Shown piece by piece: positions 1-64,000 of a DNA stretch of 64,000 nucleotides. Made by a program: the position numbers and the translations under genes. The notes beneath the pieces are model-generated. The model was not told the origin of the DNA, searched no databases, and saw only the letters and a list, made by a program, of their open reading frames with translations. The DNA comes from Pseudovibrio exalbescens (lineage in GTDB: Bacteria > Pseudomonadota > Alphaproteobacteria > Rhizobiales > Stappiaceae). The stretch's first letter is position 1. Every line of letters starts with the position of its first letter. The stretch spans positions 806,001 through 870,000 of the forward strand of contig NZ_JAQZAJ010000002.1 in NCBI RefSeq assembly GCF_028737195.1. Direction: 5' to 3'.

Positions 1-411
1 GTCAAACAAGCCGCGTGCCAACATGATGGGGGCAAAGAAATTCACCTGAAAAACCGACCGCCACGTGTCCATGGGAGTGGTCAGGGAATCAAGGCGTTGG
101 CCCTCTTCATCCTTGGGGCTGATTCCGGCGTTGTTAACAAGGGCATGCAACTGCGACCCATTCGCAATCAACCGGTCTTTGATTTGCAGCACAGCCTGTT
201 CTAAGTTCTCCGGGTTACCAAGGTCGACCTCGATATGATCTTCGGGCCCGGATGGCCACGGGCACTTCACGGAGAACGGGTGCCGGGAGCACGTGATGAC
301 GCGATATCCAGCAGACGAAAACTTCTTGACGGTTGCGTGGCCGATGCCGCGGCTGGCACCTGTCAGGACAATTGTCTTTCTTTCATCAGTGGCAACTGAA
401 GGGGATGTCAT
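1..411 (-). CDS. Short-chain dehydrogenase/reductase (partial)
   Basis: Partial gene: the start codon lies at 411 and the frame is open to the left edge, so only about 137 N-terminal residues are visible. The translation carries the Rossmann glycine motif TGASRGIG (near residues 17-24) and the NNAG motif later in the chain, both typical of classical NAD(P)-dependent SDR oxidoreductases. The catalytic YxxxK would lie beyond the window edge, so substrate and exact subfamily cannot be judged. It is transcribed away from the bfd/bfr pair, leaving a short divergent intergenic region. Confidence 0.85.
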   Translation of the reverse strand, partial: MTSPSVATDERKTIVLTGASRGIGHATVKKFSSAGYRVITCSRHPFSVKCPWPSGPEDHIEVDLGNPENLEQAVLQIKDRLIANGSQLHALVNNAGISPKDEEGQRLDSLTTPMDTWRSVFQVNFFAPIMLARGLFD

Positions 412-525
412 GAAGCATGTCCGTGATTGTCAGAAAAGAAACTGGAATTTTTGAGTCTAGTTTTTATATGCATCAGAATATACATAATCATTCAAGTTAA
501 AAAGAAGAGTCTCGGCGGCCTCCCC

Positions 526-735
526 ATGATCGTATGCCACTGCAATGTTATCAATGACGATGATCTCCGCCAAGCCGCAGAAGAACTGCAAGGCGGACCC
601 AACGGCAGCTTGCCAACGCCCGGTGCACTTTTCCGAAAACTGGGGCACAGACCTAACTGTGGTGGTTGCTTTCCACGTGTAATCGACGTTGTATATGCAC
701 TTGAAAATAAAGAGGACGTTGAGTCTGGACAGTAA
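526..735 (+). CDS. bfd: Bacterioferritin-associated ferredoxin
   Basis: A 69-residue [2Fe-2S] protein beginning MIVCHCN. The four cysteines come in the Bfd arrangement: CHC at residues 4-6, then a CGGC pair in the second half. Bfd proteins donate electrons to bacterioferritin to release stored iron. I chose the internal ATG at 526 because the longer reading from 427 adds 33 residues of hydrophobic and basic sequence unlike any Bfd. It sits directly upstream of bfr, separated only by an Irr-box-like palindrome, which supports the iron-storage assignment. No strong ribosome binding site is visible. Confidence 0.9.
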   Translation: MIVCHCNVINDDDLRQAAEELQGGPNGSLPTPGALFRKLGHRPNCGGCFPRVIDVVYALENKEDVESGQ

Positions 736-736
736 A

Positions 737-751
737 TTAGAACTGTTCTAA
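737..751. promoter_or_regulatory. Irr/ICE-like iron-control palindrome
   Basis: TTAGAACTGTTCTAA is a perfect 15-base inverted repeat lying between the bfd stop and the bfr start. It matches the iron control element of rhizobial Irr regulons (TTTAGAA-N3-TTCTAAA) apart from the outermost bases. Irr is known to repress iron-storage genes under iron limitation; that it does so here is inference. Confidence 0.65.
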
Positions 752-790
752 ATAAGTGCAGGACGCGATTATCCTAAAGGAGTAAGCCGC

Positions 791-1276
791 ATGAAGGGCG
801 AACCTAAAGTCATTGAGTATCTCAACAAGGCGCTGCGCCATGAGCTCACCGCCGTAAACCAATACTGGCTTCACTATCGCCTGTTGGACGACTGGGGGTT
901 CACCAAACTCGCCAAGAAAGAGCGCGAAGAGTCCATCGAAGAGATGCAGCACGCTGACAAGATTATCGAGCGCATCATTTTCCTTGAAGGTCACCCGAAC
1001 CTTCAGAGCCTCGACGCACTGCGCATCGGCCAGTCTTTGAAAGAAGTTCTGGAATGCGATCTCGCTGGCGAGTACTCCGCACGCACCCTCTACAAAGAAG
1101 CGCGTGAAATCTGCCGCGACCATGGTGACTACGTGACCATGCAGCTCTTCCAGGATCTGATGGCTGACGAAGAAGGCCACATCGACTATCTGGAAACCCA
1201 GCTGGAGCTGGTCGAGAAGATCGGCATCGAGAAATACGGCATGCTGCAGGCGGGTTCTGCTGACGAAGCTGAGTAA
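791..1276 (+). CDS. bfr: Bacterioferritin
   Basis: A 161-residue heme-containing iron-storage ferritin that forms 24-mer cages. The sequence keeps the full di-iron ferroxidase set at the same numbering as E. coli Bfr: Glu18, Glu51, His54, Glu94, Glu127 and His130. Met52, the axial heme ligand, is also present in EEMQH. Length is normal for the family. A clear Shine-Dalgarno (AAAGGAG) precedes the ATG. It follows bfd, the partner that mobilises its iron, and an Irr-like palindrome lies just upstream. A GC-rich terminator hairpin follows the stop. Confidence 0.97.
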
Positions 1277-1300
1277 GCGCGTTTTAAAAAGCCTTTCGAA

Positions 1301-1327
1301 AAGCCGGTCCTTGGGCCGGCTTTTTTA
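1301..1327. terminator. Terminator between bfr and hrpB
   Basis: An AAGCCGG / CCGGCTT stem is followed by a run of T on the plus strand. It ends the bfr transcript and overlaps the last codons of the convergent hrpB gene, so it may act in both directions. Confidence 0.8.
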
Positions 1328-3784
1328 TTTGGCTGGGCGTGACTTTGCCCGGCGGGTGGCTTCTGCTTCGAGCGGGTTGTCTGGCCAATGATGCTTGGGA
1401 TAGCGCCCGCGCATATCTGCCTTCACATCCGCCCAAGACCCTTGCCAGAAACCGGGCAGGTCCCCTGTTACCTGAATGGGGCGCTGCGCAGGCGACAACA
1501 GCTCCAAAAGCAATGAGATTTTGCCGCCACACACACAGGGGTGTTCTGCAAGGCCAAACAGCTCTTGAACACGGATAGACAGCATGGGCTGCTCTGGGCG
1601 ACTGTAGTCGATTGGTACGCGGGAGCCGGTCGGTGCTTGAAAATGCGAAGGTGCAAGCTCATCAAGCTGGGTCGTCCTGTCCCACGGCACCAGCGTCGAA
1701 AGAGCATCTCCCAGGACCTTGGCCGATATCTGATCCAGCGAGGTGAGGCCAAGAGTGAAGGGGCGCAGCCAGCTGAGATCTTCTGAAAGGGCAGCATCTG
1801 AAAGATCGGGCCAGTCCGGCCCATCGGTGCGGCGCAGATAGCCAACCCGGTCCCTGAGCCGTATCTGATCCTTCGTCCAGTTCAGGCGGCCGATACCTCG
1901 GGAAGCCACAAGCTCCAACAGCGCATCCGTGACCACTTCCGGATCAGGGTGGGCGACCTTCTTTTCATCAAGCACCAGTTTGTCCAAACGCCGTTGGCGT
2001 GTGGCCTTGACCGCGCCTTCAGGGGTTATGATGGCGTGATCCGCTTCCACGATGTGTGCTGCATAGCGCGCCTCAAGCTCACTACGGGAATAGGGGGCTG
2101 CCAATAGAATGCGACTGCGTGCGGCGCTGCCCTGCATCTCGGCAACCACAAGAAAGGCGTTGGTGGAAAGCGCTTCTTCGCTGGAAAGCTCTGCCCCCCG
2201 ACCATTGGCAAGGCGGTAGCGCCCAGTTGCACCGCGTTGCTGAGCAATACGATCCGGATAGGCCAGTGAGAGAATGTCGCCAGCTTCTTCAGTGTTGATG
2301 TCGATGTTTTCGCCGGAGCCAACCATGGCGCGCCAGCGCTTTGCCTGAGCCTTGGCGGCTTTGGCACGAGGGCTGCCGTCTCGCTTCAAGCCTGCGAGGC
2401 GGTCACGAAGGTCCGGGCTGCGCCCGCCAAGGCCGGGCTCGGATATGATGGCGGCAATTTGAGCGGCCAAAGCCTCTTTGCCTTCTTTTGCCGCTTCCCG
2501 GAGCATGTGCCCAAGGCGCGGATGCAGGGGCAGAGTGGCCAGCGCCGCGCCGTCCTTTGTCAGGGTGCCATCAGCGTTGAGCGCATCAAGTGAGATGAGC
2601 AGCTCGCGGGCTTCCTTCCAAGCCGCCTTTGGCGGTGGTGTCATGAATGACAGCTCTGCAGGATCCGTGACGCCCCAATTGGCCACATCGAGAACAAGAC
2701 CGGAAAGGTCACTTTCAAGGATCTGCGGTTTCTCGTCCTGTGGCAACGCTTTGGTCTGTGCTTCTTCCCAAAGCCGATAGCAGATGCCTGGCTCGGTTCG
2801 CCCCGCTCGACCCCGCCGCTGATCCGCGGTGGAACGTGCACAGCGCACCGTGACAAGGCGGCTGAGGCCGAATTGCGGATCAAATTGCGAAACCCGCGAA
2901 AGCCCGCTGTCGATGACGATGCGAACTCCGTCGATGGTCAGAGATGTCTGCGCAATGGAGGTCGCCAACACCACTTTCCGCATGCCGTCCTTGGCCGGTT
3001 TGATCGCGGCATCCTGCTCCCTGGGACCCAGAGCGCCGTAAAGCGGGCACAGTGCTACGTTTGCGGGCAGGCGTCCTTCCAGTTTGGATAGGGTGCGCAA
3101 GATTTCGCCTTGCCCGGGCAAAAAGGCGAGGATAGAGCCCTCTTCCTCTGCAATCGCCTGACGAATGGCGCGGGCCATCTGATCTTCCAGTGGCTTGGAG
3201 CCGTCCCGCCCAAGGTAGCGTGTCTCTACCGGATATTGCCGCCCTTTGCTGGAGACGATTGGAGCCCCGCCCAGAAGATCGGACACGCCAGCATGATCCA
3301 ACGTGGCAGACATAGGGATGAGGCGCAGATCTTCGCGGAGAGCTTGTTGGCAATCCAGGGCGAGCGCGAGCCCCAGATCGGCTTCGAGAGAACGCTCGTG
3401 GTATTCATCAAACAGAACGGCAGCAACGTCATCTAGCTCCGGGTCATCGAGGATTTGGCGGGTAAAGACGCCTTCTGTGACAACCTCCACGCGCGTCTTT
3501 TTCGAGACGGCGGAGTCCATTCTCACTCGATATCCCACGGTCTCGCCGGGCTTTTCGCCAAGGGTTTCTGCCATGCGCCGAGCCGCTGCACGAGCAGCAA
3601 GACGGCGTGGTTCCAGAACAATGATCTTCCCGTCTCCACGCCACGGGGCATCGAGCAAAGCAAGCGGAATTCGGGTGGTCTTGCCCGCGCCCGGTTCCGC
3701 CACGACGACGGCATTGGCGGTGCGCTCCAAATGCTGAAGCAGCTCAGGCAGGATTTCATCAATGGGAAGATCAGATGCGCTCAT
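1325..3784 (-). CDS. hrpB: ATP-dependent helicase HrpB
   Basis: An 819-residue DEAH-box superfamily 2 helicase of the HrpB type. Visible motifs are Walker A GAGKTT (residues 32-37), the DEYH box (126-129), SAT (159-161) and motif VI QRRGRAGR (321-328). The helicase-associated and HrpB C-terminal regions fill the rest, and the length is normal for the family. The physiological role of HrpB is poorly defined in bacteria. The gene is convergent with bfr and shares its terminator region. It is separated by about 60 bases from the downstream end of glk. Confidence 0.95.
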   Translation of the reverse strand: MSASDLPIDEILPELLQHLERTANAVVVAEPGAGKTTRIPLALLDAPWRGDGKIIVLEPRRLAARAAARRMAETLGEKPGETVGYRVRMDSAVSKKTRVEVVTEGVFTRQILDDPELDDVAAVLFDEYHERSLEADLGLALALDCQQALREDLRLIPMSATLDHAGVSDLLGGAPIVSSKGRQYPVETRYLGRDGSKPLEDQMARAIRQAIAEEEGSILAFLPGQGEILRTLSKLEGRLPANVALCPLYGALGPREQDAAIKPAKDGMRKVVLATSIAQTSLTIDGVRIVIDSGLSRVSQFDPQFGLSRLVTVRCARSTADQRRGRAGRTEPGICYRLWEEAQTKALPQDEKPQILESDLSGLVLDVANWGVTDPAELSFMTPPPKAAWKEARELLISLDALNADGTLTKDGAALATLPLHPRLGHMLREAAKEGKEALAAQIAAIISEPGLGGRSPDLRDRLAGLKRDGSPRAKAAKAQAKRWRAMVGSGENIDINTEEAGDILSLAYPDRIAQQRGATGRYRLANGRGAELSSEEALSTNAFLVVAEMQGSAARSRILLAAPYSRSELEARYAAHIVEADHAIITPEGAVKATRQRRLDKLVLDEKKVAHPDPEVVTDALLELVASRGIGRLNWTKDQIRLRDRVGYLRRTDGPDWPDLSDAALSEDLSWLRPFTLGLTSLDQISAKVLGDALSTLVPWDRTTQLDELAPSHFQAPTGSRVPIDYSRPEQPMLSIRVQELFGLAEHPCVCGGKISLLLELLSPAQRPIQVTGDLPGFWQGSWADVKADMRGRYPKHHWPDNPLEAEATRRAKSRPAK

Positions 3785-3845
3785 GAGAGCTGTTTACTGG
3801 TCTTCCCATCTGATTTGCAATCGCGTTTTCATGCCTTCAGCAGGC

Positions 3846-4856
3846 TTACGCGGTCCAGTAGCGTCCGGTCAGATCGACCAGATACGACTTCGGCGCTTTG
3901 GCGAAGGCTGCAAGCCCTTCGAAGGCCGGGTTCTCGTGTGTCACAATGTAAGTCGGGATGGTCGCCATCATGGCAGTGTGCGGGGCTTTGGCCTCAAAGC
4001 TCTCGCGGAAACCGCCTTCCTTCAGCCAGCCCGCAATGCGTGGTGGAATGCCGCCTGCCAGATAAACACCCCCGCGGGCCAATGTGATCAATGCATAGTC
4101 GCCCGCAACACGTCCAAGGGCGCGGCAGAATAGGCGGATGGCCTTGATGCAGATCTCATCCCCGTCATCGGCGCCCTGAGTGATTTCAGAGGCTTTGCTG
4201 AATGTGCGATCGATGCCTTCTGCGGCTGCAACGGCGTTGCCTAGATTGGGTAGGCCCGTACCCGACAGAATTTGCTCTGCGCCGATGCGCCCACCTTGCC
4301 GTTGAATGTGAGGCCAGACTTTGTAATCTTCCTCTGATACGGGGCCAATCTCAACGTGGCCGCCTTCGCCGGGAAGCGGAATCCATGTCTGGTTGGCACG
4401 GGCCAGCGTTGCTGCGCCAAGGCCAGTGCCCGGCCCAAGAACGAACTTGCCCGCATCCGCCGGTGCCAGCTCTGGTCCGATCCGGTCAAGATGAGCAGCG
4501 GTCAGGGTTGGCAGGGCAAAGGCCTGCGCTTCAAAGTCATTGACCAGCGCAACCGAAGACAGCTTCAGCGCGGTGATGATATCCTTTGCTTTGACCACCC
4601 ATGGTGCGTTGGTCAGAGCAATCTCTTCGCCAACAACAGGACCGGCAAGTGCAATGACGGCAGACCGCGGTGCTGCGCTGGTGCCGCTGGCTTCAATACA
4701 GGCTTGAGCCGCAGCTTCAAGGCTTGGGTAGTCGGCGGTTGCCACTTGCCCCAGCAACAGTGGCGCGCTTGCGGCATCGGCAACACTGGCAAAGCGCGCG
4801 TTTGTGCCGCCGATATCCGCAATCAGGACGGGAAATTCAAAATCTGAAAGTGACAT
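3846..4856 (-). CDS. glk: Glucokinase
   Basis: A 336-residue glucokinase of the bacterial Glk (non-ROK) family that phosphorylates glucose with ATP in the cytoplasm. The ATP phosphate motif ADIGGTNAR lies at residues 13-21. The sugar-binding NDFEA lies at 106-110, GPGTGLG at 141-147 and GEGGH at 163-167. It follows mgsA on the same strand with a 21-base gap, so the two probably form one transcript. The pairing puts entry into glycolysis next to the methylglyoxal overflow route. Confidence 0.95.
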   Translation of the reverse strand: MSLSDFEFPVLIADIGGTNARFASVADAASAPLLLGQVATADYPSLEAAAQACIEASGTSAAPRSAVIALAGPVVGEEIALTNAPWVVKAKDIITALKLSSVALVNDFEAQAFALPTLTAAHLDRIGPELAPADAGKFVLGPGTGLGAATLARANQTWIPLPGEGGHVEIGPVSEEDYKVWPHIQRQGGRIGAEQILSGTGLPNLGNAVAAAEGIDRTFSKASEITQGADDGDEICIKAIRLFCRALGRVAGDYALITLARGGVYLAGGIPPRIAGWLKEGGFRESFEAKAPHTAMMATIPTYIVTHENPAFEGLAAFAKAPKSYLVDLTGRYWTA

Positions 4857-4877
4857 GTGACAGGTGTACCTGCGGAG

Positions 4878-5300
4878 TTAGGCGAGAGATTCTGGTGTTT
4901 CGGAGGTGGTGCTAAGGCCTTGCAATCTCGATGAACGCAGCACGATGTGCGCTGTAGAGCGGTTCAGGGCCATCGGGAGATCATAAACCAAGGCCAAACG
5001 CATAAGCGCCTTCACGTCGACATCGTGCGGCATTGGAGATAGGGGGTCTACAAAGAAAAACAGGCCGCTAAGTTCTTGCTCAGCAATGAGTGCGCCGATT
5101 TGCTGATCACCGCCCAAGGGGCCGCTTTTCAACCGGTGAATCTTGAGCTCAGGGCAGGCCTGAAGAATGCGCCCCCCTGTGGTGCCCGTGGTGTAAAGGT
5201 CGTAGTTGGCGAGCTTTTCTCGGTGGGCCAAGGCAAAGTCCACCATCTCGTCCTTTTTAGCGTCATGTGCAATCAGTGCTAATTTCTTACGCGCGCTCAT
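4878..5300 (-). CDS. mgsA: Methylglyoxal synthase
   Basis: A 140-residue methylglyoxal synthase converting dihydroxyacetone phosphate to methylglyoxal and phosphate. The phosphate-binding [11 protein letters not shown] (residues 59-69) contains the catalytic Asp65, equivalent to E. coli Asp71. DPLSPMPHD (85-93) contains His92, equivalent to E. coli His98. I chose the start at 5300 because a GGGAG ribosome binding site lies just upstream; a start at 5321 would add seven unsupported residues. It leads an operon with glk. Confidence 0.95.
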
Positions 5301-5431
5301 ACATAGCTCCCGATGAGGCATTGCGGTGTGCCGGCCTGATCGCGAGCGGATCGGCTCGACGTGAGCATGGCCCGCGATGGTAAGGCGCGAACCAGATGCC
5401 CATTACTTTACAGGGAGCTTCCCATTAGACG

Positions 5432-6244
5432 CTAGTCGAATAATGAGCACTTCACCGGTTGACGTGTTTTTGCGCGAACAACTCGGGGTTTTTCCTGAGT
5501 CAGGCCGGCAATTTCTAGCACAAGCTTCATGCGGACAGCGTCGCCAAAGGTTTTTTTGGAGCGGACCGGAATCGAAAACGCACCAGGGCCGCCAATAACG
5601 CAGTCCTCATAGTAGTGATCGAGATGCAGCATGGACTGCCATGAAATGCTCTCGGCCTTGAGCATGAGCGGCAGACCGTTGATGGTCACGCCCGAGGACA
5701 AGGCCGCGTCGCGCGCACGGGTAACAGCTCCGCCTTGGTTGTTGGGGCCGTCTCCGGAAATATCAATGACCCTGCGTGTGCCATGATATGGATTTTCCAT
5801 GACCATCGCGACGGCTTGGCCAAGGGCGGAGGAGATCGAAGTGCGCTGGACGCGGCGCAACGGCGCTTCGGCAATCTTGGAGGCAAAAACCTGTGCGGAC
5901 TTCAAGTCCGAGATGATGGCCCAGTCTGCAACGATGAAATGCTCATCCTTTCCGCCCCATTCCAGATAGGCGACGGCGATGCGTCCTTTCGGGCCATACT
6001 TTACCGCCTCGATGACCTCATCGGAGGTGAGGGCGGCTACATAACCTTCGCGCTGTACCCGTTGTTCATCCGTATCCATCGATTGGGAAATGTCTACCGC
6101 CAGCACAAGCTCCAAATCGACGTTGGCGCGTTGGAAAGGCTGCTCTGAGGTGCTTTGCGCATAGCCGAAGGAAGTGGCGCCGGCCAAGAAAAGTGAGCCG
6201 ATGGCGAGGGACGTAATACGGTTAAACAAGCGGGTAAATCGCAT
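5432..6244 (-). CDS. Secreted DUF1194 / VWA-domain protein
   Basis: A 270-residue protein with an N-terminal signal peptide (cleavage plausible after residue 29, in GYAQ) followed by a von Willebrand A-type fold. The MIDAS-like DxSxS motif DISQS is at residues 51-55, and a second conserved SGDGPNN segment lies mid-protein. This matches the DUF1194 family, common in alphaproteobacteria and of unknown function. The start is supported by an AGGAGGC Shine-Dalgarno. It faces a long AT-rich intergenic region. A metal-dependent adhesion or scaffold role in the periplasm is inference from the fold only. Confidence 0.85.
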   Translation of the reverse strand: MRFTRLFNRITSLAIGSLFLAGATSFGYAQSTSEQPFQRANVDLELVLAVDISQSMDTDEQRVQREGYVAALTSDEVIEAVKYGPKGRIAVAYLEWGGKDEHFIVADWAIISDLKSAQVFASKIAEAPLRRVQRTSISSALGQAVAMVMENPYHGTRRVIDISGDGPNNQGGAVTRARDAALSSGVTINGLPLMLKAESISWQSMLHLDHYYEDCVIGGPGAFSIPVRSKKTFGDAVRMKLVLEIAGLTQEKPRVVRAKTRQPVKCSLFD

Positions 6245-6513
6245 GGGGCGAGCCTCCTTTTGCAGGCAGCACGTGTTGATGTGCTCCTGTTGCTTCTTAT
6301 TGGCGCCCCATGTTCCCCTCTTTTGCCTTCTTGGTTTTTAACTTTTGGGGGAGTTTGAAGGGCGGTTTATAAGCTCTCTAGCAATATCATTGGTGTAGAT
6401 ATTAGAGCATTAAAGACGAGGCCTGCAATTTATTTGCTAACTTAACCTAGAGTAATTGGGGTCAAGTCTCTGAATTTATTTGTAGAGAATTTGTTTTGGT
6501 GGGGGAGGTTTTC

Positions 6514-6576
6514 ATGAGTGCGAGCCGGAGGGCTCAAGCAACTCAGCTTACAAGTAGTTGCAGAATTTGCCAGTGA
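6514..6576 (+). CDS. Possible 20-residue leader peptide
   Basis: A short reading frame ends in CRICQ and is preceded by GGGGGAGG five bases before the ATG, an unusually strong ribosome binding site in otherwise AT-rich DNA. It contains a small GAGCC/GGCTC hairpin within its first codons. It resembles no known protein. It could be a leader peptide, a small protein or coincidence. Confidence 0.25.
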   Translation: MSASRRAQATQLTSSCRICQ

Positions 6577-6828
6577 TGTTGCGGTTTGGTTGCAATCTGA
6601 CCATAAGTAAATCTACTCTAATTCGCTGAAATCACGCAGTTTTTTGATTCTTGGTTCTAGTTTTTTCTTGTTGTGCGCCGTTTTTTATAGTTTTTCTAGA
6701 AGATCGATTTTTTCTTATGACTCAAGTGTTTTCGCCAGAAACTCGTTTTCAACGTCACGGAATGGTCAAAAATATTTTATGAAAGCGCGCGAAAAATCTT
6801 GACCGCGCGGCCCCACTGAGGCATGAAG

Positions 6829-6842
6829 GTGAAATATTTCAC
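6829..6842. promoter_or_regulatory. Perfect palindrome GTGAAATATTTCAC, candidate operator
   Basis: A 14-base perfect inverted repeat lies 67 bases upstream of the SorC-type regulator start, in the place expected for an autoregulatory operator. Which protein binds is not known. Confidence 0.5.
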
Positions 6843-6849
6843 GCGCCCT

Positions 6850-6861
6850 GAATAATTATTC
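6850..6861. promoter_or_regulatory. Perfect palindrome GAATAATTATTC, candidate operator
   Basis: A second perfect 12-base inverted repeat lies 21 bases centre to centre from the first, about two helical turns. The spacing would suit two dimers or a tetramer on the same DNA face. Confidence 0.45.
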
Positions 6862-6908
6862 GCTGACGCAGGGTGGGAGGAAACTGGAATATACCTTCGA
6901 GGTGAGCA

Positions 6909-7892
6909 ATGGCGGCAGAAGATTGGACAACATCTCTAGCGATCCGCGCGGCGTGGCTTTCATTCATAGGCCGCCGTACGCAGGGCGAAATTGCTGAGAT
7001 TCTGGGCGTTTCTGCAGCAAAAGTGCATCGCCTGATCGCACAGGCTCAGCGTGAAGGGCTGATCAAGTTTTTCGTCGAGATGCGCCCGATCGATTGTATC
7101 GAGCTGGAAAGCAAGCTTTGTGAACTCCTTGGTCTGAAGAACTGCTTTATTGCGCCAGACCTGAGTTATCAAGGTAACCGCGACGCATTTGGCGCAACGG
7201 CTTCTTTCGCAGGCCAGTTTCTCCACGGACTTCTGTCTAATGGATCCGTTTCCTGCATGGGCGTTGGTATGGGGCGGACGCTGACCGCCACTGTTGAGGC
7301 CATGCCAAAGCTGCAACGCTCCGATTTGGCAATCGTCTCCATTACCGGTTCTCTGACGCGCCGTCTCTCTGCCAACCCTTATGATGTTGTACAGCCACTG
7401 CAGGCCGCAACCGGGGGGGAGGGTTTCTATTTGCCAGTTCCCTATCTTGCCGAAACTGTTGAGGAAAAAGAGATGTTCCATGCACAGCGATCTGTGCAGG
7501 ATCTGATCGGCCGTGCTGAACAGGCGGACCTTTTCGTCATCGGGATTGGCTCGGTTAGCGCCGAGGGGCACCTTCTCCAGCGAAAGCTTGTGACCAAGCA
7601 AGAGGCTGATGAGCTGGCTGCGAGCGACGCTTGCACCGATATGATGGGGCGCTTCTACGATCGCAATGGCGACGAAGTTGATGTGAGCCTGAACGACAAG
7701 GCCGTTGGTCTGCACCCGGAAAAAGCGCGTGGTTCGCGCGTTGTGGCCGTAGTGGGTGGGGCAGACAAGGCCGAAGCCACGTTAGGTGCGGTGCGCACCG
7801 GCGTTATTACTGATCTGATTATGGACGAAGTCTTGGCGCGTGATCTGCTTGTTCTCGCCCAATCAAAAGAGCTGGCCGAAGTCGCGAAGTAG
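6909..7892 (+). CDS. SorC/DeoR-type sugar-phosphate-responsive regulator
   Basis: A 327-residue transcriptional regulator. A helix-turn-helix lies at about residues 25-44 (TQGEIAEILGVSAAKVHRLI), followed by a SorC-type effector domain of about 260 residues, the usual architecture. B. subtilis DeoR, which senses deoxyribose-5-phosphate and controls nucleoside catabolism, belongs to the same family. The gene stands first before a nucleoside transporter and deo genes. I therefore infer that it controls this island, with a pentose or deoxypentose phosphate as effector. Confidence 0.85.
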   Translation: MAAEDWTTSLAIRAAWLSFIGRRTQGEIAEILGVSAAKVHRLIAQAQREGLIKFFVEMRPIDCIELESKLCELLGLKNCFIAPDLSYQGNRDAFGATASFAGQFLHGLLSNGSVSCMGVGMGRTLTATVEAMPKLQRSDLAIVSITGSLTRRLSANPYDVVQPLQAATGGEGFYLPVPYLAETVEEKEMFHAQRSVQDLIGRAEQADLFVIGIGSVSAEGHLLQRKLVTKQEADELAASDACTDMMGRFYDRNGDEVDVSLNDKAVGLHPEKARGSRVVAVVGGADKAEATLGAVRTGVITDLIMDEVLARDLLVLAQSKELAEVAK

Positions 7893-7947
7893 TCAGCGGC
7901 CAGTAAACTGTACCAACCAAGAGTGTCCTAAAGCGGAGGACTGATCT

Positions 7948-8946
7948 GTGAAGAAAACAACTGCGATCTGTGCAACCCTGCTAGCAGGCTTGATGTCTAC
8001 TGCAGCCCTTGCTGAAACCATCAAGCCAGCCGTTGTCTACGACTTTGGCGGCCGAAATGACCGATCCTTCAACGAAGCTGCGTTCAATGGCGCGCAGGAG
8101 TTCAAGGAGCGCACCGGTATCAACTACCGCGACTTCGAGATTCAGAACCCATCCCAGCGTGAACAGGCTCTGCGTAACTTTGCGCGTCGTGGCATGGACC
8201 CAATCATCACCATCGGCTTTGCGCAGGCAGCCGCTCTTGAGAAAGTCGCGAAAGAGTTCCCTGACACGCGCTTTGCAATTGTAGATTCCGTTGTCGATCT
8301 GCCAAACGTGCGCTCAATCGTGTTCCGCGAAGAGCAGGGCTCCTACCTCGTTGGCATGCTGGCAGCGATGGCTTCTGAAACCGATACCATCAGCTTTGTG
8401 GGTGGTATGGATATCCCGCTGATCCGCAAATTCTCTTGTGGTTACAAGCAGGGTGCAAAGGCCGTTAACCCAGACATCGAAATCATTGAGAACATGACCG
8501 GCACCACCGGTGCCGCATGGACCGACCCAGTAAAGGGCGGCGAACTGGCACGTTCTCAGTTTGCACGTGACTCCGATGTTGTCTTCCACGCTGCTGGCGC
8601 TACTGGCATGGGCGTGCTTCAGGCTGCCGCCGACGAAGGGAAACTCGGCATTGGCGTGGATTCAAACCAGAACCACCTGCACCCGGGTCAGATCCTGACC
8701 TCCATGGTGAAGGCGGTAGACGTTGCAGTTGATGCAACCCTGACCGATGCGCAGGAAGGCAACTGGTCAACTGGTGTGCAGGTTATGGGTCTCGCCGAAA
8801 ACGGTGTGTCCTGGGCGCTGGACGACAACAACGCAGATCTGATCAACGATGAGATGAAGGCAGCTGTTGAAGCCGCCAAGCAGGACATCGTTTCCGGTAA
8901 GGTGGAAGTGCACGACTTCATGGTCGACAACACCTGCCCATTCTAA
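7948..8946 (+). CDS. BMP-family nucleoside ABC transporter substrate-binding protein
   Basis: A 332-residue periplasmic binding protein of the BMP/PnrA family, which binds purine and pyrimidine nucleosides. The signal peptide spans residues 1-22 (ending AALA); there is no lipobox cysteine, so it should be soluble. GGRNDRSFNEAAF at residues 34-46 corresponds to the conserved BMP nucleoside-binding segment. The start codon is GTG. A GTCCT/AGGAC repeat at 7925-7941 pairs the ribosome binding site and may dampen translation. It is followed by a strong hairpin and then the ATPase and permease genes. Confidence 0.93.
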   Translation: MKKTTAICATLLAGLMSTAALAETIKPAVVYDFGGRNDRSFNEAAFNGAQEFKERTGINYRDFEIQNPSQREQALRNFARRGMDPIITIGFAQAAALEKVAKEFPDTRFAIVDSVVDLPNVRSIVFREEQGSYLVGMLAAMASETDTISFVGGMDIPLIRKFSCGYKQGAKAVNPDIEIIENMTGTTGAAWTDPVKGGELARSQFARDSDVVFHAAGATGMGVLQAAADEGKLGIGVDSNQNHLHPGQILTSMVKAVDVAVDATLTDAQEGNWSTGVQVMGLAENGVSWALDDNNADLINDEMKAAVEAAKQDIVSGKVEVHDFMVDNTCPF

Positions 8947-8954
8947 GAACGCTT

Positions 8955-8985
8955 CTCTGCCCGCGGGGGTCTCTTGCGGGCAGAG
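8955..8985 (+). other. Intercistronic hairpin after the binding-protein gene
   Basis: A perfect 10-bp stem CTCTGCCCGC / GCGGGCAGAG with an 11-base loop and no following T-run. In ABC operons such a structure typically stabilises the upstream mRNA, giving excess binding protein over the membrane components. That role here is inferred. Confidence 0.75.
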
Positions 8986-9128
8986 GCTATTCCATGACCC
9001 AGCGCTTTTCCAAGTTCATCCAGGCAGTAGTCAGGTTCGCGGGGTCAAGGGGGAGAGACGGCCACTGGCCACAGACCTGCGCGGCAGGGCTGAGTCTCGA
9101 CGAGGAACACTAACGCGGAGTTGCGCAG

Positions 9129-10703
9129 GTGACCATCAGCTTGGACAATCAAAGTGTGAGGGAAGCTTCAACGCATGGCGTTGCGGCAATCGAGCTTAAA
9201 GGCATCAACAAGAGCTTTGGCCCGGTTCACGCTAACAAGGACATTGATCTGGTAGTCGGCAAGGGGTCCATTCACGGTATCGTGGGGGAGAATGGTGCTG
9301 GCAAATCAACATTGATGTCCATTCTCTACGGTTTCTATACGGCGGATACCGGTGACATCATCGTCGATGGGAAAACGGTCAAAATTCCGGATTCCAAGAC
9401 GGCCATTGAAGTGGGTATCGGCATGGTGCACCAGCACTTCATGCTGGTTGATCCATTCACCGTCGTTGAGAACGTCATGCTTGGCGCCGAAGGCGGTGCG
9501 ATGCTGTCGGAAGGCATCGCGCGGGTTCGAAAGGAACTCGGCCGACTGGCAGACGAGTATGACATGAAGATTGATCTCGACGCCGTGGTCGGTGAGCTGC
9601 CAGTTGGCTTGCAGCAGCGCGTCGAAATCCTGAAAGCGCTGTATCGCGGTGCCGACATTCTCATTCTGGATGAGCCTACCGGCGTTTTGACACCAGCAGA
9701 AGCGGATCACCTGTTCCGTATTCTCCGTGTGCTGCGCGATGAGGGCAAGACCATCCTGCTCATCACTCATAAACTGCGCGAAATCATGGACGTGACCGAT
9801 CAGGTTTCCGTCATGCGTCGCGGTGAAATGGTGGCAAGCCGAAAGACCGCTGAAACCTCCATGTCTGAGCTCGCAGAGCTGATGGTTGGCCGCAGCGTTC
9901 TTCTGGAAGTGAACAAGCAACCTGCTCAGCCGAAGGACGCACTCCTCAAAGTTGCAAACCTGAACGTGAAAGACGATCGTGGCGTTATGCGCGTCAAGAA
10001 CGTGTCACTTGAGGTCAAGGCAGGGGAAATTCTCGGTATTGCAGGTGTGTCCGGCAATGGTCAGTCTGAGCTGCTCAAGGCGCTTTCCGGTATTACACGC
10101 GCCGAAACCGGCTCCATGGAGTTGGTTGGCAACACCATCGACCTGACCAAGAACCACAGCTCCAGCGACTTTCGCGAGCTGGGCATGAGCCACGTGCCGG
10201 AAGATCGCCACCGCATGGGCTTGGTAAACGCTTTCTCAGAGTACGAAAACTCAATTCTCGGCTACCACCGCGAACAGAAGTACTCAAACGGCATGTTGCT
10301 CAACGTCTCTGGCATCCGCGAGGAAGCCAAGGAGCGGATGGAGAAGTATGACATTCGTCCGCGTGACACTGAGCTCAAGGCCGCCAAGTTCTCTGGTGGT
10401 AACCAGCAGAAAATCGTTCTGGCGCGCGAAATCGAATGCGACCCGGACGTGCTGCTGATTGGCCAGCCAACACGCGGTGTGGACATTGGCGCGATCGAAT
10501 ACATTCACAAGCGGATCATCGAGATGCGGGACGCCGGAAAGGCCGTGCTGCTGGTGTCCGTGGAGCTGGATGAAATTCGCTCACTGGCCGACCGGATTCT
10601 GGTGATGTTCGACGGCAACGTTGTCGGCGAACGCGGACCAGACGCAACTGAACAAGAGCTGGGTCTGCTGATGGCCGGCGTAACGGACGAGGCGGCAGAG
10701 TAA
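9129..10703 (+). CDS. Nucleoside ABC transporter, duplicated ATP-binding protein
   Basis: A 524-residue protein with two ABC ATPase domains, as in the NupA/RnsB/BmpB class that pairs with BMP binding proteins. The first domain has Walker A GENGAGKST (residues 53-61) and the Walker B ILDEPT. The second has a degenerate Walker A (GVSGNGQSE), the signature FSGGNQQK, and IGQPT where a canonical domain has DEPT. This asymmetry is normal in the family and implies one competent ATP site. The start is GTG, with GGAG eight bases upstream. The next permease begins 98 bases later. Confidence 0.93.
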   Translation: MTISLDNQSVREASTHGVAAIELKGINKSFGPVHANKDIDLVVGKGSIHGIVGENGAGKSTLMSILYGFYTADTGDIIVDGKTVKIPDSKTAIEVGIGMVHQHFMLVDPFTVVENVMLGAEGGAMLSEGIARVRKELGRLADEYDMKIDLDAVVGELPVGLQQRVEILKALYRGADILILDEPTGVLTPAEADHLFRILRVLRDEGKTILLITHKLREIMDVTDQVSVMRRGEMVASRKTAETSMSELAELMVGRSVLLEVNKQPAQPKDALLKVANLNVKDDRGVMRVKNVSLEVKAGEILGIAGVSGNGQSELLKALSGITRAETGSMELVGNTIDLTKNHSSSDFRELGMSHVPEDRHRMGLVNAFSEYENSILGYHREQKYSNGMLLNVSGIREEAKERMEKYDIRPRDTELKAAKFSGGNQQKIVLAREIECDPDVLLIGQPTRGVDIGAIEYIHKRIIEMRDAGKAVLLVSVELDEIRSLADRILVMFDGNVVGERGPDATEQELGLLMAGVTDEAAE

Positions 10704-10705
10704 TC

Positions 10706-10804
10706 ATGACCATCGCTATTCGTTACGACGTTCAGCAAGTGAACTCGCCAATTATTGACTGTGACAGTGGGGCGCCTGCCCCATTCAAGGGGGGCAAGCA
10801 ATGA
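10706..10804 (+). CDS. Possible 32-residue ORF bridging ATPase and permease genes
   Basis: An open frame starts two bases after the ATPase stop and ends in a TGA that overlaps the permease ATG (ATGA), a geometry typical of translational coupling. It begins MTIAIRYDV and has no recognisable family. The region also holds a 6-bp tetraloop hairpin (10768-10783). It could be a real small subunit, a coupling device or chance. Confidence 0.25.
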   Translation: MTIAIRYDVQQVNSPIIDCDSGAPAPFKGGKQ

Positions 10805-11904
10805 GCAAGGGGCAACTACCTCGCTGGGTAGACTTCGGTCTTCTTCCCGCGATCAACTTGATTGCTGCGTTTTTGGTCTCAGGTCTCGTGGTTATTCTCA
10901 TCGGGGAGAATCCACTTGAAGCCGTTAAGTGGCTTGTCTGGGGCGCTCTTGGATATGGGGAAGGCGTTGGCTTTACCCTGTTCTATGCAACAAACTTCAT
11001 CTTCACCGGTCTGGCCGTGGCGGTCGCATTCCATGCGGGTCTCTTCAACATTGGTGGTGAAGGTCAGGCCTACGTGGGCGGCCTCGGCGTTGCGCTCGCC
11101 TGTCTGGCCATGGACCAGTTCGTGCCTTGGTACGTCACGCTGCCCATGGCCATTATCGGCGGTGCTGCCTTTGGTGCCGGTTGGGCCTTCATCCCAGCCT
11201 ACCTTCAGGCTAAGCGCGGCTCCCACATCGTTATCACAACGATCATGTTCAACTTCATCGCCTCATCCTTGATGGTGTATCTGTTGGCCAACGTTTTGCG
11301 CCCAACCGGATCCATGCAGCCATCGACCCGTGGCTTTGAAGAGGGCGGACAGCTGCCACTGCTGCGTCACTTGTTCCCGGCCTTTGATCTGGGACAGTCT
11401 CCAGTAAACCTTGCGCTGTTCGTTGCCCTCATTGCCTGTGTGCTGGTCTGGGTTTTGATCTGGCGCACCAAGCTGGGCTATGAAATTCGCACATTCGGTG
11501 CCAACCCAAATGCTGCGGTTTACGCAGGGATCTCTCCCGTGCGCATCACCGTGGTCACCATGCTGATTTCCGGTGCTCTGGCAGGTCTCATGGGTATCAA
11601 CGAAGTGATGGGCGCGCAGGCACGTTTGCTGCTCGACTTCACCGCCGGTTATGGCTTTGTGGGCATTGCTGTGGCGCTTATGGGGCGCGGTCACCCAATC
11701 GGGATCATCCTCGCCTCCATTCTGTTCGGCATGCTCTACCAGGGCGGCGCGGAACTGGCCTTCGAAATCCCAACCATCACCCGTGACATGATCGTTGTCA
11801 TTCAGGCTCTGGTGATCCTGTTTGCGGGGGCTCTGGAGCACATGTTCCGTCCGGCTGTGGTGGCCTTTTTTGACCGGTTCGCCGGTGCAAAAGCTGTAGC
11901 GTAA
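10801..11904 (+). CDS. Nucleoside ABC transporter permease 1
   Basis: A 367-residue polytopic inner-membrane permease of the BPD_transp_2 family. It is rich in hydrophobic segments and carries the family hallmark NIGGEGQ near residue 82. A strong Shine-Dalgarno (AAGGGGGG) precedes the ATG. With the downstream permease it should form the heterodimeric channel of the BMP-type nucleoside importer. Ten bases separate its stop from the next gene, consistent with co-translation. Confidence 0.93.
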   Translation: MSKGQLPRWVDFGLLPAINLIAAFLVSGLVVILIGENPLEAVKWLVWGALGYGEGVGFTLFYATNFIFTGLAVAVAFHAGLFNIGGEGQAYVGGLGVALACLAMDQFVPWYVTLPMAIIGGAAFGAGWAFIPAYLQAKRGSHIVITTIMFNFIASSLMVYLLANVLRPTGSMQPSTRGFEEGGQLPLLRHLFPAFDLGQSPVNLALFVALIACVLVWVLIWRTKLGYEIRTFGANPNAAVYAGISPVRITVVTMLISGALAGLMGINEVMGAQARLLLDFTAGYGFVGIAVALMGRGHPIGIILASILFGMLYQGGAELAFEIPTITRDMIVVIQALVILFAGALEHMFRPAVVAFFDRFAGAKAVA

Positions 11905-11914
11905 GGAGGCGAAG

Positions 11915-12883
11915 ATGTTAGACGTTATCATTCTCGTACTCGATAGTACTCTTCGCCTGTCCACGCCACTTCTGTTTGCATGTCTGGCTGGCTTGTTCTC
12001 CGAACGCTCCGGTATTGTTGATATCGGTCTGGAAGGTAAGATGCTCGGCGGCGCGTTCGCTGCAGGTGCCGTGGCTTACTGGACCCAAGACCCTTGGCTC
12101 GGCCTGCTGGCTGCGATTTTCGTATCCGTTCTGCTGGCGCTGATCCATGGCTTTGCTTCCATCACAAACCGCGGCAACCAGGTTGTTGCCGGTGTGGCCA
12201 TCAACTTCCTCGCAGCTGGCTTGACCGTTCTTTTGGGACAGGCCTGGTTTGCTCAGGGCGGCCGTACCCCGCAGCTGGATATGGACTGGCGCTTTAGCCC
12301 AATCACGCTGCCATTTGCGGAGAGCATTCAGAATGTGCCATTCATTGGCCCAATCTATGCCGACCTTCTTTCTGGTCACAACATTCTGGTCTACGCCGCT
12401 TTCGTGGCTGTGCCTCTGACCTGGTGGGTTGTGTTCCGCACACGCTTTGGCCTGCGCCTGCGCGCGGTGGGTGAGAGCCCTCAAGCGGTTGATACAGCAG
12501 GTATCTCCGTTGCATGGCTGCGTTACCGGGCGGTTATCATTTGCGGTGCGCTCTGTGGTTTTGCCGGTGCCTATCTGGCGATTGCACAGTCCGCTGGCTT
12601 CATCAAGGACATGAGTGCAGGTAAAGGCTTTATCGCACTGGCTGCGCTGATCTTTGCCAAGTGGAAACCCGTGAACGCCATGTTCGCATGCTTGCTCTTT
12701 GGCTTCCTTGATGCGGTTGCCAACCTGATGCAGGGCCAGTCCATTCCGGGCGTTGGTGAAGTGCCGGTCCAGTTCTTCCAGGCTCTGCCATACATCCTGA
12801 CCGTTGTACTGCTGGCAGGCTTCATTGGCCGCGCAATTCCGCCCAAAGCTTCTGGTATTCCTTATGTGAAGGAGCGGACCTGA
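11915..12883 (+). CDS. Nucleoside ABC transporter permease 2
   Basis: A 322-residue polytopic permease, partner of the preceding one. It has the conserved IVDIGLEGKML near residue 35 and the NRGNQVVAGVAINFL segment typical of the second BMP permease. About eight to nine hydrophobic helices are visible. Its stop overlaps the cdd start (TGATG), so transport and cytidine deamination are translationally coupled. Confidence 0.93.
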   Translation: MLDVIILVLDSTLRLSTPLLFACLAGLFSERSGIVDIGLEGKMLGGAFAAGAVAYWTQDPWLGLLAAIFVSVLLALIHGFASITNRGNQVVAGVAINFLAAGLTVLLGQAWFAQGGRTPQLDMDWRFSPITLPFAESIQNVPFIGPIYADLLSGHNILVYAAFVAVPLTWWVVFRTRFGLRLRAVGESPQAVDTAGISVAWLRYRAVIICGALCGFAGAYLAIAQSAGFIKDMSAGKGFIALAALIFAKWKPVNAMFACLLFGFLDAVANLMQGQSIPGVGEVPVQFFQALPYILTVVLLAGFIGRAIPPKASGIPYVKERT

Positions 12884-13278
12884 TGAGCGCTTTTGAGAAA
12901 CTCTTCGACGAAGCTAAGGCGGCCCACGCGACCGCCTATGCACCCTACTCAAATTTCAAGGTGGGGGCCGCGCTCCTCACCGAAGACGGCAAGGTTGTTT
13001 CCGGTTGCAACGTAGAAAACGCGGCCTACCCGGAAGGAACCTGCGCCGAGGCTGGGGCTATTGCGGCCATGATCCGAGGCGGGAGCACCCGCATCAAGGA
13101 AGTGGTTGTTCTGGCTGATGCCGCTCTTTGCACCCCCTGTGGCGGCTGCCGCCAAAAACTCAAAGAATTTGCTGATGGGGATGTTCAAGTGCACGTGGCC
13201 AACCTCGAGGGCCTGCGAAAGACGTTCAAAGTAAGTGAGCTTTTGCCTGCCGGGTTTGAGCTTGTGAGCAGCGAGTAA
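12883..13278 (+). CDS. cdd: Cytidine deaminase
   Basis: A 131-residue homotetrameric-type cytidine/deoxycytidine deaminase producing uridine or deoxyuridine. Zinc ligands are Cys54 (in CAEAG, with the catalytic Glu56) and Cys86/Cys89 in PCGGC. The substrate motif GCNVEN is at residues 41-46. Length is typical of the short, tetrameric class. It overlaps the permease stop and precedes the nucleoside phosphorylase by ten bases. Its place after the importer fits channelling of imported cytidine into the uridine route. Confidence 0.95.
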   Translation: MSAFEKLFDEAKAAHATAYAPYSNFKVGAALLTEDGKVVSGCNVENAAYPEGTCAEAGAIAAMIRGGSTRIKEVVVLADAALCTPCGGCRQKLKEFADGDVQVHVANLEGLRKTFKVSELLPAGFELVSSE

Positions 13279-13288
13279 AGGAAAAGAA

Positions 13289-14095
13289 ATGAGCGGATTT
13301 GGTAAAGAATGTGCGGATGTTGTTCGCGCAGCCCGTTCTGGCACCTATAAGGTAGGCCTCATCCTGGGTTCCGGCCTTGGTTCTCTGGCCAGCGAAGTGG
13401 AAGATGCAACCCGTATTCCTTATACAAAGTTGCCTGAATTCCCGGTTTCCTCCGTAACGGCACATGCCAGTGAATTGGTTGCAGGTATGCTGGAAGGCGT
13501 GCCGGTGGTGATCCTGTCCGGCCGTGCGCACTACTATGAGAGTGGCAACCCTTCCATCATGCGCACGCCACTGGAAACCCTGAAGGAGCTGGGCTGCGAT
13601 ACTCTCATCGCAACGAACGCAGCAGGGTCTTTGCGGGACCACATCAAGCCCGGTTCTCCAATGCTGATCAACGATCACATCAACTGGTCCGGCCTTAACC
13701 CTCTGATTGGAGAGGAAGACGAAAGCCGCTTCCTCGACATGTCCACCGCCTACGATCCAGAGATCCGCGAAGCATTGAAGGCCGCTGCCAAGGATGTTGG
13801 CGAAGATCTGGAAGAGGGCGTTTACATGTGGTTCTCAGGCCCCTCTTTCGAAACACCTGCGGAAATCCGCATGTCTCAGGTTCTGGGTGCCGACGCCGTT
13901 GGCATGTCCACTGTTCCTGAAGTCATTCTGGCGCGCTTCCTCGGTATGAAGGTTGCTGCCATCTCTACCATCACCAACATGGGTGCAGGGCTTCAGGCAC
14001 ATGGTTTGTCGCATGATGAAACCAAGGAAATGGCCCCACTGGGTGCGGCGAAGATCAAGAAGATCCTTCGCGCCTACATGAAGTCCATCGCGTAA
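13289..14095 (+). CDS. Purine nucleoside phosphorylase (trimeric class)
   Basis: A 268-residue enzyme of the PNP/MTAP trimeric family that splits purine nucleosides with phosphate to base and (deoxy)ribose-1-phosphate. Visible signatures are GSGLG (27-31, phosphate), GRAHYYE, NAAGSL, GPSFETPAE (ribose and base pocket) and GMSTVPE. The length is normal. A PunA- or XapA-like base preference cannot be fixed from sequence alone. It sits between cdd and deoC in the operon, with 13 bases to the next gene. Confidence 0.92.
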   Translation: MSGFGKECADVVRAARSGTYKVGLILGSGLGSLASEVEDATRIPYTKLPEFPVSSVTAHASELVAGMLEGVPVVILSGRAHYYESGNPSIMRTPLETLKELGCDTLIATNAAGSLRDHIKPGSPMLINDHINWSGLNPLIGEEDESRFLDMSTAYDPEIREALKAAAKDVGEDLEEGVYMWFSGPSFETPAEIRMSQVLGADAVGMSTVPEVILARFLGMKVAAISTITNMGAGLQAHGLSHDETKEMAPLGAAKIKKILRAYMKSIA

Positions 14096-14108
14096 AGGAA
14101 GCGGACCT

Positions 14109-14888
14109 ATGAGTGAGACAGAACTGCAAGTGGCTGCCAAGCGCGCCCTTGGTCTGATTGATCTGACCAATCTGAATGATGACTGCACACCAGCGGACAT
14201 CGAGAAGCTGATTGAGCGCTCGAGCACACCACATGGGCATGTTGCTGCAATCTGCATTTATGCGCCATTCATCAAACAGGCTGCCGAGCTGCTGAAGGGC
14301 TCTCCGGTTCGCATCGCAACCGTGGTAAACTTCCCTCATGGCGGTGAAGACACACTGGCGGTGGTTAAGGAAACAGAAGCGGCATTGGCCGATGGCGCTG
14401 ATGAAATTGATCTGGTCATGCCTTATCGCGCCTTCATGGACGGTCGCCGGGGTTTTGCTGAAACCCAGATCTCCGAAGTGCGCAAGGTGATTGGCGAGCC
14501 AGCCTTGTTGAAAGTCATTCTGGAAACCGGCGAAATGCAGGATCCCCGTCTGATCCACGTCGCGTCGGAAATCGCGATCGCGCAGGGTGCTGACTTCATC
14601 AAGACGTCCACCGGCAAGGTTAAAGTGAACGCGACGCTCGAAGCTGCGGAAATCATGCTCAACGTGATCCGCGAAATGGGCAAGGAAAACCACCGCCCGG
14701 TTGGCTTCAAGCCAGCAGGCGGCATTCGCAGCGTGGAAGACGCGAAAAACTATCTCGATCTGGCAGATAAACTCATGGGTCAAAATTGGGTGTCTGCTGC
14801 AAGTTTCCGCTTTGGTGCCAGCGGCCTGCTGGATGCTGTATTGGCGGAAATCGAAGGTCGTACAAATCTGAGCACGGAGACCTACTAG
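14109..14888 (+). CDS. deoC: Deoxyribose-phosphate aldolase
   Basis: A 259-residue class I aldolase cleaving 2-deoxyribose-5-phosphate to acetaldehyde and glyceraldehyde-3-phosphate. The Schiff-base lysine is Lys165 in FIKTSTGK. The activating Lys201 in VGFKPAGG and the proton-relay Asp101 are both present. Length and residue numbering closely follow E. coli DeoC. It lies directly before deoA with one base between stop and start, so they are certainly co-transcribed. Confidence 0.96.
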   Translation: MSETELQVAAKRALGLIDLTNLNDDCTPADIEKLIERSSTPHGHVAAICIYAPFIKQAAELLKGSPVRIATVVNFPHGGEDTLAVVKETEAALADGADEIDLVMPYRAFMDGRRGFAETQISEVRKVIGEPALLKVILETGEMQDPRLIHVASEIAIAQGADFIKTSTGKVKVNATLEAAEIMLNVIREMGKENHRPVGFKPAGGIRSVEDAKNYLDLADKLMGQNWVSAASFRFGASGLLDAVLAEIEGRTNLSTETY

Positions 14889-14889
14889 T

Positions 14890-16206
14890 ATGCTGCCCCA
14901 GGAAATCGTCCGCCTAAAACGTGATGGTGGAACTCTCAATCCAGATCACATTCAGCTGTTCGTGAACGGCATCACCGATGGTGGTGTGACTGAAGGACAG
15001 GTTGCGGCTCTGGCCATGGCCATCTTCTTTCGTGGACTGAGCATTGACGAGCGTGTAGCGCTGACCCTTGCCATGCGAGACAGCGGTGATGTTCTGGACT
15101 GGTCCGACATCGAAGCGCCAATCGTTGACAAGCACTCCACCGGCGGGGTGGGCGACAACGTTTCCCTGATGCTCGCTCCGGCACTTGCTGTTTGCGGTGC
15201 CGCAGTTCCAATGATCTCCGGCCGCGGCCTTGGTCATACCGGTGGCACCCTCGACAAGCTGGAGAGCATTCCAGGCTACACCGCAAAGCCTGACAACACG
15301 CTGTTCCGCAAAGTGGTGAAGGAAGTCGGCTGCGCCATCATCGGCCAGACCGCCAATCTCGCCCCAGCAGACAAGCGCTTCTACGGCATCCGTGATGTGA
15401 CCGCGACAGTTGAGAGTATTGACCTCATCACCGCGTCCATTCTGTCAAAGAAGCTGGCTGCCGGCCTTGAAACACTGGTTCTCGACGTGAAGTGGGGAAC
15501 AGGTGCGTTCATGGGCTCTTATGAGGAAGCCAAAGCGTTGGCTGAAAGCCTCGTATTGGTGGCTAACGGTGCCGGTCTCAAGACAACCGCGCTTCTGACG
15601 GACATGAACGAGTCTCTGGCTTCCGCAGCTGGTAACGCCGTTGAAGTCCAAAACGCGGTGGACTTCCTGAAGGGCACACACATCGACAACCGTCTATGGG
15701 ATGTAACTGTCGCCATCGGTGGTGAAGCTCTGGCAACTGCGGGTCTTGCAGCCAATCCGGAAGAAGGCCGCGCGAACATGTCTCGTGCCTTCGAAAGTGG
15801 CGAAGCCGCAGAGGTGTTTGGCCGCATGGTAACCGCCCTTGGTGGCCCGGCAGACTTCATGGACAAGCCTGAAGTGTACCTGCCGAAGGCCCCTCTTGAG
15901 GTGCCTGTTTATGCTCCAGAAGCAGGCATCGTGACCAAGGTCGATGCACGCACCGTAGGTGTTGCAGTTGTTGAACTTGGGGGTGGCCGCACCGCACCTG
16001 AAGATGAAGTCGATCCAGCTGTTGGCATCATCCACATCGCAGGCGTTGGTACCACCGTCGACAGCGACAACCCGATTGGCATCATCCACGCGCAAAACGA
16101 AGATCAGGTGCGCCGTGCGCAAGAAGTGCTGCTCAGTGCTTACACTGTCGGTGAGGCTTCTGAGGTTGCCGAGTTTGACACTGTTCGAGACCGCATCGCC
16201 AAGTAG
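14890..16206 (+). CDS. deoA: Thymidine phosphorylase
   Basis: A 438-residue pyrimidine nucleoside phosphorylase acting on thymidine and deoxyuridine. The phosphate-binding KHSTGGVGDN is at residues 81-90, followed by the GRGLGHTGGTLDKLE segment. Length matches E. coli DeoA. It releases thymine or uracil and deoxyribose-1-phosphate. It is followed by a 108-base gap with a hairpin (16242-16283) before deoB. Confidence 0.96.
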   Translation: MLPQEIVRLKRDGGTLNPDHIQLFVNGITDGGVTEGQVAALAMAIFFRGLSIDERVALTLAMRDSGDVLDWSDIEAPIVDKHSTGGVGDNVSLMLAPALAVCGAAVPMISGRGLGHTGGTLDKLESIPGYTAKPDNTLFRKVVKEVGCAIIGQTANLAPADKRFYGIRDVTATVESIDLITASILSKKLAAGLETLVLDVKWGTGAFMGSYEEAKALAESLVLVANGAGLKTTALLTDMNESLASAAGNAVEVQNAVDFLKGTHIDNRLWDVTVAIGGEALATAGLAANPEEGRANMSRAFESGEAAEVFGRMVTALGGPADFMDKPEVYLPKAPLEVPVYAPEAGIVTKVDARTVGVAVVELGGGRTAPEDEVDPAVGIIHIAGVGTTVDSDNPIGIIHAQNEDQVRRAQEVLLSAYTVGEASEVAEFDTVRDRIAK

Positions 16207-16241
16207 TCGATGATGTTCGCTTTATAGAGGCAATAGCTGTG

Positions 16242-16283
16242 GCTGGCGGGGTCCGCACCCACCCAAAAACGGGGCCTGCCAGC
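16242..16283 (+). other. Intercistronic hairpin between deoA and deoB
   Basis: GCTGGCGGG pairs with CCTGCCAGC (nine pairs, one of them G-T) around a 24-base loop, with no T-run after it. It is probably an mRNA-processing or stability element inside the deo operon. Confidence 0.5.
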
Positions 16284-16314
16284 AGACAGCAATAAGAAAT
16301 TTGAAGGAAAACTC

Positions 16315-17535
16315 ATGCCCCGCGCAATACTGTGTGTACTAGACAGCTTTGGTATCGGCGCTGCAGACGATGCAGAGAAATTTGGTGATGTTGGCTCTGA
16401 TACTCTAGGCCATATTGCGGACGCATGTGCGGAAGGCAAGGGCGACAAGGAGGGCCTTCGCAAAGGGCCGCTAGCACTGCCAAATCTGGACCGCATGGGT
16501 CTGGGAGCCGCAGCCAAGCTCTCCACCGGCAAAGATGTTGCTGGCCTTGATTTTGCCGGAGAGCCAGAGGGGCTCTGGGGCTATGCTCAGGAACTCTCAA
16601 AGGGCAAGGATACCCCTTCCGGCCACTGGGAAATCGCCGGTGTGCCAGTAGAGTTCGAGTGGGGCTACTTTCCGAATGAAGTGCCATGCTTCCCACAGGA
16701 ACTGCTCGACAAGATTTACGAGCGCAACAACCTTGAGGGGGCTCTGTGCTTGGCACATGGGTCCGGAACGGTTGTTATTGATGAGTTTGCAGAAGAACAC
16801 ATCAAGACCGGCATGCCGATCTTCTATACATCCGCAGACAGTGTTTTCCAGATCGCAGCGCATGAAGAGACCTTTGGCCTCGAGCGTTTGCTGAAACTGT
16901 GCGAAGACGTCCGTCAGCTGCTGGATGACTACAACATCGGCCGTGTGATTGCTCGCCCATTCGTTGGCTCGGTTGAGAGCGGCTTTGAGCGTACCGCGAA
17001 CCGCCGTGACTATTCTGTTCTGCCACCGGCTCCAACCGTTCTGGATCGTCTGAAAGACGCTGGCCGCGAAGTCATTGGCGTTGGCAAGATCTCTGACATT
17101 TTCGCCCACCAGGGTGTGACGAAGCTCCTTAAGGGCGCCGGTAACGATCAACTCTTCGAAAAGACACTGGAAGCCATGGAACTGGCCAAGGATGGTGACT
17201 TGGTGTTCTCCAACTTCGTTGATTTCGACATGCTCTACGGGCACCGCCGTGATGTGCCTGGTTATGCCGCTGCTCTGGAGCACTTCGATAGACGTCTGCC
17301 GGAAATGATCGAGGCAATGAAAGAGGGCGACCTGCTTGTCCTCACCGCGGATCATGGCTGTGACCCAACCTGGCGCGGCACGGATCACACACGTGAACAC
17401 GTGCCGTTGTTGGCGTTGGTCAAAGGTCAAAAGGGCGGCGCGATCGGTGTGCGCAATTCTTTTGCCGATATTGGTGAAACCATTGCCAAGTTCCTTGGCG
17501 TTGAGCAGGGCAAGGTCGGCGTCTCCTTCCTTTAA
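16315..17535 (+). CDS. deoB: Phosphopentomutase
   Basis: A 406-residue alkaline-phosphatase-fold phosphopentomutase interconverting (deoxy)ribose-1- and 5-phosphates. A metal-binding Asp lies in the N-terminal VLDSFGIG (Asp10). The C-terminal [19 protein letters not shown] supplies the remaining Mn ligands. It links the phosphorylases to deoC and the pentose phosphate pool. A GAAGG Shine-Dalgarno precedes the start. The gap downstream, to add, holds two hairpins. Confidence 0.96.
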
Positions 17536-17549
17536 GGCCGCCCACAAGC

Positions 17550-17581
17550 GAGTGGAGGGGAACGCGGAACCCCCTCTGCTC
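17550..17581 (+). other. Hairpin 3' of deoB
   Basis: GAGTGGAGGGG pairs with CCCCTCTGCTC (11 pairs, two of them G-T) around a 10-base loop. No T-run follows, so it more likely limits RNA decay or attenuates transcription than terminates it. Confidence 0.5.
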
Positions 17582-17638
17582 ACCATTTCCATTTTGATCC
17601 GGGGTGTGCCCGTGCTGCCCGCTACCCGCGTTTGAAAC

Positions 17639-17668
17639 CGAAGCCCTATTCCGAAGGAAATGGCTTCG
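17639..17668 (+). other. Second hairpin upstream of add
   Basis: CGAAGCC pairs with GGCTTCG, enclosing an inner TTCC/GGAA stem, 38 bases before the add start. It is followed by only a short T-run. It may be a weak terminator or attenuator between deoB and add. Confidence 0.5.
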
Positions 17669-17706
17669 TTTCCGCGTATGGCAGACCCGATGAGAGGTTT
17701 TAAGCA

Positions 17707-18711
17707 ATGATACCGAAGCCACCTGTTGTGCCACGCGCCGAGTTGCACTGCCATATGGAAGGGGCGGCGCCACCATCATTGGTGATACAACTGGCGGAGC
17801 GCTATGGCGTTGCGCTGGACGGCCTACTGGACGCAAATGGCAACTACAGCTGGCATGATTTTACGACCTTCTTGAAAACATATGATGTGGCAAGCGCCTT
17901 GTTTCGCTCGCCTGAAGACTTCACCCTTCTTGCCGAGACATACTTCGGCATGCTGGCAGCAGAAGGGGCCATATACGGCGAGGTCTTCATCTCTCCCGAT
18001 CACGCGGTTCAATCGGGTTTGACCTACAAAGCCTATATGGACGCGATCGGCGAAGGCATCATGCGGGCCAATGAAGCCACTGGCATTGAAGGCCGCATGA
18101 TCTCCACTGGCGTTCGCCATTACGGGGTGAAGGCGGTGGAAATGGCGGCTTTGACGACCGTCAACAACCCGCATCCGCTTCTGACCGGCTTTGGCTTGGC
18201 GGGTGATGAGAGAGAAGGTCACCCTTCCAATTACCAGAAGGCCTTCAAGATTGCTCAAGAGGCAGGCTTGGGTCTGACCGCCCACGCTGGTGAGTTTGGT
18301 GGTCCTGAAAGCGTTAAGGGAGTCCTGGACTTCCTCCATGTGACGCGCATTGGGCATGGCGTGCGCTCTGTCGAAGATCCGGCGTTGGTGCAGCGCATCG
18401 TGGAAGAGGGCGTAACGCTTGAAGTATGCCCCGGTTCCAACATTGCGCTTGGTGTGTACTCGAACCTGCGCTTCCATCCGGTCAACATTCTGCGTCAGGC
18501 AGGGGTCAAGATCACGCTGAGTTCTGATGATCCGCCGTTCTTCCGGACAACCCTGGGTCACGAGTACTCTGAGACCTCACGGGTGTTTGGCTGGGATCGC
18601 GCCATTCAGAAAGAGCTGACAGCCAACGCCATCAAAGCCGCCTTCTGCGACGACGACACAAAGGCACGTTTGTTCCAGCAGCTTGAAGAGGCGACACGGG
18701 ATACGAACTAA
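17707..18711 (+). CDS. add: Adenosine deaminase
   Basis: A 334-residue metallo-hydrolase converting (deoxy)adenosine to (deoxy)inosine. The zinc-binding HxH is His14-x-His16 in ELHCHMEG. A TAHAGE motif supplies the third His and the catalytic Glu, and SSDDPPFF supplies the zinc and catalytic Asp residues. GAGAGG upstream serves as ribosome binding site. Together with the phosphorylase it routes adenosine to hypoxanthine. It precedes the URC1-like gene by about 87 bases with no obvious terminator. Confidence 0.95.
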   Translation: MIPKPPVVPRAELHCHMEGAAPPSLVIQLAERYGVALDGLLDANGNYSWHDFTTFLKTYDVASALFRSPEDFTLLAETYFGMLAAEGAIYGEVFISPDHAVQSGLTYKAYMDAIGEGIMRANEATGIEGRMISTGVRHYGVKAVEMAALTTVNNPHPLLTGFGLAGDEREGHPSNYQKAFKIAQEAGLGLTAHAGEFGGPESVKGVLDFLHVTRIGHGVRSVEDPALVQRIVEEGVTLEVCPGSNIALGVYSNLRFHPVNILRQAGVKITLSSDDPPFFRTTLGHEYSETSRVFGWDRAIQKELTANAIKAAFCDDDTKARLFQQLEEATRDTN

Positions 18712-18798
18712 CACCTAGAAAACGCTTTTCATTTGTGGGCAAAAGGCGCAAACTGGTCTCTTACGCAACGTTAGGGAGCGGTTTGTCGCCGCGCAAAA

Positions 18799-20061
18799 AT
18801 GGAAAGTGGAGTTAAACGACCAACACACATTCGGCTCTCAACCCATCCGGGTGCGCAGGATCCTTCGCCCTACAAGCTTAAGTGGGGTGAGGTTGATCCC
18901 CAACAGCGCGGGCCAGTGATCGCCAGCCCAAACCAGCCGGAAAACCGAAACACCATTGGTGTTCACGGGGGCTCGTATTCCCTTTACAAAGCGCTCGCCG
19001 TTTCCTCCGGGAGTCTCGATCCAGACCGTCGGCCGGACTACAACAACACCCATCCAATGGTCGAAATCGGTCCATACCCGCAATGGTCGGAGCCGGGAAA
19101 GATCGTGTCTCTCGATCCGTTTGGCGCGATGACAGCCGACCTGTTCGGCGATCTGATTGCAAAGGGTGTGGACATTCGGCCGACCATCGCCATCACCAAA
19201 GCAAAGCTGGATATGCCGGAGCTGAAAACAGCGATTGCTGCGGGAGCCTTGAAGGTTGATGGCGCTATCGTCAACGCTCGAGGAGAGGTGAGTGTCACCA
19301 AAGCGGCCATTGATCCGGTCTGGCACCTTCCGGGAATTGCAGCGCGGTTTGGTGTTGAAGAAGATGTACTGCGCCGCACGCTGTTTGAGCAGACAGGCGG
19401 CATGTATCCCGACCTCATCACGCGCTCTGATCTGGAGGTGTTCCTTCCGCCCATCGGGGGCACCACACTCTATGTGATTGGCGATGTCGAAGGGCTGACC
19501 GCAACGGACGGTTCCGTCACCTGTAGAGTGCATGACGAATGCAATGGATCAGACGTTTTTGGGTCTGACATTTGCACCTGTCGCCCGTATCTGCTGCACG
19601 GTCTTGTTGAATCCATTCAAACCGCCCAAGCTGGTGGTACGGGTCTGATCATCTACAATCGGAAAGAAGGCAGAGCACTGGGCGAGGTGACCAAATTCCT
19701 CGTCTACAACGCTCGCAAGCGGCAGGAAGGCGGAGATTCCGCTGCAACCTATTTCGCTCGCACGGAGTGTGTGGCAGGCGTTCAGGATGCGCGCTTTCAG
19801 GAATTGATGCCCGATGTGTTGCACTGGCTCGGGATAACTCGCATTGGCCGGTTCATTTCAATGTCAGACATGAAATACAATGCTCTGATAGAATCCGGTA
19901 TTTCTATCGATGAGCGTGTCGCATTGCCAGATGAGCTGATTCCAGCCGATGCTCAGGTGGAAATGGAGGCCAAGAAGGCCGCAGGTTACTTCAGTAATGC
20001 GCCTGCACCTTCTGGTGATGAACTCAAACAGATCCACGGTCGGTCAATCGATGACTATTGA
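18799..20061 (+). CDS. URC1-like GTP cyclohydrolase II homologue (uracil catabolism)
   Basis: A 420-residue protein. The C-terminal half resembles GTP cyclohydrolase II, with the zinc set Cys248-x10-Cys259-x-Cys261 and RKEGRALGEV (288-297) where RibA has RQEGRGIGL. An N-terminal region of about 200 residues is absent from RibA. This layout matches URC1, defined in the yeast Lachancea kluyveri as needed for the URC route of uracil degradation. There is no riboflavin gene nearby. Its last 11 bases overlap the URC4-like gene, and upp follows. I infer action on a uracil nucleotide rather than GTP. The start has no good ribosome binding site, so a few N-terminal residues are uncertain. Confidence 0.85.
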   Translation: MESGVKRPTHIRLSTHPGAQDPSPYKLKWGEVDPQQRGPVIASPNQPENRNTIGVHGGSYSLYKALAVSSGSLDPDRRPDYNNTHPMVEIGPYPQWSEPGKIVSLDPFGAMTADLFGDLIAKGVDIRPTIAITKAKLDMPELKTAIAAGALKVDGAIVNARGEVSVTKAAIDPVWHLPGIAARFGVEEDVLRRTLFEQTGGMYPDLITRSDLEVFLPPIGGTTLYVIGDVEGLTATDGSVTCRVHDECNGSDVFGSDICTCRPYLLHGLVESIQTAQAGGTGLIIYNRKEGRALGEVTKFLVYNARKRQEGGDSAATYFARTECVAGVQDARFQELMPDVLHWLGITRIGRFISMSDMKYNALIESGISIDERVALPDELIPADAQVEMEAKKAAGYFSNAPAPSGDELKQIHGRSIDDY

Positions 20062-21292
20062 TAGTAAAGAGTCTGATGCTCTGTCCCTGTTGAATGCGGG
20101 AGCAGTACGTCAACGCGCACACACGCTTTTCGATCTTGGCATAAAGGGGGAGCTGGAGCATTTCACAGTGGACATGAGCCGCTTGGCAGAAGCGGCCAGA
20201 CGCACGATGGCAGCCACTGAAAATGCTTACCCCGATATGCAAATCCCGTTTCACGCTCGGTGGCGTCACTTCGAGGCAGGCGGGGTTGACCGCTGGGCGA
20301 TGCTGGCAGGCGCGCGTCGCTTCTCCGACGTGCGGGGCATGGGCAGAGCCGCGTTTGATCTGGCGATACTGTCCGTTCTGATGGATGCGGGGGCCGGACC
20401 TGATTGGTCTTTCCACGAAGCCGTTACCGACGAAAACTATAGTCGCTCGGAAGGCTTGGCCATAGCTTCCCTGTTGATGTTCTCCGGCGGCATGTTCTCC
20501 GGCAGTCCGCTGGATCCGTTGCGGGCAGATGCAGGTGAGTTATTCCGTGTTGATGAAGATGAAGTGCGCGAAGGTCTGCAGGTCTCTGAAACGAACCCGA
20601 TCGTGGGGCTGAAGGAGCGGGCAGCCCTTCTTAAAAGCCTTGGAGAGGCGGTATCCCTGAGGCCCGACTTGTTCGGGACAATGGACGAGCCCCGCCCGGG
20701 TGGTTTGTTTGATGTCCTGTTTGATGAGGGGCAGGCCAAACCATTGCCAGCACCCCGTATCCTTGAAGTCCTGCTGGATGGTCTTGGGCCTATCTGGCCG
20801 GGCCGGGAGGAGATCGACGGAGTTGGCTTGGGCGACACATGGCGACATTCCAAAATTGTAACCGAAGACAAGACCAATAATCTCATGCCGTTCCACAAGC
20901 TGAGCCAATGGATGGCGTATTCGTTGGTGGAGCCGCTGGTTTGGGCTGGGGTTGAGGTGGTTGATCTGGATGGACTGACCGGCCTTGCAGAATACCGCAA
21001 TGGCGGTTTGTTCATCGATACCGGTGTGCTCAAGCTGAAGGATGAAAGCAACCTTCTGAAGAGCCATGGGGTGGACAGTGAGCTCATCGTGGAGTGGCGT
21101 GCTCTCACGGTTGCGCTTCTGGACAAGTTGGCCGACTGGATCCGTACCGACCTTGGCGTCAACGCTGAGCAACTGCCCCTGGCCTGTGTACTTGAGGGTG
21201 GCACGTGGGCTGCCGGTCGGCAGATTGCTCGGGAAAAACGTCCCGGAGGGGAACCTCCATTGACCATAATCAGTGATGCCACCGTTTTTTAA
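20051..21292 (+). CDS. URC4-like DUF1688 protein (uracil catabolism)
   Basis: A 413-residue protein of the DUF1688 / URC4 (URG3) family, recognised from the N-terminal LNAGAVRQRAH and the FHARWRHFEAGGVDRW segment. URC4 in yeast is required downstream of URC1; its exact chemistry is not settled, and ribosylurea has been reported as an intermediate. I chose the ATG at 20051 because homology begins there and it overlaps the URC1-like stop by 11 bases, a strong sign of translational coupling. The upp gene follows after 124 bases, with a hairpin in the gap. Confidence 0.85.
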   Translation: MTIDSKESDALSLLNAGAVRQRAHTLFDLGIKGELEHFTVDMSRLAEAARRTMAATENAYPDMQIPFHARWRHFEAGGVDRWAMLAGARRFSDVRGMGRAAFDLAILSVLMDAGAGPDWSFHEAVTDENYSRSEGLAIASLLMFSGGMFSGSPLDPLRADAGELFRVDEDEVREGLQVSETNPIVGLKERAALLKSLGEAVSLRPDLFGTMDEPRPGGLFDVLFDEGQAKPLPAPRILEVLLDGLGPIWPGREEIDGVGLGDTWRHSKIVTEDKTNNLMPFHKLSQWMAYSLVEPLVWAGVEVVDLDGLTGLAEYRNGGLFIDTGVLKLKDESNLLKSHGVDSELIVEWRALTVALLDKLADWIRTDLGVNAEQLPLACVLEGGTWAAGRQIAREKRPGGEPPLTIISDATVF

Positions 21293-21305
21293 TGGCACGG
21301 CACTG

Positions 21306-21338
21306 GACAGAGGCGTGATGGTGAGTCACAAGCCTGTC
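21306..21338 (+). other. Hairpin between the URC4-like gene and upp
   Basis: An interrupted stem (GACA..GGC..GTGA pairing TCAC..GCC..TGTC) lies in the 124-base gap. There is no T-run. It may tune upp expression, but the evidence is weak. Confidence 0.35.
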
Positions 21339-21416
21339 TAAATGAAGAGAATTCAGTCTGCATGTGCTGCTTTCATAAGTCACCGCCGCCCTGCAGAATA
21401 AAACAATGAGGTAAAG

Positions 21417-22046
21417 ATGCCTGGCGCAACCGTAATTGACCACCCGCTCGTTCAGCACAAACTCACCCACATGCGCATGAAGGAAACTTCCACGCAGGGC
21501 TTCCGCCGTCTGCTGCGTGAGATTTCCCTGCTGCTGTGCTATGAAGTGACCCGTGACCTTGAGCTGGTCAATGCATCCATCGATACGCCAGTCTCCGAAA
21601 TGAGCGCGCCAGTTCTGGCGGGCAAGAAGCTCGTGTTTGCGTCAATCCTGCGTGCAGGTAACGGCCTGCTTGAAGGCATGCTGGAACTCATCCCGTCTGC
21701 CCGCGTTGCGCACATTGGTCTTTACCGTGACCCCAAGACCCTGAATGCGGTCGAATACTACTTCAAGGCACCGGCGGATATGGACGAGCGTCTGGTGATC
21801 GTTGTTGACCCGATGCTGGCAACCGCGAACTCTGCCATCGCTGCTGTTGAGCGCTTGAAGCAGCGCGGTGCGAACAAGATGTGTTTTGTGTGTCTTCTGG
21901 CCGCACCTGAAGGTGTTCAGCGGTTCAACGAAGCCCATCCAGATGTACCAATCTATACGGCTGCAGTGGACGAAAAGCTCGACGAAAAGGGCTACATCGT
22001 TCCAGGTCTTGGCGATGCTGGCGACCGCATGTACGGCACAAAATAA
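21417..22046 (+). CDS. upp: Uracil phosphoribosyltransferase
   Basis: A 209-residue UPRTase making UMP from uracil and PRPP. The PRPP loop reads [10 protein letters not shown] (residues 131-140), a variant of the more usual DPMLATGGS. The uracil-binding PGLGDAGDR lies near residues 196-204. AGGT precedes the ATG. In the URC pathway an UPRTase (URC6 in yeast) primes uracil for URC1, so its position right after the URC1/URC4 pair fits a catabolic as well as a salvage role. A clear terminator follows. Confidence 0.93.
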
Positions 22047-22059
22047 CATCATGAAATGG

Positions 22060-22090
22060 AAGCCCGGCCTTAGTGTCGGGCTTTCTTTTA
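22060..22090 (+). terminator. Terminator after upp
   Basis: AAGCCCG / CGGGCTT stem with a 10-base loop, followed by TCTTTT. It closes the upp transcript and separates it from the TrpF-like gene. Confidence 0.8.
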
Positions 22091-22140
22091 GGCTTTTCAT
22101 GCCTGGTGCATAGCAGTACCTTCTTCTCTCCGATAACCTT

Positions 22141-22818
22141 ATGGGGCGAACCATGATTTCCAACGCCGGGCGGACCCGCATGAAGGTCTGCTGTATTTCG
22201 TCGTTCGAAGAGGCGCAGATGGCCGTGGCTTGCGGTGCAGATGCTGTTGGCTTGGTATCAAAGATGCCTAGCGGGCCAGGCGTGATCAGCGATAGCCTGA
22301 TCTACGAAATAGCGCAGATTATCTCGCCGCCAGTCGCAACGTTTCTGCTCACCAGCGAGGAAAAAGCCGACTCTATTGCTGATCATCTGGTGCATTCTGG
22401 TGCGAACACGGTGCAGATCGTAAGCCATGTCGATCCCTCTGAGCATGAACGGTTGCGCAAGAAGCTGCCGCGTGGCCTCAAGGTGGTTCAGGTCGTGCAT
22501 GTGGAAGACGAGTACGCTGTGGAGCTGGCCCAAGATTATGCGCCCTATGTGGATGCGCTGCTTCTGGACTCAGGCAACCCCTCTGAAAATGAGCTAGGCG
22601 GAACAGGTCGCATCCATGACTGGACCCATAGCAAAGCCATTGTGGAGAGCGCAGCAGCCCCTGTATTCTTGGCAGGCGGTTTGACGCCCGAGAACGTGGG
22701 TGAAGCCGTCAAAACGGTTGGGCCGTTCGCGGTCGATGTGTGTTCGGGCGTGCGTACCAACGGCAAGCTGGATCCAGAAAAGCTGGCGGCGTTCTATCAG
22801 GCCCTCTCTGTCGCTTGA
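22141..22818 (+). CDS. Divergent TrpF-like (phosphoribosylanthranilate isomerase fold) protein
   Basis: A 225-residue TIM-barrel protein of the TrpF family. It keeps the catalytic pair: Cys17 in KVCCIS (TrpF KICGI) and Asp143 in LLLDS. It also keeps GGTGRIHDW and AGGLTPENV. It has lost the SxR segment whose Arg (Arg36 in Thermotoga TrpF) contacts the anthranilate carboxylate; here the region reads PSGPGV. The terminal SSGVE has become CSGVR. No other trp gene is near; neighbours are upp and ribokinase. An N-phosphoribosyl substrate from pyrimidine breakdown is my inference. Starts at 22153 or 22180 are also possible. Confidence 0.7.
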   Translation: MGRTMISNAGRTRMKVCCISSFEEAQMAVACGADAVGLVSKMPSGPGVISDSLIYEIAQIISPPVATFLLTSEEKADSIADHLVHSGANTVQIVSHVDPSEHERLRKKLPRGLKVVQVVHVEDEYAVELAQDYAPYVDALLLDSGNPSENELGGTGRIHDWTHSKAIVESAAAPVFLAGGLTPENVGEAVKTVGPFAVDVCSGVRTNGKLDPEKLAAFYQALSVA

Positions 22819-22886
22819 CTGCGAGCGCCCATTCGAAAGGTGCCGCTTGCAACGGACGGCACATCATTTAAATAAGACTGAATGCT

Positions 22887-22917
22887 GCCCCAACTCTTTG
22901 GAGTGCGGGGCGGTTTT
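22887..22917 (+). terminator. Terminator upstream of ribokinase
   Basis: GCCCC and ACTC pair with GAGT and GGGGC around a TTTG loop, followed by GGTTTT. It likely ends the TrpF-like transcript, so rbsK has its own promoter or relies on read-through. Confidence 0.7.
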
Positions 22918-22948
22918 CTGCCATGCAAGCTCTTAAAGGCGTATTCGA

Positions 22949-23866
22949 ATGATCGTTGTTCTGGGTTCAATCAATCTTGATCTTGTCGTTGCTGTAGAGC
23001 GCTTGCCAGTGGCTAGTGAAACGGTTGTTGGCCCGGATCATCAATATTTTGCCGGCGGAAAGGGCGGAAATCAGGCCTTTGCCGCTCGCATGGCAGGCTC
23101 AGAAACCCGTATGGTCGGAGCAGTTGGGTCTGATCTGTTTGGCGAGCCCGCACTGGTGAACCTCAAGTCTGCTGGTGTGGATGTGCGCGGCGTGCGGGTT
23201 CTGGACGGAGCCACAGGTCTTGCCATGATCGGTGTTGATGCGGCCGGTGAGAACCAGATTATTGTGGCAAGCGGCGTGAACAACCGTGTACAAGCTGAAT
23301 GGCTTGATGATGTTCTGCATGAAGGCGATACGCTGCTTCTGCAGATGGAAGTTCCTTCCCATGTAACCGCCAAGGCCATCGAAATTGCAAAGCTGAAAGG
23401 CGCGCGTGTAGTCTTGAACCCAGACCCCGCGACCAATCCGGCTGTCTCCGAGCTTGTGGAAGCCTCTGACGTAATCGTGGCGAGCCGCAAGGAAGCAGCG
23501 GCACTGTCTCGCTTGAACGGCTATCCGGAAGAGCCCGAGGAGTTCATCAACGCGCTGGCTCAGCCCGGCCGGGCAATCATTGTGACCCTTGGCAACGACG
23601 GTGCGATTGCCCATGACGGCGAAAAGTTTATTGGTCACATCCCGCCTGCACCCGTAGAGCCAATCGATACAACCGGTGCTGGAGATGCGTTTGTTGGCGC
23701 GCTGGTGGCAGCCCTCGACCGCGGGTCTGATCTGAAGCGCGCGCTGTTTGAAGCAAGCGCTGCAGGCGGGCTTGCGTGCACGCGGACCGGCGCTCAGACC
23801 AGCGCCCCAACGGGGTCAGAGATCAAGCGTGTTGCAGATCAGTTGGAAGCAACCACTGAGTTCTGA
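22949..23866 (+). CDS. rbsK: Ribokinase
   Basis: A 305-residue PfkB-family sugar kinase. The N-terminal GSINLDLVV and GGKGGNQAFAA motifs are ribokinase signatures, and DTTGAGDAFVG near residues 249-259 holds the catalytic Asp and anion hole. It phosphorylates ribose to ribose-5-phosphate. In this setting it could recover free ribose released from nucleosides or from URC intermediates. No ribose transporter is nearby, which supports an internal source of ribose. The start follows a terminator, suggesting independent expression. Confidence 0.92.
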   Translation: MIVVLGSINLDLVVAVERLPVASETVVGPDHQYFAGGKGGNQAFAARMAGSETRMVGAVGSDLFGEPALVNLKSAGVDVRGVRVLDGATGLAMIGVDAAGENQIIVASGVNNRVQAEWLDDVLHEGDTLLLQMEVPSHVTAKAIEIAKLKGARVVLNPDPATNPAVSELVEASDVIVASRKEAAALSRLNGYPEEPEEFINALAQPGRAIIVTLGNDGAIAHDGEKFIGHIPPAPVEPIDTTGAGDAFVGALVAALDRGSDLKRALFEASAAGGLACTRTGAQTSAPTGSEIKRVADQLEATTEF

Positions 23867-23904
23867 CTTCTTGCGGAGCTGTTTTTGGCTTAAGGGAGGA
23901 AGAC

Positions 23905-24432
23905 ATGCAACGCTATCTGATTGTCCTTGCGTTGGCGGTTGTTGCCGCAGTCTTTGGCCCTGATTTATTGCAGAGGCATCTCGGACTGAACGAGCGTGGG
24001 TCTGAAGACAGAACAGCTTCGACAACCGATGCGGACAAACCCCAAAAACAGATGAGCAAGACCATCGTGTTGAAGGCCGATGGTCGGGGTCATTTTGTGG
24101 CGTCCATTCGCATCAACGGAAAGCCGTCAGAAGCGTTGGTGGACACCGGTGCCACATTTGTCGCGATGCCAATGAAGCTCGCTCGGCGCTCAGGCATCAA
24201 TGTGGCGCCGAATGACTTCACCGCAGACGCTGAAACGGCCAACGGCCGAATAAAGTTCGCACCTGTTACAATCGATCGGCTGGACGTGGCTGGTGTGCGC
24301 ATTCGCAACGTTCAAGCGGGTGTGGTTCCGGATGATGCGCTGTCGACCGTATTGCTGGGCATGTCAGCTGTTAGCCGCCTAGGGACTGTGGAGCTGAAAG
24401 ACGGAAGTCTTGTAATCAGGCACCCTCGGTAA
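23905..24432 (+). CDS. Membrane-anchored retropepsin-like aspartic protease
   Basis: A 175-residue protein of the TIGR02281 clan AA family. An N-terminal hydrophobic segment (about residues 1-18) anchors it or directs export, followed by a polar linker. A single aspartic-protease half then carries the active-site motif Asp80-Thr-Gly-Ala in LVDTGATFVAM. A second conserved segment, VLLGMSAVSRLG, lies near the C terminus. Proteases of this type act as dimers in the periplasm; the substrate is unknown. A strong GGGAGGA Shine-Dalgarno precedes the start. It follows rbsK by 38 bases, probably co-transcribed. Confidence 0.85.
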   Translation: MQRYLIVLALAVVAAVFGPDLLQRHLGLNERGSEDRTASTTDADKPQKQMSKTIVLKADGRGHFVASIRINGKPSEALVDTGATFVAMPMKLARRSGINVAPNDFTADAETANGRIKFAPVTIDRLDVAGVRIRNVQAGVVPDDALSTVLLGMSAVSRLGTVELKDGSLVIRHPR

Positions 24433-24564
24433 GCCCTTGGCTTTTTTGCTCTACTAGGGGCTATGCTTATGTCCAGCTTGCCTTGGTGCAGAAATCGAGC
24501 GACCATTTTCATGACTTGAAACAGACTTGAGAGGAGGGCAGGTCTCAAAGCTGGGAGTAGGGTC

Positions 24565-25509
24565 ATGACAATCAGGTCTTTCGGGCGACTTGCGGATCAG
24601 CAGGAAGTACAGGAGATCAAGATCCGGCGCGGCGAGCTGTCGGCAAACATCCTCACTTATGGGGCCGTGTTGCGACGTTTGAGGTTTGAAGGCCGAGACG
24701 TGGCAGTGGGCTTCGATAGCATTGAGGACTACCTTCATCATGCGCCTGAGCTTGGAGCCATCATCGGCCCTGATGGGCCAAAGCTGCAACGAGCGAATGA
24801 GGCAAGCGGCAAAAGAAGTGAGGCCACCAGCTTTGCGCGTCACCTCTGGACGCTTGATGAGGCAAGTGCAGACAGCGTTCAACTGTCACTGAATATCCCC
24901 TCTCAACATGTGCCTCATACAGGTTTTCTTGAAATCTCCTGCCGTTACACGATCACACCCAACAACACGCTTCAGATCGAGTTGGAGGGGGCATGCGAGC
25001 ATGAAGTCGTCTTTAATCCGCGCTTTCATGGTGTTTTCAACCTCAACCCTGACAATGAACTCAGTGCTCACGAAATCTCCATCCCGGCCTGTGGGTACAC
25101 CTCCCTGTCATCTGGGCGGGTTCCATTCATTCAAATCGCTGATGTAGCTGGCACGCCGTATGATCTGAGGGACATCCATAAAATGCGCCCTCACAGAGCA
25201 ACGCAGTTGAACGCCAATTACTACATGCGTCTGAACCGCTTGCAGGTGCCGGAACTGTCCGCCGTGGTGCATGAGGAAACAACTGGAACCAAAATGGAAG
25301 TCTGGTCTACGGAGCCCGGCCTGTTCTACGAAGAAGGGCGCGAGGTTTTCGAAGGATCTAAAGGTAATGCTCTGTCGCGACGCACACGTCAGGGGTTTTC
25401 CATTGAACCTCAGGGTTGGCCGGAAGGTACTGAGAAGCATGATTTTTCCAATGTAATTCTCAGACCCGGTGAGATATACAAGCAAAGAACCGAGTTCAGA
25501 TTTTCATAA
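24565..25509 (+). CDS. Aldose 1-epimerase family protein
   Basis: A 314-residue GalM-like mutarotase. The C-terminal IEPQGWPEG matches the GalM segment with the catalytic Glu. FHGVFNL corresponds to the NHTYFNL motif, keeping the catalytic His. The usual GRYANRI substrate loop is altered to a GPDGPKLQRAN-like stretch, so sugar specificity may differ. It lies after the nucleoside island and before the acetylpolyamine amidohydrolase. No clear operon partner is evident. Confidence 0.8.
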   Translation: MTIRSFGRLADQQEVQEIKIRRGELSANILTYGAVLRRLRFEGRDVAVGFDSIEDYLHHAPELGAIIGPDGPKLQRANEASGKRSEATSFARHLWTLDEASADSVQLSLNIPSQHVPHTGFLEISCRYTITPNNTLQIELEGACEHEVVFNPRFHGVFNLNPDNELSAHEISIPACGYTSLSSGRVPFIQIADVAGTPYDLRDIHKMRPHRATQLNANYYMRLNRLQVPELSAVVHEETTGTKMEVWSTEPGLFYEEGREVFEGSKGNALSRRTRQGFSIEPQGWPEGTEKHDFSNVILRPGEIYKQRTEFRFS

Positions 25510-25568
25510 GGCTGCTTCAGAGCGATGACCGGCTCGCCGGGGTGGCTGGTCATTAGTGGGAGCCCGAT

Positions 25569-26603
25569 TTGAAGACAATTTTTTCTCCGGACCAAATGCT
25601 CCATGCGCCGCGCTTCGAGGTTTCTGACGGTAAGCTCGAGCCCGCAAAGGAAATTCCCTCGCGCGCGCAAATGGTGGTGGACCGTTTGAAGGACGTATCT
25701 TTTGGTGAGATCCGCGAGCCCGACGCGTTCAGCCTGGACCCGATTTTGAAGGTACACGCGGCGGACTATATCGAGTTCCTGAGTGACTTCTGGTCCATGT
25801 GGCAAGCCGAAGGCCGCACCGAAGAAGAAGCATTTCCATTTGTTTGGCCAGTACGACAATTGCGGGCCGATATTGTCCCTGACCAGATTGATGGCAAGTT
25901 AGGTTTCTATTCTTTCGATGCCGGTACTCCGATCGGCCCATACACTTGGACCTCTGTCCGCAAAAGCGCTGAAACGGCTCTTACTGGTGCAAAAATGATA
26001 TCCGGCGGCGAAAAGAGTGCTTTTGCGTTGTGCCGCCCGCCCGGGCACCACGCCCACCATCGTTTTTTCGGTGGTTACTGTTTCGTCAACAACGCAGCCG
26101 TCGCAGCTCAGTACTTAAGGGACAACGGAGCCCAAAAAGTATCGGTGCTCGACGTGGATTATCACCATGGCAATGGCACGCAAGCGCTGTTTTATGACCG
26201 CCAAGACGTGCAGTTTCTTTCAATCCACGCAGACCCCAAGGTCGAGTTTCCCTATTTCCTTGGCTATGCAGATGAAAGTGGCGTTGGAGCGGGTGAAGGC
26301 TTCAACCACAACTATCCTTTGCCTCATGGAACGCCTTGGGACGCGTGGTCGGACGCATTGAACACCGCATGTTCCAAGATCGAGGCTTATGGGCCAGACG
26401 TGCTGGTGGTGTCGCTCGGCATGGATACCTATGAGAAGGACCCAATTTCACAGTTCAAGCTGAAGACCGACGAGTTCAATCGGATCGGTGAGAGATTGGC
26501 TCAACTGAAACTACCTTGTTTGTTTGTCATGGAAGGTGGATATGCGGTTGAGGACCTCGGCATCAACTGCGTGAATGTGCTTACCGGCTTCGAGCAGGGC
26601 TAA
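25569..26603 (+). CDS. Acetylpolyamine amidohydrolase (histone deacetylase family)
   Basis: A 344-residue zinc hydrolase of the class II HDAC/AphA family, expected to deacetylate acetylputrescine-type polyamines. RPPGHHAHH holds the catalytic His pair (His160/His161). DVDYHHGNGT holds zinc ligands Asp197 and His199, and GMDTYEKD supplies the third Asp. The start codon is TTG, backed by GGGAG six bases upstream and by the expected N terminus MKTIFSPDQ. Family knowledge supports a role in polyamine catabolism. Confidence 0.88.
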   Translation: MKTIFSPDQMLHAPRFEVSDGKLEPAKEIPSRAQMVVDRLKDVSFGEIREPDAFSLDPILKVHAADYIEFLSDFWSMWQAEGRTEEEAFPFVWPVRQLRADIVPDQIDGKLGFYSFDAGTPIGPYTWTSVRKSAETALTGAKMISGGEKSAFALCRPPGHHAHHRFFGGYCFVNNAAVAAQYLRDNGAQKVSVLDVDYHHGNGTQALFYDRQDVQFLSIHADPKVEFPYFLGYADESGVGAGEGFNHNYPLPHGTPWDAWSDALNTACSKIEAYGPDVLVVSLGMDTYEKDPISQFKLKTDEFNRIGERLAQLKLPCLFVMEGGYAVEDLGINCVNVLTGFEQG

Positions 26604-26772
26604 CGCGTTGGAGGCAAAGGCAAATGCCCGCGGGTAGGGGCGAATGTTTCTTAGGCTAACCTATTGAAAAATGCCGCAAAATGCTGCGTTTCTTTAATTC
26701 ATGCCTCTTGAATACCATGGGCAGAGCGCGTACATCACTGCCCATGGTGATCCAACAGTAAGTGAAGTGGCA

Positions 26773-27207
26773 ATGGCGAAGGCGGCAGGCCGGAAACTTG
26801 GAATTCTTTGGCTTTTTTTCAGCCCGGTTGGGCGCGTGTCTCGCGAGCCGTTCTGGCTGGCGATGGCGCTCATGTGGTGCGTTATGTTTCTCGCGTTTTA
26901 TGTCAGCGCGGGCACAGTGCTCAATCAGGCAGACGCGCAGACACCAACTGCTGATCTGATCAATATGGTCATGGCCTCCAACGGCATATTGCCGATCATG
27001 GTGATGCTCTCCAAATGGTTTGAGGTGGCTTTGGTTGTAAAGCGCCTGCATGACCGTGGATGGAGTGGGCTGTTCGCGCTGCTGGTGTTTTTGCCGCTGC
27101 TCAGCATTCCCGTAGTGCTGTTCGTGGGCTTGCAACCAAGCCAGCCCGGCGCCAACCGATTTGGCCCGAGACCAAACAGTGTGCCGGAGCGCAAGAGCTC
27201 AACATAG
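26773..27207 (+). CDS. DUF805 family membrane protein
   Basis: About 144 residues with three to four hydrophobic segments. Conserved DUF805 features are visible: the N-terminal GRVSREPFW, the KRLHDRGWSG loop and the C-terminal GANRFGP. Function is unknown. A longer start at 26701 is open, but the extra 24 residues are polar and unlike the family, so I prefer 26773; neither has a strong ribosome binding site. It lies just upstream of dapE on the same strand. Confidence 0.75.
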   Translation: MAKAAGRKLGILWLFFSPVGRVSREPFWLAMALMWCVMFLAFYVSAGTVLNQADAQTPTADLINMVMASNGILPIMVMLSKWFEVALVVKRLHDRGWSGLFALLVFLPLLSIPVVLFVGLQPSQPGANRFGPRPNSVPERKSST

Positions 27208-27296
27208 GCAAGCATACTGTGGCAGTTGAGAATTGTTCATTCTGACCAGTGAACTATAGATTGACCGCGGGTAGGGCTGGGTCTACATGAAGGCGT

Positions 27297-28466
27297 ATGA
27301 CTGAACAGCTTTCCCCAGCGGTTGAAATCTGCCGCGACCTTATCCGTTGTCCCTCTGTAACGCCTGCTGAAGCTGGTGCATTGCAAGTTCTTGAAGACTT
27401 GCTGAAGCCTGCGGGTTTCGAAGTGCACCGCCCAATATTTTCGCAGGAAGGTACTCCTGACGTCGAGAACCTGTTTGCAACCATTGGCAGCGGTAAACCG
27501 CATTTCGTTTTTGCCGGTCACACGGATGTTGTGCCGGTTGGGGATGAAGCTGCTTGGTCCCATGGCCCGTTTGAGGGGGCGATTGTTGATGGCATGCTCC
27601 ATGGTCGTGGCACTGCAGATATGAAGGGTGGCGTTGCTGCCTTCGCTGCAGCTGCACTGGCCTATGTAAAGGCTCATCCGGAAGGCATTCCCGGTCAAAT
27701 CTCATTCCTCATAACGGGTGATGAAGAAGGCCCTGCCATCAACGGCACCGTGAAGCTGCTGGAGTGGGCCAAAGAACAGGGGTATGAGTTCGATGCGTGT
27801 ATCGTGGGCGAACCGACCAATCCGGACGCGCTGGGAGATGCCATAAAAGTTGGCCGCCGTGGTTCGCTTTCAGGGGCAATCACCGTTCGCGGCGTGCAAG
27901 GTCATGTGGCCTACCAGCATCTTGCGGAGAACCCGATCCCCGGCATGCTCAAGTTGCTGAGCGCACTTGCCAACATAGAGCTGGATCGTGGTAACGAGCG
28001 CTTCCAGCCTTCCAATCTCGAAATCACAAGCGTTGATGTGGGCAATGCTGCTTCCAACATTATTCCGGCCAAGGTGGAAGCAAAGTTTAACGTTCGTTTC
28101 AATGACACCTGGTCTGTAGCGAGCCTGCAAACCCACCTGCAAGACTTGCTGAAAGAAGTGGCTCCGCGTGGGCTGGACTGGGAACTGCAGTTCAAGCAAG
28201 ACAATAGCGATAGTTTCCTCACACATGATACGGCTCTGATTGAGAAGCTGTCCTCCTCGGTTGAGGCGGTTACGGGGCGTCGTCCGGAGCTTTCGACAGG
28301 TGGCGGTACTTCTGACGCAAGGTTCATCAAAAACTACTGCGCTGTGGTCGAATTCGGTTTGGTAGGCAAGACCATGCACAAGGTGGATGAGCAAGTGGCC
28401 GTGAAGGATCTGGAAGAGCTGGCCGTGATCTATGGCCGGTTCCTCAATGACTACTTCGCATCCTGA
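27297..28466 (+). CDS. dapE: Succinyl-diaminopimelate desuccinylase
   Basis: A 389-residue M20 metallopeptidase-family enzyme of lysine and diaminopimelate synthesis. It hydrolyses N-succinyl-LL-diaminopimelate. The metal ligands are visible as HTDVVP (His75, Asp77), GTADMKGG (Asp108) and GDEEGPA (Glu143/144, catalytic). Its pathway partner dapD lies about 29 kb away on the other strand, although the two are adjacent in many relatives. Two predicted membrane proteins follow on the same strand. Confidence 0.96.
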   Translation: MTEQLSPAVEICRDLIRCPSVTPAEAGALQVLEDLLKPAGFEVHRPIFSQEGTPDVENLFATIGSGKPHFVFAGHTDVVPVGDEAAWSHGPFEGAIVDGMLHGRGTADMKGGVAAFAAAALAYVKAHPEGIPGQISFLITGDEEGPAINGTVKLLEWAKEQGYEFDACIVGEPTNPDALGDAIKVGRRGSLSGAITVRGVQGHVAYQHLAENPIPGMLKLLSALANIELDRGNERFQPSNLEITSVDVGNAASNIIPAKVEAKFNVRFNDTWSVASLQTHLQDLLKEVAPRGLDWELQFKQDNSDSFLTHDTALIEKLSSSVEAVTGRRPELSTGGGTSDARFIKNYCAVVEFGLVGKTMHKVDEQVAVKDLEELAVIYGRFLNDYFAS

Positions 28467-28494
28467 TTTTAGAACGCCTTAGGGGGTTTGCTGC

Positions 28495-29088
28495 ATGTTG
28501 CCATCACTGACTGAAGTCAGACACTCTGTCCAAGGCTCCTGGCTGCTTGTTAAAGGCCGCTCTGAGGGGATGAGCTATTTCGACTTGTCGGCTGATGGCT
28601 TCTGGCGTTCGTTCACGGTATTGCTGTACGTATTGCCTTTCTACATGCTTGGCAACGTAACAGAGGCTCAGCTCGGAAAAGAGCTGGGTGAGCCTTTATC
28701 GGCCAACGGCGGCGGCTTGTTGCCGCTGCCAAAGCTTTTCACATTAGTGTTGGATTGGATCGGCTTTCCAATCATCCTCGCGTTTCTGGCCTCCCTATTG
28801 GCCGTTCGAAATACCTACGGCGCCTATGTGACTGTACGCAATTGGACGACCCTGGTGGTCGTGATCCCCCATGCGGCTCTGAACCTTCTCTATTTGGCGG
28901 GTGTTCTGAATGCCGACATGCTGCTGACACTCAGCCTGTTCGTGGTGGGTTGGGTTCTCTGGGTCCATTTTACTGTGGCGCGTATTGCGCTTTCGGTAGG
29001 GGCGGGCTTGGCAATTGGCCTTGTGGTCCTAGACTTTATCTTGAGCCTGTTTATCGTGCAGATTGTCGACCAACTGTTTTCCTTGTGA
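28495..29088 (+). CDS. Hypothetical inner-membrane protein
   Basis: A 197-residue protein I do not recognise. It has about five hydrophobic segments after a polar N terminus. The pattern loosely recalls YIP1-like small membrane proteins, but no motif is decisive. It starts 28 bases after dapE on the same strand and is probably co-transcribed. There is no obvious terminator before the next membrane gene. Confidence 0.7.
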   Translation: MLPSLTEVRHSVQGSWLLVKGRSEGMSYFDLSADGFWRSFTVLLYVLPFYMLGNVTEAQLGKELGEPLSANGGGLLPLPKLFTLVLDWIGFPIILAFLASLLAVRNTYGAYVTVRNWTTLVVVIPHAALNLLYLAGVLNADMLLTLSLFVVGWVLWVHFTVARIALSVGAGLAIGLVVLDFILSLFIVQIVDQLFSL

Positions 29089-29180
29089 CTAAATAACTAA
29101 GAAATTTACCTTAAGTAAGCTGGAAAATGGCCGCGTTTAACGGCACTCTATGTTTGGGAGAAACGTAGAGGGAGTTAAAC

Positions 29181-30008
29181 ATGGTCAGAGATCATATTGG
29201 CCAGGCGACGCATCTGGACGATGCCGCTGAGCGACAAATACCAGTCGTTAACAAGATCGAGATAGCCGATATTGTTGATGCGCTTAAGTTGGGTATGAAA
29301 GACTTCAGAAGGCAACCGCTCTACGGTTTGTTTTTTGGATGCTTTTTTGCCATTGGCGGCAACATGATCGTGCTGATGAGCTTCTTTTACAATCAAAGCC
29401 ACTTGAGTTATCCGCTCGCCGTTGGTTTCTGGCTGATCGGTCCCTTCATTGCAGTCGGCCTTTACGAAGTCTCCCGGCGTCTTGAGAAGAATGAAGAACT
29501 GTCATGGCGCGGTGTACTGGGCATCATGTGGGACCAACATCGCCGAGAGCTTGCCTGGATGGCCTTTGTAGTCATCTTCATTCTGCTCATGTGGATGTTT
29601 GAAGTGCGGCTTTTGCTGGCGCTTTTCTTGGGATTTAGCGGTTTTTCGACCTTCGGAGAGTTCTTGCAAGTAATGTTCACAACGCCCCAGGGTTTCATGT
29701 TCCTTGTGGTCGGAAATGTTGTGGGGGCGTTGATCTCCCTGATCCTGTTCTCACTAACAGTGGTGTCATTTCCCCTGTTGCTGGACCGGAGTTACGATTT
29801 CATTACCGCCATGATTACGAGCGTTAAAGTGGTGCTCGCAAGCCCCGTTGTCATGATCGGTTGGGGGTGGGCCATCACTCTCATTCTGCTGGCATCAATG
29901 GCCCCAGCGTTCATCGGTTTGATCGTGACATTGCCAATACTGGGTCATACCACTTGGCACCTTTATCGAAAGGCTGTTCGGTTCGAGGACAAGCCTAAAC
30001 TGAACTAG
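29181..30008 (+). CDS. DUF2189 family membrane protein
   Basis: A 275-residue integral membrane protein with about six hydrophobic helices. It shows the DUF2189 hallmarks: an N-terminal DALKLGMKDFRRQPLYG, GPFIAVGLYEVSRRLE and FPLLLDRSYDFITAM. Function is unknown; members are widespread in alphaproteobacteria and sometimes lie near respiratory genes. Its last four bases overlap the convergent truA stop. Confidence 0.85.
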   Translation: MVRDHIGQATHLDDAAERQIPVVNKIEIADIVDALKLGMKDFRRQPLYGLFFGCFFAIGGNMIVLMSFFYNQSHLSYPLAVGFWLIGPFIAVGLYEVSRRLEKNEELSWRGVLGIMWDQHRRELAWMAFVVIFILLMWMFEVRLLLALFLGFSGFSTFGEFLQVMFTTPQGFMFLVVGNVVGALISLILFSLTVVSFPLLLDRSYDFITAMITSVKVVLASPVVMIGWGWAITLILLASMAPAFIGLIVTLPILGHTTWHLYRKAVRFEDKPKLN

Positions 30009-30829
30009 GCTTTTTCTTCAGAAGCAGGAGTGGCGCTTGCAGCAAGGCTAGCCTGATACTCGGCCAGCGATGCAGCGTCCTCCTCTGGAGACCGGTAGTC
30101 AACTTGAGTGAGGTAAAGGCCTTCCGCTACGGCGACAGGACCGCAGGCTTTGCGGTCACGTGCCTCAAGGGCCTGTGCTACATCTTCCTTTGTCCATCGC
30201 CCTTCGCCAACCAGTTTTAGCGTACCCACCATGGAGCGCACCTGATTGTGCAAGAACGAGCGTGACGAGCATTCAAGAAATACGTTTTCTTCTCGGCGGT
30301 ACACCGCCATCCGTTCCATGGTTTTCCACGGGCTCTTGGCCTGACAGCGCGTATGGCGGAAGGTGGTGAAATCGTGATGGCCAACGAGCACTTGCGCTGC
30401 CTCATGCATGGCGTCTGCATCCAGCTCAGGCTTCACATGCCACGCCAAGCCTTTGTCGTAGGTCAAAGGGTAGGGCCGGTTCACAATGCGGTAGCGGTAG
30501 TAACGGCGTATTGCTGAGAAGCGGGCGTCAAACCCCACGCCGGTTTTTTCGCAGGCAAGTATGGCAACAGGGTCCGGCTGCGCATGAAAGTTCAGCGCAT
30601 TCATGACTGTTTCCGCCGGCCAATCTTTTTCAAGGTCCAGATGCGCCACCTGACCGGTAGCATGGACACCTGAATCTGTGCGCCCCGCTCCGCCAATGGT
30701 CACCGTTTCACCACAGAAAGACTTGATGGCCCGCTCGATGACACCTTGAACAGTCGGTCCATTGTCCTGCCGTTGCCAACCAACGAAAGGGCGTCCGTCA
30801 TATTCAACTGTAATCTTGTAGCGAGGCAT
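30005..30829 (-). CDS. truA: tRNA pseudouridine synthase A
   Basis: A 274-residue enzyme modifying U38-40 of the tRNA anticodon arm. The catalytic Asp52 lies in GRTDSGVHATGQ, the family signature. Length is typical. The C-terminal tail is Ala-rich and polar. It is the last gene of a minus-strand group with fmt and def upstream, an arrangement recalled from other alphaproteobacteria. Between them sit a GNAT and a MazG-like gene. Confidence 0.95.
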   Translation of the reverse strand: MPRYKITVEYDGRPFVGWQRQDNGPTVQGVIERAIKSFCGETVTIGGAGRTDSGVHATGQVAHLDLEKDWPAETVMNALNFHAQPDPVAILACEKTGVGFDARFSAIRRYYRYRIVNRPYPLTYDKGLAWHVKPELDADAMHEAAQVLVGHHDFTTFRHTRCQAKSPWKTMERMAVYRREENVFLECSSRSFLHNQVRSMVGTLKLVGEGRWTKEDVAQALEARDRKACGPVAVAEGLYLTQVDYRSPEEDAASLAEYQASLAASATPASEEKA

Positions 30830-30974
30830 GAGTGCTGGTGAACCGTTTTTGTATTTTCAGTAGGAGCGCGTTTTTGATTGAGGCCTGTTACCCTCAATCG
30901 TGTGCGAGCGCAACCCGCTGTGCAGACGAAGCCGAGTAGTTCCCATTGGTGTAGGCGCTATAGCGCAGCTTTGG

Positions 30975-31514
30975 CTAACCAAGCTTTTGAAAAGGTGTTG
31001 CGTAGCTGACTTCAATTGGCAAGCCATCGCGCCCTTGAGCTGTCAAAGGCAGCGCCATGAACACTGGACCTGCGAATGGCCCGCTGACTTTCTTGGCCAC
31101 CTCAGCATCAAACCCGAAGCGTGGGTAGTAGTTCGGATCACCCAGAACGAGAACAAGATCTTCACCCATCCCTTGCAGGTCATCAATGCTCTCGCGAATG
31201 AGATAGGCACCGATCCCGCGACCTTGAATGCCAGGTTCCACGCAGACAGGTGCGAGACAGGTGATGTTGAGGCGATGACCAGGACCGGCACCTGTCACGC
31301 GCGAATAGGCCACGTGAGCGACGATCTCGCCAGACGGGTCAACGGCGACTTTCTCAACGACAAGCATCCCACAGTTACGCAAGTCGTCGACAAGATCTGC
31401 TTCCAGATCCCGCTTGAAGCACTTTTCAACGAGCGCGCGAACAGCGCTGTGATCCTCTGGCTGAACGGTGCGCAGCGTTGCAACGTGCTCGGAACTAAAA
31501 GGTGCGTCGGTCAT
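30975..31514 (-). CDS. GNAT family N-acetyltransferase (YhbS-like)
   Basis: About 179 residues. The acetyl-CoA motif V-x-P-x-x-Q-x-x-G-x-G appears as VEPGIQGRGIGAYLI, and the YhbS-like LVLGDPNYYPRFGF follows. Substrate unknown. I chose the start at 31514 because it overlaps the upstream MazG-like stop as ATGA with AGGA upstream; a start at 31553 would add 13 unsupported residues. The pair is surely co-transcribed. Confidence 0.85.
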   Translation of the reverse strand: MTDAPFSSEHVATLRTVQPEDHSAVRALVEKCFKRDLEADLVDDLRNCGMLVVEKVAVDPSGEIVAHVAYSRVTGAGPGHRLNITCLAPVCVEPGIQGRGIGAYLIRESIDDLQGMGEDLVLVLGDPNYYPRFGFDAEVAKKVSGPFAGPVFMALPLTAQGRDGLPIEVSYATPFQKLG

Positions 31515-31852
31515 GTCCTGTCTTTCTGCAGTGTTGCTTCCCATTTTGCGCACTTTAGCGCAATCAGCCGTTCCAGCTCAGATAAAAACTGGGCATCGGA
31601 TTCACAAGTGTGCGCGAGTATCGCCAGTGAGACAATGAGCGCATCAACGCTTTCTTCGCGCACATCCGAGGTATCCAGCGACTTGTATTCAGTGCCGGGA
31701 GCCTTTGTGGCACTCAGGACCGCTTGGGCAACCTCTCCAACTTCTTCGCTCAGCTTCAGCGTGCGTTCCTGAAGCGTTTTGGGATCGCGTTGGGTGATCG
31801 CAAAGATGCGCTGCAGAGCGGGCCTCCAAGCCTGCGGGCTGTCCAAGGTCAT
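31511..31852 (-). CDS. MazG-like nucleotide pyrophosphohydrolase
   Basis: A 113-residue all-alpha NTP pyrophosphohydrolase-like protein. The metal-binding EEVGE within KLSEEVGEVAQA and a later ExxDA (EESVDAL) form the MazG/PRA-PH active-site pattern. It is too short for full MazG and could be a phosphoribosyl-ATP pyrophosphatase relative or a house-cleaning enzyme. No his gene is near. It overlaps the GNAT start and lies 24 bases after fmt. Confidence 0.75.
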   Translation of the reverse strand: MTLDSPQAWRPALQRIFAITQRDPKTLQERTLKLSEEVGEVAQAVLSATKAPGTEYKSLDTSDVREESVDALIVSLAILAHTCESDAQFLSELERLIALKCAKWEATLQKDRT

Positions 31853-31876
31853 GCTGGTCTCCCAAAAAGCACCGTG

Positions 31877-32818
31877 TCAGACCAGAGGCACTGCTGTATC
31901 CAAATGGCCGCCACGCAGAAACTCCTCTGCGCTCATGCTTTTCTTGCCAGCGCGCTGAAGCAAGGCAAGTTTTACGGCACCCTCAGCGCAGGCGACAATA
32001 AACTCATCTCCTTCAGCCTTTAAGATCGTGCCAGAGGTCCCTGAACCTTCTGCAGCAGAGGAGCGCAGAACCTTCACACGCTCTTTCTTTGTGCCGAAAG
32101 TCATTTCAGTCCACGCCCCTGGGAAAGGTGAGAGGCCGCGAATGTGATTATGAACTTCCGCAGCTGGCTTCCTCCAGTCAATGCGGGTTTCTGCCTTGTC
32201 GATCTTAGAGGCGTAAGTGACGCCTTCCTCGCTCTGAACGGTCTCGGTTAGCCCGCCGCGGGACAACGCAGAAAGTGCGCGTACCATCACATCACCGCAC
32301 AATGGAGACAAGCGATCATGGAGCTCGCCCGTTGTCATGTCTGGGGTAATGGCGATGCTCTCGCTCATGCAGACGGGGCCAGTATCAAGACCAGCTTCCA
32401 TCTTCATCACCTGTACGCCTGTTTCCGTGTCACCAGCCATAATGGCGCGGTTGATCGGGGCCGCGCCGCGCCAACGTGGCAGCAAGGAAGCATGGCCGTT
32501 CAGGCAGCCGTATTCTGGTGCTTCAAGAATGGCCTTCGGAAGGATCAGTCCATAGGCCACAACCACTGCAACGTCCGCTTGATGCGAGCGAAAAAACTCT
32601 TGTTCTTCAGCGCTCTTGAGGGACGTGGGTGTGTAGACCGGAATGCCAAGGCTTTCCGCAGCTTCATGTACAGCGGTCTTGTGCAGTTCCATGCCGCGTC
32701 CAGCCTTTCGTGGCGGCTGGCTGTAGCACGCGACCACGTCCCACCCTTGCCCGACGATGTCCATCAGGGTTGGAACTGAAAACTCCGGGGTGCCCATGAA
32801 AACGATACGAAGTGACAT
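31877..32818 (-). CDS. fmt: Methionyl-tRNA formyltransferase
   Basis: A 313-residue enzyme formylating initiator Met-tRNA. It has the N-terminal [12 protein letters not shown], the 10-formyl-THF and active-site segment [15 protein letters not shown] with catalytic Asn and His, and [11 protein letters not shown] at the start of the C-terminal tRNA-binding domain. AGGATC precedes the ATG. Def lies upstream on the same strand, but a strong terminator separates the two, so they are probably not on one transcript. Confidence 0.96.
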
Positions 32819-32924
32819 GATGATCCTGATCTCGGCTGAATGGATGTTGCAGCACTCTTATAAGCATATGCCGTTCAAGGGAACCAACCAGACCTATGAA
32901 TTTGGAAGAGTACCCAAAAACGGC

Positions 32925-32954
32925 AACAAACAAAAATGGCGCCCGAAGGCGCCA
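32925..32954 (-). terminator. Rho-independent terminator of def
   Basis: On the minus strand TGGCGCC-TTCG-GGCGCCA is a perfect 7-bp stem with a stable UUCG tetraloop, followed by TTTTTGTTTG. It lies about 30 bases after the def stop. Confidence 0.92.
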
Positions 32955-32986
32955 CACTGCTCGTGCTTGGATTTCAAATAGGTTCT

Positions 32987-33511
32987 CTAGGCCCGCATTT
33001 TCGCGGCTTTTTGGAACTTCTTCATGATGCGGTCCCGCTTGAGACGTGACAAGTAATCAATGAAGAGCACACCATCGAGGTGATCCAGCTCGTGCTGAAT
33101 GCACGTCGCAAGCAAACCGTCAGCTTCCAGTTCGCAGGCTTCACCATCCCGGTTCAGGTAGCTTACTTTGATGGCTATTGGACGCTGAACTTCCTCGTAA
33201 ATCTCCGGGATAGACAAACAGCCTTCCTGGTATGGCGCTGTTTCCTCTGAGCTCCAAGTGATCTCCGGATTGATAAAGACACGAGGTTCTTTCTTGTCTT
33301 CTTCACCCTCGCCACGCTCTGCAACATCAACCACAAAGATGCGCTTTAGCACACCAATCTGGCTGGCTGCCAAGCCAATACCCGGCGCTGCATACATGGT
33401 CTCCAGCATGTCATCGGCAAGCTGGCGAATTTCGTCGTTTACCTCCGTGATCGGGAGGCACTTTTGGCGCAGAACTGCGTCTGGCAGGATTACAATCTCG
33501 CGTGTCGTCAT
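32987..33511 (-). CDS. def: Peptide deformylase
   Basis: A 174-residue metalloprotease removing N-formyl from nascent proteins. The three motifs are GIGLAASQIG, EGCLSIP (metal-binding Cys) and QHELDHLDG (HExxH). The C terminus is basic. The frame is open upstream to 33670, but the first 53 residues are unrelated to any deformylase, so I place the start at 33511 (MTTREIVILPD). It is divergent from the SDR gene, and the region between must hold both promoters. Confidence 0.95.
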   Translation of the reverse strand: MTTREIVILPDAVLRQKCLPITEVNDEIRQLADDMLETMYAAPGIGLAASQIGVLKRIFVVDVAERGEGEEDKKEPRVFINPEITWSSEETAPYQEGCLSIPEIYEEVQRPIAIKVSYLNRDGEACELEADGLLATCIQHELDHLDGVLFIDYLSRLKRDRIMKKFQKAAKMRA

Positions 33512-33670
33512 AGCTTTCAGATATGGGATTACCTTGCCCACGTCAACGAGACATTTGGAGGTGCTCAGCGGATAAATCTTCCCTCCAAGCATGGACATGC
33601 ACCATATGGTTGACGCACACTGCCGCGGCCCGAAGGGCTCCCAATCAATAATACAGGAGGAAAGATACAA

Positions 33671-34420
33671 ATGTCTTTAGGATCTGTCGTCATTACGGGT
33701 GCAAGTCGGGGAATCGGCGCCGCCACGGCCGTTCTTGCGGCAAAGCGTGGATTTAGTGTGTGTGTGAATTACACATCCAATGAAGAGGCTGCTGACCAAG
33801 TACTTGCTAAAGTAACCGAAAATGGCGGCATGGCCATAAAGGTTCAAGCGGATGTGAGCCGCGAGGATGAAGTTGCCCGCATGTTCGATCGGTGCGAGCA
33901 AGAGCTGGGCCATCTCAGCGGGCTGGTAAACTCCGCCGGTATCATGAGCCCGAACATGCGGCTGGAAACCATGGACTTCGCACGGCTTGAGCGCGTGTTC
34001 CGCATCAACGTGCTGGGTTCAATTCTGTGCGCCAAGGAAGCTGTGCGGCGCATGTCGCGTACCAACGGCGGCCATGGTGGGGCGATCGTGAACCTCAGCT
34101 CAGTTGCCTCTCAGCACGGAGCCCCCGGAGAAAACGTGGACTATGCAGCCAGCAAGGGCGCCATTGATTCCTTCACCAAGGGCCTCGCCAAGGAAGTGGC
34201 GGCAGATGGCATCCGTGTAAACTGTGTGCGTCCGGGCCTAACGGCTACAGAGCTGCACGAAAGCACCGGTGATCCAGAGCGCATTGTGAACCTGGCGCCG
34301 TATGTTCCCATCAAGCGCGTGGCGGAACCCCATGAGATTGCAGAGGCCATCATGTGGTTCCTGTCAGATCAATCCTCATACTGTGTTGGTGCAATTCTCG
34401 ATGTGTCTGGCGGTCGCTAG
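33671..34420 (+). CDS. SDR family oxidoreductase
   Basis: A 249-residue classical SDR. TGASRGIG is at residues 9-16, an NSAG variant of NNAG follows near residue 86, and the catalytic Ser...YAASK follows. The C terminus ends with VGAILDVSGGR, as in FabG-like and sugar dehydrogenases. An AGGAGG Shine-Dalgarno supports the start. The substrate cannot be assigned. It is divergent from def. Confidence 0.88.
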   Translation: MSLGSVVITGASRGIGAATAVLAAKRGFSVCVNYTSNEEAADQVLAKVTENGGMAIKVQADVSREDEVARMFDRCEQELGHLSGLVNSAGIMSPNMRLETMDFARLERVFRINVLGSILCAKEAVRRMSRTNGGHGGAIVNLSSVASQHGAPGENVDYAASKGAIDSFTKGLAKEVAADGIRVNCVRPGLTATELHESTGDPERIVNLAPYVPIKRVAEPHEIAEAIMWFLSDQSSYCVGAILDVSGGR

Positions 34421-34483
34421 GCGTCTCGCCAGCTTGAAGGTGCTCTGAGCTGTGCGCGAGCGAGGGCTTGCCGAGATCAGTGA

Positions 34484-35731
34484 ATGGTTCTTGCGTCAGA
34501 ATCGTTCTATGTTTGTTTCATGTCGCAAGAACCACTCATTACTCTTGGATCTCTCAGCTTCTCGTTGCAGCAAGCCGTTGCCATACTTGTGTTTTTCGCT
34601 GGAATGGTGACGCTCTGGTTTGGTGTTCGCATGCGCCAAAATGCGCGAACTGCTGAAAGACAAAGAGCTTTGGCAGAGCGCCGGGCCGAAGAGATGGAAC
34701 ACATGATGTCTCAGCTGGCCAAGAGCCAGTCTGAGATGACAGGTCGCATGCAGACGATGGCAGAGATCTTCGGTTCTCGGCAATCGGATCTCCTGCGCGT
34801 GGTGAACGAGCGGCTTGAGGGCGTCGGCAAATCGCTGAGCTCGTCAATGATGCAGTCCACAAAGCATACGCACGACAGCTTGCGCGCTGTGCATGAGCGG
34901 CTCGCAACTTTGGATCAGGCCCAAAAGTCCATGGGAGTTTTGGCTGGCGAGGTGGTGAACCTGCGACAGGTACTCTCTGACAAGCAGTCGCGAGGTGCGT
35001 TCGGACAGGGGCGGATGGAAGCCATTATCGAGGATGCGTTGGCTCCGTCCAACTATGCCTTTCAGGCGGTGCTGAGCAATAACTCGCGACCTGATTGCCT
35101 GATCCATATGCCTTCAGGCGCGCCGCCACTGGTTGTAGACGCCAAGTTTCCATTGGAAGCTTTTGAGGCCATGCGGTCCGCAGAAACTGCGGATGAAAAG
35201 AAACAGGCAGCGACGCGTTTCCGCCGGGACATTGCACGGCACATTGACGACATCAGCAGTAAGTATCTGCTGAATGGCGAAACGCAGGAAACCGCTCTCA
35301 TGTTTGTTCCCTCCGAGAGCGTTTTTGCGCACATTTATGAGCATTTCGAAGACCTCGTCCAGCGTGCCTATCGGGCCCGTGTGGTGATTGTTTCTCCCTC
35401 GCTCCTGATGCTGTCGGTCCAGGTCGTGCAATCCGTCCTGCGAGATGCACGCATGCGTGAGCAGGCCCACGTCATTCAAAAAGAAGTAGCGCATCTGATG
35501 GAAGATGTAGCGCGGCTAACGGAACGAACGGGAAAGCTGCAAAGCCACTTCAGCCAAACGGCCCGCGACCTTGAACAGATCCAGACGTCCAGCGGCAAGA
35601 TACAGCGCAGAGGGCAACGCATCGTTGATTTGGGATTGGGTGCTGAGCACCATGAGGGGACAAGGCCGCCCGAGCCGCTCCAAACAACACTTGAAGATGA
35701 CGAACTGCCGCCGCTCTTTTCCGGTCGGTGA
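34484..35731 (+). CDS. rmuC: DNA recombination protein RmuC
   Basis: A 415-residue RmuC-family protein. An N-terminal membrane helix (about residues 20-47) is followed by a long predicted coiled coil (about 55-160). The PD-(D/E)XK-like RmuC domain then includes DCLIHMPSG, VVDAKFPLEAF and MFVPSESVFAHI. RmuC limits DNA inversions and rearrangements. The start could also be the ATG at 34520, just before the membrane segment; neither has a good ribosome binding site. Confidence 0.92.
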   Translation: MVLASESFYVCFMSQEPLITLGSLSFSLQQAVAILVFFAGMVTLWFGVRMRQNARTAERQRALAERRAEEMEHMMSQLAKSQSEMTGRMQTMAEIFGSRQSDLLRVVNERLEGVGKSLSSSMMQSTKHTHDSLRAVHERLATLDQAQKSMGVLAGEVVNLRQVLSDKQSRGAFGQGRMEAIIEDALAPSNYAFQAVLSNNSRPDCLIHMPSGAPPLVVDAKFPLEAFEAMRSAETADEKKQAATRFRRDIARHIDDISSKYLLNGETQETALMFVPSESVFAHIYEHFEDLVQRAYRARVVIVSPSLLMLSVQVVQSVLRDARMREQAHVIQKEVAHLMEDVARLTERTGKLQSHFSQTARDLEQIQTSSGKIQRRGQRIVDLGLGAEHHEGTRPPEPLQTTLEDDELPPLFSGR

Positions 35732-35836
35732 ACCTCAGGTGCGACGAGTTTTTTCTTAACCGCATAATGCAATTAGCTGCTGACGGCTTGGCCATCTAAC
35801 GGGTAGGGTATTACCCATAGTTGAGAGGAGATTCTC

Positions 35837-36262
35837 ATGCGCCGGCCATTTCATCTTGCATTTCCAGTTACCGATTTGGACAGTACGAAGCGTTTTTACC
35901 ACGATGTGCTGGGCTGCACCGTGGGTCGTGAAAGTCCCGGAAAATGGGTGGACTTCGACCTTTTTGGGCATCAAATGTCCGCGCATCTGCGGCCTCAATC
36001 CTTCGCGTTGAATGCGGGCTCTGGTGCGGTTGATGGAGATGCTGTGCCCATTCCCCATTTTGGCGTTGTTTTGACCATGGAACAATGGCACGCGCTTGCG
36101 GAGCGACTGAAGCAGTTTCCCGAGGTGAGCTGGATCCTTGAGCCAAAGGTACGCTTCCAAGGAGAGCCGGGCGAACAGGGTACATTCTTCATTTCCGACC
36201 CATCTGGCAACGCTCTTGAGTTCAAAGGCTTTCAGAGCGACGAACAGATATTCGCAGTTTGA
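35837..36262 (+). CDS. VOC family (glyoxalase-like) protein
   Basis: A 141-residue vicinal-oxygen-chelate protein with paired beta-alpha-beta modules. The N-terminal HLAFPVTDLDSTKRFY and C-terminal FFISDPSGNALEFKGF carry the likely metal ligands (His, Glu). The substrate is unknown. GAGAGGAG precedes the start. It is followed after 11 bases by the nitrilase-type gene and appears to be part of a small metabolic cluster with it and ghrA. Confidence 0.85.
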   Translation: MRRPFHLAFPVTDLDSTKRFYHDVLGCTVGRESPGKWVDFDLFGHQMSAHLRPQSFALNAGSGAVDGDAVPIPHFGVVLTMEQWHALAERLKQFPEVSWILEPKVRFQGEPGEQGTFFISDPSGNALEFKGFQSDEQIFAV

Positions 36263-36273
36263 AGGGCTTGGCT

Positions 36274-37266
36274 ATGAAACTCGTAGAAGCAACTGGAACG
36301 GTCCTCTCTCCCAACAAGCAAGAACACCTCAAGGTTGGCATAGCGCAAATTGCGCCCATCTGGTTGGACCGAGCGGAAACGCTGGACAAGGTGATCGACT
36401 GCATAGATCAGGCGGCTGAGCAGGCATGTAAGCTGGTGGTGTTCGGCGAAGCAATGGTGCCGGGTTATCCATTTTGGCTTGAGCGCACTGATGGTGCGCG
36501 GTTCAATGATGCCAAGCAAAAAGCGTTGTATGCACACTATGTCGATCAAAGCGTCACCATCGAGAGAGGTGATCTGGATGGTGTTTGCGAAGCAGCCAAG
36601 GCGGGCGACATGGCTGTGTATCTCGGTGTGATGGAGCGGGCTCCGGATCGAAGCGGACATAGCCTTTATTGCTCTTTGGTTTACATAAACAATCAGGGTG
36701 AATTCGGGTCCGTTCACCGCAAGCTCCAGCCCACCTATGAAGAACGCTTGGCATGGGCGCCCGGAGACGGGCACGGTCTGCGCGTCCACGGGCTTGAACC
36801 GTTCAAGGTGGGTGGTTTGAACTGCTTTGAAAACTGGATGCCGTTATCCCGTGCAGCGCTCTATGCGCAAGGCGAAGACCTGCATGTGGCAGTGTGGCCA
36901 GGAGGGCTCCACAACACGGAAGACACGACTCGTTTCATTGCCAAGGAAAGCCGCAGCTATGTCCTTTCGGCGTCCGGGCTGATGCGCCCAGAAGATTGTC
37001 CGGAGAAAACGCCCGCACGCGATGAAATCCTCTCTGAAGGCGAGCCTTATCTGGCTAACGGGGGTTCCTGTATTGCCGCTCCGGATGGCAGCTGGGTTGT
37101 GCCGCCGCAAGTGGGCGATGAGGTGCTGATCACCGCCGTTCTGGACCACTCTCTGGTTCGAGGTGAGCGGCAGAATTTTGATCCAGCTGGCCACTACAGC
37201 CGCCCAGATGTGACACGGCTCCATGTCAATCGAAAGCGGCAAGCGCTGGCCGAATTCGAAGACTGA
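36274..37266 (+). CDS. Nitrilase-superfamily carbon-nitrogen hydrolase
   Basis: A 330-residue hydrolase with the catalytic triad visible: Glu in FGEAMVPGYP, Lys in HRKLQPTYEE and Cys in GLNCFENWMP. The GxNCxEN context is typical of true aliphatic or aryl nitrilases rather than amidases, but the substrate cannot be fixed. I chose the ATG at 36274 with GAAGGG upstream over a TTG at 36259. It follows the VOC gene closely and precedes the ghrA-like gene by 32 bases. Confidence 0.88.
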   Translation: MKLVEATGTVLSPNKQEHLKVGIAQIAPIWLDRAETLDKVIDCIDQAAEQACKLVVFGEAMVPGYPFWLERTDGARFNDAKQKALYAHYVDQSVTIERGDLDGVCEAAKAGDMAVYLGVMERAPDRSGHSLYCSLVYINNQGEFGSVHRKLQPTYEERLAWAPGDGHGLRVHGLEPFKVGGLNCFENWMPLSRAALYAQGEDLHVAVWPGGLHNTEDTTRFIAKESRSYVLSASGLMRPEDCPEKTPARDEILSEGEPYLANGGSCIAAPDGSWVVPPQVGDEVLITAVLDHSLVRGERQNFDPAGHYSRPDVTRLHVNRKRQALAEFED

Positions 37267-37298
37267 TCAGATTTAGTACTAGGAACAGGGATTGGTGA

Positions 37299-38243
37299 AT
37301 GACTTTAGTCATAGCAGTGCGGAACTTTGATGCAGAAGAATGGGCAGAGCGCATGAGAAAGCGTCTGCCGGGTAAAGAAGTCGTCATCTGGCAAGAAGGT
37401 GCGGTCCTCCCTGAAGATGTTGAGTATGTGCTGGCTTGGAAGCCGGAAGAAGCCGTTTTTGAAACGATCAAAGCGCCGAAAGCCATCTTCTCGCTTGGCG
37501 CTGGTGTCGACCATCTGATGAAACTCGATAACCTTCCAGAGGCTCCAGTCGTGCGCATCGTTGATCCTGATCTCACAGCGCGAATGACTGAATGGGTTGT
37601 GTTGCAAGTGCTTTTGCACCATCGAAGTCATCTGACATATGATGCACAGCAAGCAGACCGGCTTTGGAAGGGGCATCGCCAACCTGCCGCGAAGCACGTT
37701 CGTGTCGGCTTGCTCGGGCTTGGTGAGCTGGGCGGAGATGCAGCACGTGCTTTGTCCCGTCTCGGATTTAAAGTCTCAGGATGGTCGCGAAGGTCAAAAG
37801 TCATTGAGGGCGTAAAGTCCTATGCGGGTGACGAGCGTCTTGATGCCTTCCTTGCAAACACCGATATCCTTGTGAATCTCCTGCCCCACACAACGGCAAC
37901 AACCGGGCTGGTAGACGGAGAACTCCTCTCAAAACTTGCGCAGGACGGCGCGCTGGGCGGGCCGGTCTACATCAACGCGGGTCGCGGTGCCACACAGGTT
38001 GAAGCTGACATTGCAAAGATGTTGCAGGAGGGAACATTGAAAGGCGCGAGTCTGGATGTGTTTGCCGACGAACCCTTGGCAACGGAAAGCCCCCTCTGGG
38101 ACGCGCCGGGGTGCGTGATCACGCCTCATGTGGCCGCTGAAAGTGATCCAGAAGCTCTGTCAGATTACGTTGCGGAACAGATCAAGGCATTTGAAGCCGG
38201 AAGACCGCTTCAAAATGTGGTTGATCCAAGAACCGGTTATTAG
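37299..38243 (+). CDS. Glyoxylate/hydroxypyruvate reductase A-like
   Basis: A 314-residue D-2-hydroxyacid dehydrogenase of the GhrA subfamily. It has the NAD(P)-binding GLLGLGELG near residues 138-146, the catalytic Arg in NAGRGA, the Asp/Glu segment DVFADEPL and a terminal catalytic His in TPHVAAE. It would reduce glyoxylate or hydroxypyruvate. It closes the VOC-nitrilase-reductase group and precedes the pilus locus. Confidence 0.88.
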   Translation: MTLVIAVRNFDAEEWAERMRKRLPGKEVVIWQEGAVLPEDVEYVLAWKPEEAVFETIKAPKAIFSLGAGVDHLMKLDNLPEAPVVRIVDPDLTARMTEWVVLQVLLHHRSHLTYDAQQADRLWKGHRQPAAKHVRVGLLGLGELGGDAARALSRLGFKVSGWSRRSKVIEGVKSYAGDERLDAFLANTDILVNLLPHTTATTGLVDGELLSKLAQDGALGGPVYINAGRGATQVEADIAKMLQEGTLKGASLDVFADEPLATESPLWDAPGCVITPHVAAESDPEALSDYVAEQIKAFEAGRPLQNVVDPRTGY

Positions 38244-38331
38244 CCAAAGTGGCAAGTTTCTGCTTTTGTCTGAGGCAGATTTACACCTTCGAAAATTCTC
38301 TGGCCCATGCTTCACGCTAAAAAGGTGCGGT

Positions 38332-38550
38332 ATGGGCCAACGTTTCTCCAGATTTCTTGCAGCAGATTCCGGCACAACCTCAGTTGAATATGGATTGATA
38401 GGCGGCATCGTCGCGTTGGCCATGATAACGATCTGTGGCCTCAATCAGGTCTATGCGCCCGCAGCACCTGAGAATGAGCAAGTTCAAAGCACTACGGCAG
38501 ACGGCATTGATGCCATGTTGATGCCGACCCAATCACTGGCAACCGAATGA
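38332..38550 (+). CDS. flp: Flp/Fap-type IVb pilin
   Basis: A 72-residue prepilin. After a short basic leader, the Flp motif appears as SG-TTSVEYGLIGG, with predicted cleavage after Gly and the conserved Glu-Tyr at mature positions 5-6. A single hydrophobic helix follows, as in Caulobacter PilA. The start at 38332 gives the proper short leader; an upstream frame to 38128 overlaps the reductase gene and is not needed. It heads the Tad locus, with cpaA next. Confidence 0.92.
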   Translation: MGQRFSRFLAADSGTTSVEYGLIGGIVALAMITICGLNQVYAPAAPENEQVQSTTADGIDAMLMPTQSLATE

Positions 38551-38565
38551 GAGCTATTAGCAGGA

Positions 38566-38573
38566 TTAACCAG
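38566..38573 (+). promoter_or_regulatory. CtrA-like half-site upstream of cpaA
   Basis: TTAACCAG lies in the gap between flp and cpaA, resembling the TTAACCAT half-site of the alphaproteobacterial cell-cycle regulator CtrA. Single sites are weak evidence. Confidence 0.35.
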
Positions 38574-38655
38574 TTTAAAGTGGCGGTACGTTAATTCGAT
38601 CTTTGCAATTTTATCCAATAAGCGATTGGAGATGCTTTCGGCTCCGGTGGATTCT

Positions 38656-39177
38656 ATGCTTGCTACAGCGCTTCTTGTTTTCTTTCCTTTCATTATGATT
38701 TATGCCGCCATCAGTGATCTCTTCACGATGACCATCCCCAACTACATTTCTCTTGCCTTGATAGCAGGCTTTGCTGTTCTGGCTCCGCTTGCCGGCATGT
38801 CATTCGAAACCGTGGGTATTCACTTCGCAACGGCACTCATTGTGCTTGGTGCGGGCTTCGGTCTGTTCGCGCTTGGTGTGATGGGAGGCGGGGACGCGAA
38901 GTTTGCGGCCTGCGTTGCCTTGTGGCTTGGTTTTTCTGTCGCGTCCGTTGAGTTTTTGCTGCTTATGGCGATTTACGGCGGTGTGCTGACAATCGCAGTT
39001 CTGCTCTTCAGAAGCTTCCCGGTCCTGCCGCTTTTTATGGAAAAGCAAACTTGGATCTCACGGTTGCACAACAAGAAGACGGGTGTGCCATATGGAATCG
39101 CAATCGCATTTGCGGCTTTGCAGGTCTACGGCACAAGTGCGTGGTTTGATCAGATCGCCGCACTGTCTGCTCTCTAA
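38656..39177 (+). CDS. cpaA: Prepilin peptidase CpaA
   Basis: About 173 residues, an A24-family inner-membrane peptidase processing Flp pilin. The two catalytic Asp residues are visible in AAISDLFTMTIPN and GGGDAK. Multiple hydrophobic helices are present, and the length suits the short TadV/CpaA class, which lacks the methylase domain. Earlier TTG (38626) and ATG (38632) codons exist, but 38656, preceded by GGTGGA, places the start at the first helix. Confidence 0.9.
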   Translation: MLATALLVFFPFIMIYAAISDLFTMTIPNYISLALIAGFAVLAPLAGMSFETVGIHFATALIVLGAGFGLFALGVMGGGDAKFAACVALWLGFSVASVEFLLLMAIYGGVLTIAVLLFRSFPVLPLFMEKQTWISRLHNKKTGVPYGIAIAFAALQVYGTSAWFDQIAALSAL

Positions 39178-39195
39178 TCCAATCCACTTTGTTTG

Positions 39196-39351
39196 TTAAC
39201 AGAAAGTAAATTCCTCAAAACGCATGTGGCTTACATGTGTTGGTGGAGTTGTTTTATGGTTTTCTGAAATCTTGGCTGCACCAATTACAAATAAATACTA
39301 GTCACAATTAACCATGTCTTGACCATTTTGCAGCAGGTTAAGGTTAACCAA
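39196..39351. promoter_or_regulatory. Upstream region of cpaB with CtrA-like elements
   Basis: The 211-base gap before cpaB contains TTAA-N7-TAAA (39196-39210), a perfect TTAACCAT (39308-39315) and GGTTAAGGTTAACCAA (39336-39351). CtrA recognises TTAA-N7-TTAA or TTAACCAT half-sites and controls pilus genes in Caulobacter. Clustering of these elements here suggests cell-cycle control of the pilus operon. Confidence 0.5.
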
Positions 39352-39388
39352 TTGCGAAATTTCCCTGATCGAGAGGGCTGGTCTCAAA

Positions 39389-40165
39389 ATGAATATGGCG
39401 CGAGTTGTTGTTCTTGGTATCGCGTTGGGAGCGGGCTTGATTGCGTCCATGCTTGTCTTGAGCATGACGTCTTCAGAGCCACCGGCTCCTGTCGTTGTAG
39501 AAGCTGAGCCAATTGAAACTGGCGAGATACTTGTTGCGACAGCCGACTTGCAGCTGGGCCAACGTATAGCCTCCGAAAACATTGAGTGGGTCAAATGGCC
39601 GGAAGAGGCGATTGCTGATGGCGCTATTCGCCGCGATGCGCGCCCGGAAGCGGCGTCGGAGCTGGTTGGGCAAATCACGCGATCCGCGATTTTTGCCGGT
39701 GAGCCTATCCGCTCAGAGCGGATCATTGATACCGATAGCGGGTTCCTCTCTGCAATCCTGCCCAAAGGAAAGCGTGCTGTCGCCGTCTCCGTGGATGCGG
39801 TCAACACCGCGGGCGGTTTCATTCTTCCCGGTGACAAGGTGGACCTCATCCTGACGCGCTCCACTGAAGGCGCGGATGGGTATCTCAGCGAAACCATTCT
39901 GGAGAATATTCGCGTTCTGGCGATCGACACGACCACCGAAGGCGAGCGTGATGATAAGGCAATGACGCCGGATAACACAGCGACCTTGGAGCTTTCGCCC
40001 TATCAGGCAGAAATTGTCACGCGGGCGCAGCAGGCTGGAACCTTGTCACTCGCGCTGCGCAGTGCACGTGACGTTTATGGCGAGGGCGAGGAACCGCCCC
40101 AAAAACGTGGTGCCATCAATTTCGTGAAGTTTGGTGTTTCCTCCCAATCTTCCAGCGGGCAGTAG
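39389..40165 (+). CDS. cpaB: Flp pilus assembly protein CpaB
   Basis: A 258-residue periplasmic protein anchored by an N-terminal hydrophobic helix (about residues 5-26). An SAF-like domain follows (ILVATADLQLGQRI), then the RcpC/CpaB region with KRAVAVSVDAVN and FILPGDKVDLILT. CpaB is thought to stabilise the outer-membrane secretin. It begins the main cpa operon, and its end sits five bases from the cpaC start. Confidence 0.93.
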   Translation: MNMARVVVLGIALGAGLIASMLVLSMTSSEPPAPVVVEAEPIETGEILVATADLQLGQRIASENIEWVKWPEEAIADGAIRRDARPEAASELVGQITRSAIFAGEPIRSERIIDTDSGFLSAILPKGKRAVAVSVDAVNTAGGFILPGDKVDLILTRSTEGADGYLSETILENIRVLAIDTTTEGERDDKAMTPDNTATLELSPYQAEIVTRAQQAGTLSLALRSARDVYGEGEEPPQKRGAINFVKFGVSSQSSSGQ

Positions 40166-40169
40166 TCAC

Positions 40170-41618
40170 ATGAATCATTTGATTAAAAAGTTTCCTGCAA
40201 TCGACCGCGTCAGAGTCGCCGCTGCTAAGTTCGGGTTGGTGCTGATCTGCGCGATGCTGGTTTTAACTGGCACCCAAGGTGGTGCAAGCTTTGCGCAAAC
40301 GGCGTTTCCTGCGGAAGTTAACATTGATGTAGCAGCGGCCCACCAGACACAGCGCTTGGCTGTTGGCTTGGGCCGGTCCGTCATCCTTAACTCCAGCGAA
40401 GAGGTTCGAGACGTCCTCGTCTCCAATCCGGGCATTGCCGACGCTGTCGTGCGAACCAACAAGAAGATCTACGTGTTCGGTAACGAGGTTGGACAGGCAA
40501 CTTTGGTACTTTTCGGTTCTGGTGGTCGGCAGATTGCGTCCTTCAAGATTCGGGTAGAGCAGGATGCCTCCGACCTTGCAAGCTTGATTGATCGCCTCTT
40601 GCCCAACTCGGACATTGAAGTCGAAATGTTGAATGGGACAGTTGTTCTGTCCGGCTTGGCTGTATCTGCTCAAGACGCTCAGATGGCGGCAGATATCGCA
40701 TCAAAATTCGTCTCAGATGACGACAAGCTTGTTTCCGCGATCAACGTTGCTGAACGAGATCAGGTTCAGCTCAAAGTGACCGTTGCAGAAGTAGAGCGCA
40801 GTGTGGTCAAGCAGTTGGGCGTTAACCTGACAGCGAGTGTCTCCTCCGGGAACTTTGGTGCCGGTTTCAACTCGCAGCCCGGCTTTAACGTAAATCCATC
40901 TGTAGTAAATCAATCCACTACAATCGGGTCTTTCATTTCCGGTGATGCGAGCGTCACCGCCCAAGTCCGTGCCTTGCAGAAAGACGGCGTTGCCAAAACA
41001 CTGGCGGAGCCCACACTTGTTGCTGTGTCTGGCGAAAACGCAAGCTTCCTTGCTGGTGGTGAGTTCCCAATTCCAGTGGCCTATGACGACAACGAGGTGA
41101 GCTTGGAGTTTAAGCCCTACGGTGTCGGGTTGGACTTCACGCCGGTTGTTTTGTCCGAAGGCCGTATCCGTCTCCGGGTTAAGACCGAGGTGAGCGAGCT
41201 GTCAAATGAAGGTGCAGTGAGCATTACGGGCGGCATTGCCGTCTCGGCGCTAAAGGTGCGCCGTGCCGAGTCTACTGTGGAGCTGCCATCAGGTGGCACG
41301 CTGGTCATGGCAGGCTTGCTGAAAGAGGATTACGCGCAGGAGATTGATGGAGTTCCCGGCCTCAGAGCTCTGCCGATCTTGGGGACACTCTTCAAGAGCC
41401 GTGACTTCCGCAACCAGCAGACCGAACTTGTTGTGTTTGTAACGCCCTATGTGGTCCGGCCTGTGGCGAGCGCGCAGCTCTCCCGTCCTACTGACAATCT
41501 GGTGCAGCCGGATGATAGCTCGACGATTTTCCTCAATCAACTCAATCGCATCTACAACAACCGAGAGGTGCCCCTCAAAGGCAGCTACCACGGTGACATT
41601 GGCTACATTTACGAGTAG
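40170..41618 (+). CDS. cpaC: Pilus secretin CpaC
   Basis: About 482 residues. An N-terminal signal-like hydrophobic stretch is followed by the pilus N-domain (GRSVILNSSEEVRDVLV), a BON-like segment and a C-terminal type II/III secretin domain. The secretin part includes LAEPTLVAVSGE and the conserved GVPGLRALPILGTLFKS. It should form the outer-membrane channel for Flp pili. The ATG at 40170 starts five bases after cpaB. Confidence 0.94.
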   Translation: MNHLIKKFPAIDRVRVAAAKFGLVLICAMLVLTGTQGGASFAQTAFPAEVNIDVAAAHQTQRLAVGLGRSVILNSSEEVRDVLVSNPGIADAVVRTNKKIYVFGNEVGQATLVLFGSGGRQIASFKIRVEQDASDLASLIDRLLPNSDIEVEMLNGTVVLSGLAVSAQDAQMAADIASKFVSDDDKLVSAINVAERDQVQLKVTVAEVERSVVKQLGVNLTASVSSGNFGAGFNSQPGFNVNPSVVNQSTTIGSFISGDASVTAQVRALQKDGVAKTLAEPTLVAVSGENASFLAGGEFPIPVAYDDNEVSLEFKPYGVGLDFTPVVLSEGRIRLRVKTEVSELSNEGAVSITGGIAVSALKVRRAESTVELPSGGTLVMAGLLKEDYAQEIDGVPGLRALPILGTLFKSRDFRNQQTELVVFVTPYVVRPVASAQLSRPTDNLVQPDDSSTIFLNQLNRIYNNREVPLKGSYHGDIGYIYE

Positions 41619-41629
41619 GGGTCGGAGAG

Positions 41630-42364
41630 ATGAGTTTCAATAAACAGAGACGAGATGGCTCCAACCTGAGTTCCATGGCGACACGACTTAGTGTAGTTGG
41701 CTTGGTGTCGGCGTTGCTTGTTGGCTGCCAGAGCGCGCAGCCGCAACAGCCAGTCTCACTCGCCGATTTTGACTATCGTCAGAAGCACCCAATAATTTTG
41801 ACAGAGGCCTCCGAGAACTTCGACATCCCGTTGGGCGGGAATACCCGCAACATCAACCGACAACTCAGTTCCACGATTATGGCTTTCGGCCAACAAGCGA
41901 AGGCTGAGGGAAATGGGTACGTTGAGGTGCTTGTGCCTTCGGGTTCGGCTAATGAGGCGGCTGCAAAAGCAGTCACCCCGCAAATCCGTAGCGCCTTAAA
42001 AATGGGTGGGGTTGAACCCTCTCGGATTGTGACAAGGGCCTACCCGGTAGATGACAGCTATGCTTCAGCCCCAATCCGGTTGTCCTTTGCGCGCACCAAA
42101 GCAGTGGTTCCTCACAAATGCGGCGAGTGGCCGGAAAACCTGGTCGGAGATATGGAGAACACCACACCCGACAACTTCGGCTGCTCCTATCAAGCGAACC
42201 TAGCCGCAATGATTGATAACCCCGCCGATCTGGTGCAGCCGCGGGCTGAGACACCAGTTGATGTCCAGCAGCGTCGCGACATGTTCGGCAAGTATCGCAC
42301 CGGACAGCAAACGCCCTCTCAGTACAAAGAGGGCGTAGGCGCACAAGTTAGCGAAAGTCTCTAA
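41630..42364 (+). CDS. cpaD: Pilus assembly lipoprotein CpaD
   Basis: A 244-residue predicted lipoprotein. The lipobox LVGC lies near residues 30-33, and the CpaD family core follows, with a C-terminal NFGCSYQANLAAMIDNPADLV that is a clear family signature. It is expected to help CpaC insertion in the outer membrane. GGAGAG precedes the start. It lies between cpaC and cpaE in the standard order. Confidence 0.93.
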   Translation: MSFNKQRRDGSNLSSMATRLSVVGLVSALLVGCQSAQPQQPVSLADFDYRQKHPIILTEASENFDIPLGGNTRNINRQLSSTIMAFGQQAKAEGNGYVEVLVPSGSANEAAAKAVTPQIRSALKMGGVEPSRIVTRAYPVDDSYASAPIRLSFARTKAVVPHKCGEWPENLVGDMENTTPDNFGCSYQANLAAMIDNPADLVQPRAETPVDVQQRRDMFGKYRTGQQTPSQYKEGVGAQVSESL

Positions 42365-42376
42365 AAAGGCAACGCA

Positions 42377-43666
42377 ATGAACAGTAATGCATCAGATCAG
42401 CTGCATATGTCAGAGGTTGGTTCAACTCCGGCGTTTGAGCCAAACCAAAGCTACGAAACTGCCGCAGTTCCTCGCGTGTCAATCGCCGCGTTTTGTGAAA
42501 CCGAGGCGGCTTATGAAACGCTGATAAAAGCGTCCTCCGATCGGCGGATGTCCAAAGCGCACACCAGTGTAAATCAAGGCTCCTTGTCGGAATGCGTTGC
42601 GTTGTATGAGAACGCACCAACACCGAACCTGTTGATCATTGAAACGACGCTGGACGGCCAAGCGCTGCTTCGCGAGCTGGATACGCTTGCAGATGTGTGT
42701 GATCCTGGCACGCGTGTCATGGTGATAGGTCAAATCAACGATGTGGAACTGTACCGCGCGTTGATGGCCCGTGGCATAAGTGAATATCTGCTCGGCCCCA
42801 TAGGCATCCACCAGCTCATCGCGACAATCAGCGGCTTTTATGCAGAGCCCGGAGCCGAGCCCCTCGGTAAGACGATTGCTGTTATCGGAGCCAAAGGTGG
42901 CTGTGGAGCGTCCACCATCGCCCACAATCTGTCTTGGGTTATTTCCAAGCGGCTCGAAACGGATGTTGCACTTGCCGATTGTGATTTGCCGTTTGGGACT
43001 GCGGGTCTGGATTTCAATCAAGACCCGCTTCAAGGAATGTGGGAGGCCGTTTCCGCGCCAGAACGTCTTGACCAGACGTTTCTTGATCGCTTGCTTTCCA
43101 AGTGCAATGAACGGCTAAGTTTCCTTGCTGCACCTGCTTCACTGGACAAGCCCTACGACTTCTCAGAGGAGCATTTCGATCAGCTTGTCGAGACCATGCG
43201 ATCCAGCACGCCCACCGTGGTATTGGACCTTCCGCACACCTGGAACGCTTGGGTTCGGCACCTGCTGGAAACCGTGGATATCGTGATTGTTGTCGCTGAG
43301 CCGGATCTCGCAAATCTGCGCAATGCAAAGAACTTGGTGGATGCGCTGGTGCAGCTTCGACCAAATGACATTCGTCCGTATCTGGTTCTGAACAAGGTGA
43401 CTATTCCAAAACGCCCGGAGATCAAGCCAGACGAGTTCAGCAAAGCTTTGGATGTTCAAAACCTTGCATCTATTCCGTTTGATCCGGGCCTGTTTGGCAC
43501 AGCTTCCAATAACGGACAAATGATCGGCGAGTTCGATCAAAAACACGCAGTTGGCGGCCTGTTTGAAGACATGGCACGGGTTGTGACGGGCAGGGGAGAA
43601 GTTGGAAGAAAAAAACAATCTGCCCTGTCTTCAATTTTCTCGAAACTCAAGAAATCCAAAGCCTAG
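42377..43666 (+). CDS. cpaE: Pilus localisation ATPase CpaE
   Basis: A 429-residue protein. The N-terminal part (about 30-155) is a receiver-like domain. The C-terminal MinD/ParA-like ATPase has the deviant Walker A GAKGGCGAST at residues 171-180. In Caulobacter CpaE targets the pilus machine to the cell pole. The gene stands just before cpaF in the usual order, with 22 bases between them. Confidence 0.94.
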   Translation: MNSNASDQLHMSEVGSTPAFEPNQSYETAAVPRVSIAAFCETEAAYETLIKASSDRRMSKAHTSVNQGSLSECVALYENAPTPNLLIIETTLDGQALLRELDTLADVCDPGTRVMVIGQINDVELYRALMARGISEYLLGPIGIHQLIATISGFYAEPGAEPLGKTIAVIGAKGGCGASTIAHNLSWVISKRLETDVALADCDLPFGTAGLDFNQDPLQGMWEAVSAPERLDQTFLDRLLSKCNERLSFLAAPASLDKPYDFSEEHFDQLVETMRSSTPTVVLDLPHTWNAWVRHLLETVDIVIVVAEPDLANLRNAKNLVDALVQLRPNDIRPYLVLNKVTIPKRPEIKPDEFSKALDVQNLASIPFDPGLFGTASNNGQMIGEFDQKHAVGGLFEDMARVVTGRGEVGRKKQSALSSIFSKLKKSKA

Positions 43667-43688
43667 GCAGTGTAGGGAGCGCGTATAA

Positions 43689-45197
43689 ATGTTCGGACGC
43701 CGCGGTAACAATGGTGATCAGCCTCGCAAAGCACCGTCACAGATGTCGGGCGCACCCGAGGCCGCGCCCAGTGTGACCCCAAGTCCGACTGTTGCGCCGC
43801 CAAAGCCTGCGTATGCAGCGCCACAAGCTTCTCCGGCAAAAGTTGAGCCAGTCAAGAAGCCTGAGCCAACCCCAGAGCCGCCGAAGCAGAACAGCTCCAG
43901 AAGATCGCCCGAGTATTACGCGACCAAGTCTTCCATCTTCAACGCGTTGGTTGAGGCCATTGACCTTTCGCAGCTGTCGCGGCTTGGTCCGGAAGACGCA
44001 CGCGATGAGATCCGGGATGTCGTGAACGACATTATCGCGCTGAAAAACGTGGTTATGTCGATCTCCGAGCAGGAAGATTTGCTGGATGACATTTGTAATG
44101 ATGTCTTGGGTTACGGGCCTTTGGAACCGTTGCTGGCTCGGGATGATATTGCAGATATCATGGTCAATGGCGCGGAAACCGTCTTTATCGAAACCAATGG
44201 TATGGTTGAGAAAACGGGCATTCAGTTTCGCGACAACAAGCAGTTGATGAACATCTGTCAGCGCATCGTGTCACAGGTTGGGCGGCGTGTTGATGAATCC
44301 AGCCCGATCTGCGATGCGCGCTTGCCAGATGGGTCACGCGTCAATGTCATCGCTCCGCCATTGTCGCTTGATGGGCCATCTCTCACAATTCGTAAGTTCA
44401 AAAAAGACAAGCTTACTCTCGACCAGCTTGTTCAGTTTGGATCGATTTCGCCTGAAGGCGCCCGGCTTCTGGAGATTATTGGGCGCGTCAGGTGTAACGT
44501 TATCATTTCCGGCGGTACCGGTTCGGGTAAGACAACGCTTCTGAACTGTTTGACGCGCTATATCGACAGCACTGAGCGCATTATCACCTGCGAAGATAGT
44601 GCGGAACTCCAGCTGCAACAGCCTCACGTGGTTCGTCTGGAAACACGCCCTCCCAACCTGGAAGGTGAAGGGCAGATCACGATGACGGATCTGGTAAAGA
44701 ACTGTCTTCGTATGCGACCTGAACGCATCATTGTTGGTGAGGTCCGTGGCCCAGAGGTATTCGACCTGCTGCAGGCCATGAACACAGGCCACGATGGGTC
44801 GATGGGTACGATCCACTCCAACTCGCCGCGCGAATGCTTAAAGCGTATGGAATCCATGATCGCTATGGGAGGGTATACACTCCCCGCGCGCACTGTCCGC
44901 GAGATGATCGTCGGGTCCGTTGATGTCATCGTGCAGGCGGCGCGTTTGCGCGATGGTTCACGTCGCATTACGCACGTCACAGAAGTCGTGGGCATGGAAG
45001 GGGATGTGATTACGACCCAAGACATCTTTGTCTACGACATTCTCGGTGAAGACGCCAATGGCAGGATCGCGGGACGCCATCGTTCCACTGGCATCGGCCG
45101 ACCACAGCTATGGGAGCGTGCACGCTACTTCAACGAAGAGCAGCGTCTCGCCCAGTGTCTTGATGCCTCAGATGTGGGAGAGGCAATGAATGGCTGA
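43689..45197 (+). CDS. cpaF: Secretion/pilus ATPase CpaF (TadA)
   Basis: A 502-residue hexameric ATPase powering Flp pilus assembly. A Pro-rich linker (about residues 20-70) precedes the N-terminal domain. Walker [10 protein letters not shown] is at 275-283, followed by an Asp box and [12 protein letters not shown] with Walker B. Its end overlaps tadB by eight bases, so the motor and platform proteins are translationally coupled. Confidence 0.95.
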
Positions 45198-46206
45198 CCT
45201 TCTGGCTCAACCCGCAGTATTTGGTTTCACAATCGCCTTGTTGGTGACTTTGGCTGTCGGCGGGGTGCTTTATGTCGTGCTGCTCCCGTTGTTTGGGAGC
45301 GAAAAACGCAGAGAGCAGCGGTTAAAAAGCGTCATGTCGACAGATGGACGTTCTGCTGTCGCGGCACAGGCCAAGGTCGAGGGAGCTCAGCGGCGCAAGT
45401 CCATTCAGGATCAGCTAAAGGTTCACGAAGAGAAACTGCAGCAGAAGAAAAAGAACGCGAACAAGCCAGCGTTTAGCGACTGGATGGCTCAGGCTGGGCT
45501 GAGCCTCAGCAAGAAGAAGTTTTACATCTACAGTATCGTGTTTGGCCTAGGTCTCTCCGCATTCACCTATATGTTGGGGCAGAGCCTTCTTGTGGTCTTG
45601 GCTTTGGGTTTTATCGGCACGTTTGGTATGCCTCGCTGGTACATTGGATTTTTGCGGAAACGCCGCTTGCGCATGTTTCTAGATGAGTTTCCTAATGCCG
45701 TGGATGTAATTGTGCGCGGCGTAAAAGCCGGCTTGCCTCTTGGAGATTGCATTCGATTGGTTGCAGCCGAAGGTCAGGAACCGGTGAAAACGGAGTTTGG
45801 GCGGATGGTTGATGCCCAGCAGCTGGGAGTGCCGATTTCTGAAGCGGTTCACGGTTTGGCCAAGCGCGTGCCAGTAGCTGAAGCAAATTTCTTCGCTATC
45901 GTGATCACGATCCAGTCTCAGGCCGGTGGCGGTTTATCTGAGGCATTGGGCAATCTCTCCAAGGTGCTCAGAGAACGAAAAGCCCTCAAAGGGAAAATCA
46001 AGACCATGAGCGCAGAGGCCAAATCATCGGCTGCAATCATCGGTTCGCTTCCGTTATTTGTCAGTGGGGCAATCTTTCTGCTCAGTCCGGACTATATCAA
46101 AATTCTTTTCAATACTTTCGCGGGAAACGTCATTCTCGCTGGTAGTTTGTTCTGGATGCTTGTCGGTGTTCTTGTCATGCGCAACATGATCAATTTCGAG
46201 GCTTAG
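45190..46206 (+). CDS. tadB: Pilus platform protein TadB
   Basis: A 338-residue inner-membrane protein with a T2SSF (GspF) domain. It has an N-terminal helix, a basic cytoplasmic linker, then FLDEFPNAVDVIVRGVKAGLPLGDCI and a later AGGGLSEALGNLSKVLRERKAL, both family hallmarks. It forms the assembly platform with TadC. It overlaps cpaF by eight bases and lies ten bases before tadC. Confidence 0.95.
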   Translation: MADLLAQPAVFGFTIALLVTLAVGGVLYVVLLPLFGSEKRREQRLKSVMSTDGRSAVAAQAKVEGAQRRKSIQDQLKVHEEKLQQKKKNANKPAFSDWMAQAGLSLSKKKFYIYSIVFGLGLSAFTYMLGQSLLVVLALGFIGTFGMPRWYIGFLRKRRLRMFLDEFPNAVDVIVRGVKAGLPLGDCIRLVAAEGQEPVKTEFGRMVDAQQLGVPISEAVHGLAKRVPVAEANFFAIVITIQSQAGGGLSEALGNLSKVLRERKALKGKIKTMSAEAKSSAAIIGSLPLFVSGAIFLLSPDYIKILFNTFAGNVILAGSLFWMLVGVLVMRNMINFEA

Positions 46207-46216
46207 GAGCAAGCAA

Positions 46217-47191
46217 GTGTCACTTCATTCGTTACTCAATCAGGAAACGTTGATTGCACTTTGTGTGGCGGTTGCAGTTGCTGGCACGATTATCACCATT
46301 GCATTGCCTTTATTGGAGCGCGATCACCTGAAGTCCCGCATGAAAACCGTCGCGCTCGAGCGCGAAAACATTCGGGCGAAAGAACGTGCGCGGCTGGCGG
46401 CAGAAAAAGAAGCCCAGCGAGCAAACATACGAAACAAGCCGAAGCAAAACGTCAAAGACTTTGTCGACAAGTACAACTTGCGAGAACTTCTGTCGAACGA
46501 GCAAACCTCCGCAAAGCTGAAGATGGCCGGCTTTCGAGGAACAGGACCACTCTATACATTTCTGTTCATGCGCATTGTTATGCCAATCGTGCTCGCTTTG
46601 GCGTCTCTATTGTATACGTTGGTTCTTTTGGGCGGTTCGCTAAGCTCAATGATGGGACTGGGCATATCCGCTGCAATCGGAGCCATCGGCTTTTATGCGC
46701 CAAACATCTATGTTCAAAACAAAATATCAAAACGCCAAACATCAATCCGCAAAGCTTGGCCAGACGCACTGGATTTGATGCTGATCTGCGTTGAATCAGG
46801 CATGTCAATTGAAGCGGCCTTCAAACGTGTCTCCGAAGAGATTGGCATTCAATCCATCGAGCTGTCAGAAGAGCTGGCCCTCGCCAATGCGGAGTTGTCA
46901 TTTCTTCAGGATCGGTCCGTCGCCTACAACAACTTGGCGGAGCGTACGGGCTTGGACGGCGTGAAGAACGTGGTATTGGCCCTCAATCAGGCGGAAAAAT
47001 ACGGTACGTCGCTTGGCTTTGCCTTGCGCGTCATGGCGGATGAAAATCGGCTTCAACGCATGCAGGCAGCCGAGAAAAAAGCCGCGTCATTGCCGCCAAA
47101 GCTCACAGTTCCGATGATTGTGTTTTTCTTGCCAGTGCTCTTTTTTGTGATCATGGGGCCTGCAGTGATACAGGTACTTGATACTTTCTAG
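46217..47191 (+). CDS. tadC: Pilus platform protein TadC
   Basis: A 324-residue T2SSF-domain protein paired with TadB. Family features are AWPDALDLMLICVESGMSIEAAF and EKYGTSLGFALRVMADENR, followed by C-terminal hydrophobic helices. The start is GTG with GGAGCAAGCAA upstream. Its last four bases overlap the convergent tadD stop. Confidence 0.94.
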   Translation: MSLHSLLNQETLIALCVAVAVAGTIITIALPLLERDHLKSRMKTVALERENIRAKERARLAAEKEAQRANIRNKPKQNVKDFVDKYNLRELLSNEQTSAKLKMAGFRGTGPLYTFLFMRIVMPIVLALASLLYTLVLLGGSLSSMMGLGISAAIGAIGFYAPNIYVQNKISKRQTSIRKAWPDALDLMLICVESGMSIEAAFKRVSEEIGIQSIELSEELALANAELSFLQDRSVAYNNLAERTGLDGVKNVVLALNQAEKYGTSLGFALRVMADENRLQRMQAAEKKAASLPPKLTVPMIVFFLPVLFFVIMGPAVIQVLDTF

Positions 47192-47994
47192 CCGGACTGG
47201 CGGCTCGAAATGCGCTGTTGGAGCATCGATTGCAGATAGGCGATGTTGGCTTCTGCCTGTTTTGGATCAAGCTCTGCTTCAGCCACTGATCGTGCCTGGT
47301 CGAATTTGCCCTGCAATCCCATGGCAAGAGCCAGGTTTTGGCGCACACGACTGGTGGCATTTGGGTGGTTCATGGCCAGCTTCAATGCCTGCTCAGCAGC
47401 GGGCAGCTCATCCGTCAGGATGTAGGACATGCCAAGATTGTTCAACACACTTGGCTCATTGGGGACGATCGTGAGAGCCTGTTTGTAGAGCTCCCGCGCT
47501 TGTTGTGGTTGGCCCAGCTGATCATAGATCGCGCCTTTGGCGGACAGCATGCGCCAGTCAGGATTGGTGGGATCAATGGCATTGTCCAGAACACCCAAGG
47601 CTTCTTGAAGCTTTCCGTTTTCCGCCAGCACTTTTCCGTAGGCAGAGGCGACAGTCGGATCCCCGCTGTTATCAATAACAGCTTTTCGTAGGATCGCTTC
47701 CGCCTGCCCGCCTTGATTGTTAATGCGAAGCGCCGCCGCATAGTTCATAGCGGACTGCTTGTCCTTGGGGTTTCGCTTGTAGCTATTGCCCCAATAAGAC
47801 AAAGCACGTTCCAGTTCAGGAGACCCAGCAGCAAGGCTTTTCGTCGAGTGACTGGCTGCAACCGGCCCGCTCCGTGTCGTATTGCAACCACCCAAAAGCG
47901 CAAGGCTAACAACGGCTACAGCCAGCGCGCAGCCAAACTTCACCTTTGAAGATGCACTCTTGGTGCGTGCTGTCGAAAGTGGCTGCGCCATCAT
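47188..47994 (-). CDS. tadD: TPR lipoprotein TadD
   Basis: About 268 residues. The lipobox LLGGC lies in the N-terminal hydrophobic segment, followed by tetratricopeptide repeats through most of the protein. TadD is a pilotin-like lipoprotein of the Tad system. I chose the ATG at 47994 with AGGGG upstream; a TTG at 48012 is a poorer start. Unlike the rest of the locus it is on the minus strand, and it is divergent from the aminopeptidase gene. Confidence 0.9.
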   Translation of the reverse strand: MMAQPLSTARTKSASSKVKFGCALAVAVVSLALLGGCNTTRSGPVAASHSTKSLAAGSPELERALSYWGNSYKRNPKDKQSAMNYAAALRINNQGGQAEAILRKAVIDNSGDPTVASAYGKVLAENGKLQEALGVLDNAIDPTNPDWRMLSAKGAIYDQLGQPQQARELYKQALTIVPNEPSVLNNLGMSYILTDELPAAEQALKLAMNHPNATSRVRQNLALAMGLQGKFDQARSVAEAELDPKQAEANIAYLQSMLQQRISSRQSG

Positions 47995-48044
47995 GTTCGC
48001 CCCTGAATTCAAGATTGTGAGAACTGCAGATAATTAGTGAAGCA

Positions 48045-48065
48045 TTAACCCTAATTAGCGGTTAA
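48045..48065. promoter_or_regulatory. TTAACC inverted repeat upstream of tadD
   Basis: TTAACC-N9-GGTTAA lies in the divergent tadD/aminopeptidase gap, about 50 bases from the tadD start. The arms are CtrA-type half-sites in opposite orientation. Confidence 0.45.
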
Positions 48066-48214
48066 CACCCCGGAGCAGCGTTGCTCATATGAGGGTAATA
48101 CAGGGTGTGCCTTGCTTCGATCTTGCTACGGTCGGCGCAGAGCGATAGGTTCTGGCAAACCCTCCATTCCATGGCCCGTTATGCGGTCAAATCCTTCAAT
48201 TCAGGAGTAAGAAA

Positions 48215-49600
48215 GTGCAGAACGCCATATTGCCTCCCAGTGCAAATGACGACACCGTTGCAGTCGTTGCCGTTTCAACGGTCCAGCTTGCAGACCGGGT
48301 AAAGCAGCTAGGTGATGGTGCCGAAGATTGGGTTGCTCTAAACGGCTTCAACGCAGCAGAGGGGATGTTGTGTTTGGTTCCCAGCACGCAGGGCAGAAAA
48401 GCCGTCCTGTTACTGGGCTTGGGTGACACGGAACCGAATGCCATGCACCTTGGTGCCTCAGTGGCTCGGAATGCCCCGGTGGCAACATACGAGCTGGAGA
48501 GCGGGATTGAAGACGCGGTCAGCTTTGCTCTTGGCTTTGCTCTGGCGTCCTATCGCTTTTCCAGCTACCAGCAGAACAAGAAATCCGCATCACAGCTCAA
48601 GGTTTCAGAGGGTAGTGTTCAGGAGGCCCTTGCGCCGATTCTGAGCGGAGTGCAGATCGCCCGTGACCTGATCAACGCGCCCGCCAATGATATGGGTCCA
48701 GCGGAGCTTGCGGACGAAGCGAAGGTACTGTTCACCAACCACGGCGGCAGTATTGAAGTAACTGAGGGCAAGCAACTGGAAGAGGGCTTTCCGCTGATCC
48801 ACGCCGTGGGCAAGGCGAGTGATCGGGCTCCCCGTCTCATAGACGCTCGATGGGGCGATGAGAGTCATCCAAAAGTTACGCTTGTTGGCAAGGGCGTCGT
48901 GTTTGATAGCGGAGGCCTGAACATCAAGCCAGCCAACGGCATGTTGCTCATGAAGAAAGACATGGGCGGAGCAGCCAACGTATTAGGGCTGGCGGCAATG
49001 ATCATGGCGGCCAAACTGCCAATCAGGCTGAGGGTTCTTATCCCAGCTGTAGAGAACGCGATTTCGGGCAGTAGCTTCCGACCATCAGATGTGTTGCGCA
49101 GTCGCAAAGGACTCACGGTAGAGGTCGGCAACACGGATGCAGAAGGGCGCTTGGTTCTGGCCGATGCGTTGACTTATGCAGATGATGAAAAACCTGAACT
49201 CTTGATCGACATGGCCACATTGACCGGAGCTGCCCGTGTTGCGCTTGGGCCAGATCTGCCTCCGTATTATACGGATGATGAAGAACTGGCTGAGACGATT
49301 GCGGTTCATAGTGAAGCGGTTCAGGACCCTCTGTGGCGTATGCCGTTATGGAAGCCCTATCGCGAGTACATTGGGTCGAAGACGGCAGACATTTGCAACA
49401 TGAACACCATTGGATCGGGGTTCGCGGGATCCATGACCGCAGCTCTGTTCCTTCAGGAGTTTGTCGAGAACAGCGAGTCCTGGGTACATTTCGATATCTA
49501 TGGCTGGACGCCGATGGAGAAAGACATCAAGCCCCAAGGAGGAGAAGCTCAGGGCATTCGTGCGCTCTTTGACATGCTGCAGGCCCGTTTCAGCCAATAG
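48215..49600 (+). CDS. Leucyl aminopeptidase family (M17)
   Basis: A 461-residue M17 metallo-aminopeptidase. NTDAEGRLVLADAL is the full active-site signature, and a GGLNIKPANGMLLMKKDMGGAA region supplies metal ligands. Length fits the PepA/PepB class. The start is GTG with AGGAG upstream. It sits inside the Tad region, before a MarR regulator and an NlpC/P60 protein. A peptide-recycling role with the latter is inference. Confidence 0.93.
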   Translation: MQNAILPPSANDDTVAVVAVSTVQLADRVKQLGDGAEDWVALNGFNAAEGMLCLVPSTQGRKAVLLLGLGDTEPNAMHLGASVARNAPVATYELESGIEDAVSFALGFALASYRFSSYQQNKKSASQLKVSEGSVQEALAPILSGVQIARDLINAPANDMGPAELADEAKVLFTNHGGSIEVTEGKQLEEGFPLIHAVGKASDRAPRLIDARWGDESHPKVTLVGKGVVFDSGGLNIKPANGMLLMKKDMGGAANVLGLAAMIMAAKLPIRLRVLIPAVENAISGSSFRPSDVLRSRKGLTVEVGNTDAEGRLVLADALTYADDEKPELLIDMATLTGAARVALGPDLPPYYTDDEELAETIAVHSEAVQDPLWRMPLWKPYREYIGSKTADICNMNTIGSGFAGSMTAALFLQEFVENSESWVHFDIYGWTPMEKDIKPQGGEAQGIRALFDMLQARFSQ

Positions 49601-49712
49601 AAACAACATTGTGGTGTGAAGCCGGTTGTTGAACCGGCTTCATTTTGCAATAACGGTTCCGAAACGAGTCAATCTTAAGGTTTCGCTTTGGAATCAAACA
49701 GGGATCGTTAGC

Positions 49713-50063
49713 ATGCCAGTAGAGATGCGCCCTTCGCATGCGCTGAGATTGTGGCAAGACGTTACGCTTTCGCTGGTGCGCAACGAGGGCGAGGACTTGT
49801 CTGCGCGGCAAATGGCCGTGCTTTTGAGCGTGTACATGGAACCGCCGCCGCATACTGTTAGAGGTCTTGCGGACAAGCTCGGTGTGACCAAACCCGCAAT
49901 CACCCGTGCACTGGATACTTTGGGGCAAAAGAAGTTACTGTCTCGGCGCCGCGATGAAGCAGATCGAAGAAACGTGATCATCACAAGGACCTTGGAAGGC
50001 GCGCTCTATCTTGAAAAGCTGGGTGATCTGGTTGTCGAGAAAGCCGCAGCCTTGCCGAGATGA
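49713..50063 (+). CDS. MarR family transcriptional regulator
   Basis: A 116-residue winged-helix regulator. The recognition region TVRGLADKLGVTKPAITRALD is followed by the wing DEADRRNVIITRT, typical of MarR. I place the start at 49713 (AGGG upstream) rather than 49626, which adds an unlikely N-terminal tail. Ligand and targets are unknown. It lies between the aminopeptidase and NlpC/P60 genes on the same strand, and probably in the same transcript. Confidence 0.85.
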   Translation: MPVEMRPSHALRLWQDVTLSLVRNEGEDLSARQMAVLLSVYMEPPPHTVRGLADKLGVTKPAITRALDTLGQKKLLSRRRDEADRRNVIITRTLEGALYLEKLGDLVVEKAAALPR

Positions 50064-50087
50064 AGAAACAATATTCGGATAGGTGCC

Positions 50088-50963
50088 ATGACCCAATTTG
50101 ATCGCCGTCTCCATCCCGTTCGTCCGGATCTCGCCGCTCGTGCATATGAGGGGAAATGCAGTGCAGACCGGTTTGTAGATGGTCGCCGTATGGCGATTGC
50201 AGCCGACATTGTTCCTCTTCGCGGCGAGCCTTCAGAGTTTGCTGGCATCGATACAGAGCTCCTCTACGGCGAAACTTTCACCGTTTTTGATGAAAGGGAC
50301 GGCTGGTCTTGGGGGCAGAACGACACCGATGGATATGTTGGTTGGCTTCCGACGGAGACCTTGGGTGCCCACTTCACGCCGACACATCGCGTGAAAGTGC
50401 TTCGGACCTATCGGTATCCTGAGGCAGAGCTAAAGCGCCCTCCAAAGGGCCTGATTTCTCTGGGGGCAATGGTTCACGTAGTGTGCCATGCGGAGACCAG
50501 AGGTCTGACCTATGCCGAGTTGGCGGATGGCAGCTTTGTTGTTGCCGAGCATCTTGCACCCTTGGAACATCGTGTTGAGGATTGGGTAACAACGGCAGAG
50601 GCCATGCTGGGAACGCCCTACTTGTGGGGTGGCCGCTCAACCATGGGCACCGATTGCTCCGGACTTGTTCAGCTTAGCACGCAGTCCGGTGGCTATCAGT
50701 TGCGTCGCGATGCCGATATGCAAGAGGCGACAGCGGGAGAAGCCTTGTCATTGGAAGATGGCCTGCCCGCGTTGCAGCGAGGCGACTTGCTGTTTTGGAA
50801 GGGCCATGTTGGACTTATGTCTGACCCGGAAACTCTCTTGCATGCCAATGGTTACACGATGACAGTTGCCTATGAGCCGCTCAACGTTGCGTTGGAACGG
50901 ATCGCAAAGAATGAGTTTGGCGCGCTGACTGCTGTTAGGCGCTTGCAAGCCCCCGCTACCTAG
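50088..50963 (+). CDS. NlpC/P60 family peptidase with SH3 domains
   Basis: A 291-residue protein with two SH3-like regions (about 35-165) and a C-terminal NlpC/P60 domain. Catalytic Cys190 lies in TDCSGLV, His240 in GHVGLM, and a third polar residue is likely His252. There is no signal peptide, so it may act on imported murein peptides in the cytoplasm, like the YkfC class. Proximity to an aminopeptidase supports peptide recycling. Confidence 0.9.
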   Translation: MTQFDRRLHPVRPDLAARAYEGKCSADRFVDGRRMAIAADIVPLRGEPSEFAGIDTELLYGETFTVFDERDGWSWGQNDTDGYVGWLPTETLGAHFTPTHRVKVLRTYRYPEAELKRPPKGLISLGAMVHVVCHAETRGLTYAELADGSFVVAEHLAPLEHRVEDWVTTAEAMLGTPYLWGGRSTMGTDCSGLVQLSTQSGGYQLRRDADMQEATAGEALSLEDGLPALQRGDLLFWKGHVGLMSDPETLLHANGYTMTVAYEPLNVALERIAKNEFGALTAVRRLQAPAT

Positions 50964-51044
50964 AAGGCGGCGTCGCCTGACGTTAGCGGTTCCTTCACTA
51001 AATACCTAATAGAATACACGGGATTTTAGGTTCGTGAGGGATCC

Positions 51045-51545
51045 ATGCATCTCGAAGAGTTTGTAAAGCGTCTGTTTTCTGCGCTCGTGATTCCTGCCGC
51101 GCTAGCGGTGGGAAGTCTTTCCGTTTCCTCTGCTGTCTATGCAAAAGAGGTCTCCGTCTATCTTGATCAGGCGAAGGTTTTTCGGATTGACGAACCTGCC
51201 TCCACGATAATCCTCGGGAACCCCGCCATCGCGGACGTCACTCTCCATGACCGCATGACGATTGTTGTCACAGGCAAGTCCAGTGGGGTCACAAATATCA
51301 TCGTGCTCAACGAAGACTCCGAGCCGATCGTGGATGACCAGATTGTTGTTCGGGCCGCAGTTGAAGAGGTTGTTTCCGTTCAAAGAAACGCCATTCGCTC
51401 AAGCTACTCGTGCAAACCGGACTGTGATCCCGTTGTCAGACTTGGCGATGGCACAGACCATTTCGATGAGTACACCAAGCAGATTGAAGCAAGAAATACA
51501 CTTGGTAAAGGTGGCTCGCTTCCACAGGATGCTCCTCAGGAGTAA
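51045..51545 (+). CDS. Secretin N-domain pilus protein (CpaC N-terminal-like)
   Basis: A 166-residue exported protein. A signal peptide spans about residues 10-33, followed by a domain like the N-terminal pilus domain of CpaC: KVFRIDEPASTIILGNPAIADVTL and SGVTNIIVLNEDS. It lacks the secretin barrel. Two cysteines near residues 123-127 could form a disulfide. It lies just before two TadE-like genes. I infer a periplasmic accessory of the Tad pilus. GAGGGATCC precedes the start. Confidence 0.82.
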   Translation: MHLEEFVKRLFSALVIPAALAVGSLSVSSAVYAKEVSVYLDQAKVFRIDEPASTIILGNPAIADVTLHDRMTIVVTGKSSGVTNIIVLNEDSEPIVDDQIVVRAAVEEVVSVQRNAIRSSYSCKPDCDPVVRLGDGTDHFDEYTKQIEARNTLGKGGSLPQDAPQE

Positions 51546-51574
51546 AAGTGAACGGTACCTGAGAGGGGCATCTT

Positions 51575-52123
51575 ATGGTAACGCGGGCATTGGTTGGGTT
51601 TCTGTATCAGGTCGTGCGGTTCAAGCGTGCGAAAGATGGCGTGACAGCAGTTGAGTTCGCGTTGATTGCGGTGCCGCTGTTCATGATAATTTTCGCAATT
51701 GTCGAGCTGGGCTTGTTGTTCTTTGCAGAACAGGCGTTAAACAACGCCACGATGAATGCAGCCCGCATGATCCGAACCGGCCAAGCCCAAACAATGAATA
51801 TAGGGGCGGATGACTTCAGGAACATGATCTGTGATGGAACTGCTGGGCTGTTGTGTAGCAAGCCGGAGCAGCTTCACATTGATGTTCGGACCTACGACTC
51901 ATTCGCAAAGATCTCGGAAACGCCTCCTCTTATTGATCCAGATGACAAGACGTTTACGCCGCCGAGCAACTTCCAGATGGGGTCAAGTTCATCGGTGGTT
52001 ATGGTACGCGTCATCTATGAATGGCCGATGCTGACAAACTGGATGAAGGATGCTTTTCAGGACACCGCTGATGGTGATCGCCTGTTGGTCTCTACGGTGA
52101 TTTTCAAGAATGAGCCGTTTTAA
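51575..52123 (+). CDS. TadE-like pseudopilin
   Basis: A 182-residue TadE/TadG family minor pilin. A basic N terminus is followed by DGVTAVEFALIAVPLFMII, the TadE prepilin motif with conserved Glu, and a hydrophobic helix. The periplasmic domain contains two cysteines (Cys in MICDG and GLLCS). GAGAGGGG serves as ribosome binding site. It follows the secretin-N-domain gene by 29 bases. Confidence 0.88.
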   Translation: MVTRALVGFLYQVVRFKRAKDGVTAVEFALIAVPLFMIIFAIVELGLLFFAEQALNNATMNAARMIRTGQAQTMNIGADDFRNMICDGTAGLLCSKPEQLHIDVRTYDSFAKISETPPLIDPDDKTFTPPSNFQMGSSSSVVMVRVIYEWPMLTNWMKDAFQDTADGDRLLVSTVIFKNEPF

Positions 52124-52146
52124 AGCAATTCCTCGGGAGCCTTTCG

Positions 52147-52764
52147 ATGTTTAAGAGCCTCACGCATCTCCCAGCCATGTTCGCAAGGTTCCTTCGCGAT
52201 CGTTCAGCAGTTGCGGCACTGGAATTTGCGATCGTGTTTCCATTCTTGCTGTTTCTATTCGTCGCTATGACGGAAATGACCACATCGCTGAACTACGATC
52301 GAAAGGTGGACCAGGTGTCCATCACTCTGGCTGACCTTATTGCCCGTGAGAGCACCCTTACAGCAAAGCAGCTTGAGGACTTGTTCTCAGCAGCAGAACA
52401 GCTGATGAAACCGTTCGATGGGAACGGTATGAGAATTGAAGTCGGTGTCGTTAAGTTCGTGGGCACGAACCTCGATCCGGCAGTGGTCTGGAGTGTCGGT
52501 AAAACACTTGGCGAAGACACCAATCTTGATCAACAGCCGTGGCCGGTTGGGCAGGCGCCATCGGGTATAGATATTCCCGACGAGCTCGCCAGTTCTTCCA
52601 GCAACCTGATTGTGACGAAAACCAAGTTTGACTATCGCTTTTTGACTGGAACCTTGCTGCATCGGCTCAGCTCAGGCGACTCGTTCAGCGCCGGTAAAAT
52701 GGAGTTGGGCGGTCTGTATTTCACCCGATCAAGGCAGTCAAATACAGTCGATTTTGAGCGCTGA
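52147..52764 (+). CDS. TadE/TadF-like pseudopilin
   Basis: A 205-residue second minor pilin with the motif RSAVAALEFAIVFPFLLFLF and a hydrophobic helix of about 20 residues, then a polar periplasmic domain. It lies 23 bases after the previous gene. The pair likely corresponds to TadE and TadF or TadG. GGGAG precedes the start. Confidence 0.87.
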   Translation: MFKSLTHLPAMFARFLRDRSAVAALEFAIVFPFLLFLFVAMTEMTTSLNYDRKVDQVSITLADLIARESTLTAKQLEDLFSAAEQLMKPFDGNGMRIEVGVVKFVGTNLDPAVVWSVGKTLGEDTNLDQQPWPVGQAPSGIDIPDELASSSSNLIVTKTKFDYRFLTGTLLHRLSSGDSFSAGKMELGGLYFTRSRQSNTVDFER

Positions 52765-53021
52765 GATACGTAACATTCCGGTAGGGCAGATTGGTCGAGT
52801 GTGGCATAATCCCGCAGAGCGGGAATTAAAAGCAAAAATCAGTTTGTAAATGACAAGGATCAATGGCAGGGCTACCCAAAAAGTAGAATAAGACTTCCAA
52901 GCCCGGCGATATGTATACACTCGAGTGCCGAATTCTAGAGATGAAAACGTGACGTCAATTCCTCCCCTGACGGAGCGTTGAGACTCTTCAGAATGAAGCA
53001 CCTCACAACCAAGAGGCCCCA

Positions 53022-54440
53022 ATGGCAACTAACCGGACATACGACCAAATTCAGGTTGGCGATACTGCAACCCGTTCTCGTATTTGTACAGCAAATGACC
53101 TTTTCGTCTTTGCTCATGCTTCCGGCAATATCAACCCTCTGCACCTGCCAAACGCTGAGTGGGAAGGTGAGAAGACCGGTGAAGGTCCATCCGCTCCATT
53201 CATGTGGGGTGGCACGCTGATTTCTGCAGTAATTGGCAACGTACTTCCTGGCCCAGGTACCGTTTACCGCGACCAGACGCTGAAGTTCCACAGCAAGGTC
53301 AAGGTTGATCAGGTTCTGGATGTTACAGTGACTGTTCTGGAAAAGATGCCAGAGCGCCACGTGCGTCTGTCCACTGTTGTAAAGCTTGACGATGGTACAC
53401 TCGTTGCTGAAGGTGAGGCTGTCGTTATCGCGCCTGACAACACCATCAGCTACGATCCTGAAAAGCTGCCAAGCCTTCTGATGAAGCGCCATCAGCACTT
53501 TGACCGTCTGGTTGCCCTTGCAAAGCAGCTGCCAGCAATTCCAACCTCTGTTGTTTGCCCTGACGATGCAAACTCTTTGGGTGGTACTGTCCTCGCAGCT
53601 GAAGCTGGTCTTATCGTGCCGATCCTGTGCGGTCCCGCTGCACGTATTCAGGCTGCTGCTGAGAAGATCGGCGTTGATATCTCCAGCTACGAACTCATCG
53701 ACTGTGAAGATGAAAACGCTTCTGCTTCACGCGCTGTTGCGCTGGTTCACGAAGGCCGCGTTCGCTCTGTAATGAAGGGCCACCTTCACACGGACGACTT
53801 GCTTCGCCATGTGGTGAAGCGCGAAGGTGGTCTGCGCACCAAGCGCCGCATCTCTCACGCTTTCGTAATGGATGTTCCAGGCCGCTCCACACCAGTTATC
53901 ATTTCCGATGCTGCAATCAACATTGCACCGGATCTGCCAACCAAGGTGGACATCACGCAAAACGCCATCAACGTTGCGCGTTCCATCGGTATCGAACCTC
54001 CAAAGGTTGGTATTCTCTCCGCGCTGGAAACCGTAAACCCAGCAATCCCATCCACCATCGACGCAGCTGTGCTGTCCAAGATGGCTGACCGCGGTCAGAT
54101 CAAGGGTGGTATCGTTGACGGTCCTTTGGCGATGGATAACGCTATCGATCTCGAAGCTGCACGCACCAAGGGCATCGATTCTCTCGTTGCTGGTCGCGCA
54201 GAAGTTCTCATCGTGCCGAACCTGGAAGCAGGTAACATGATCGCGAAAGAACTGACCTTCGTTGCTCATGCAGAAACAGCCGGCCTCGTCGTGGGTGCGC
54301 GCGTACCAGTGATCCTGACCAGCCGTGCCGACAACGATCGTGCACGTCTCGTTTCCTGTGCTCTGGCAAGCATGTACGACTACTACAACCTGAACAAGGT
54401 TGCATTTACCGGCGAAAAATCTGCTGAGGCTGCTGAATAA
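53022..54440 (+). CDS. Bifunctional MaoC-like / phosphate acetyltransferase fusion
   Basis: A 472-residue fusion. Residues about 1-150 are a MaoC-like hotdog domain, and the rest is a phosphotransacetylase/phosphotransbutyrylase domain. The hydratase motif reads SGNINPLH (34-41), with Asn36 where catalytic MaoC hydratases usually have Asp. The Pta part carries GIEPPKVGILSALETV and VDGPLAMDNAID. It overlaps ackA by one base, making an acetyl-CoA/acetyl-phosphate/acetate pathway. The hydratase activity is doubtful. Confidence 0.92.
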   Translation: MATNRTYDQIQVGDTATRSRICTANDLFVFAHASGNINPLHLPNAEWEGEKTGEGPSAPFMWGGTLISAVIGNVLPGPGTVYRDQTLKFHSKVKVDQVLDVTVTVLEKMPERHVRLSTVVKLDDGTLVAEGEAVVIAPDNTISYDPEKLPSLLMKRHQHFDRLVALAKQLPAIPTSVVCPDDANSLGGTVLAAEAGLIVPILCGPAARIQAAAEKIGVDISSYELIDCEDENASASRAVALVHEGRVRSVMKGHLHTDDLLRHVVKREGGLRTKRRISHAFVMDVPGRSTPVIISDAAINIAPDLPTKVDITQNAINVARSIGIEPPKVGILSALETVNPAIPSTIDAAVLSKMADRGQIKGGIVDGPLAMDNAIDLEAARTKGIDSLVAGRAEVLIVPNLEAGNMIAKELTFVAHAETAGLVVGARVPVILTSRADNDRARLVSCALASMYDYYNLNKVAFTGEKSAEAAE

Positions 54441-55624
54441 TGACAATTGAAACAATTCTCGTACTGAATGCTGGTTCTTCCTCCATCAAGTTCCAGCTGT
54501 TCCAGGGGGACGAGTCTGTCCTGTCTGGTCAGATCGACGGTTTGGGTGCCTCCGCATGGGTTAAAGGCAAGACCGCTGAGGGCAAGGTTCTGATGGACCG
54601 CGCTCTGTCTGAAGAAGAAGCCAAGAACCACAACACTGCACTGCAGGTGATTCTGGCACTTCTGAAAGAGTTTGACGCAAACCTGGAAGTGGATGCCATT
54701 GGCCACCGCGTGGTTCATGGTTCTGCAAAGTACTCTGCGCCTGTGCTGGTTACCGACGAAGTTGGGAAGGAAATGGAAACCTTCAGCAACCTCGCTCCAC
54801 TGCATAACCCGCACAACCTTGCAGGTATCGACGGCGCAAAGGCAGCCTTCCCAGGCAAGCCAAACGTCGCGTGCTTTGACACAGCATTCCACCGTACGCA
54901 GGAATTCAAGAACGAAGCATACGCCATTCCTCTCAAATACTATGAGGAAGGCATCCGTCGCTACGGCATGCATGGCCAGTCTTTCCATTACATTTCTGAG
55001 GAGCTTCACAACGTTGCCCCAGAAGTTGCTAACGGCAAGATTGTTGTTGCCCATCTGGGCAATGGTGCCTCCATGTGCGCCATCGAAAATGGCAAGTGCG
55101 TGACCACCACCATGGGCTTTACCCCTCTGGATGGTCTTGCGATGGGTACCCGTAGTGGTCTGATTGATCCGGGCGTCATCTTCTATCTGGTTGAACAGAA
55201 GGGAATGACGGTTCAGGAAGTTGCCCACATGCTGAACAAAGAGTCCGGCATGAAGGGTCTTTCCGGGATCTCTCAGGATATGCGTGACCTTGAGCAGTCT
55301 GACAGCCCAGACGCACAGCGCGCCCTCGAGTACTACGACAACCGCGTAAAGCGTGAACTTGGCGCTCTGGTTGCTGTAATGGGTGGCCTTGATGCGATCG
55401 TCTTCACCGGCGGCATCGGCGAGAACTCCAGCAAGACACGTTCCGGCGTGTGTAAGGGTCTGGAATTCCTTGGCGTTGAACTGGACGAAGAAGCGAACAA
55501 GGCACGTGCGAAGGAAGCAATCACCATCTCCAAGCCGGGTTCCCGCGTGAAGGTCATGGCAATTCCGACGAACGAAGAAGCCATGATTGCGCGTCAGACA
55601 CGCGACATCTGCGAAGCTCTCTAA
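54440..55624 (+). CDS. ackA: Acetate kinase
   Basis: A 394-residue kinase of the ASKHA fold interconverting acetyl phosphate and acetate. VLNAGSSSIKFQL at the N terminus (Asn10) and GHRVVHG, FDTAFH, HLGNGASM and GMEKGLSG-like segments (here MKGLSGIS) are diagnostic. It overlaps the upstream transacetylase gene by one base. A good terminator follows the stop. Confidence 0.96.
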   Translation: MTIETILVLNAGSSSIKFQLFQGDESVLSGQIDGLGASAWVKGKTAEGKVLMDRALSEEEAKNHNTALQVILALLKEFDANLEVDAIGHRVVHGSAKYSAPVLVTDEVGKEMETFSNLAPLHNPHNLAGIDGAKAAFPGKPNVACFDTAFHRTQEFKNEAYAIPLKYYEEGIRRYGMHGQSFHYISEELHNVAPEVANGKIVVAHLGNGASMCAIENGKCVTTTMGFTPLDGLAMGTRSGLIDPGVIFYLVEQKGMTVQEVAHMLNKESGMKGLSGISQDMRDLEQSDSPDAQRALEYYDNRVKRELGALVAVMGGLDAIVFTGGIGENSSKTRSGVCKGLEFLGVELDEEANKARAKEAITISKPGSRVKVMAIPTNEEAMIARQTRDICEAL

Positions 55625-55647
55625 GCCGCAGTTGAATGCACTTTAGG

Positions 55648-55679
55648 AAAAGCCGCTCTCAGATGAGGGCGGCTTTTTT
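55648..55679 (+). terminator. Terminator after ackA
   Basis: AAAAGCCGC pairs with GCGGCTTTT around a loop, followed by a run of T. It closes the transacetylase-ackA operon. Confidence 0.85.
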
Positions 55680-55863
55680 GTTTTGCGCTAAAAAATTGGC
55701 TGGTAGTTGGTCTTTGACATGCTATCGCCATTGAGGCGGTGTAGCCTGTGTAAATGCAGCCTCAGCGCGAACAAAGATGAGCCTAAAAACGGCTGCATAG
55801 TACCATGGCGGAACCGATCTGGTTCCGATTGTTCTTTAATCAGCTATTCCTGTAGGCGTGTTC

Positions 55864-56481
55864 ATGGTTTCACAGATCAATGCTGTTGTTTTTGATATTG
55901 GCAATGTGCTCATTCGCTGGGATCCAAACAATCTGTATCGCAAGTTGATACCTGAGGATGCCGAACGGGAACACTTCCTTTCAACCGTTTGCACGATGGA
56001 TTGGAACATCGAGCAAGACCGGGGTCGATCGTGGTCGGATGCGTTGGACGAGCGTATTGCCGCCTTTCCGCACCATGAAGAGCATATTCGTGCCTACTAT
56101 GAACGATGGGAAGAGATGTTGGACGGTCAAATTGACGGGACAGTTCAGCTTCTTGAAGAGCTTAAAGCTAGCGGCGCGCCTCTTTACGCAATAACAAACT
56201 TCTCTTCCGAGAAGTTTGAAGTTGCAAAGCAGCTGTTTCCGTTTCTGGCTACATCCTTTCTGGACACCGTTGTCTCTGCAGATGAAGGGCTGATCAAGCC
56301 TGATCGGCAGATCTATCAGACCCTGATACAGCGGAACGGGCTACAGCCAGAAAGCCTCGTCTTTATAGACGATAGCTACAAAAATGTTTTGGGGGCGCAA
56401 GCCGTTGGCATGCAAGCCCTCCACTTTGAAGGTGCAGAGAAGCTGCGCTCTGACCTGAAGATGCTTGGGCTGAGGTGGTAA
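55864..56481 (+). CDS. HAD family hydrolase (haloacid dehalogenase-like)
   Basis: About 205 residues of HAD subfamily IA. Motif I is VFDIGNVLIRWD, where the usual second Asp is Asn (DxGNV, as in YihX-type phosphatases). Motif II Thr is in AITNFS, motif III Lys in GLIKPD and motif IV in FIDDS. YihX-like sugar phosphatase is the closest resemblance. The ATG at 55864 is preferred over a GTG at 55858. Confidence 0.87.
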   Translation: MVSQINAVVFDIGNVLIRWDPNNLYRKLIPEDAEREHFLSTVCTMDWNIEQDRGRSWSDALDERIAAFPHHEEHIRAYYERWEEMLDGQIDGTVQLLEELKASGAPLYAITNFSSEKFEVAKQLFPFLATSFLDTVVSADEGLIKPDRQIYQTLIQRNGLQPESLVFIDDSYKNVLGAQAVGMQALHFEGAEKLRSDLKMLGLRW

Positions 56482-56493
56482 GGCCGAGTTCCG

Positions 56494-56964
56494 TTACTTC
56501 GCGGCTGACTGTGGGTGGCCAATGTGGCCTTCCTCATAGGTCCAGATGCCGCGTTCATGGCCTTCATCCAGAATGGAAAGAACTTTTTCCAGCATGACGC
56601 TCGGCGGCACATCCACGCTGAACAGTGGAATGTCGCCCTCTACGTCCTCACAGGTGCAACCAAGACGCTCAAGTTTGAGCCACTGTTGCTGGAACTCAGT
56701 TGGCGTCACGCTCTCCTCCACCAAAATGCGGAAGGTCGAGTGTCCGGAATGCTTTAGCACCTTTGAAAAAACGAGGCCACGTTTGCTGTGAACTGCGGCA
56801 ACCTCGTCCCCGTTGCTGACGCCCTTGGCCAGAAATGGTGTGTTTTCAAGCCGATATCTGTTGCTGCCCAGTTCAGTGACGAACAATGTCTCTCGTACCA
56901 ACCCATGCCAGTCATCTGGGTTGAGCTTGATTTCCATTTTTGTAATGGGATGATTGTTCTTCAT
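56494..56964 (-). CDS. DUF4265-like protein
   Basis: A 156-residue cytoplasmic protein tentatively assigned to DUF4265, from RETLFVTELGSNRYRLENTPFLAKGVSNGDEV and the later FRILVEE. No catalytic residues are recognised and no function is known. It is convergent with the HAD gene, with 12 bases between the stops. The start could be at 56937. Confidence in the family name is moderate. Confidence 0.65.
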   Translation of the reverse strand: MKNNHPITKMEIKLNPDDWHGLVRETLFVTELGSNRYRLENTPFLAKGVSNGDEVAAVHSKRGLVFSKVLKHSGHSTFRILVEESVTPTEFQQQWLKLERLGCTCEDVEGDIPLFSVDVPPSVMLEKVLSILDEGHERGIWTYEEGHIGHPQSAAK

Positions 56965-57173
56965 GGGTAAGCGAGATCCGGCGCAAAGTGTTTTAGTGTG
57001 GCGGCACTATAACTGTGAGAAACAGCAGTGCAATACGCAGCATGAAATTCTGAAGAATTTCAGGTTCAAAGTAACAGCTTGTTTGCCCCTTGGAAGCAAA
57101 CACTTTCACCCTCCAAGTCGTCAAGCGTCCTTATGATACCGCGCAAAAGCGATGGGTATTGAGAGGAGGTCGC

Positions 57174-57470
57174 ATGGCCAATTTGAGTTGCACCATCAAC
57201 GGACAGCAGGCTGACGCCATTGAAGAGGTGTGGCTGACCCCGCAAGAAGGTCATTCAATCATCTGGACAAGGTTTGGCATCACAAGCTTCGGATCGACAG
57301 CAAACATTGCTGCAGGCAGCTACGATGTTTTCGTAAGGCTTCGGGATCGCGAGCCGCAAAACGTCACCAGCATCACCATTCCCATTGGTGAGCAGGAAAG
57401 CGCGCAGGCAGACAATATTGGTGCGTACTTCGAGCCGGGTTCTTTTAGCATTACCTATCCGGCAAACTAG
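57174..57470 (+). CDS. Hypothetical small protein
   Basis: A 98-residue protein I do not recognise. It is mostly predicted beta strand (TINGQQADAIEEVWLT, SYDVFVRLRD, SFSITYPAN), with no signal peptide or membrane segment. The start at 57174 is fixed by a strong AGGAGG five bases upstream. The frame is open back to 57090 but without a ribosome binding site. It is followed directly by a terminator shared with dapD. The 209 bases before it hold nothing I recognise. Confidence 0.6.
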   Translation: MANLSCTINGQQADAIEEVWLTPQEGHSIIWTRFGITSFGSTANIAAGSYDVFVRLRDREPQNVTSITIPIGEQESAQADNIGAYFEPGSFSITYPAN

Positions 57471-57500
57471 AAAGCCGGAGCGTTGAAGCCCCGGCTTTTC
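57471..57500. terminator. Shared terminator of the small ORF and dapD
   Basis: AAAGCCGG pairs with CCGGCTTT (8 bp, 12-base loop). A T-run follows on the plus strand, and a mirror structure exists on the minus strand after dapD. Confidence 0.75.
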
Positions 57501-57518
57501 ATTGTAAGATCTGATCGA

Positions 57519-58370
57519 TCAATCGCGCAGAAGATCGTTTACAGAGGTCTTTTCTCGGGTCTGGGCGTCCACGCGTTTTACGATAACGGCACAGGCTAGG
57601 TTTGGACCCGGTGTGCCATCTGGTAGAGGCTTGCCTGGCAGAGTTCCTGGAACAACCACGGAGTATGCTGGCACTTCGCCGACGAAAACTTCGCCAGTTG
57701 TTCGGTCAACGATCTTCGTGGTTGCTGAGATGAACACGCCCATTGCAAGCACGGCGCCTTCGCGGACCACAACGCCCTCAACAACTTCAGAACGTGCACC
57801 AATGAAGCAGTTGTCTTCAATGATAACCGGGCCAGCCTGAAGTGGCTCCAGAACACCGCCAATGCCGACGCCGCCTGAAAGGTGAACGTTCTTGCCAATC
57901 TGCGCGCAGGAGCCAACGGTCACCCAAGTGTCGACCATGGTTCCTTCATCAACATATGCGCCAAGGTTGACAAAGGATGGCATCAGAACTGCGGATTTGC
58001 CAATGAAAGCTGAGCGACGAACAATGCTGCCGGGAACGGCGCGGAAGCCTGCTTCCGTGAACTGTTCTGGTCCCCAGCCAAGGAACTTGGAGGGAACCTT
58101 GTCCCACCATGTCGCGCCGTCAGGGCCACCCTTGATGATTTCCATCGGGTTCAAGCGGAATGACAGAAGAACGGCCTTCTTCGCCCACTGATTGACGACC
58201 CAGTCACCGGATGATTTTTCAGCAACACGCAAAACACCTTTGTCTAGCAGATCGAGTGTTTTCTCTACTGCTTCACGAATATCGCCAGTGGTTTCGGTGT
58301 TGATCGCATCGCGGTCGTCGAAGGCCGCGTTGATGGTTGCTTCAAGAGCGGAAAGTTCTGGTTGGCTCAT
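57519..58370 (-). CDS. dapD: Tetrahydrodipicolinate N-succinyltransferase
   Basis: A 283-residue left-handed beta-helix acyltransferase of the diaminopimelate pathway. Hexapeptide repeats run through [24 protein letters not shown] and [13 protein letters not shown], and an N-terminal helical domain is present. I place the start at 58370 (MSQPELSAL) with GAGAGGA upstream; the open frame to 58451 is not family-like. Its pathway partner dapE lies 29 kb away on the opposite strand. Confidence 0.96.
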
Positions 58371-58484
58371 GCCGGGAGGGTCCTCTCGTCGAATGAATAG
58401 CGAGTTATAACGCTCGCTAGAGGAGGTACCCAGAAGGGCAGGGCAAGTCAATACAAACCAACCCCGCGCTTTAGCTCTGCTAAT

Positions 58485-59378
58485 TTATTCGGCAGCTTCC
58501 GATTTGAGTGTTTCACTGGACTGTTCGAGCAGCCAGTCACGGAACGCAGCTACCGGACGGGTCAGAGGGCGGTTTGCATTGCGGACGAACCAGTACCCGG
58601 TCTCAAGAGAAGTTGTTGGCCAGTCGGGAACCATAAGATGGCCAGCTTGCACTTCCTGATCCACAAAGTGGGTGTCGATGGCAATGGCGCCCATACCCGC
58701 AACCGCACCCTGAATTGCCATGTTACGGCTTTCAAACATCGCGCCTGCAGAAGGGTCAAGGTGGTCGATGCCCGCAGCCTTCAGCCAGAGCGGCCAGTCA
58801 TCGCGGCGGGAGGAGGTGTGAAGCATCTTGAGCTCGTCGAGGAGGCTAATGTCCGGATTGGGATTTCCCGGGCTCAGCTGTGGGGCAAAAGCGACCACAA
58901 GGTCTTCCTGCCATAGCTTTTGGTGCTCTACCTGCGGCCAGCCGCCTTTTCCAAGGCGAATGGCGCAGTCGTAAGCCTCCCGGTCAAGGTCCACAACCCG
59001 CATGCTCGTGGATATGAGCAGTTCGATATCTGGGTGCTTTTGCTGAAAGTCGGGCAGCCGTGGAATGAGCCAGCGAGTTGCTACAGTCGATAGCGTTGAG
59101 ATGCGCAGCTCGGTCCGGCTTCGCCGCCTGAACGCCTCCACGGCGTGTTCAATCTGGTCAAAAGAGTTGCCAAGGTTCGACGAAAGGCGCTGGCCTTCTT
59201 CGGTCAATACCAGTCCACGCCCGTCCCGAATGACAAGCGCAGCGCCAAGTTCGCTTTCGAGAGAACGAAGGAGGTGCGTTAGCGCTGACGGCGTAACGCC
59301 CAGATCTTCAGCCGCGCGGGCAGCCCGGCCATGTTTCGCCAAAAGGGAGAAGGCATGCAACGCCCGCAAGGAAACCAT
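58485..59378 (-). CDS. LysR family transcriptional regulator (GcvA-like)
   Basis: A 297-residue LTTR. The N-terminal HTH includes AARAAEDLGVTPSALTHLLRSLE, and the C-terminal effector domain resembles the GcvA/AmpR class (FIPRLPDFQQKHPDIEL-type strand). Targets cannot be inferred; the nearest genes are dapD downstream and the nucleotidase-like HAD upstream on the same strand. Confidence 0.88.
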   Translation of the reverse strand: MVSLRALHAFSLLAKHGRAARAAEDLGVTPSALTHLLRSLESELGAALVIRDGRGLVLTEEGQRLSSNLGNSFDQIEHAVEAFRRRSRTELRISTLSTVATRWLIPRLPDFQQKHPDIELLISTSMRVVDLDREAYDCAIRLGKGGWPQVEHQKLWQEDLVVAFAPQLSPGNPNPDISLLDELKMLHTSSRRDDWPLWLKAAGIDHLDPSAGAMFESRNMAIQGAVAGMGAIAIDTHFVDQEVQAGHLMVPDWPTTSLETGYWFVRNANRPLTRPVAAFRDWLLEQSSETLKSEAAE

Positions 59379-59550
59379 TAGTTATCACCCAGACAAGTTT
59401 TCGTTAGCTATTGAACTCACCTCAATAAACTATTGTTTTTTTCTCGTCTACTACATCGATCAAAACCCAGCCAAGTTTGCTTTGTTCTCATGCATATCTG
59501 GCCTGATTCTGGAAATGTCCGGTGGAAATTAATAATTTCCGCAGAGGCAC

Positions 59551-60276
59551 TTAGCCTCCGCTGCTTTTCAATGAAAGTATGTGAGCGAGGAACTCGCCAA
59601 GGTTGTCGGTGACAAATTCCACATGAGGATCAGCGGCACCCTCCAGCTCCCAGTCCTCGCGGAAAACTTCACGTGTCCCTTCTGGAACGACCAACACGGT
59701 TCGCATGCCGAGGAGATGCGGTACTTCCAGATTTCTCGCGAGGTCCTCAAACATCACTGCAGAGGCAGGATCGATCCTATTTTGCGTGATGAACTTGTTG
59801 TAGGTTTCATGAGCTGGTTTTGGAACCAGATCCGCTTCCACAATCCCGAAGATATCTTCAAAATGATGGGTGATGCCGAGCTTGCTTGCCACGGCTTCAG
59901 CATGCTTCTTGGTCCCATTAGTCAGAATGAACCGCCGACCCGGAAGGCTCTGTATGGCCTGTCCAAGACGCTCATCTGGCTCAAGGCAGGAATGATCGAT
60001 GTCGTGCACATACTCCAAAAACTCATCGGGAGAAATGTCATGCTCGGTCATCAACCCGCGCAAGGTTGTTCCGTATGTCTTGTAGTACTCGCGCTGCAGC
60101 TCGTGCGCCTCTTCGCTTGGCTTGCCGGTCAGCCGCTGAACATAGGTGTTGATCTTCTGGATAATCTGCGGGAACAGATCCGAATGAGCTGGATACAGCG
60201 TGTTGTCGAGATCGAAAATCCATGCATCGACCTCGTCAAACGAAGAAAAGTCTAATCGACCGTTTTGCTTAATCAT
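59551..60276 (-). CDS. Pyrimidine 5'-nucleotidase-type HAD hydrolase
   Basis: A 241-residue HAD-IA enzyme of the SDT1/PHM8-like pyrimidine 5'-nucleotidase group. Motif I is FDLDNTLYP, motif II LTNGT, motif III Lys in VPKP and motif IV FEDLARN. It dephosphorylates UMP/CMP-like nucleotides in known members. It lies between argB and the LysR gene on the minus strand, as commonly found in Rhizobiales. Whether it serves the uracil pathway in this window is unknown. Confidence 0.85.
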   Translation of the reverse strand: MIKQNGRLDFSSFDEVDAWIFDLDNTLYPAHSDLFPQIIQKINTYVQRLTGKPSEEAHELQREYYKTYGTTLRGLMTEHDISPDEFLEYVHDIDHSCLEPDERLGQAIQSLPGRRFILTNGTKKHAEAVASKLGITHHFEDIFGIVEADLVPKPAHETYNKFITQNRIDPASAVMFEDLARNLEVPHLLGMRTVLVVPEGTREVFREDWELEGAADPHVEFVTDNLGEFLAHILSLKSSGG

Positions 60277-60368
60277 GATTGGAAAGATAGGAGAGTGGGA
60301 TGACAGTTTGAAGCAGTGGCAAAAGAAAAAGGCCCTAAACAGGACCTTGTTCTTGGGGCTGTGAAGAA

Positions 60369-61256
60369 TTATGGCACGATCAATGTGCCTGCCCCGTGGT
60401 CTGTGAAGAGCTCCAGAAGCACTGCGTGAGGCACCTTCCCATCAACAATCACAACGCCCTCCACGCCGCGCTCCAGCGCTTCCATGCAGGTTTCCACCTT
60501 CGGGATCATGCCGCCCGAAATTGTGCCATCTGCAATCAAGGCGCGGGCGCCCGCTGCAGTAAGCTGCTTGATGAGCTTGCCGTCCTTGTCCAGAACACCA
60601 GGAACATCGGTCAGGAAAAGCAGACGTTTTGCCTGCAGTGAGCCTGCTACGGCCCCCGCGAAGGTGTCGGCGTTGATGTTATATGTCTCACCGTCGCGGC
60701 CAGGTGCTACAGGCGCCACCACGGGGATGAGGTCCTTTTCAAGGATCAGTTCCAAAACCTTCGGCTTGACGACATCCGGCTCGCCAACGAAGCCTAGATC
60801 GAGAATTTCCTCAATCTTGGAGTCAGGATCGCGGTGTCTGCGGTGTAGCTTCCGCGCCAACACCATATCGCCATCCTTGCCGCTCAGCCCGATAGCGCGG
60901 CCTCCCTCGGCATTGATGTTCTGAACGATGCTCTTGTTGATTGAGCCGCAAAGAACCATCTCGACGATTTCAACAGTGGCGCGGTCTGTCACGCGCAAGC
61001 CGCCCTTGAACTCGCTTTCGATGTTAAGTCGCTTCAGCATGCCGCCAATCTGCGGGCCACCACCATGCACGACAACCGGATGCACGCCTGATTGTCGCAG
61101 GAGTGTGATGTCTCTGGCAAAGGCATGGGATAGTTCGTCATCTCCCATGGCATTGCCGCCGTACTTAACAACGACGCGGGTGTTGTCGTAGCGTTGCATG
61201 TAGGGAAGGGCTTGGGCAATAACCCGTGCGCGGGTCGCAGACTCAACAGAATTCAT
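60369..61256 (-). CDS. argB: Acetylglutamate kinase
   Basis: A 295-residue amino acid kinase for arginine synthesis. KYGGNAMGD at the N terminus, [10 protein letters not shown] and the C-terminal [10 protein letters not shown] are the substrate and ATP motifs. I chose the start at 61256 ([11 protein letters not shown]), with AAGGTG upstream, since it matches the family N terminus; a start at 61298 adds 14 unsupported residues. The next gene on the strand is the HAD nucleotidase. Confidence 0.95.
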
Positions 61257-61396
61257 CGCAAACATCACCTTGTTGAGATGAGCATCACTCATCATCACAT
61301 GCAGTGTCGCAAATCACGGGCGCACTGCTGAGCTTGCGCTTATAGCGTGTTTCTTGAGGCACCTCAAACAGTTCAGCACACCACTTTGGGCGAGCA

Positions 61397-62335
61397 TCAT
61401 GCCGGTATCACGTTGAAACCATGCTGCAACAGGCGCTCAAACTCGGTGCGCGTAACTGGTTTGGAGAACAAAAAACCCTGAGCTTCACTGCATCCCAGTT
61501 CTTTCAGTACCTTCAGCTGCCCCTCTGTTTCCACTCCCTCAACGGTCACTTTCAAACCAAGTTTGATAGCCATCTCAACAATTGAGGTACATGTTCTCAT
61601 GTGATGACTGGGCTTGTCCAAGCAGCTTACGAACGCGCGGTCGATCTTGATGCGTGAGATCGGGTAGTTCAGCAGGTGCTTGAGGGAAGCAAATCCCGTT
61701 CCAAAATCGTCAACGGCGACGGAAATCGCGGCAGCCTTGAGATTCTCGAGAGTGGACTTGAGGTAGGGGATGCGGTCCAGCTCCACATCCTCGGTAATTT
61801 CCAGCTCAAGTGCGGAGGCCGGCAGTGCATGACGTTCCAGTATGGCGGAAACAAACTGTGGCATTTCCGATTCCGCGAGCTGGGGCGCACAAGTGTTCAC
61901 GGCAATTTTGAAATCTTTCTCAAAGCCGCGCCGCCAACGCGCAGCCGCCTCGCAGGCGCGATCAAGGCACCAGTAGCTCACAGCTCGGCCAAGTGAGCTT
62001 CGATAGAGGATGTTGGCGAAACCGGCGGGTGGTATCAAGCCCCGTGTTGGATGGTTCCAGCGCGTAAGAGCTTCTGCGCCAATGATCCGGTTGTCCGCTA
62101 GCCGCACGATGGGCTGATAGTAGACCTCAAACTGCTCGTGTTGGAAAGCTTCCTGAAGTTCTTCATGAGCCGGCGATACGTTTTCAATCGAGGCATAAGG
62201 CACACCGTTATGGCAGGTGCTGCGAATGAATTGAAAAAGCCTGAGGAGACCACGCGGTTTCGCTCTCTTCGCGGTCACATGGTTTCTCATGAAAGGTGGT
62301 GTATCAGTTTTCCGACGCAAATCATACGGATGCAT
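61397..62335 (-). CDS. EAL-domain cyclic-di-GMP phosphodiesterase
   Basis: A 312-residue protein with a basic N-terminal region of about 70 residues and an EAL domain. Catalytic motifs are present: EAL in GAEALTRW, EITE, DDFGTGFASLKHL and EGVET, so it should be active in degrading c-di-GMP. There is no GGDEF domain, sensor or membrane helix. It sits between argB and the region downstream of engB. Confidence 0.9.
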   Translation of the reverse strand: MHPYDLRRKTDTPPFMRNHVTAKRAKPRGLLRLFQFIRSTCHNGVPYASIENVSPAHEELQEAFQHEQFEVYYQPIVRLADNRIIGAEALTRWNHPTRGLIPPAGFANILYRSSLGRAVSYWCLDRACEAAARWRRGFEKDFKIAVNTCAPQLAESEMPQFVSAILERHALPASALELEITEDVELDRIPYLKSTLENLKAAAISVAVDDFGTGFASLKHLLNYPISRIKIDRAFVSCLDKPSHHMRTCTSIVEMAIKLGLKVTVEGVETEGQLKVLKELGCSEAQGFLFSKPVTRTEFERLLQHGFNVIPA

Positions 62336-62583
62336 CCCCCATGCCTTCCAGAAAGTAACGGTTTGAAAAAATCACCGATGCCACACCGGTGATGGAATAT
62401 CATCAATAACGTTAGGATAAGGGCACGCCTAGTCTCTCGCCGTCAAGGAGTAACGATTGGCCCGCCAGATTTGCGGGGTCTTAATTTAGCATTGGCAAAT
62501 ATAGAGGTTCATACGGCGCAGTGGGTTGCCTCGGCTCGCATGCGTGGAGCAGATGACAATCAAATCCCCGTGATCAGGAAGCC
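62336..62583. other. Intergenic region between the EAL gene and engB
   Basis: Both flanking genes are on the minus strand. It holds a strong minus-strand terminator (62365-62393) about 190 bases after the engB stop. I see no ORF or RNA gene in it, though a small RNA from the engB 3' region cannot be ruled out. Confidence 0.5.
62365..62393 (-). terminator. Terminator downstream of engB
   Basis: On the minus strand ATCACCG / CGGTGAT forms a 7-bp stem followed by TTTTTT. It separates engB from the EAL gene. Confidence 0.8.
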
Positions 62584-63261
62584 TTACTGATTAGCGAGTT
62601 TGTAAACCTCGGCCCGCACTTCCGGAAGACCCCAGCCCTTCTCGGAGGATGTCGAAATAACTTCCGGATAAGCGGCAGGGCGGCGCGACAGCTTTTGCAA
62701 GGTTTCTTCTTCAACGCGCTTGAGCTGGCCCGGCTTCAGCTTGTCGCCCTTGGTCAGGATGACTTGATAGGGTACAGCCGCCTTGTCTAGCACTTCCATT
62801 GCATCGAGGTCGTTCTTCTTGAGGCCATGCCGGCTATCAATAAGCGTAAACACGCGGCGCAGTGTCGCCCGGCCCCGAAGATAGTCGAAGACAAGATCAG
62901 TCCAAGCATCGACGAGGCCCTTAGGAGCCTGCGCGTAGCCATAGCCCGGCATATCAACCAGATTGATTGGACTTTCAGGAGCCGTGAAGAAGTTCAGCAT
63001 CTGTGTGCGACCGGGCGTGTTTGACGTGCGCGCCAAACCCTTGCGCCCGGTAAGTGCGTTGATAAGGCTGGACTTGCCAACGTTTGATCGCCCTGCGAAG
63101 GCGATTTCAGGCAAGTTCAGCGGTGGCAATTGCTCCAGTTGGGCAACGGAAGTCAAGAAATCCCACTCACGCGCAAAGAGAAGGCGGCCTGCTTCCAGCA
63201 GTTCTTTTTGTTTTTCTTCTTCAGGTGTCATGAGAGGTCTTCCGGTTCGGTCCGTGGTCAT
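62584..63261 (-). CDS. engB: Ribosome biogenesis GTPase EngB/YsxC
   Basis: A 225-residue GTPase of the YihA/YsxC family required for ribosome large-subunit assembly. G1 is GRSNVGKSS (57-65), the G2 Thr lies in NTPGRTQ, G3 is DMPGYG, G4 TKGD and G5 STSSEKG. The start could be 63261 or 63231 (GGAAG upstream of the latter). In relatives the membrane insertase yidC usually lies just upstream, but here an acetyltransferase occupies that place. Confidence 0.95.
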
Positions 63262-63291
63262 CTTACAGCAAAAGCGTTGGTTGGAGTGCTG

Positions 63292-63930
63292 TTACACTGC
63301 GTTCTCCAAAGCCGCAAGGTCTGCACCACGAATTGCGGCGAGGTTTCGCGAAATTTTATCAATGGGCCAGTCCCACCACGCAATCTCCAGAAGCTGCTCG
63401 ATGGTTTTGTCACAAAAACGCTTCTTCATCACCTGCGCGGGGTTACCTGCTGCAATGCAGTAGGGCGGTACATCTTTCGTGACCACGGCATAAGCGCCAA
63501 TAATAGCCCCGCTTCCGATGGAAACGCCCGGCATGATTGTGGCCCTACGTCCAATCCAGACATCATTGCCGACAACGGTGTCGCCCTTCTGGGAGGATGT
63601 AAAAGTTGAAAAATCGACACCCTCTTCCCATCCGTGTCCGAAAATGTTGAAGGGATAAGTCGAAAAGCCGCCAAGAGCATGGGTCGCCCCGTTCATGATG
63701 AACTGCGTTCCGGTTGCCAGCGCGCAGAACTTGCCAATCACCAACTCATCGCCAATAAAGTCAAAATGATAGAGTACGTTTCTGTTCTCAAAGTCAGAGG
63801 CGTTGTCATCATCATTGTAGTAGGTGAAGTCGCCAACCTTGATGGTTGACCGGCTGATGACGTTCTTCAGAAAAACAGTATGTGGCTCGCCATTAAGCGG
63901 AAGCCGCGTCGTAGGGTTCGGACCAGGCAT
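63292..63930 (-). CDS. CatB/Vat-like hexapeptide acetyltransferase
   Basis: A 212-residue left-handed beta-helix xenobiotic acetyltransferase-type protein. Family features are GKFCALATGTQFIMNGATHALGGFSTYPF and IMPGVSIGSGAIIGAYAVVTKDVPPYCIAAGNPAQVM. It resembles streptogramin A and chloramphenicol acetyltransferases, but many chromosomal members have no known resistance role. A strong GGAGG precedes the start. It ends 31 bases before engB. The last 70 bases of the window hold nothing I recognise. Confidence 0.88.
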   Translation of the reverse strand: MPGPNPTTRLPLNGEPHTVFLKNVISRSTIKVGDFTYYNDDDNASDFENRNVLYHFDFIGDELVIGKFCALATGTQFIMNGATHALGGFSTYPFNIFGHGWEEGVDFSTFTSSQKGDTVVGNDVWIGRRATIMPGVSIGSGAIIGAYAVVTKDVPPYCIAAGNPAQVMKKRFCDKTIEQLLEIAWWDWPIDKISRNLAAIRGADLAALENAV

Positions 63931-64000
63931 GGTGCCTCCATAAATAAGCTGCAGTTGCGGGAAATGCGTCTCGACAGAGATGCATCATTCTCGATTGTCA

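Follow-up and report, generated by a model that had tools for sequence, protein, structure and literature searches.

Three consecutive genes at positions 18799 to 22046 of the window (the whole 64,000-nucleotide stretch of Pseudovibrio exalbescens DNA analyzed here) highly probably, at about 0.8, form a bacterial uracil catabolism (URC) unit, which comprises a UTP cyclohydrolase, URC1, and a predicted Qng1-fold protein, URC4, and is fed by nucleoside genes lying upstream. The observation made at this site in a first-pass annotation is confirmed, and its overall interpretation is partly supported. The same three protein families are found in URC1/URC4/URC6 of Lachancea kluyveri and in urg1-urg3 of fission yeast. 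Four modes of pyrimidine degradation have been named in the literature, URC among them; the yeast pathway leads from uracil to urea via a uracil phosphoribosyltransferase (UPRTase), a cyclohydrolase-like protein and a DUF1688 protein, and the three fission yeast genes are clustered. Unlike yeast URC, the window holds a bacterial unit with overlapping genes that adjoins genes for a nucleoside importer and for phosphorylases, and the outlet for urea identified here is a urease encoded elsewhere in the genome (urease alpha, G000 C23:285217), whereas yeast uses urea amidolyase.

The first gene (18799..20061, +) encodes URC1/UrcA of the UTP cyclohydrolase family (420 aa), and the second (20051..21292, +) encodes URC4 (DUF1688). 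As had been noted, the two overlap by 11 bases (ATG of the DUF1688 gene at 20051, URC1 stop codon at 20059-20061) and upp, uracil phosphoribosyltransferase, follows at 21417..22046 (+), with 268 bits against TIGR01091 (cut-off 208) and a match to NF001097 that is also above cut-off. Profile searches gave 709.7 bits for URC1 against NF005536 (cut-off 403) and 476 bits for URC4 against PF07958 (DUF1688, cut-off 25), which bears out the assignment of both proteins to the URC families. Among the best 80 of 137 confirmed public loci, with neighbours counted by tblastn, URC1 was located directly upstream of URC4 on the same strand in 76 and upp directly downstream of URC4 in 78; the profile scores and the conserved gene order together exclude chance for the URC gene assignment.

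URC1 matched 7EEV/7EJ3, solved structures titled UTP cyclohydrolase, at E 3e-166, the Foldseek alignment showing 61% identity along almost the entire protein and the TM-scores of its model being 0.88/0.93, and it appears to show no difference of kind from this UrcA at the sequence level. The earlier remark that the bacterial version of this chemistry is poorly characterised does not stand, since the URC1-type enzyme has already been characterised and the action of UrcA on UTP has been published (Zhang et al., ACS Catal 2021, as cited in PMC12507026); according to PMC9499338, UrcA performs two hydrolytic steps on its own. RibA/RibBA GTP cyclohydrolase II and URC1 have in common the PF00925 catalytic domain, the D-x-R motif and the zinc cysteines, the C-x10-C-x-C set noticed at first (C248, C259 and C261) being invariant in 28/28 aligned sequences. 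They differ in that URC1 has an extra GTP_CH_N domain (PF12471, 270 bits), which corresponds to the long N-terminal extension seen earlier, scores far under the RibA cut-offs (45.7 bits against TIGR00505, cut-off 205.85) and falls in a separate clade. Grouping with RibA had been named beforehand as the refuting outcome; in the tree, for which the program flagged long branches and a bootstrap that had not settled, 16 URC1 rows stood on one side of a branch supported at 100/100 and 46 RibA/RibB rows on the other. On the tree and the profile cut-offs, URC1 was rejected as a RibA.

It is very improbable that URC1 is the riboflavin GTP cyclohydrolase II of this organism, instead of or besides a uracil-nucleotide cyclohydrolase. 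Its NCBIfam family is named 'GTP cyclohydrolase II', and of the two PF00925 matches in the genome it alone retains the zinc cysteines, the other being a RibB protein (C22:161270, L002) with a degenerate GCHII-like domain. However, the URC1 clade is separate, and the relative with a solved structure bears the title UTP cyclohydrolase; four genomes of the same family (G041, G116, G146 and G237) have no URC1 and show only a degenerate GCHII domain, so the riboflavin gap also exists where URC1 is absent; and among 249 genomes of the order URC1 is missing from 194 and never occurs without URC4. Applied to a UTP cyclohydrolase, the NCBIfam label misleads, particularly in this genome, in which the searches revealed no further intact GCHII domain.

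The URC4 structure model (pLDDT 92.9) points to a function for the second protein. Qng1, the queuosine salvage N-ribosyl hydrolase of the DUF2419 family (7U07, 7U91 and 7UGK), was the only significant PDB match to the model in the structure search, and the predicted fold appears to be common to both over about 310 residues, i.e., over most of the protein and well above unrelated chains. Identity between Qng1 and URC4 is 15-19%, and URC4 is about 70-90 residues longer, with an expected substrate that is far smaller. Kinship by sequence is weakly supported, hhalign of URC4 and Qng1 giving P 0.02 and a listed probability of 2.3%; URC4 did not match PF10343 (Qng1/DUF2419), a Pfam scan at E<=10 returned PF07958 alone, and PDB searches with the single sequence or a profile of URC4 gave no meaningful match and no Qng1. 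Genome searches for Qng1 by PF10343 yielded 0/150 and 0/24, the controls being silent too.

A Lys and an acidic residue appear to be conserved in corresponding motifs of Qng1 and URC4, the acid being Asp in Qng1 and Glu in URC4. K199 and D231 of 7U07 are presumably catalytic in Qng1. The predicted active site of URC4 comprises K282, E313 and R315 (residue 1 being the codon at 20054), of which K282 (Lys) and E313 (Glu for the Qng1 Asp) are each conserved in 43/43, in a register taken from the motif and hhalign and not from coordinates, and appear to correspond to the Qng1 residues that were mutated in 7U5A and 7ULC. D298 of Qng1 is named as an active-site residue in PMC11592518, and by spacing its candidate in URC4 is E381 (Glu in 33/43, Gln in 10/43). 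We consider it likely that, in bacteria and fungi alike, URC uracil catabolism finds its missing glycosidic-bond enzyme in URC4/DUF1688, which would belong to the Qng1 (DNA-glycosylase-like) superfamily as an N-ribosyl hydrolase that sets urea free from (phospho)ribosylurea via a Lys/Glu pair, is linked to queuosine salvage by descent and is repurposed or decaying where URC1 has been lost.

URC4 might instead act earlier, e.g., as an additional enzyme of the ring-opening or amidase type, the Qng1 fold being a scaffold only; a common fold does not demonstrate function, the acidic residue is Glu and not Asp, and URC4 has large conserved regions that the shared motif does not cover (near residues 59-73 and 107-139). 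We regard this as improbable, because after the two steps that UrcA performs alone, as described in PMC9499338, only the N-glycosidic bond would still have to be cut to obtain urea, the yeast literature assigns URC4 to the conversion of ribosylurea to urea, and the apparent counterparts of the mutated Qng1 residues are invariant.

Genomes in which URC4 occurs without URC1 provide a natural experiment, which agrees with the predicted active site. K282, E313 and R315 were all kept at 131/131 loci with URC1 in the genome vs 1/6 without it (the exception being L164/G247), where two loci with no room upstream for URC1 (L032 and L054) were excluded from both sets and the six loci come from three families, so that 1/6 represents fewer than six independent events. 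The dN/dS of URC4 in URC1-less genomes, with some dS values saturated, was not clearly different from that of control pairs and gave no clear sign of decay. Decay and new function of URC4 were not separated by dN/dS.

Upstream of URC1, and as first described physically joined to the URC genes on one strand, lie genes for nucleoside uptake and cleavage: a BMP-type ABC importer consisting of a substrate-binding protein (7948..8946, +; PF02608 216 bits, cut-off 24.1; the nearest NCBIfam model, ABC_BMP_B6, under cut-off at 96 of 400 bits), an ATP-binding protein with two ABC cassettes (9129..10703, +; two stretches of PF00005) and two permeases (10801..11904 and 11915..12883, +; PF02653 121.5 and 131.8 bits), followed by cdd, cytidine deaminase (12883..13278, +; PF00383 and PF08211), pnp, purine-nucleoside phosphorylase (13289..14095, +; NF006054 342.7 bits, cut-off 218), deoC, deoxyribose-phosphate aldolase (14109..14888, +; TIGR00126 211.6 bits, cut-off 117.3), deoA of the pyrimidine nucleoside (thymidine) phosphorylase family (14890..16206, +; PF00591, PF02885 and PF07831), deoB, phosphopentomutase (16315..17535, +; TIGR01696 and NF003766 above cut-off), and add of the adenosine deaminase family (17707..18711, +; PF00962 274.5 bits).

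This nucleoside island is lineage-specific. In the survey of co-occurrence proposed at first pass, an island was located near URC4 in only 9/59 loci of the same order, some of these loci being truncated (59 of the 60 URC4 genomes besides our own, G114 being left out), and among the best 80 of 137 public loci it was complete in the nearest relative only, while one further locus carried part of an island. Island and URC unit could be chance neighbours and not one route, as its absence from view in 50/59 order loci (some truncated) and its complete presence in only 1/80 public loci would favor. We hold this to be rather unlikely, for the island occurs in the vicinity of URC4 in several of the order's families and in two layouts, upstream on the same strand (L106, L107, L117, L119 and L142) or downstream on the opposite strand (L122, L131, L144 and L153), Piscinibacter (L085) also has a BMP importer and a purine nucleoside phosphorylase near its URC genes, on the other strand, and in the window all genes share one strand.

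When the top neighbour gene clusters were considered, an MmsA-like dehydrogenase, unlike in yeast URC, preceded URC1 in 28/139 loci (excluding L113, a 30% match on the opposite strand) and a uridine kinase followed upp in 28/139; the NCBIfam scan covered 6 of 28 mmsA and 5 of 31 udk genes. The udk candidate of L084, outside that scan, has a stop within its extended frame. No mmsA match was found in the 64-kb window; judged by sequence, the MmsA-like gene beside URC1 in some other bacteria points to oxidation of malonate semialdehyde rather than 3-hydroxypropionate.

Directly 3' of upp, a terminator-like hairpin with a T run (22066..22082, +) may mark the end of the unit, a site that is weak alone, with 29 such sites in 19.1 kb vs 19.6 in shuffles. 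The trpF-like gene that follows upp (22141-22818) is a diverged PRAI, and because of this position and divergence it was considered as a phosphoribosylurea enzyme. Matches at E<=1e-25 occurred in 24/249 genomes of the order (one partial), 18/24 with URC1; among 20 loci with about 1.5 kb of flank each, the gene was next to upp only in the window and L175, and in 9 others a ribokinase and an ABC ATPase lay close to it. Rare beside upp and separated from it by the terminator-like site, it is ruled out as a fixed URC part. A ribokinase-like PfkB kinase (22949..23866, +; TIGR02152 261.8 bits, below the cut-off of 299.65) is a possible acceptor of released ribose, a match being near URC4 in 11/59 same-order loci.

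For this organism all of the reactions are inferred, that of URC4 in particular, as are the degree to which the URC4 substrate is phosphorylated, the nature of the C3 product and the flux through the island. Nucleoside import, cytidine deamination and phosphorolysis by the island would yield uracil and pentose phosphate; Upp would convert uracil and PRPP to UMP, which cell kinases would raise to UTP. In two hydrolytic steps the zinc cyclohydrolase URC1/UrcA would then break down the uracil ring of UTP, so that a urea group stays on the ribose phosphate and a C3 fragment, most likely malonate semialdehyde, is released, and URC4 would cut the N-glycosidic bond to give urea and ribose (phosphate), the urea going to ammonia through the urease; no urease match was found in 7/55 URC1 genomes of the order. 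The single route from nucleosides to ribose phosphate and nitrogen proposed earlier is upheld as to the joined genes and the urease, but not as a general arrangement, the island being limited to 9/59 order loci.

Databases still list the last dedicated enzyme of the URC pathway, URC4, under a domain of unknown function. With a mechanism derived from the fold and with residues named, its step becomes testable in one assay, in bacteria as well as in fungi. The neighbours (MmsA-like dehydrogenase, uridine kinase and nucleoside importer) suggest how whole nucleosides might be turned into nitrogen and carbon, and if the mechanism is true, uracil nitrogen recycling would be tied to a queuosine salvage family that is fold-related to DNA glycosylases.

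The genome that holds the uracil catabolic unit is 4.39 Mb in size (window at C11:806001-870000), and the genes are all read on the forward strand, those of the BMP importer (7948-12883) coming first, followed by cdd, purine nucleoside phosphorylase, deoC, deoA, deoB and add, and then by URC1 (18799-20061), the DUF1688 gene URC4 (20051-21292) and upp (21417-22046), the third gene of the unit. The stop codon of URC1 (20059-20061) falls within the 5' end of URC4, whose ATG lies at 20051-20053, which confirmed the 11-base overlap, with upp next, described in the first-pass annotation. A terminator-like site just 3' of upp (22066-22082) was weak, with 29 such sites found versus 19.6 in shuffles. 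The nearest named relative by URC4 was Pseudovibrio exalbescens (L006, 81%). Between upp and a ribokinase-like gene lies a second, diverged phosphoribosylanthranilate isomerase-like gene (22141-22818; PF00697, under the TrpF cut-offs); a far better PF00697 match is located at C11:261776, and the diverged form was found near ribokinase and ABC ATPase genes in nine other Rhizobiales genomes. Further downstream are a retropepsin-like aspartyl protease gene (23905-24432, PF13975), matched near URC4 in 14 of the 59 Rhizobiales loci, and Tad-type pilus or secretion genes (40131-45197; secretin-like, CpaE/MinD-like and TadA-family ATPase), all under NCBIfam cut-offs.

URC1 matched NF005536 with 709.7 bits (cut-off 403) and scored far under the cut-offs listed for RibA models. 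Its sequence matched the PDB entries 7EJ3 (2.8e-166) and 7EEV (2.9e-166), both titled UTP cyclohydrolase, and the same entries headed the structure search with the predicted model (mean pLDDT 78.3; 61% identity, TM 0.88/0.93), followed by E. coli GTP cyclohydrolase II at 20% identity. In a tree of 62 catalytic domains (16 URC1, 32 intact RibA-type and 14 degenerate), all 16 URC1 rows fell on one side of one branch with support 100/100, although the program warned of an unsettled bootstrap and of meeting long branches (URC1 with one RibA row). The clustering with RibA that had been named beforehand as evidence against a uracil catabolic unit was therefore not seen. As to RibA itself, a PF00925 search of this genome found no intact copy, and its RibB protein (C22:161270-161731) has a start that looks HTH-like by eye, together with a DHBP synthase portion and a GCHII-like domain that is degenerate and lacks the zinc cysteines. 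Four genomes of the same family resemble it (L199-L202), so that in such genomes riboflavin synthesis has no gene assigned to its first step.

Among 249 Rhizobiales genomes, URC4 was detected in 61 and URC1 in 55, URC4 accompanying URC1 in all 55 and occurring alone in six. In the best 80 of 137 confirmed public loci, which by name span alpha-, beta- and gammaproteobacteria, Bdellovibrio-like bacteria, Myxococcus, cyanobacteria, Gordonia and Holophagaceae, 76 had URC1 immediately 5' of URC4, and 78 had upp immediately 3' of it. Two of the four loci without URC1 lie at contig ends; the others (L007 and L062) carry URC1 elsewhere in the genome. Of 59 Rhizobiales loci, some of which are truncated, the same nine had matches to deoA, cdd and pnp at a distance of up to about 10 kb from URC4, either upstream on the same strand (L106, L107, L117, L119 and L142) or downstream on the opposite strand (L122, L131, L144 and L153), and six of these nine also contained URC1. 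Among the best 80 of 137 public loci only L006 held the complete nucleoside island, and L085 had a BMP importer and a purine nucleoside phosphorylase. The joining of island and URC unit, proposed from the window, thus truly exists and recurs in certain families, but it is no general trait of URC loci. Urease alpha is encoded in this genome, and in 48/55 genomes with URC1 versus 117/194 without it (raw counts, uncorrected for relatedness).

The predicted URC4 model matches the fold of Qng1, the queuosine salvage N-ribosyl hydrolase. The motifs of Qng1 in 7U07, F197-Y-K199-R-A-Q202, T227-x-F229-A-D231-Y232-K233 and E-I-R-A-A-T, recur in the same order in URC4 as F280-H-K282-L-S-Q285, T309-x-L311-x-E313-Y314-R315 and E347-W-R349-A-L-T352, with a Lys-to-acid spacing of 32 residues in Qng1 and 31 in URC4, whose residues are counted here from the codon at 20054. 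By entry titles and sequence letters, K199 and D231 are the residues mutated in 7U5A and 7ULC, respectively. K282, Q285, T309, E313, Y314, R315, E347 and R349 were identical in 43/43 URC4 sequences, and T352 was among the invariant columns. E381 (Glu in 33/43, Gln in 10/43) and W385 (43/43) might, by spacing alone, be counterparts of further Qng1 residues. URC4 was not a member by the PF10343 profile; hhalign of its profile against two Qng1 segments selected the register that pairs these motifs (280-359), at P 0.02 and with the probability given as only 2.3%, and 4/300 column shuffles scored as high. The sequence support is therefore weak alone, and the proposed kinship is carried by the predicted fold.

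Over 139 loci, K282, E313 and R315 were all kept in 129/129 with URC1 in the locus and in 5/10 without it. L007 and L062, with URC1 elsewhere in the genome, keep the residues, as do the contig-end loci L032 and L054, which were excluded from the comparison. In the six genomes without any URC1, at least one residue was lost in L106, L107, L139, L149 and L153, and only L164 keeps all, so that the set is complete in 131/131 loci whose genome has URC1 versus 1/6 whose genome lacks it. L106 and L107 belong to the family of the window, L139, L149 and L153 to a second and L164 to a third; given this kinship, at least two losses, and not five independent ones, are indicated. Of the three residues only E313 is altered in L139 (to Cys), and L153 has Asp at 313, like Qng1. 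The reading frames remain open in the URC1-less loci, where dN/dS did not separate decay from a new role. L106 and L107 retain the island and upp, but their DUF1688 genes have diverged strongly (to 41% and 38% identity, respectively); an opposite-strand MFS transporter gene sits between add and URC4 in both, together with a 3-hydroxyisobutyrate-dehydrogenase-like gene in L107. URC4 of L164 is preceded by PfkB sugar kinase and phosphotriesterase-family genes and followed by ABC transporter genes, as read by eye, a setting that would possibly suit a hydrolase freeing ribose from another N-riboside.

Neighbouring genes hint at the C3 product of the pathway and at the entry of uridine. An MmsA-like dehydrogenase gene was directly 5' of URC1 on the same strand in 28/139 loci, and a uridine kinase gene directly 3' of upp in 28/139, three more having one upstream on the other strand; most of these loci were from bacteria named as Bdellovibrio-like. 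TIGR01722 (methylmalonate-semialdehyde dehydrogenase) was the best model for all six MmsA-like genes scanned, exceeding its cut-off of 448.5 bits in L081, L047, L028 and L067 and falling just below it in L022 (442.2) and L084 (425.9). NF004018 (uridine kinase) was above cut-off in 5/5 uridine kinase genes scanned, and TIGR00235 in only one. Judging from these neighbours, the C3 product is probably malonate semialdehyde, and uridine would enter in the form of UMP; for the yeast pathway, the literature names 3-hydroxypropionate or its acid as product. One paper lists DUF1688 among mutated genes, another treats it as a domain within a functionally uncharacterised protein, and one on URC4 speaks of a ribosyl-urea degrading enzyme. 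The matches listed for the Qng1 and queuosine literature made no mention of DUF1688, and no statement of a Qng1 fold for URC4 was found in the literature searched, which leaves most subscription journals outside its coverage. The window thus holds an ordinary representative of an established pathway in unusual surroundings, and a new, testable mechanism is proposed for URC4, the DUF1688 enzyme of this pathway.
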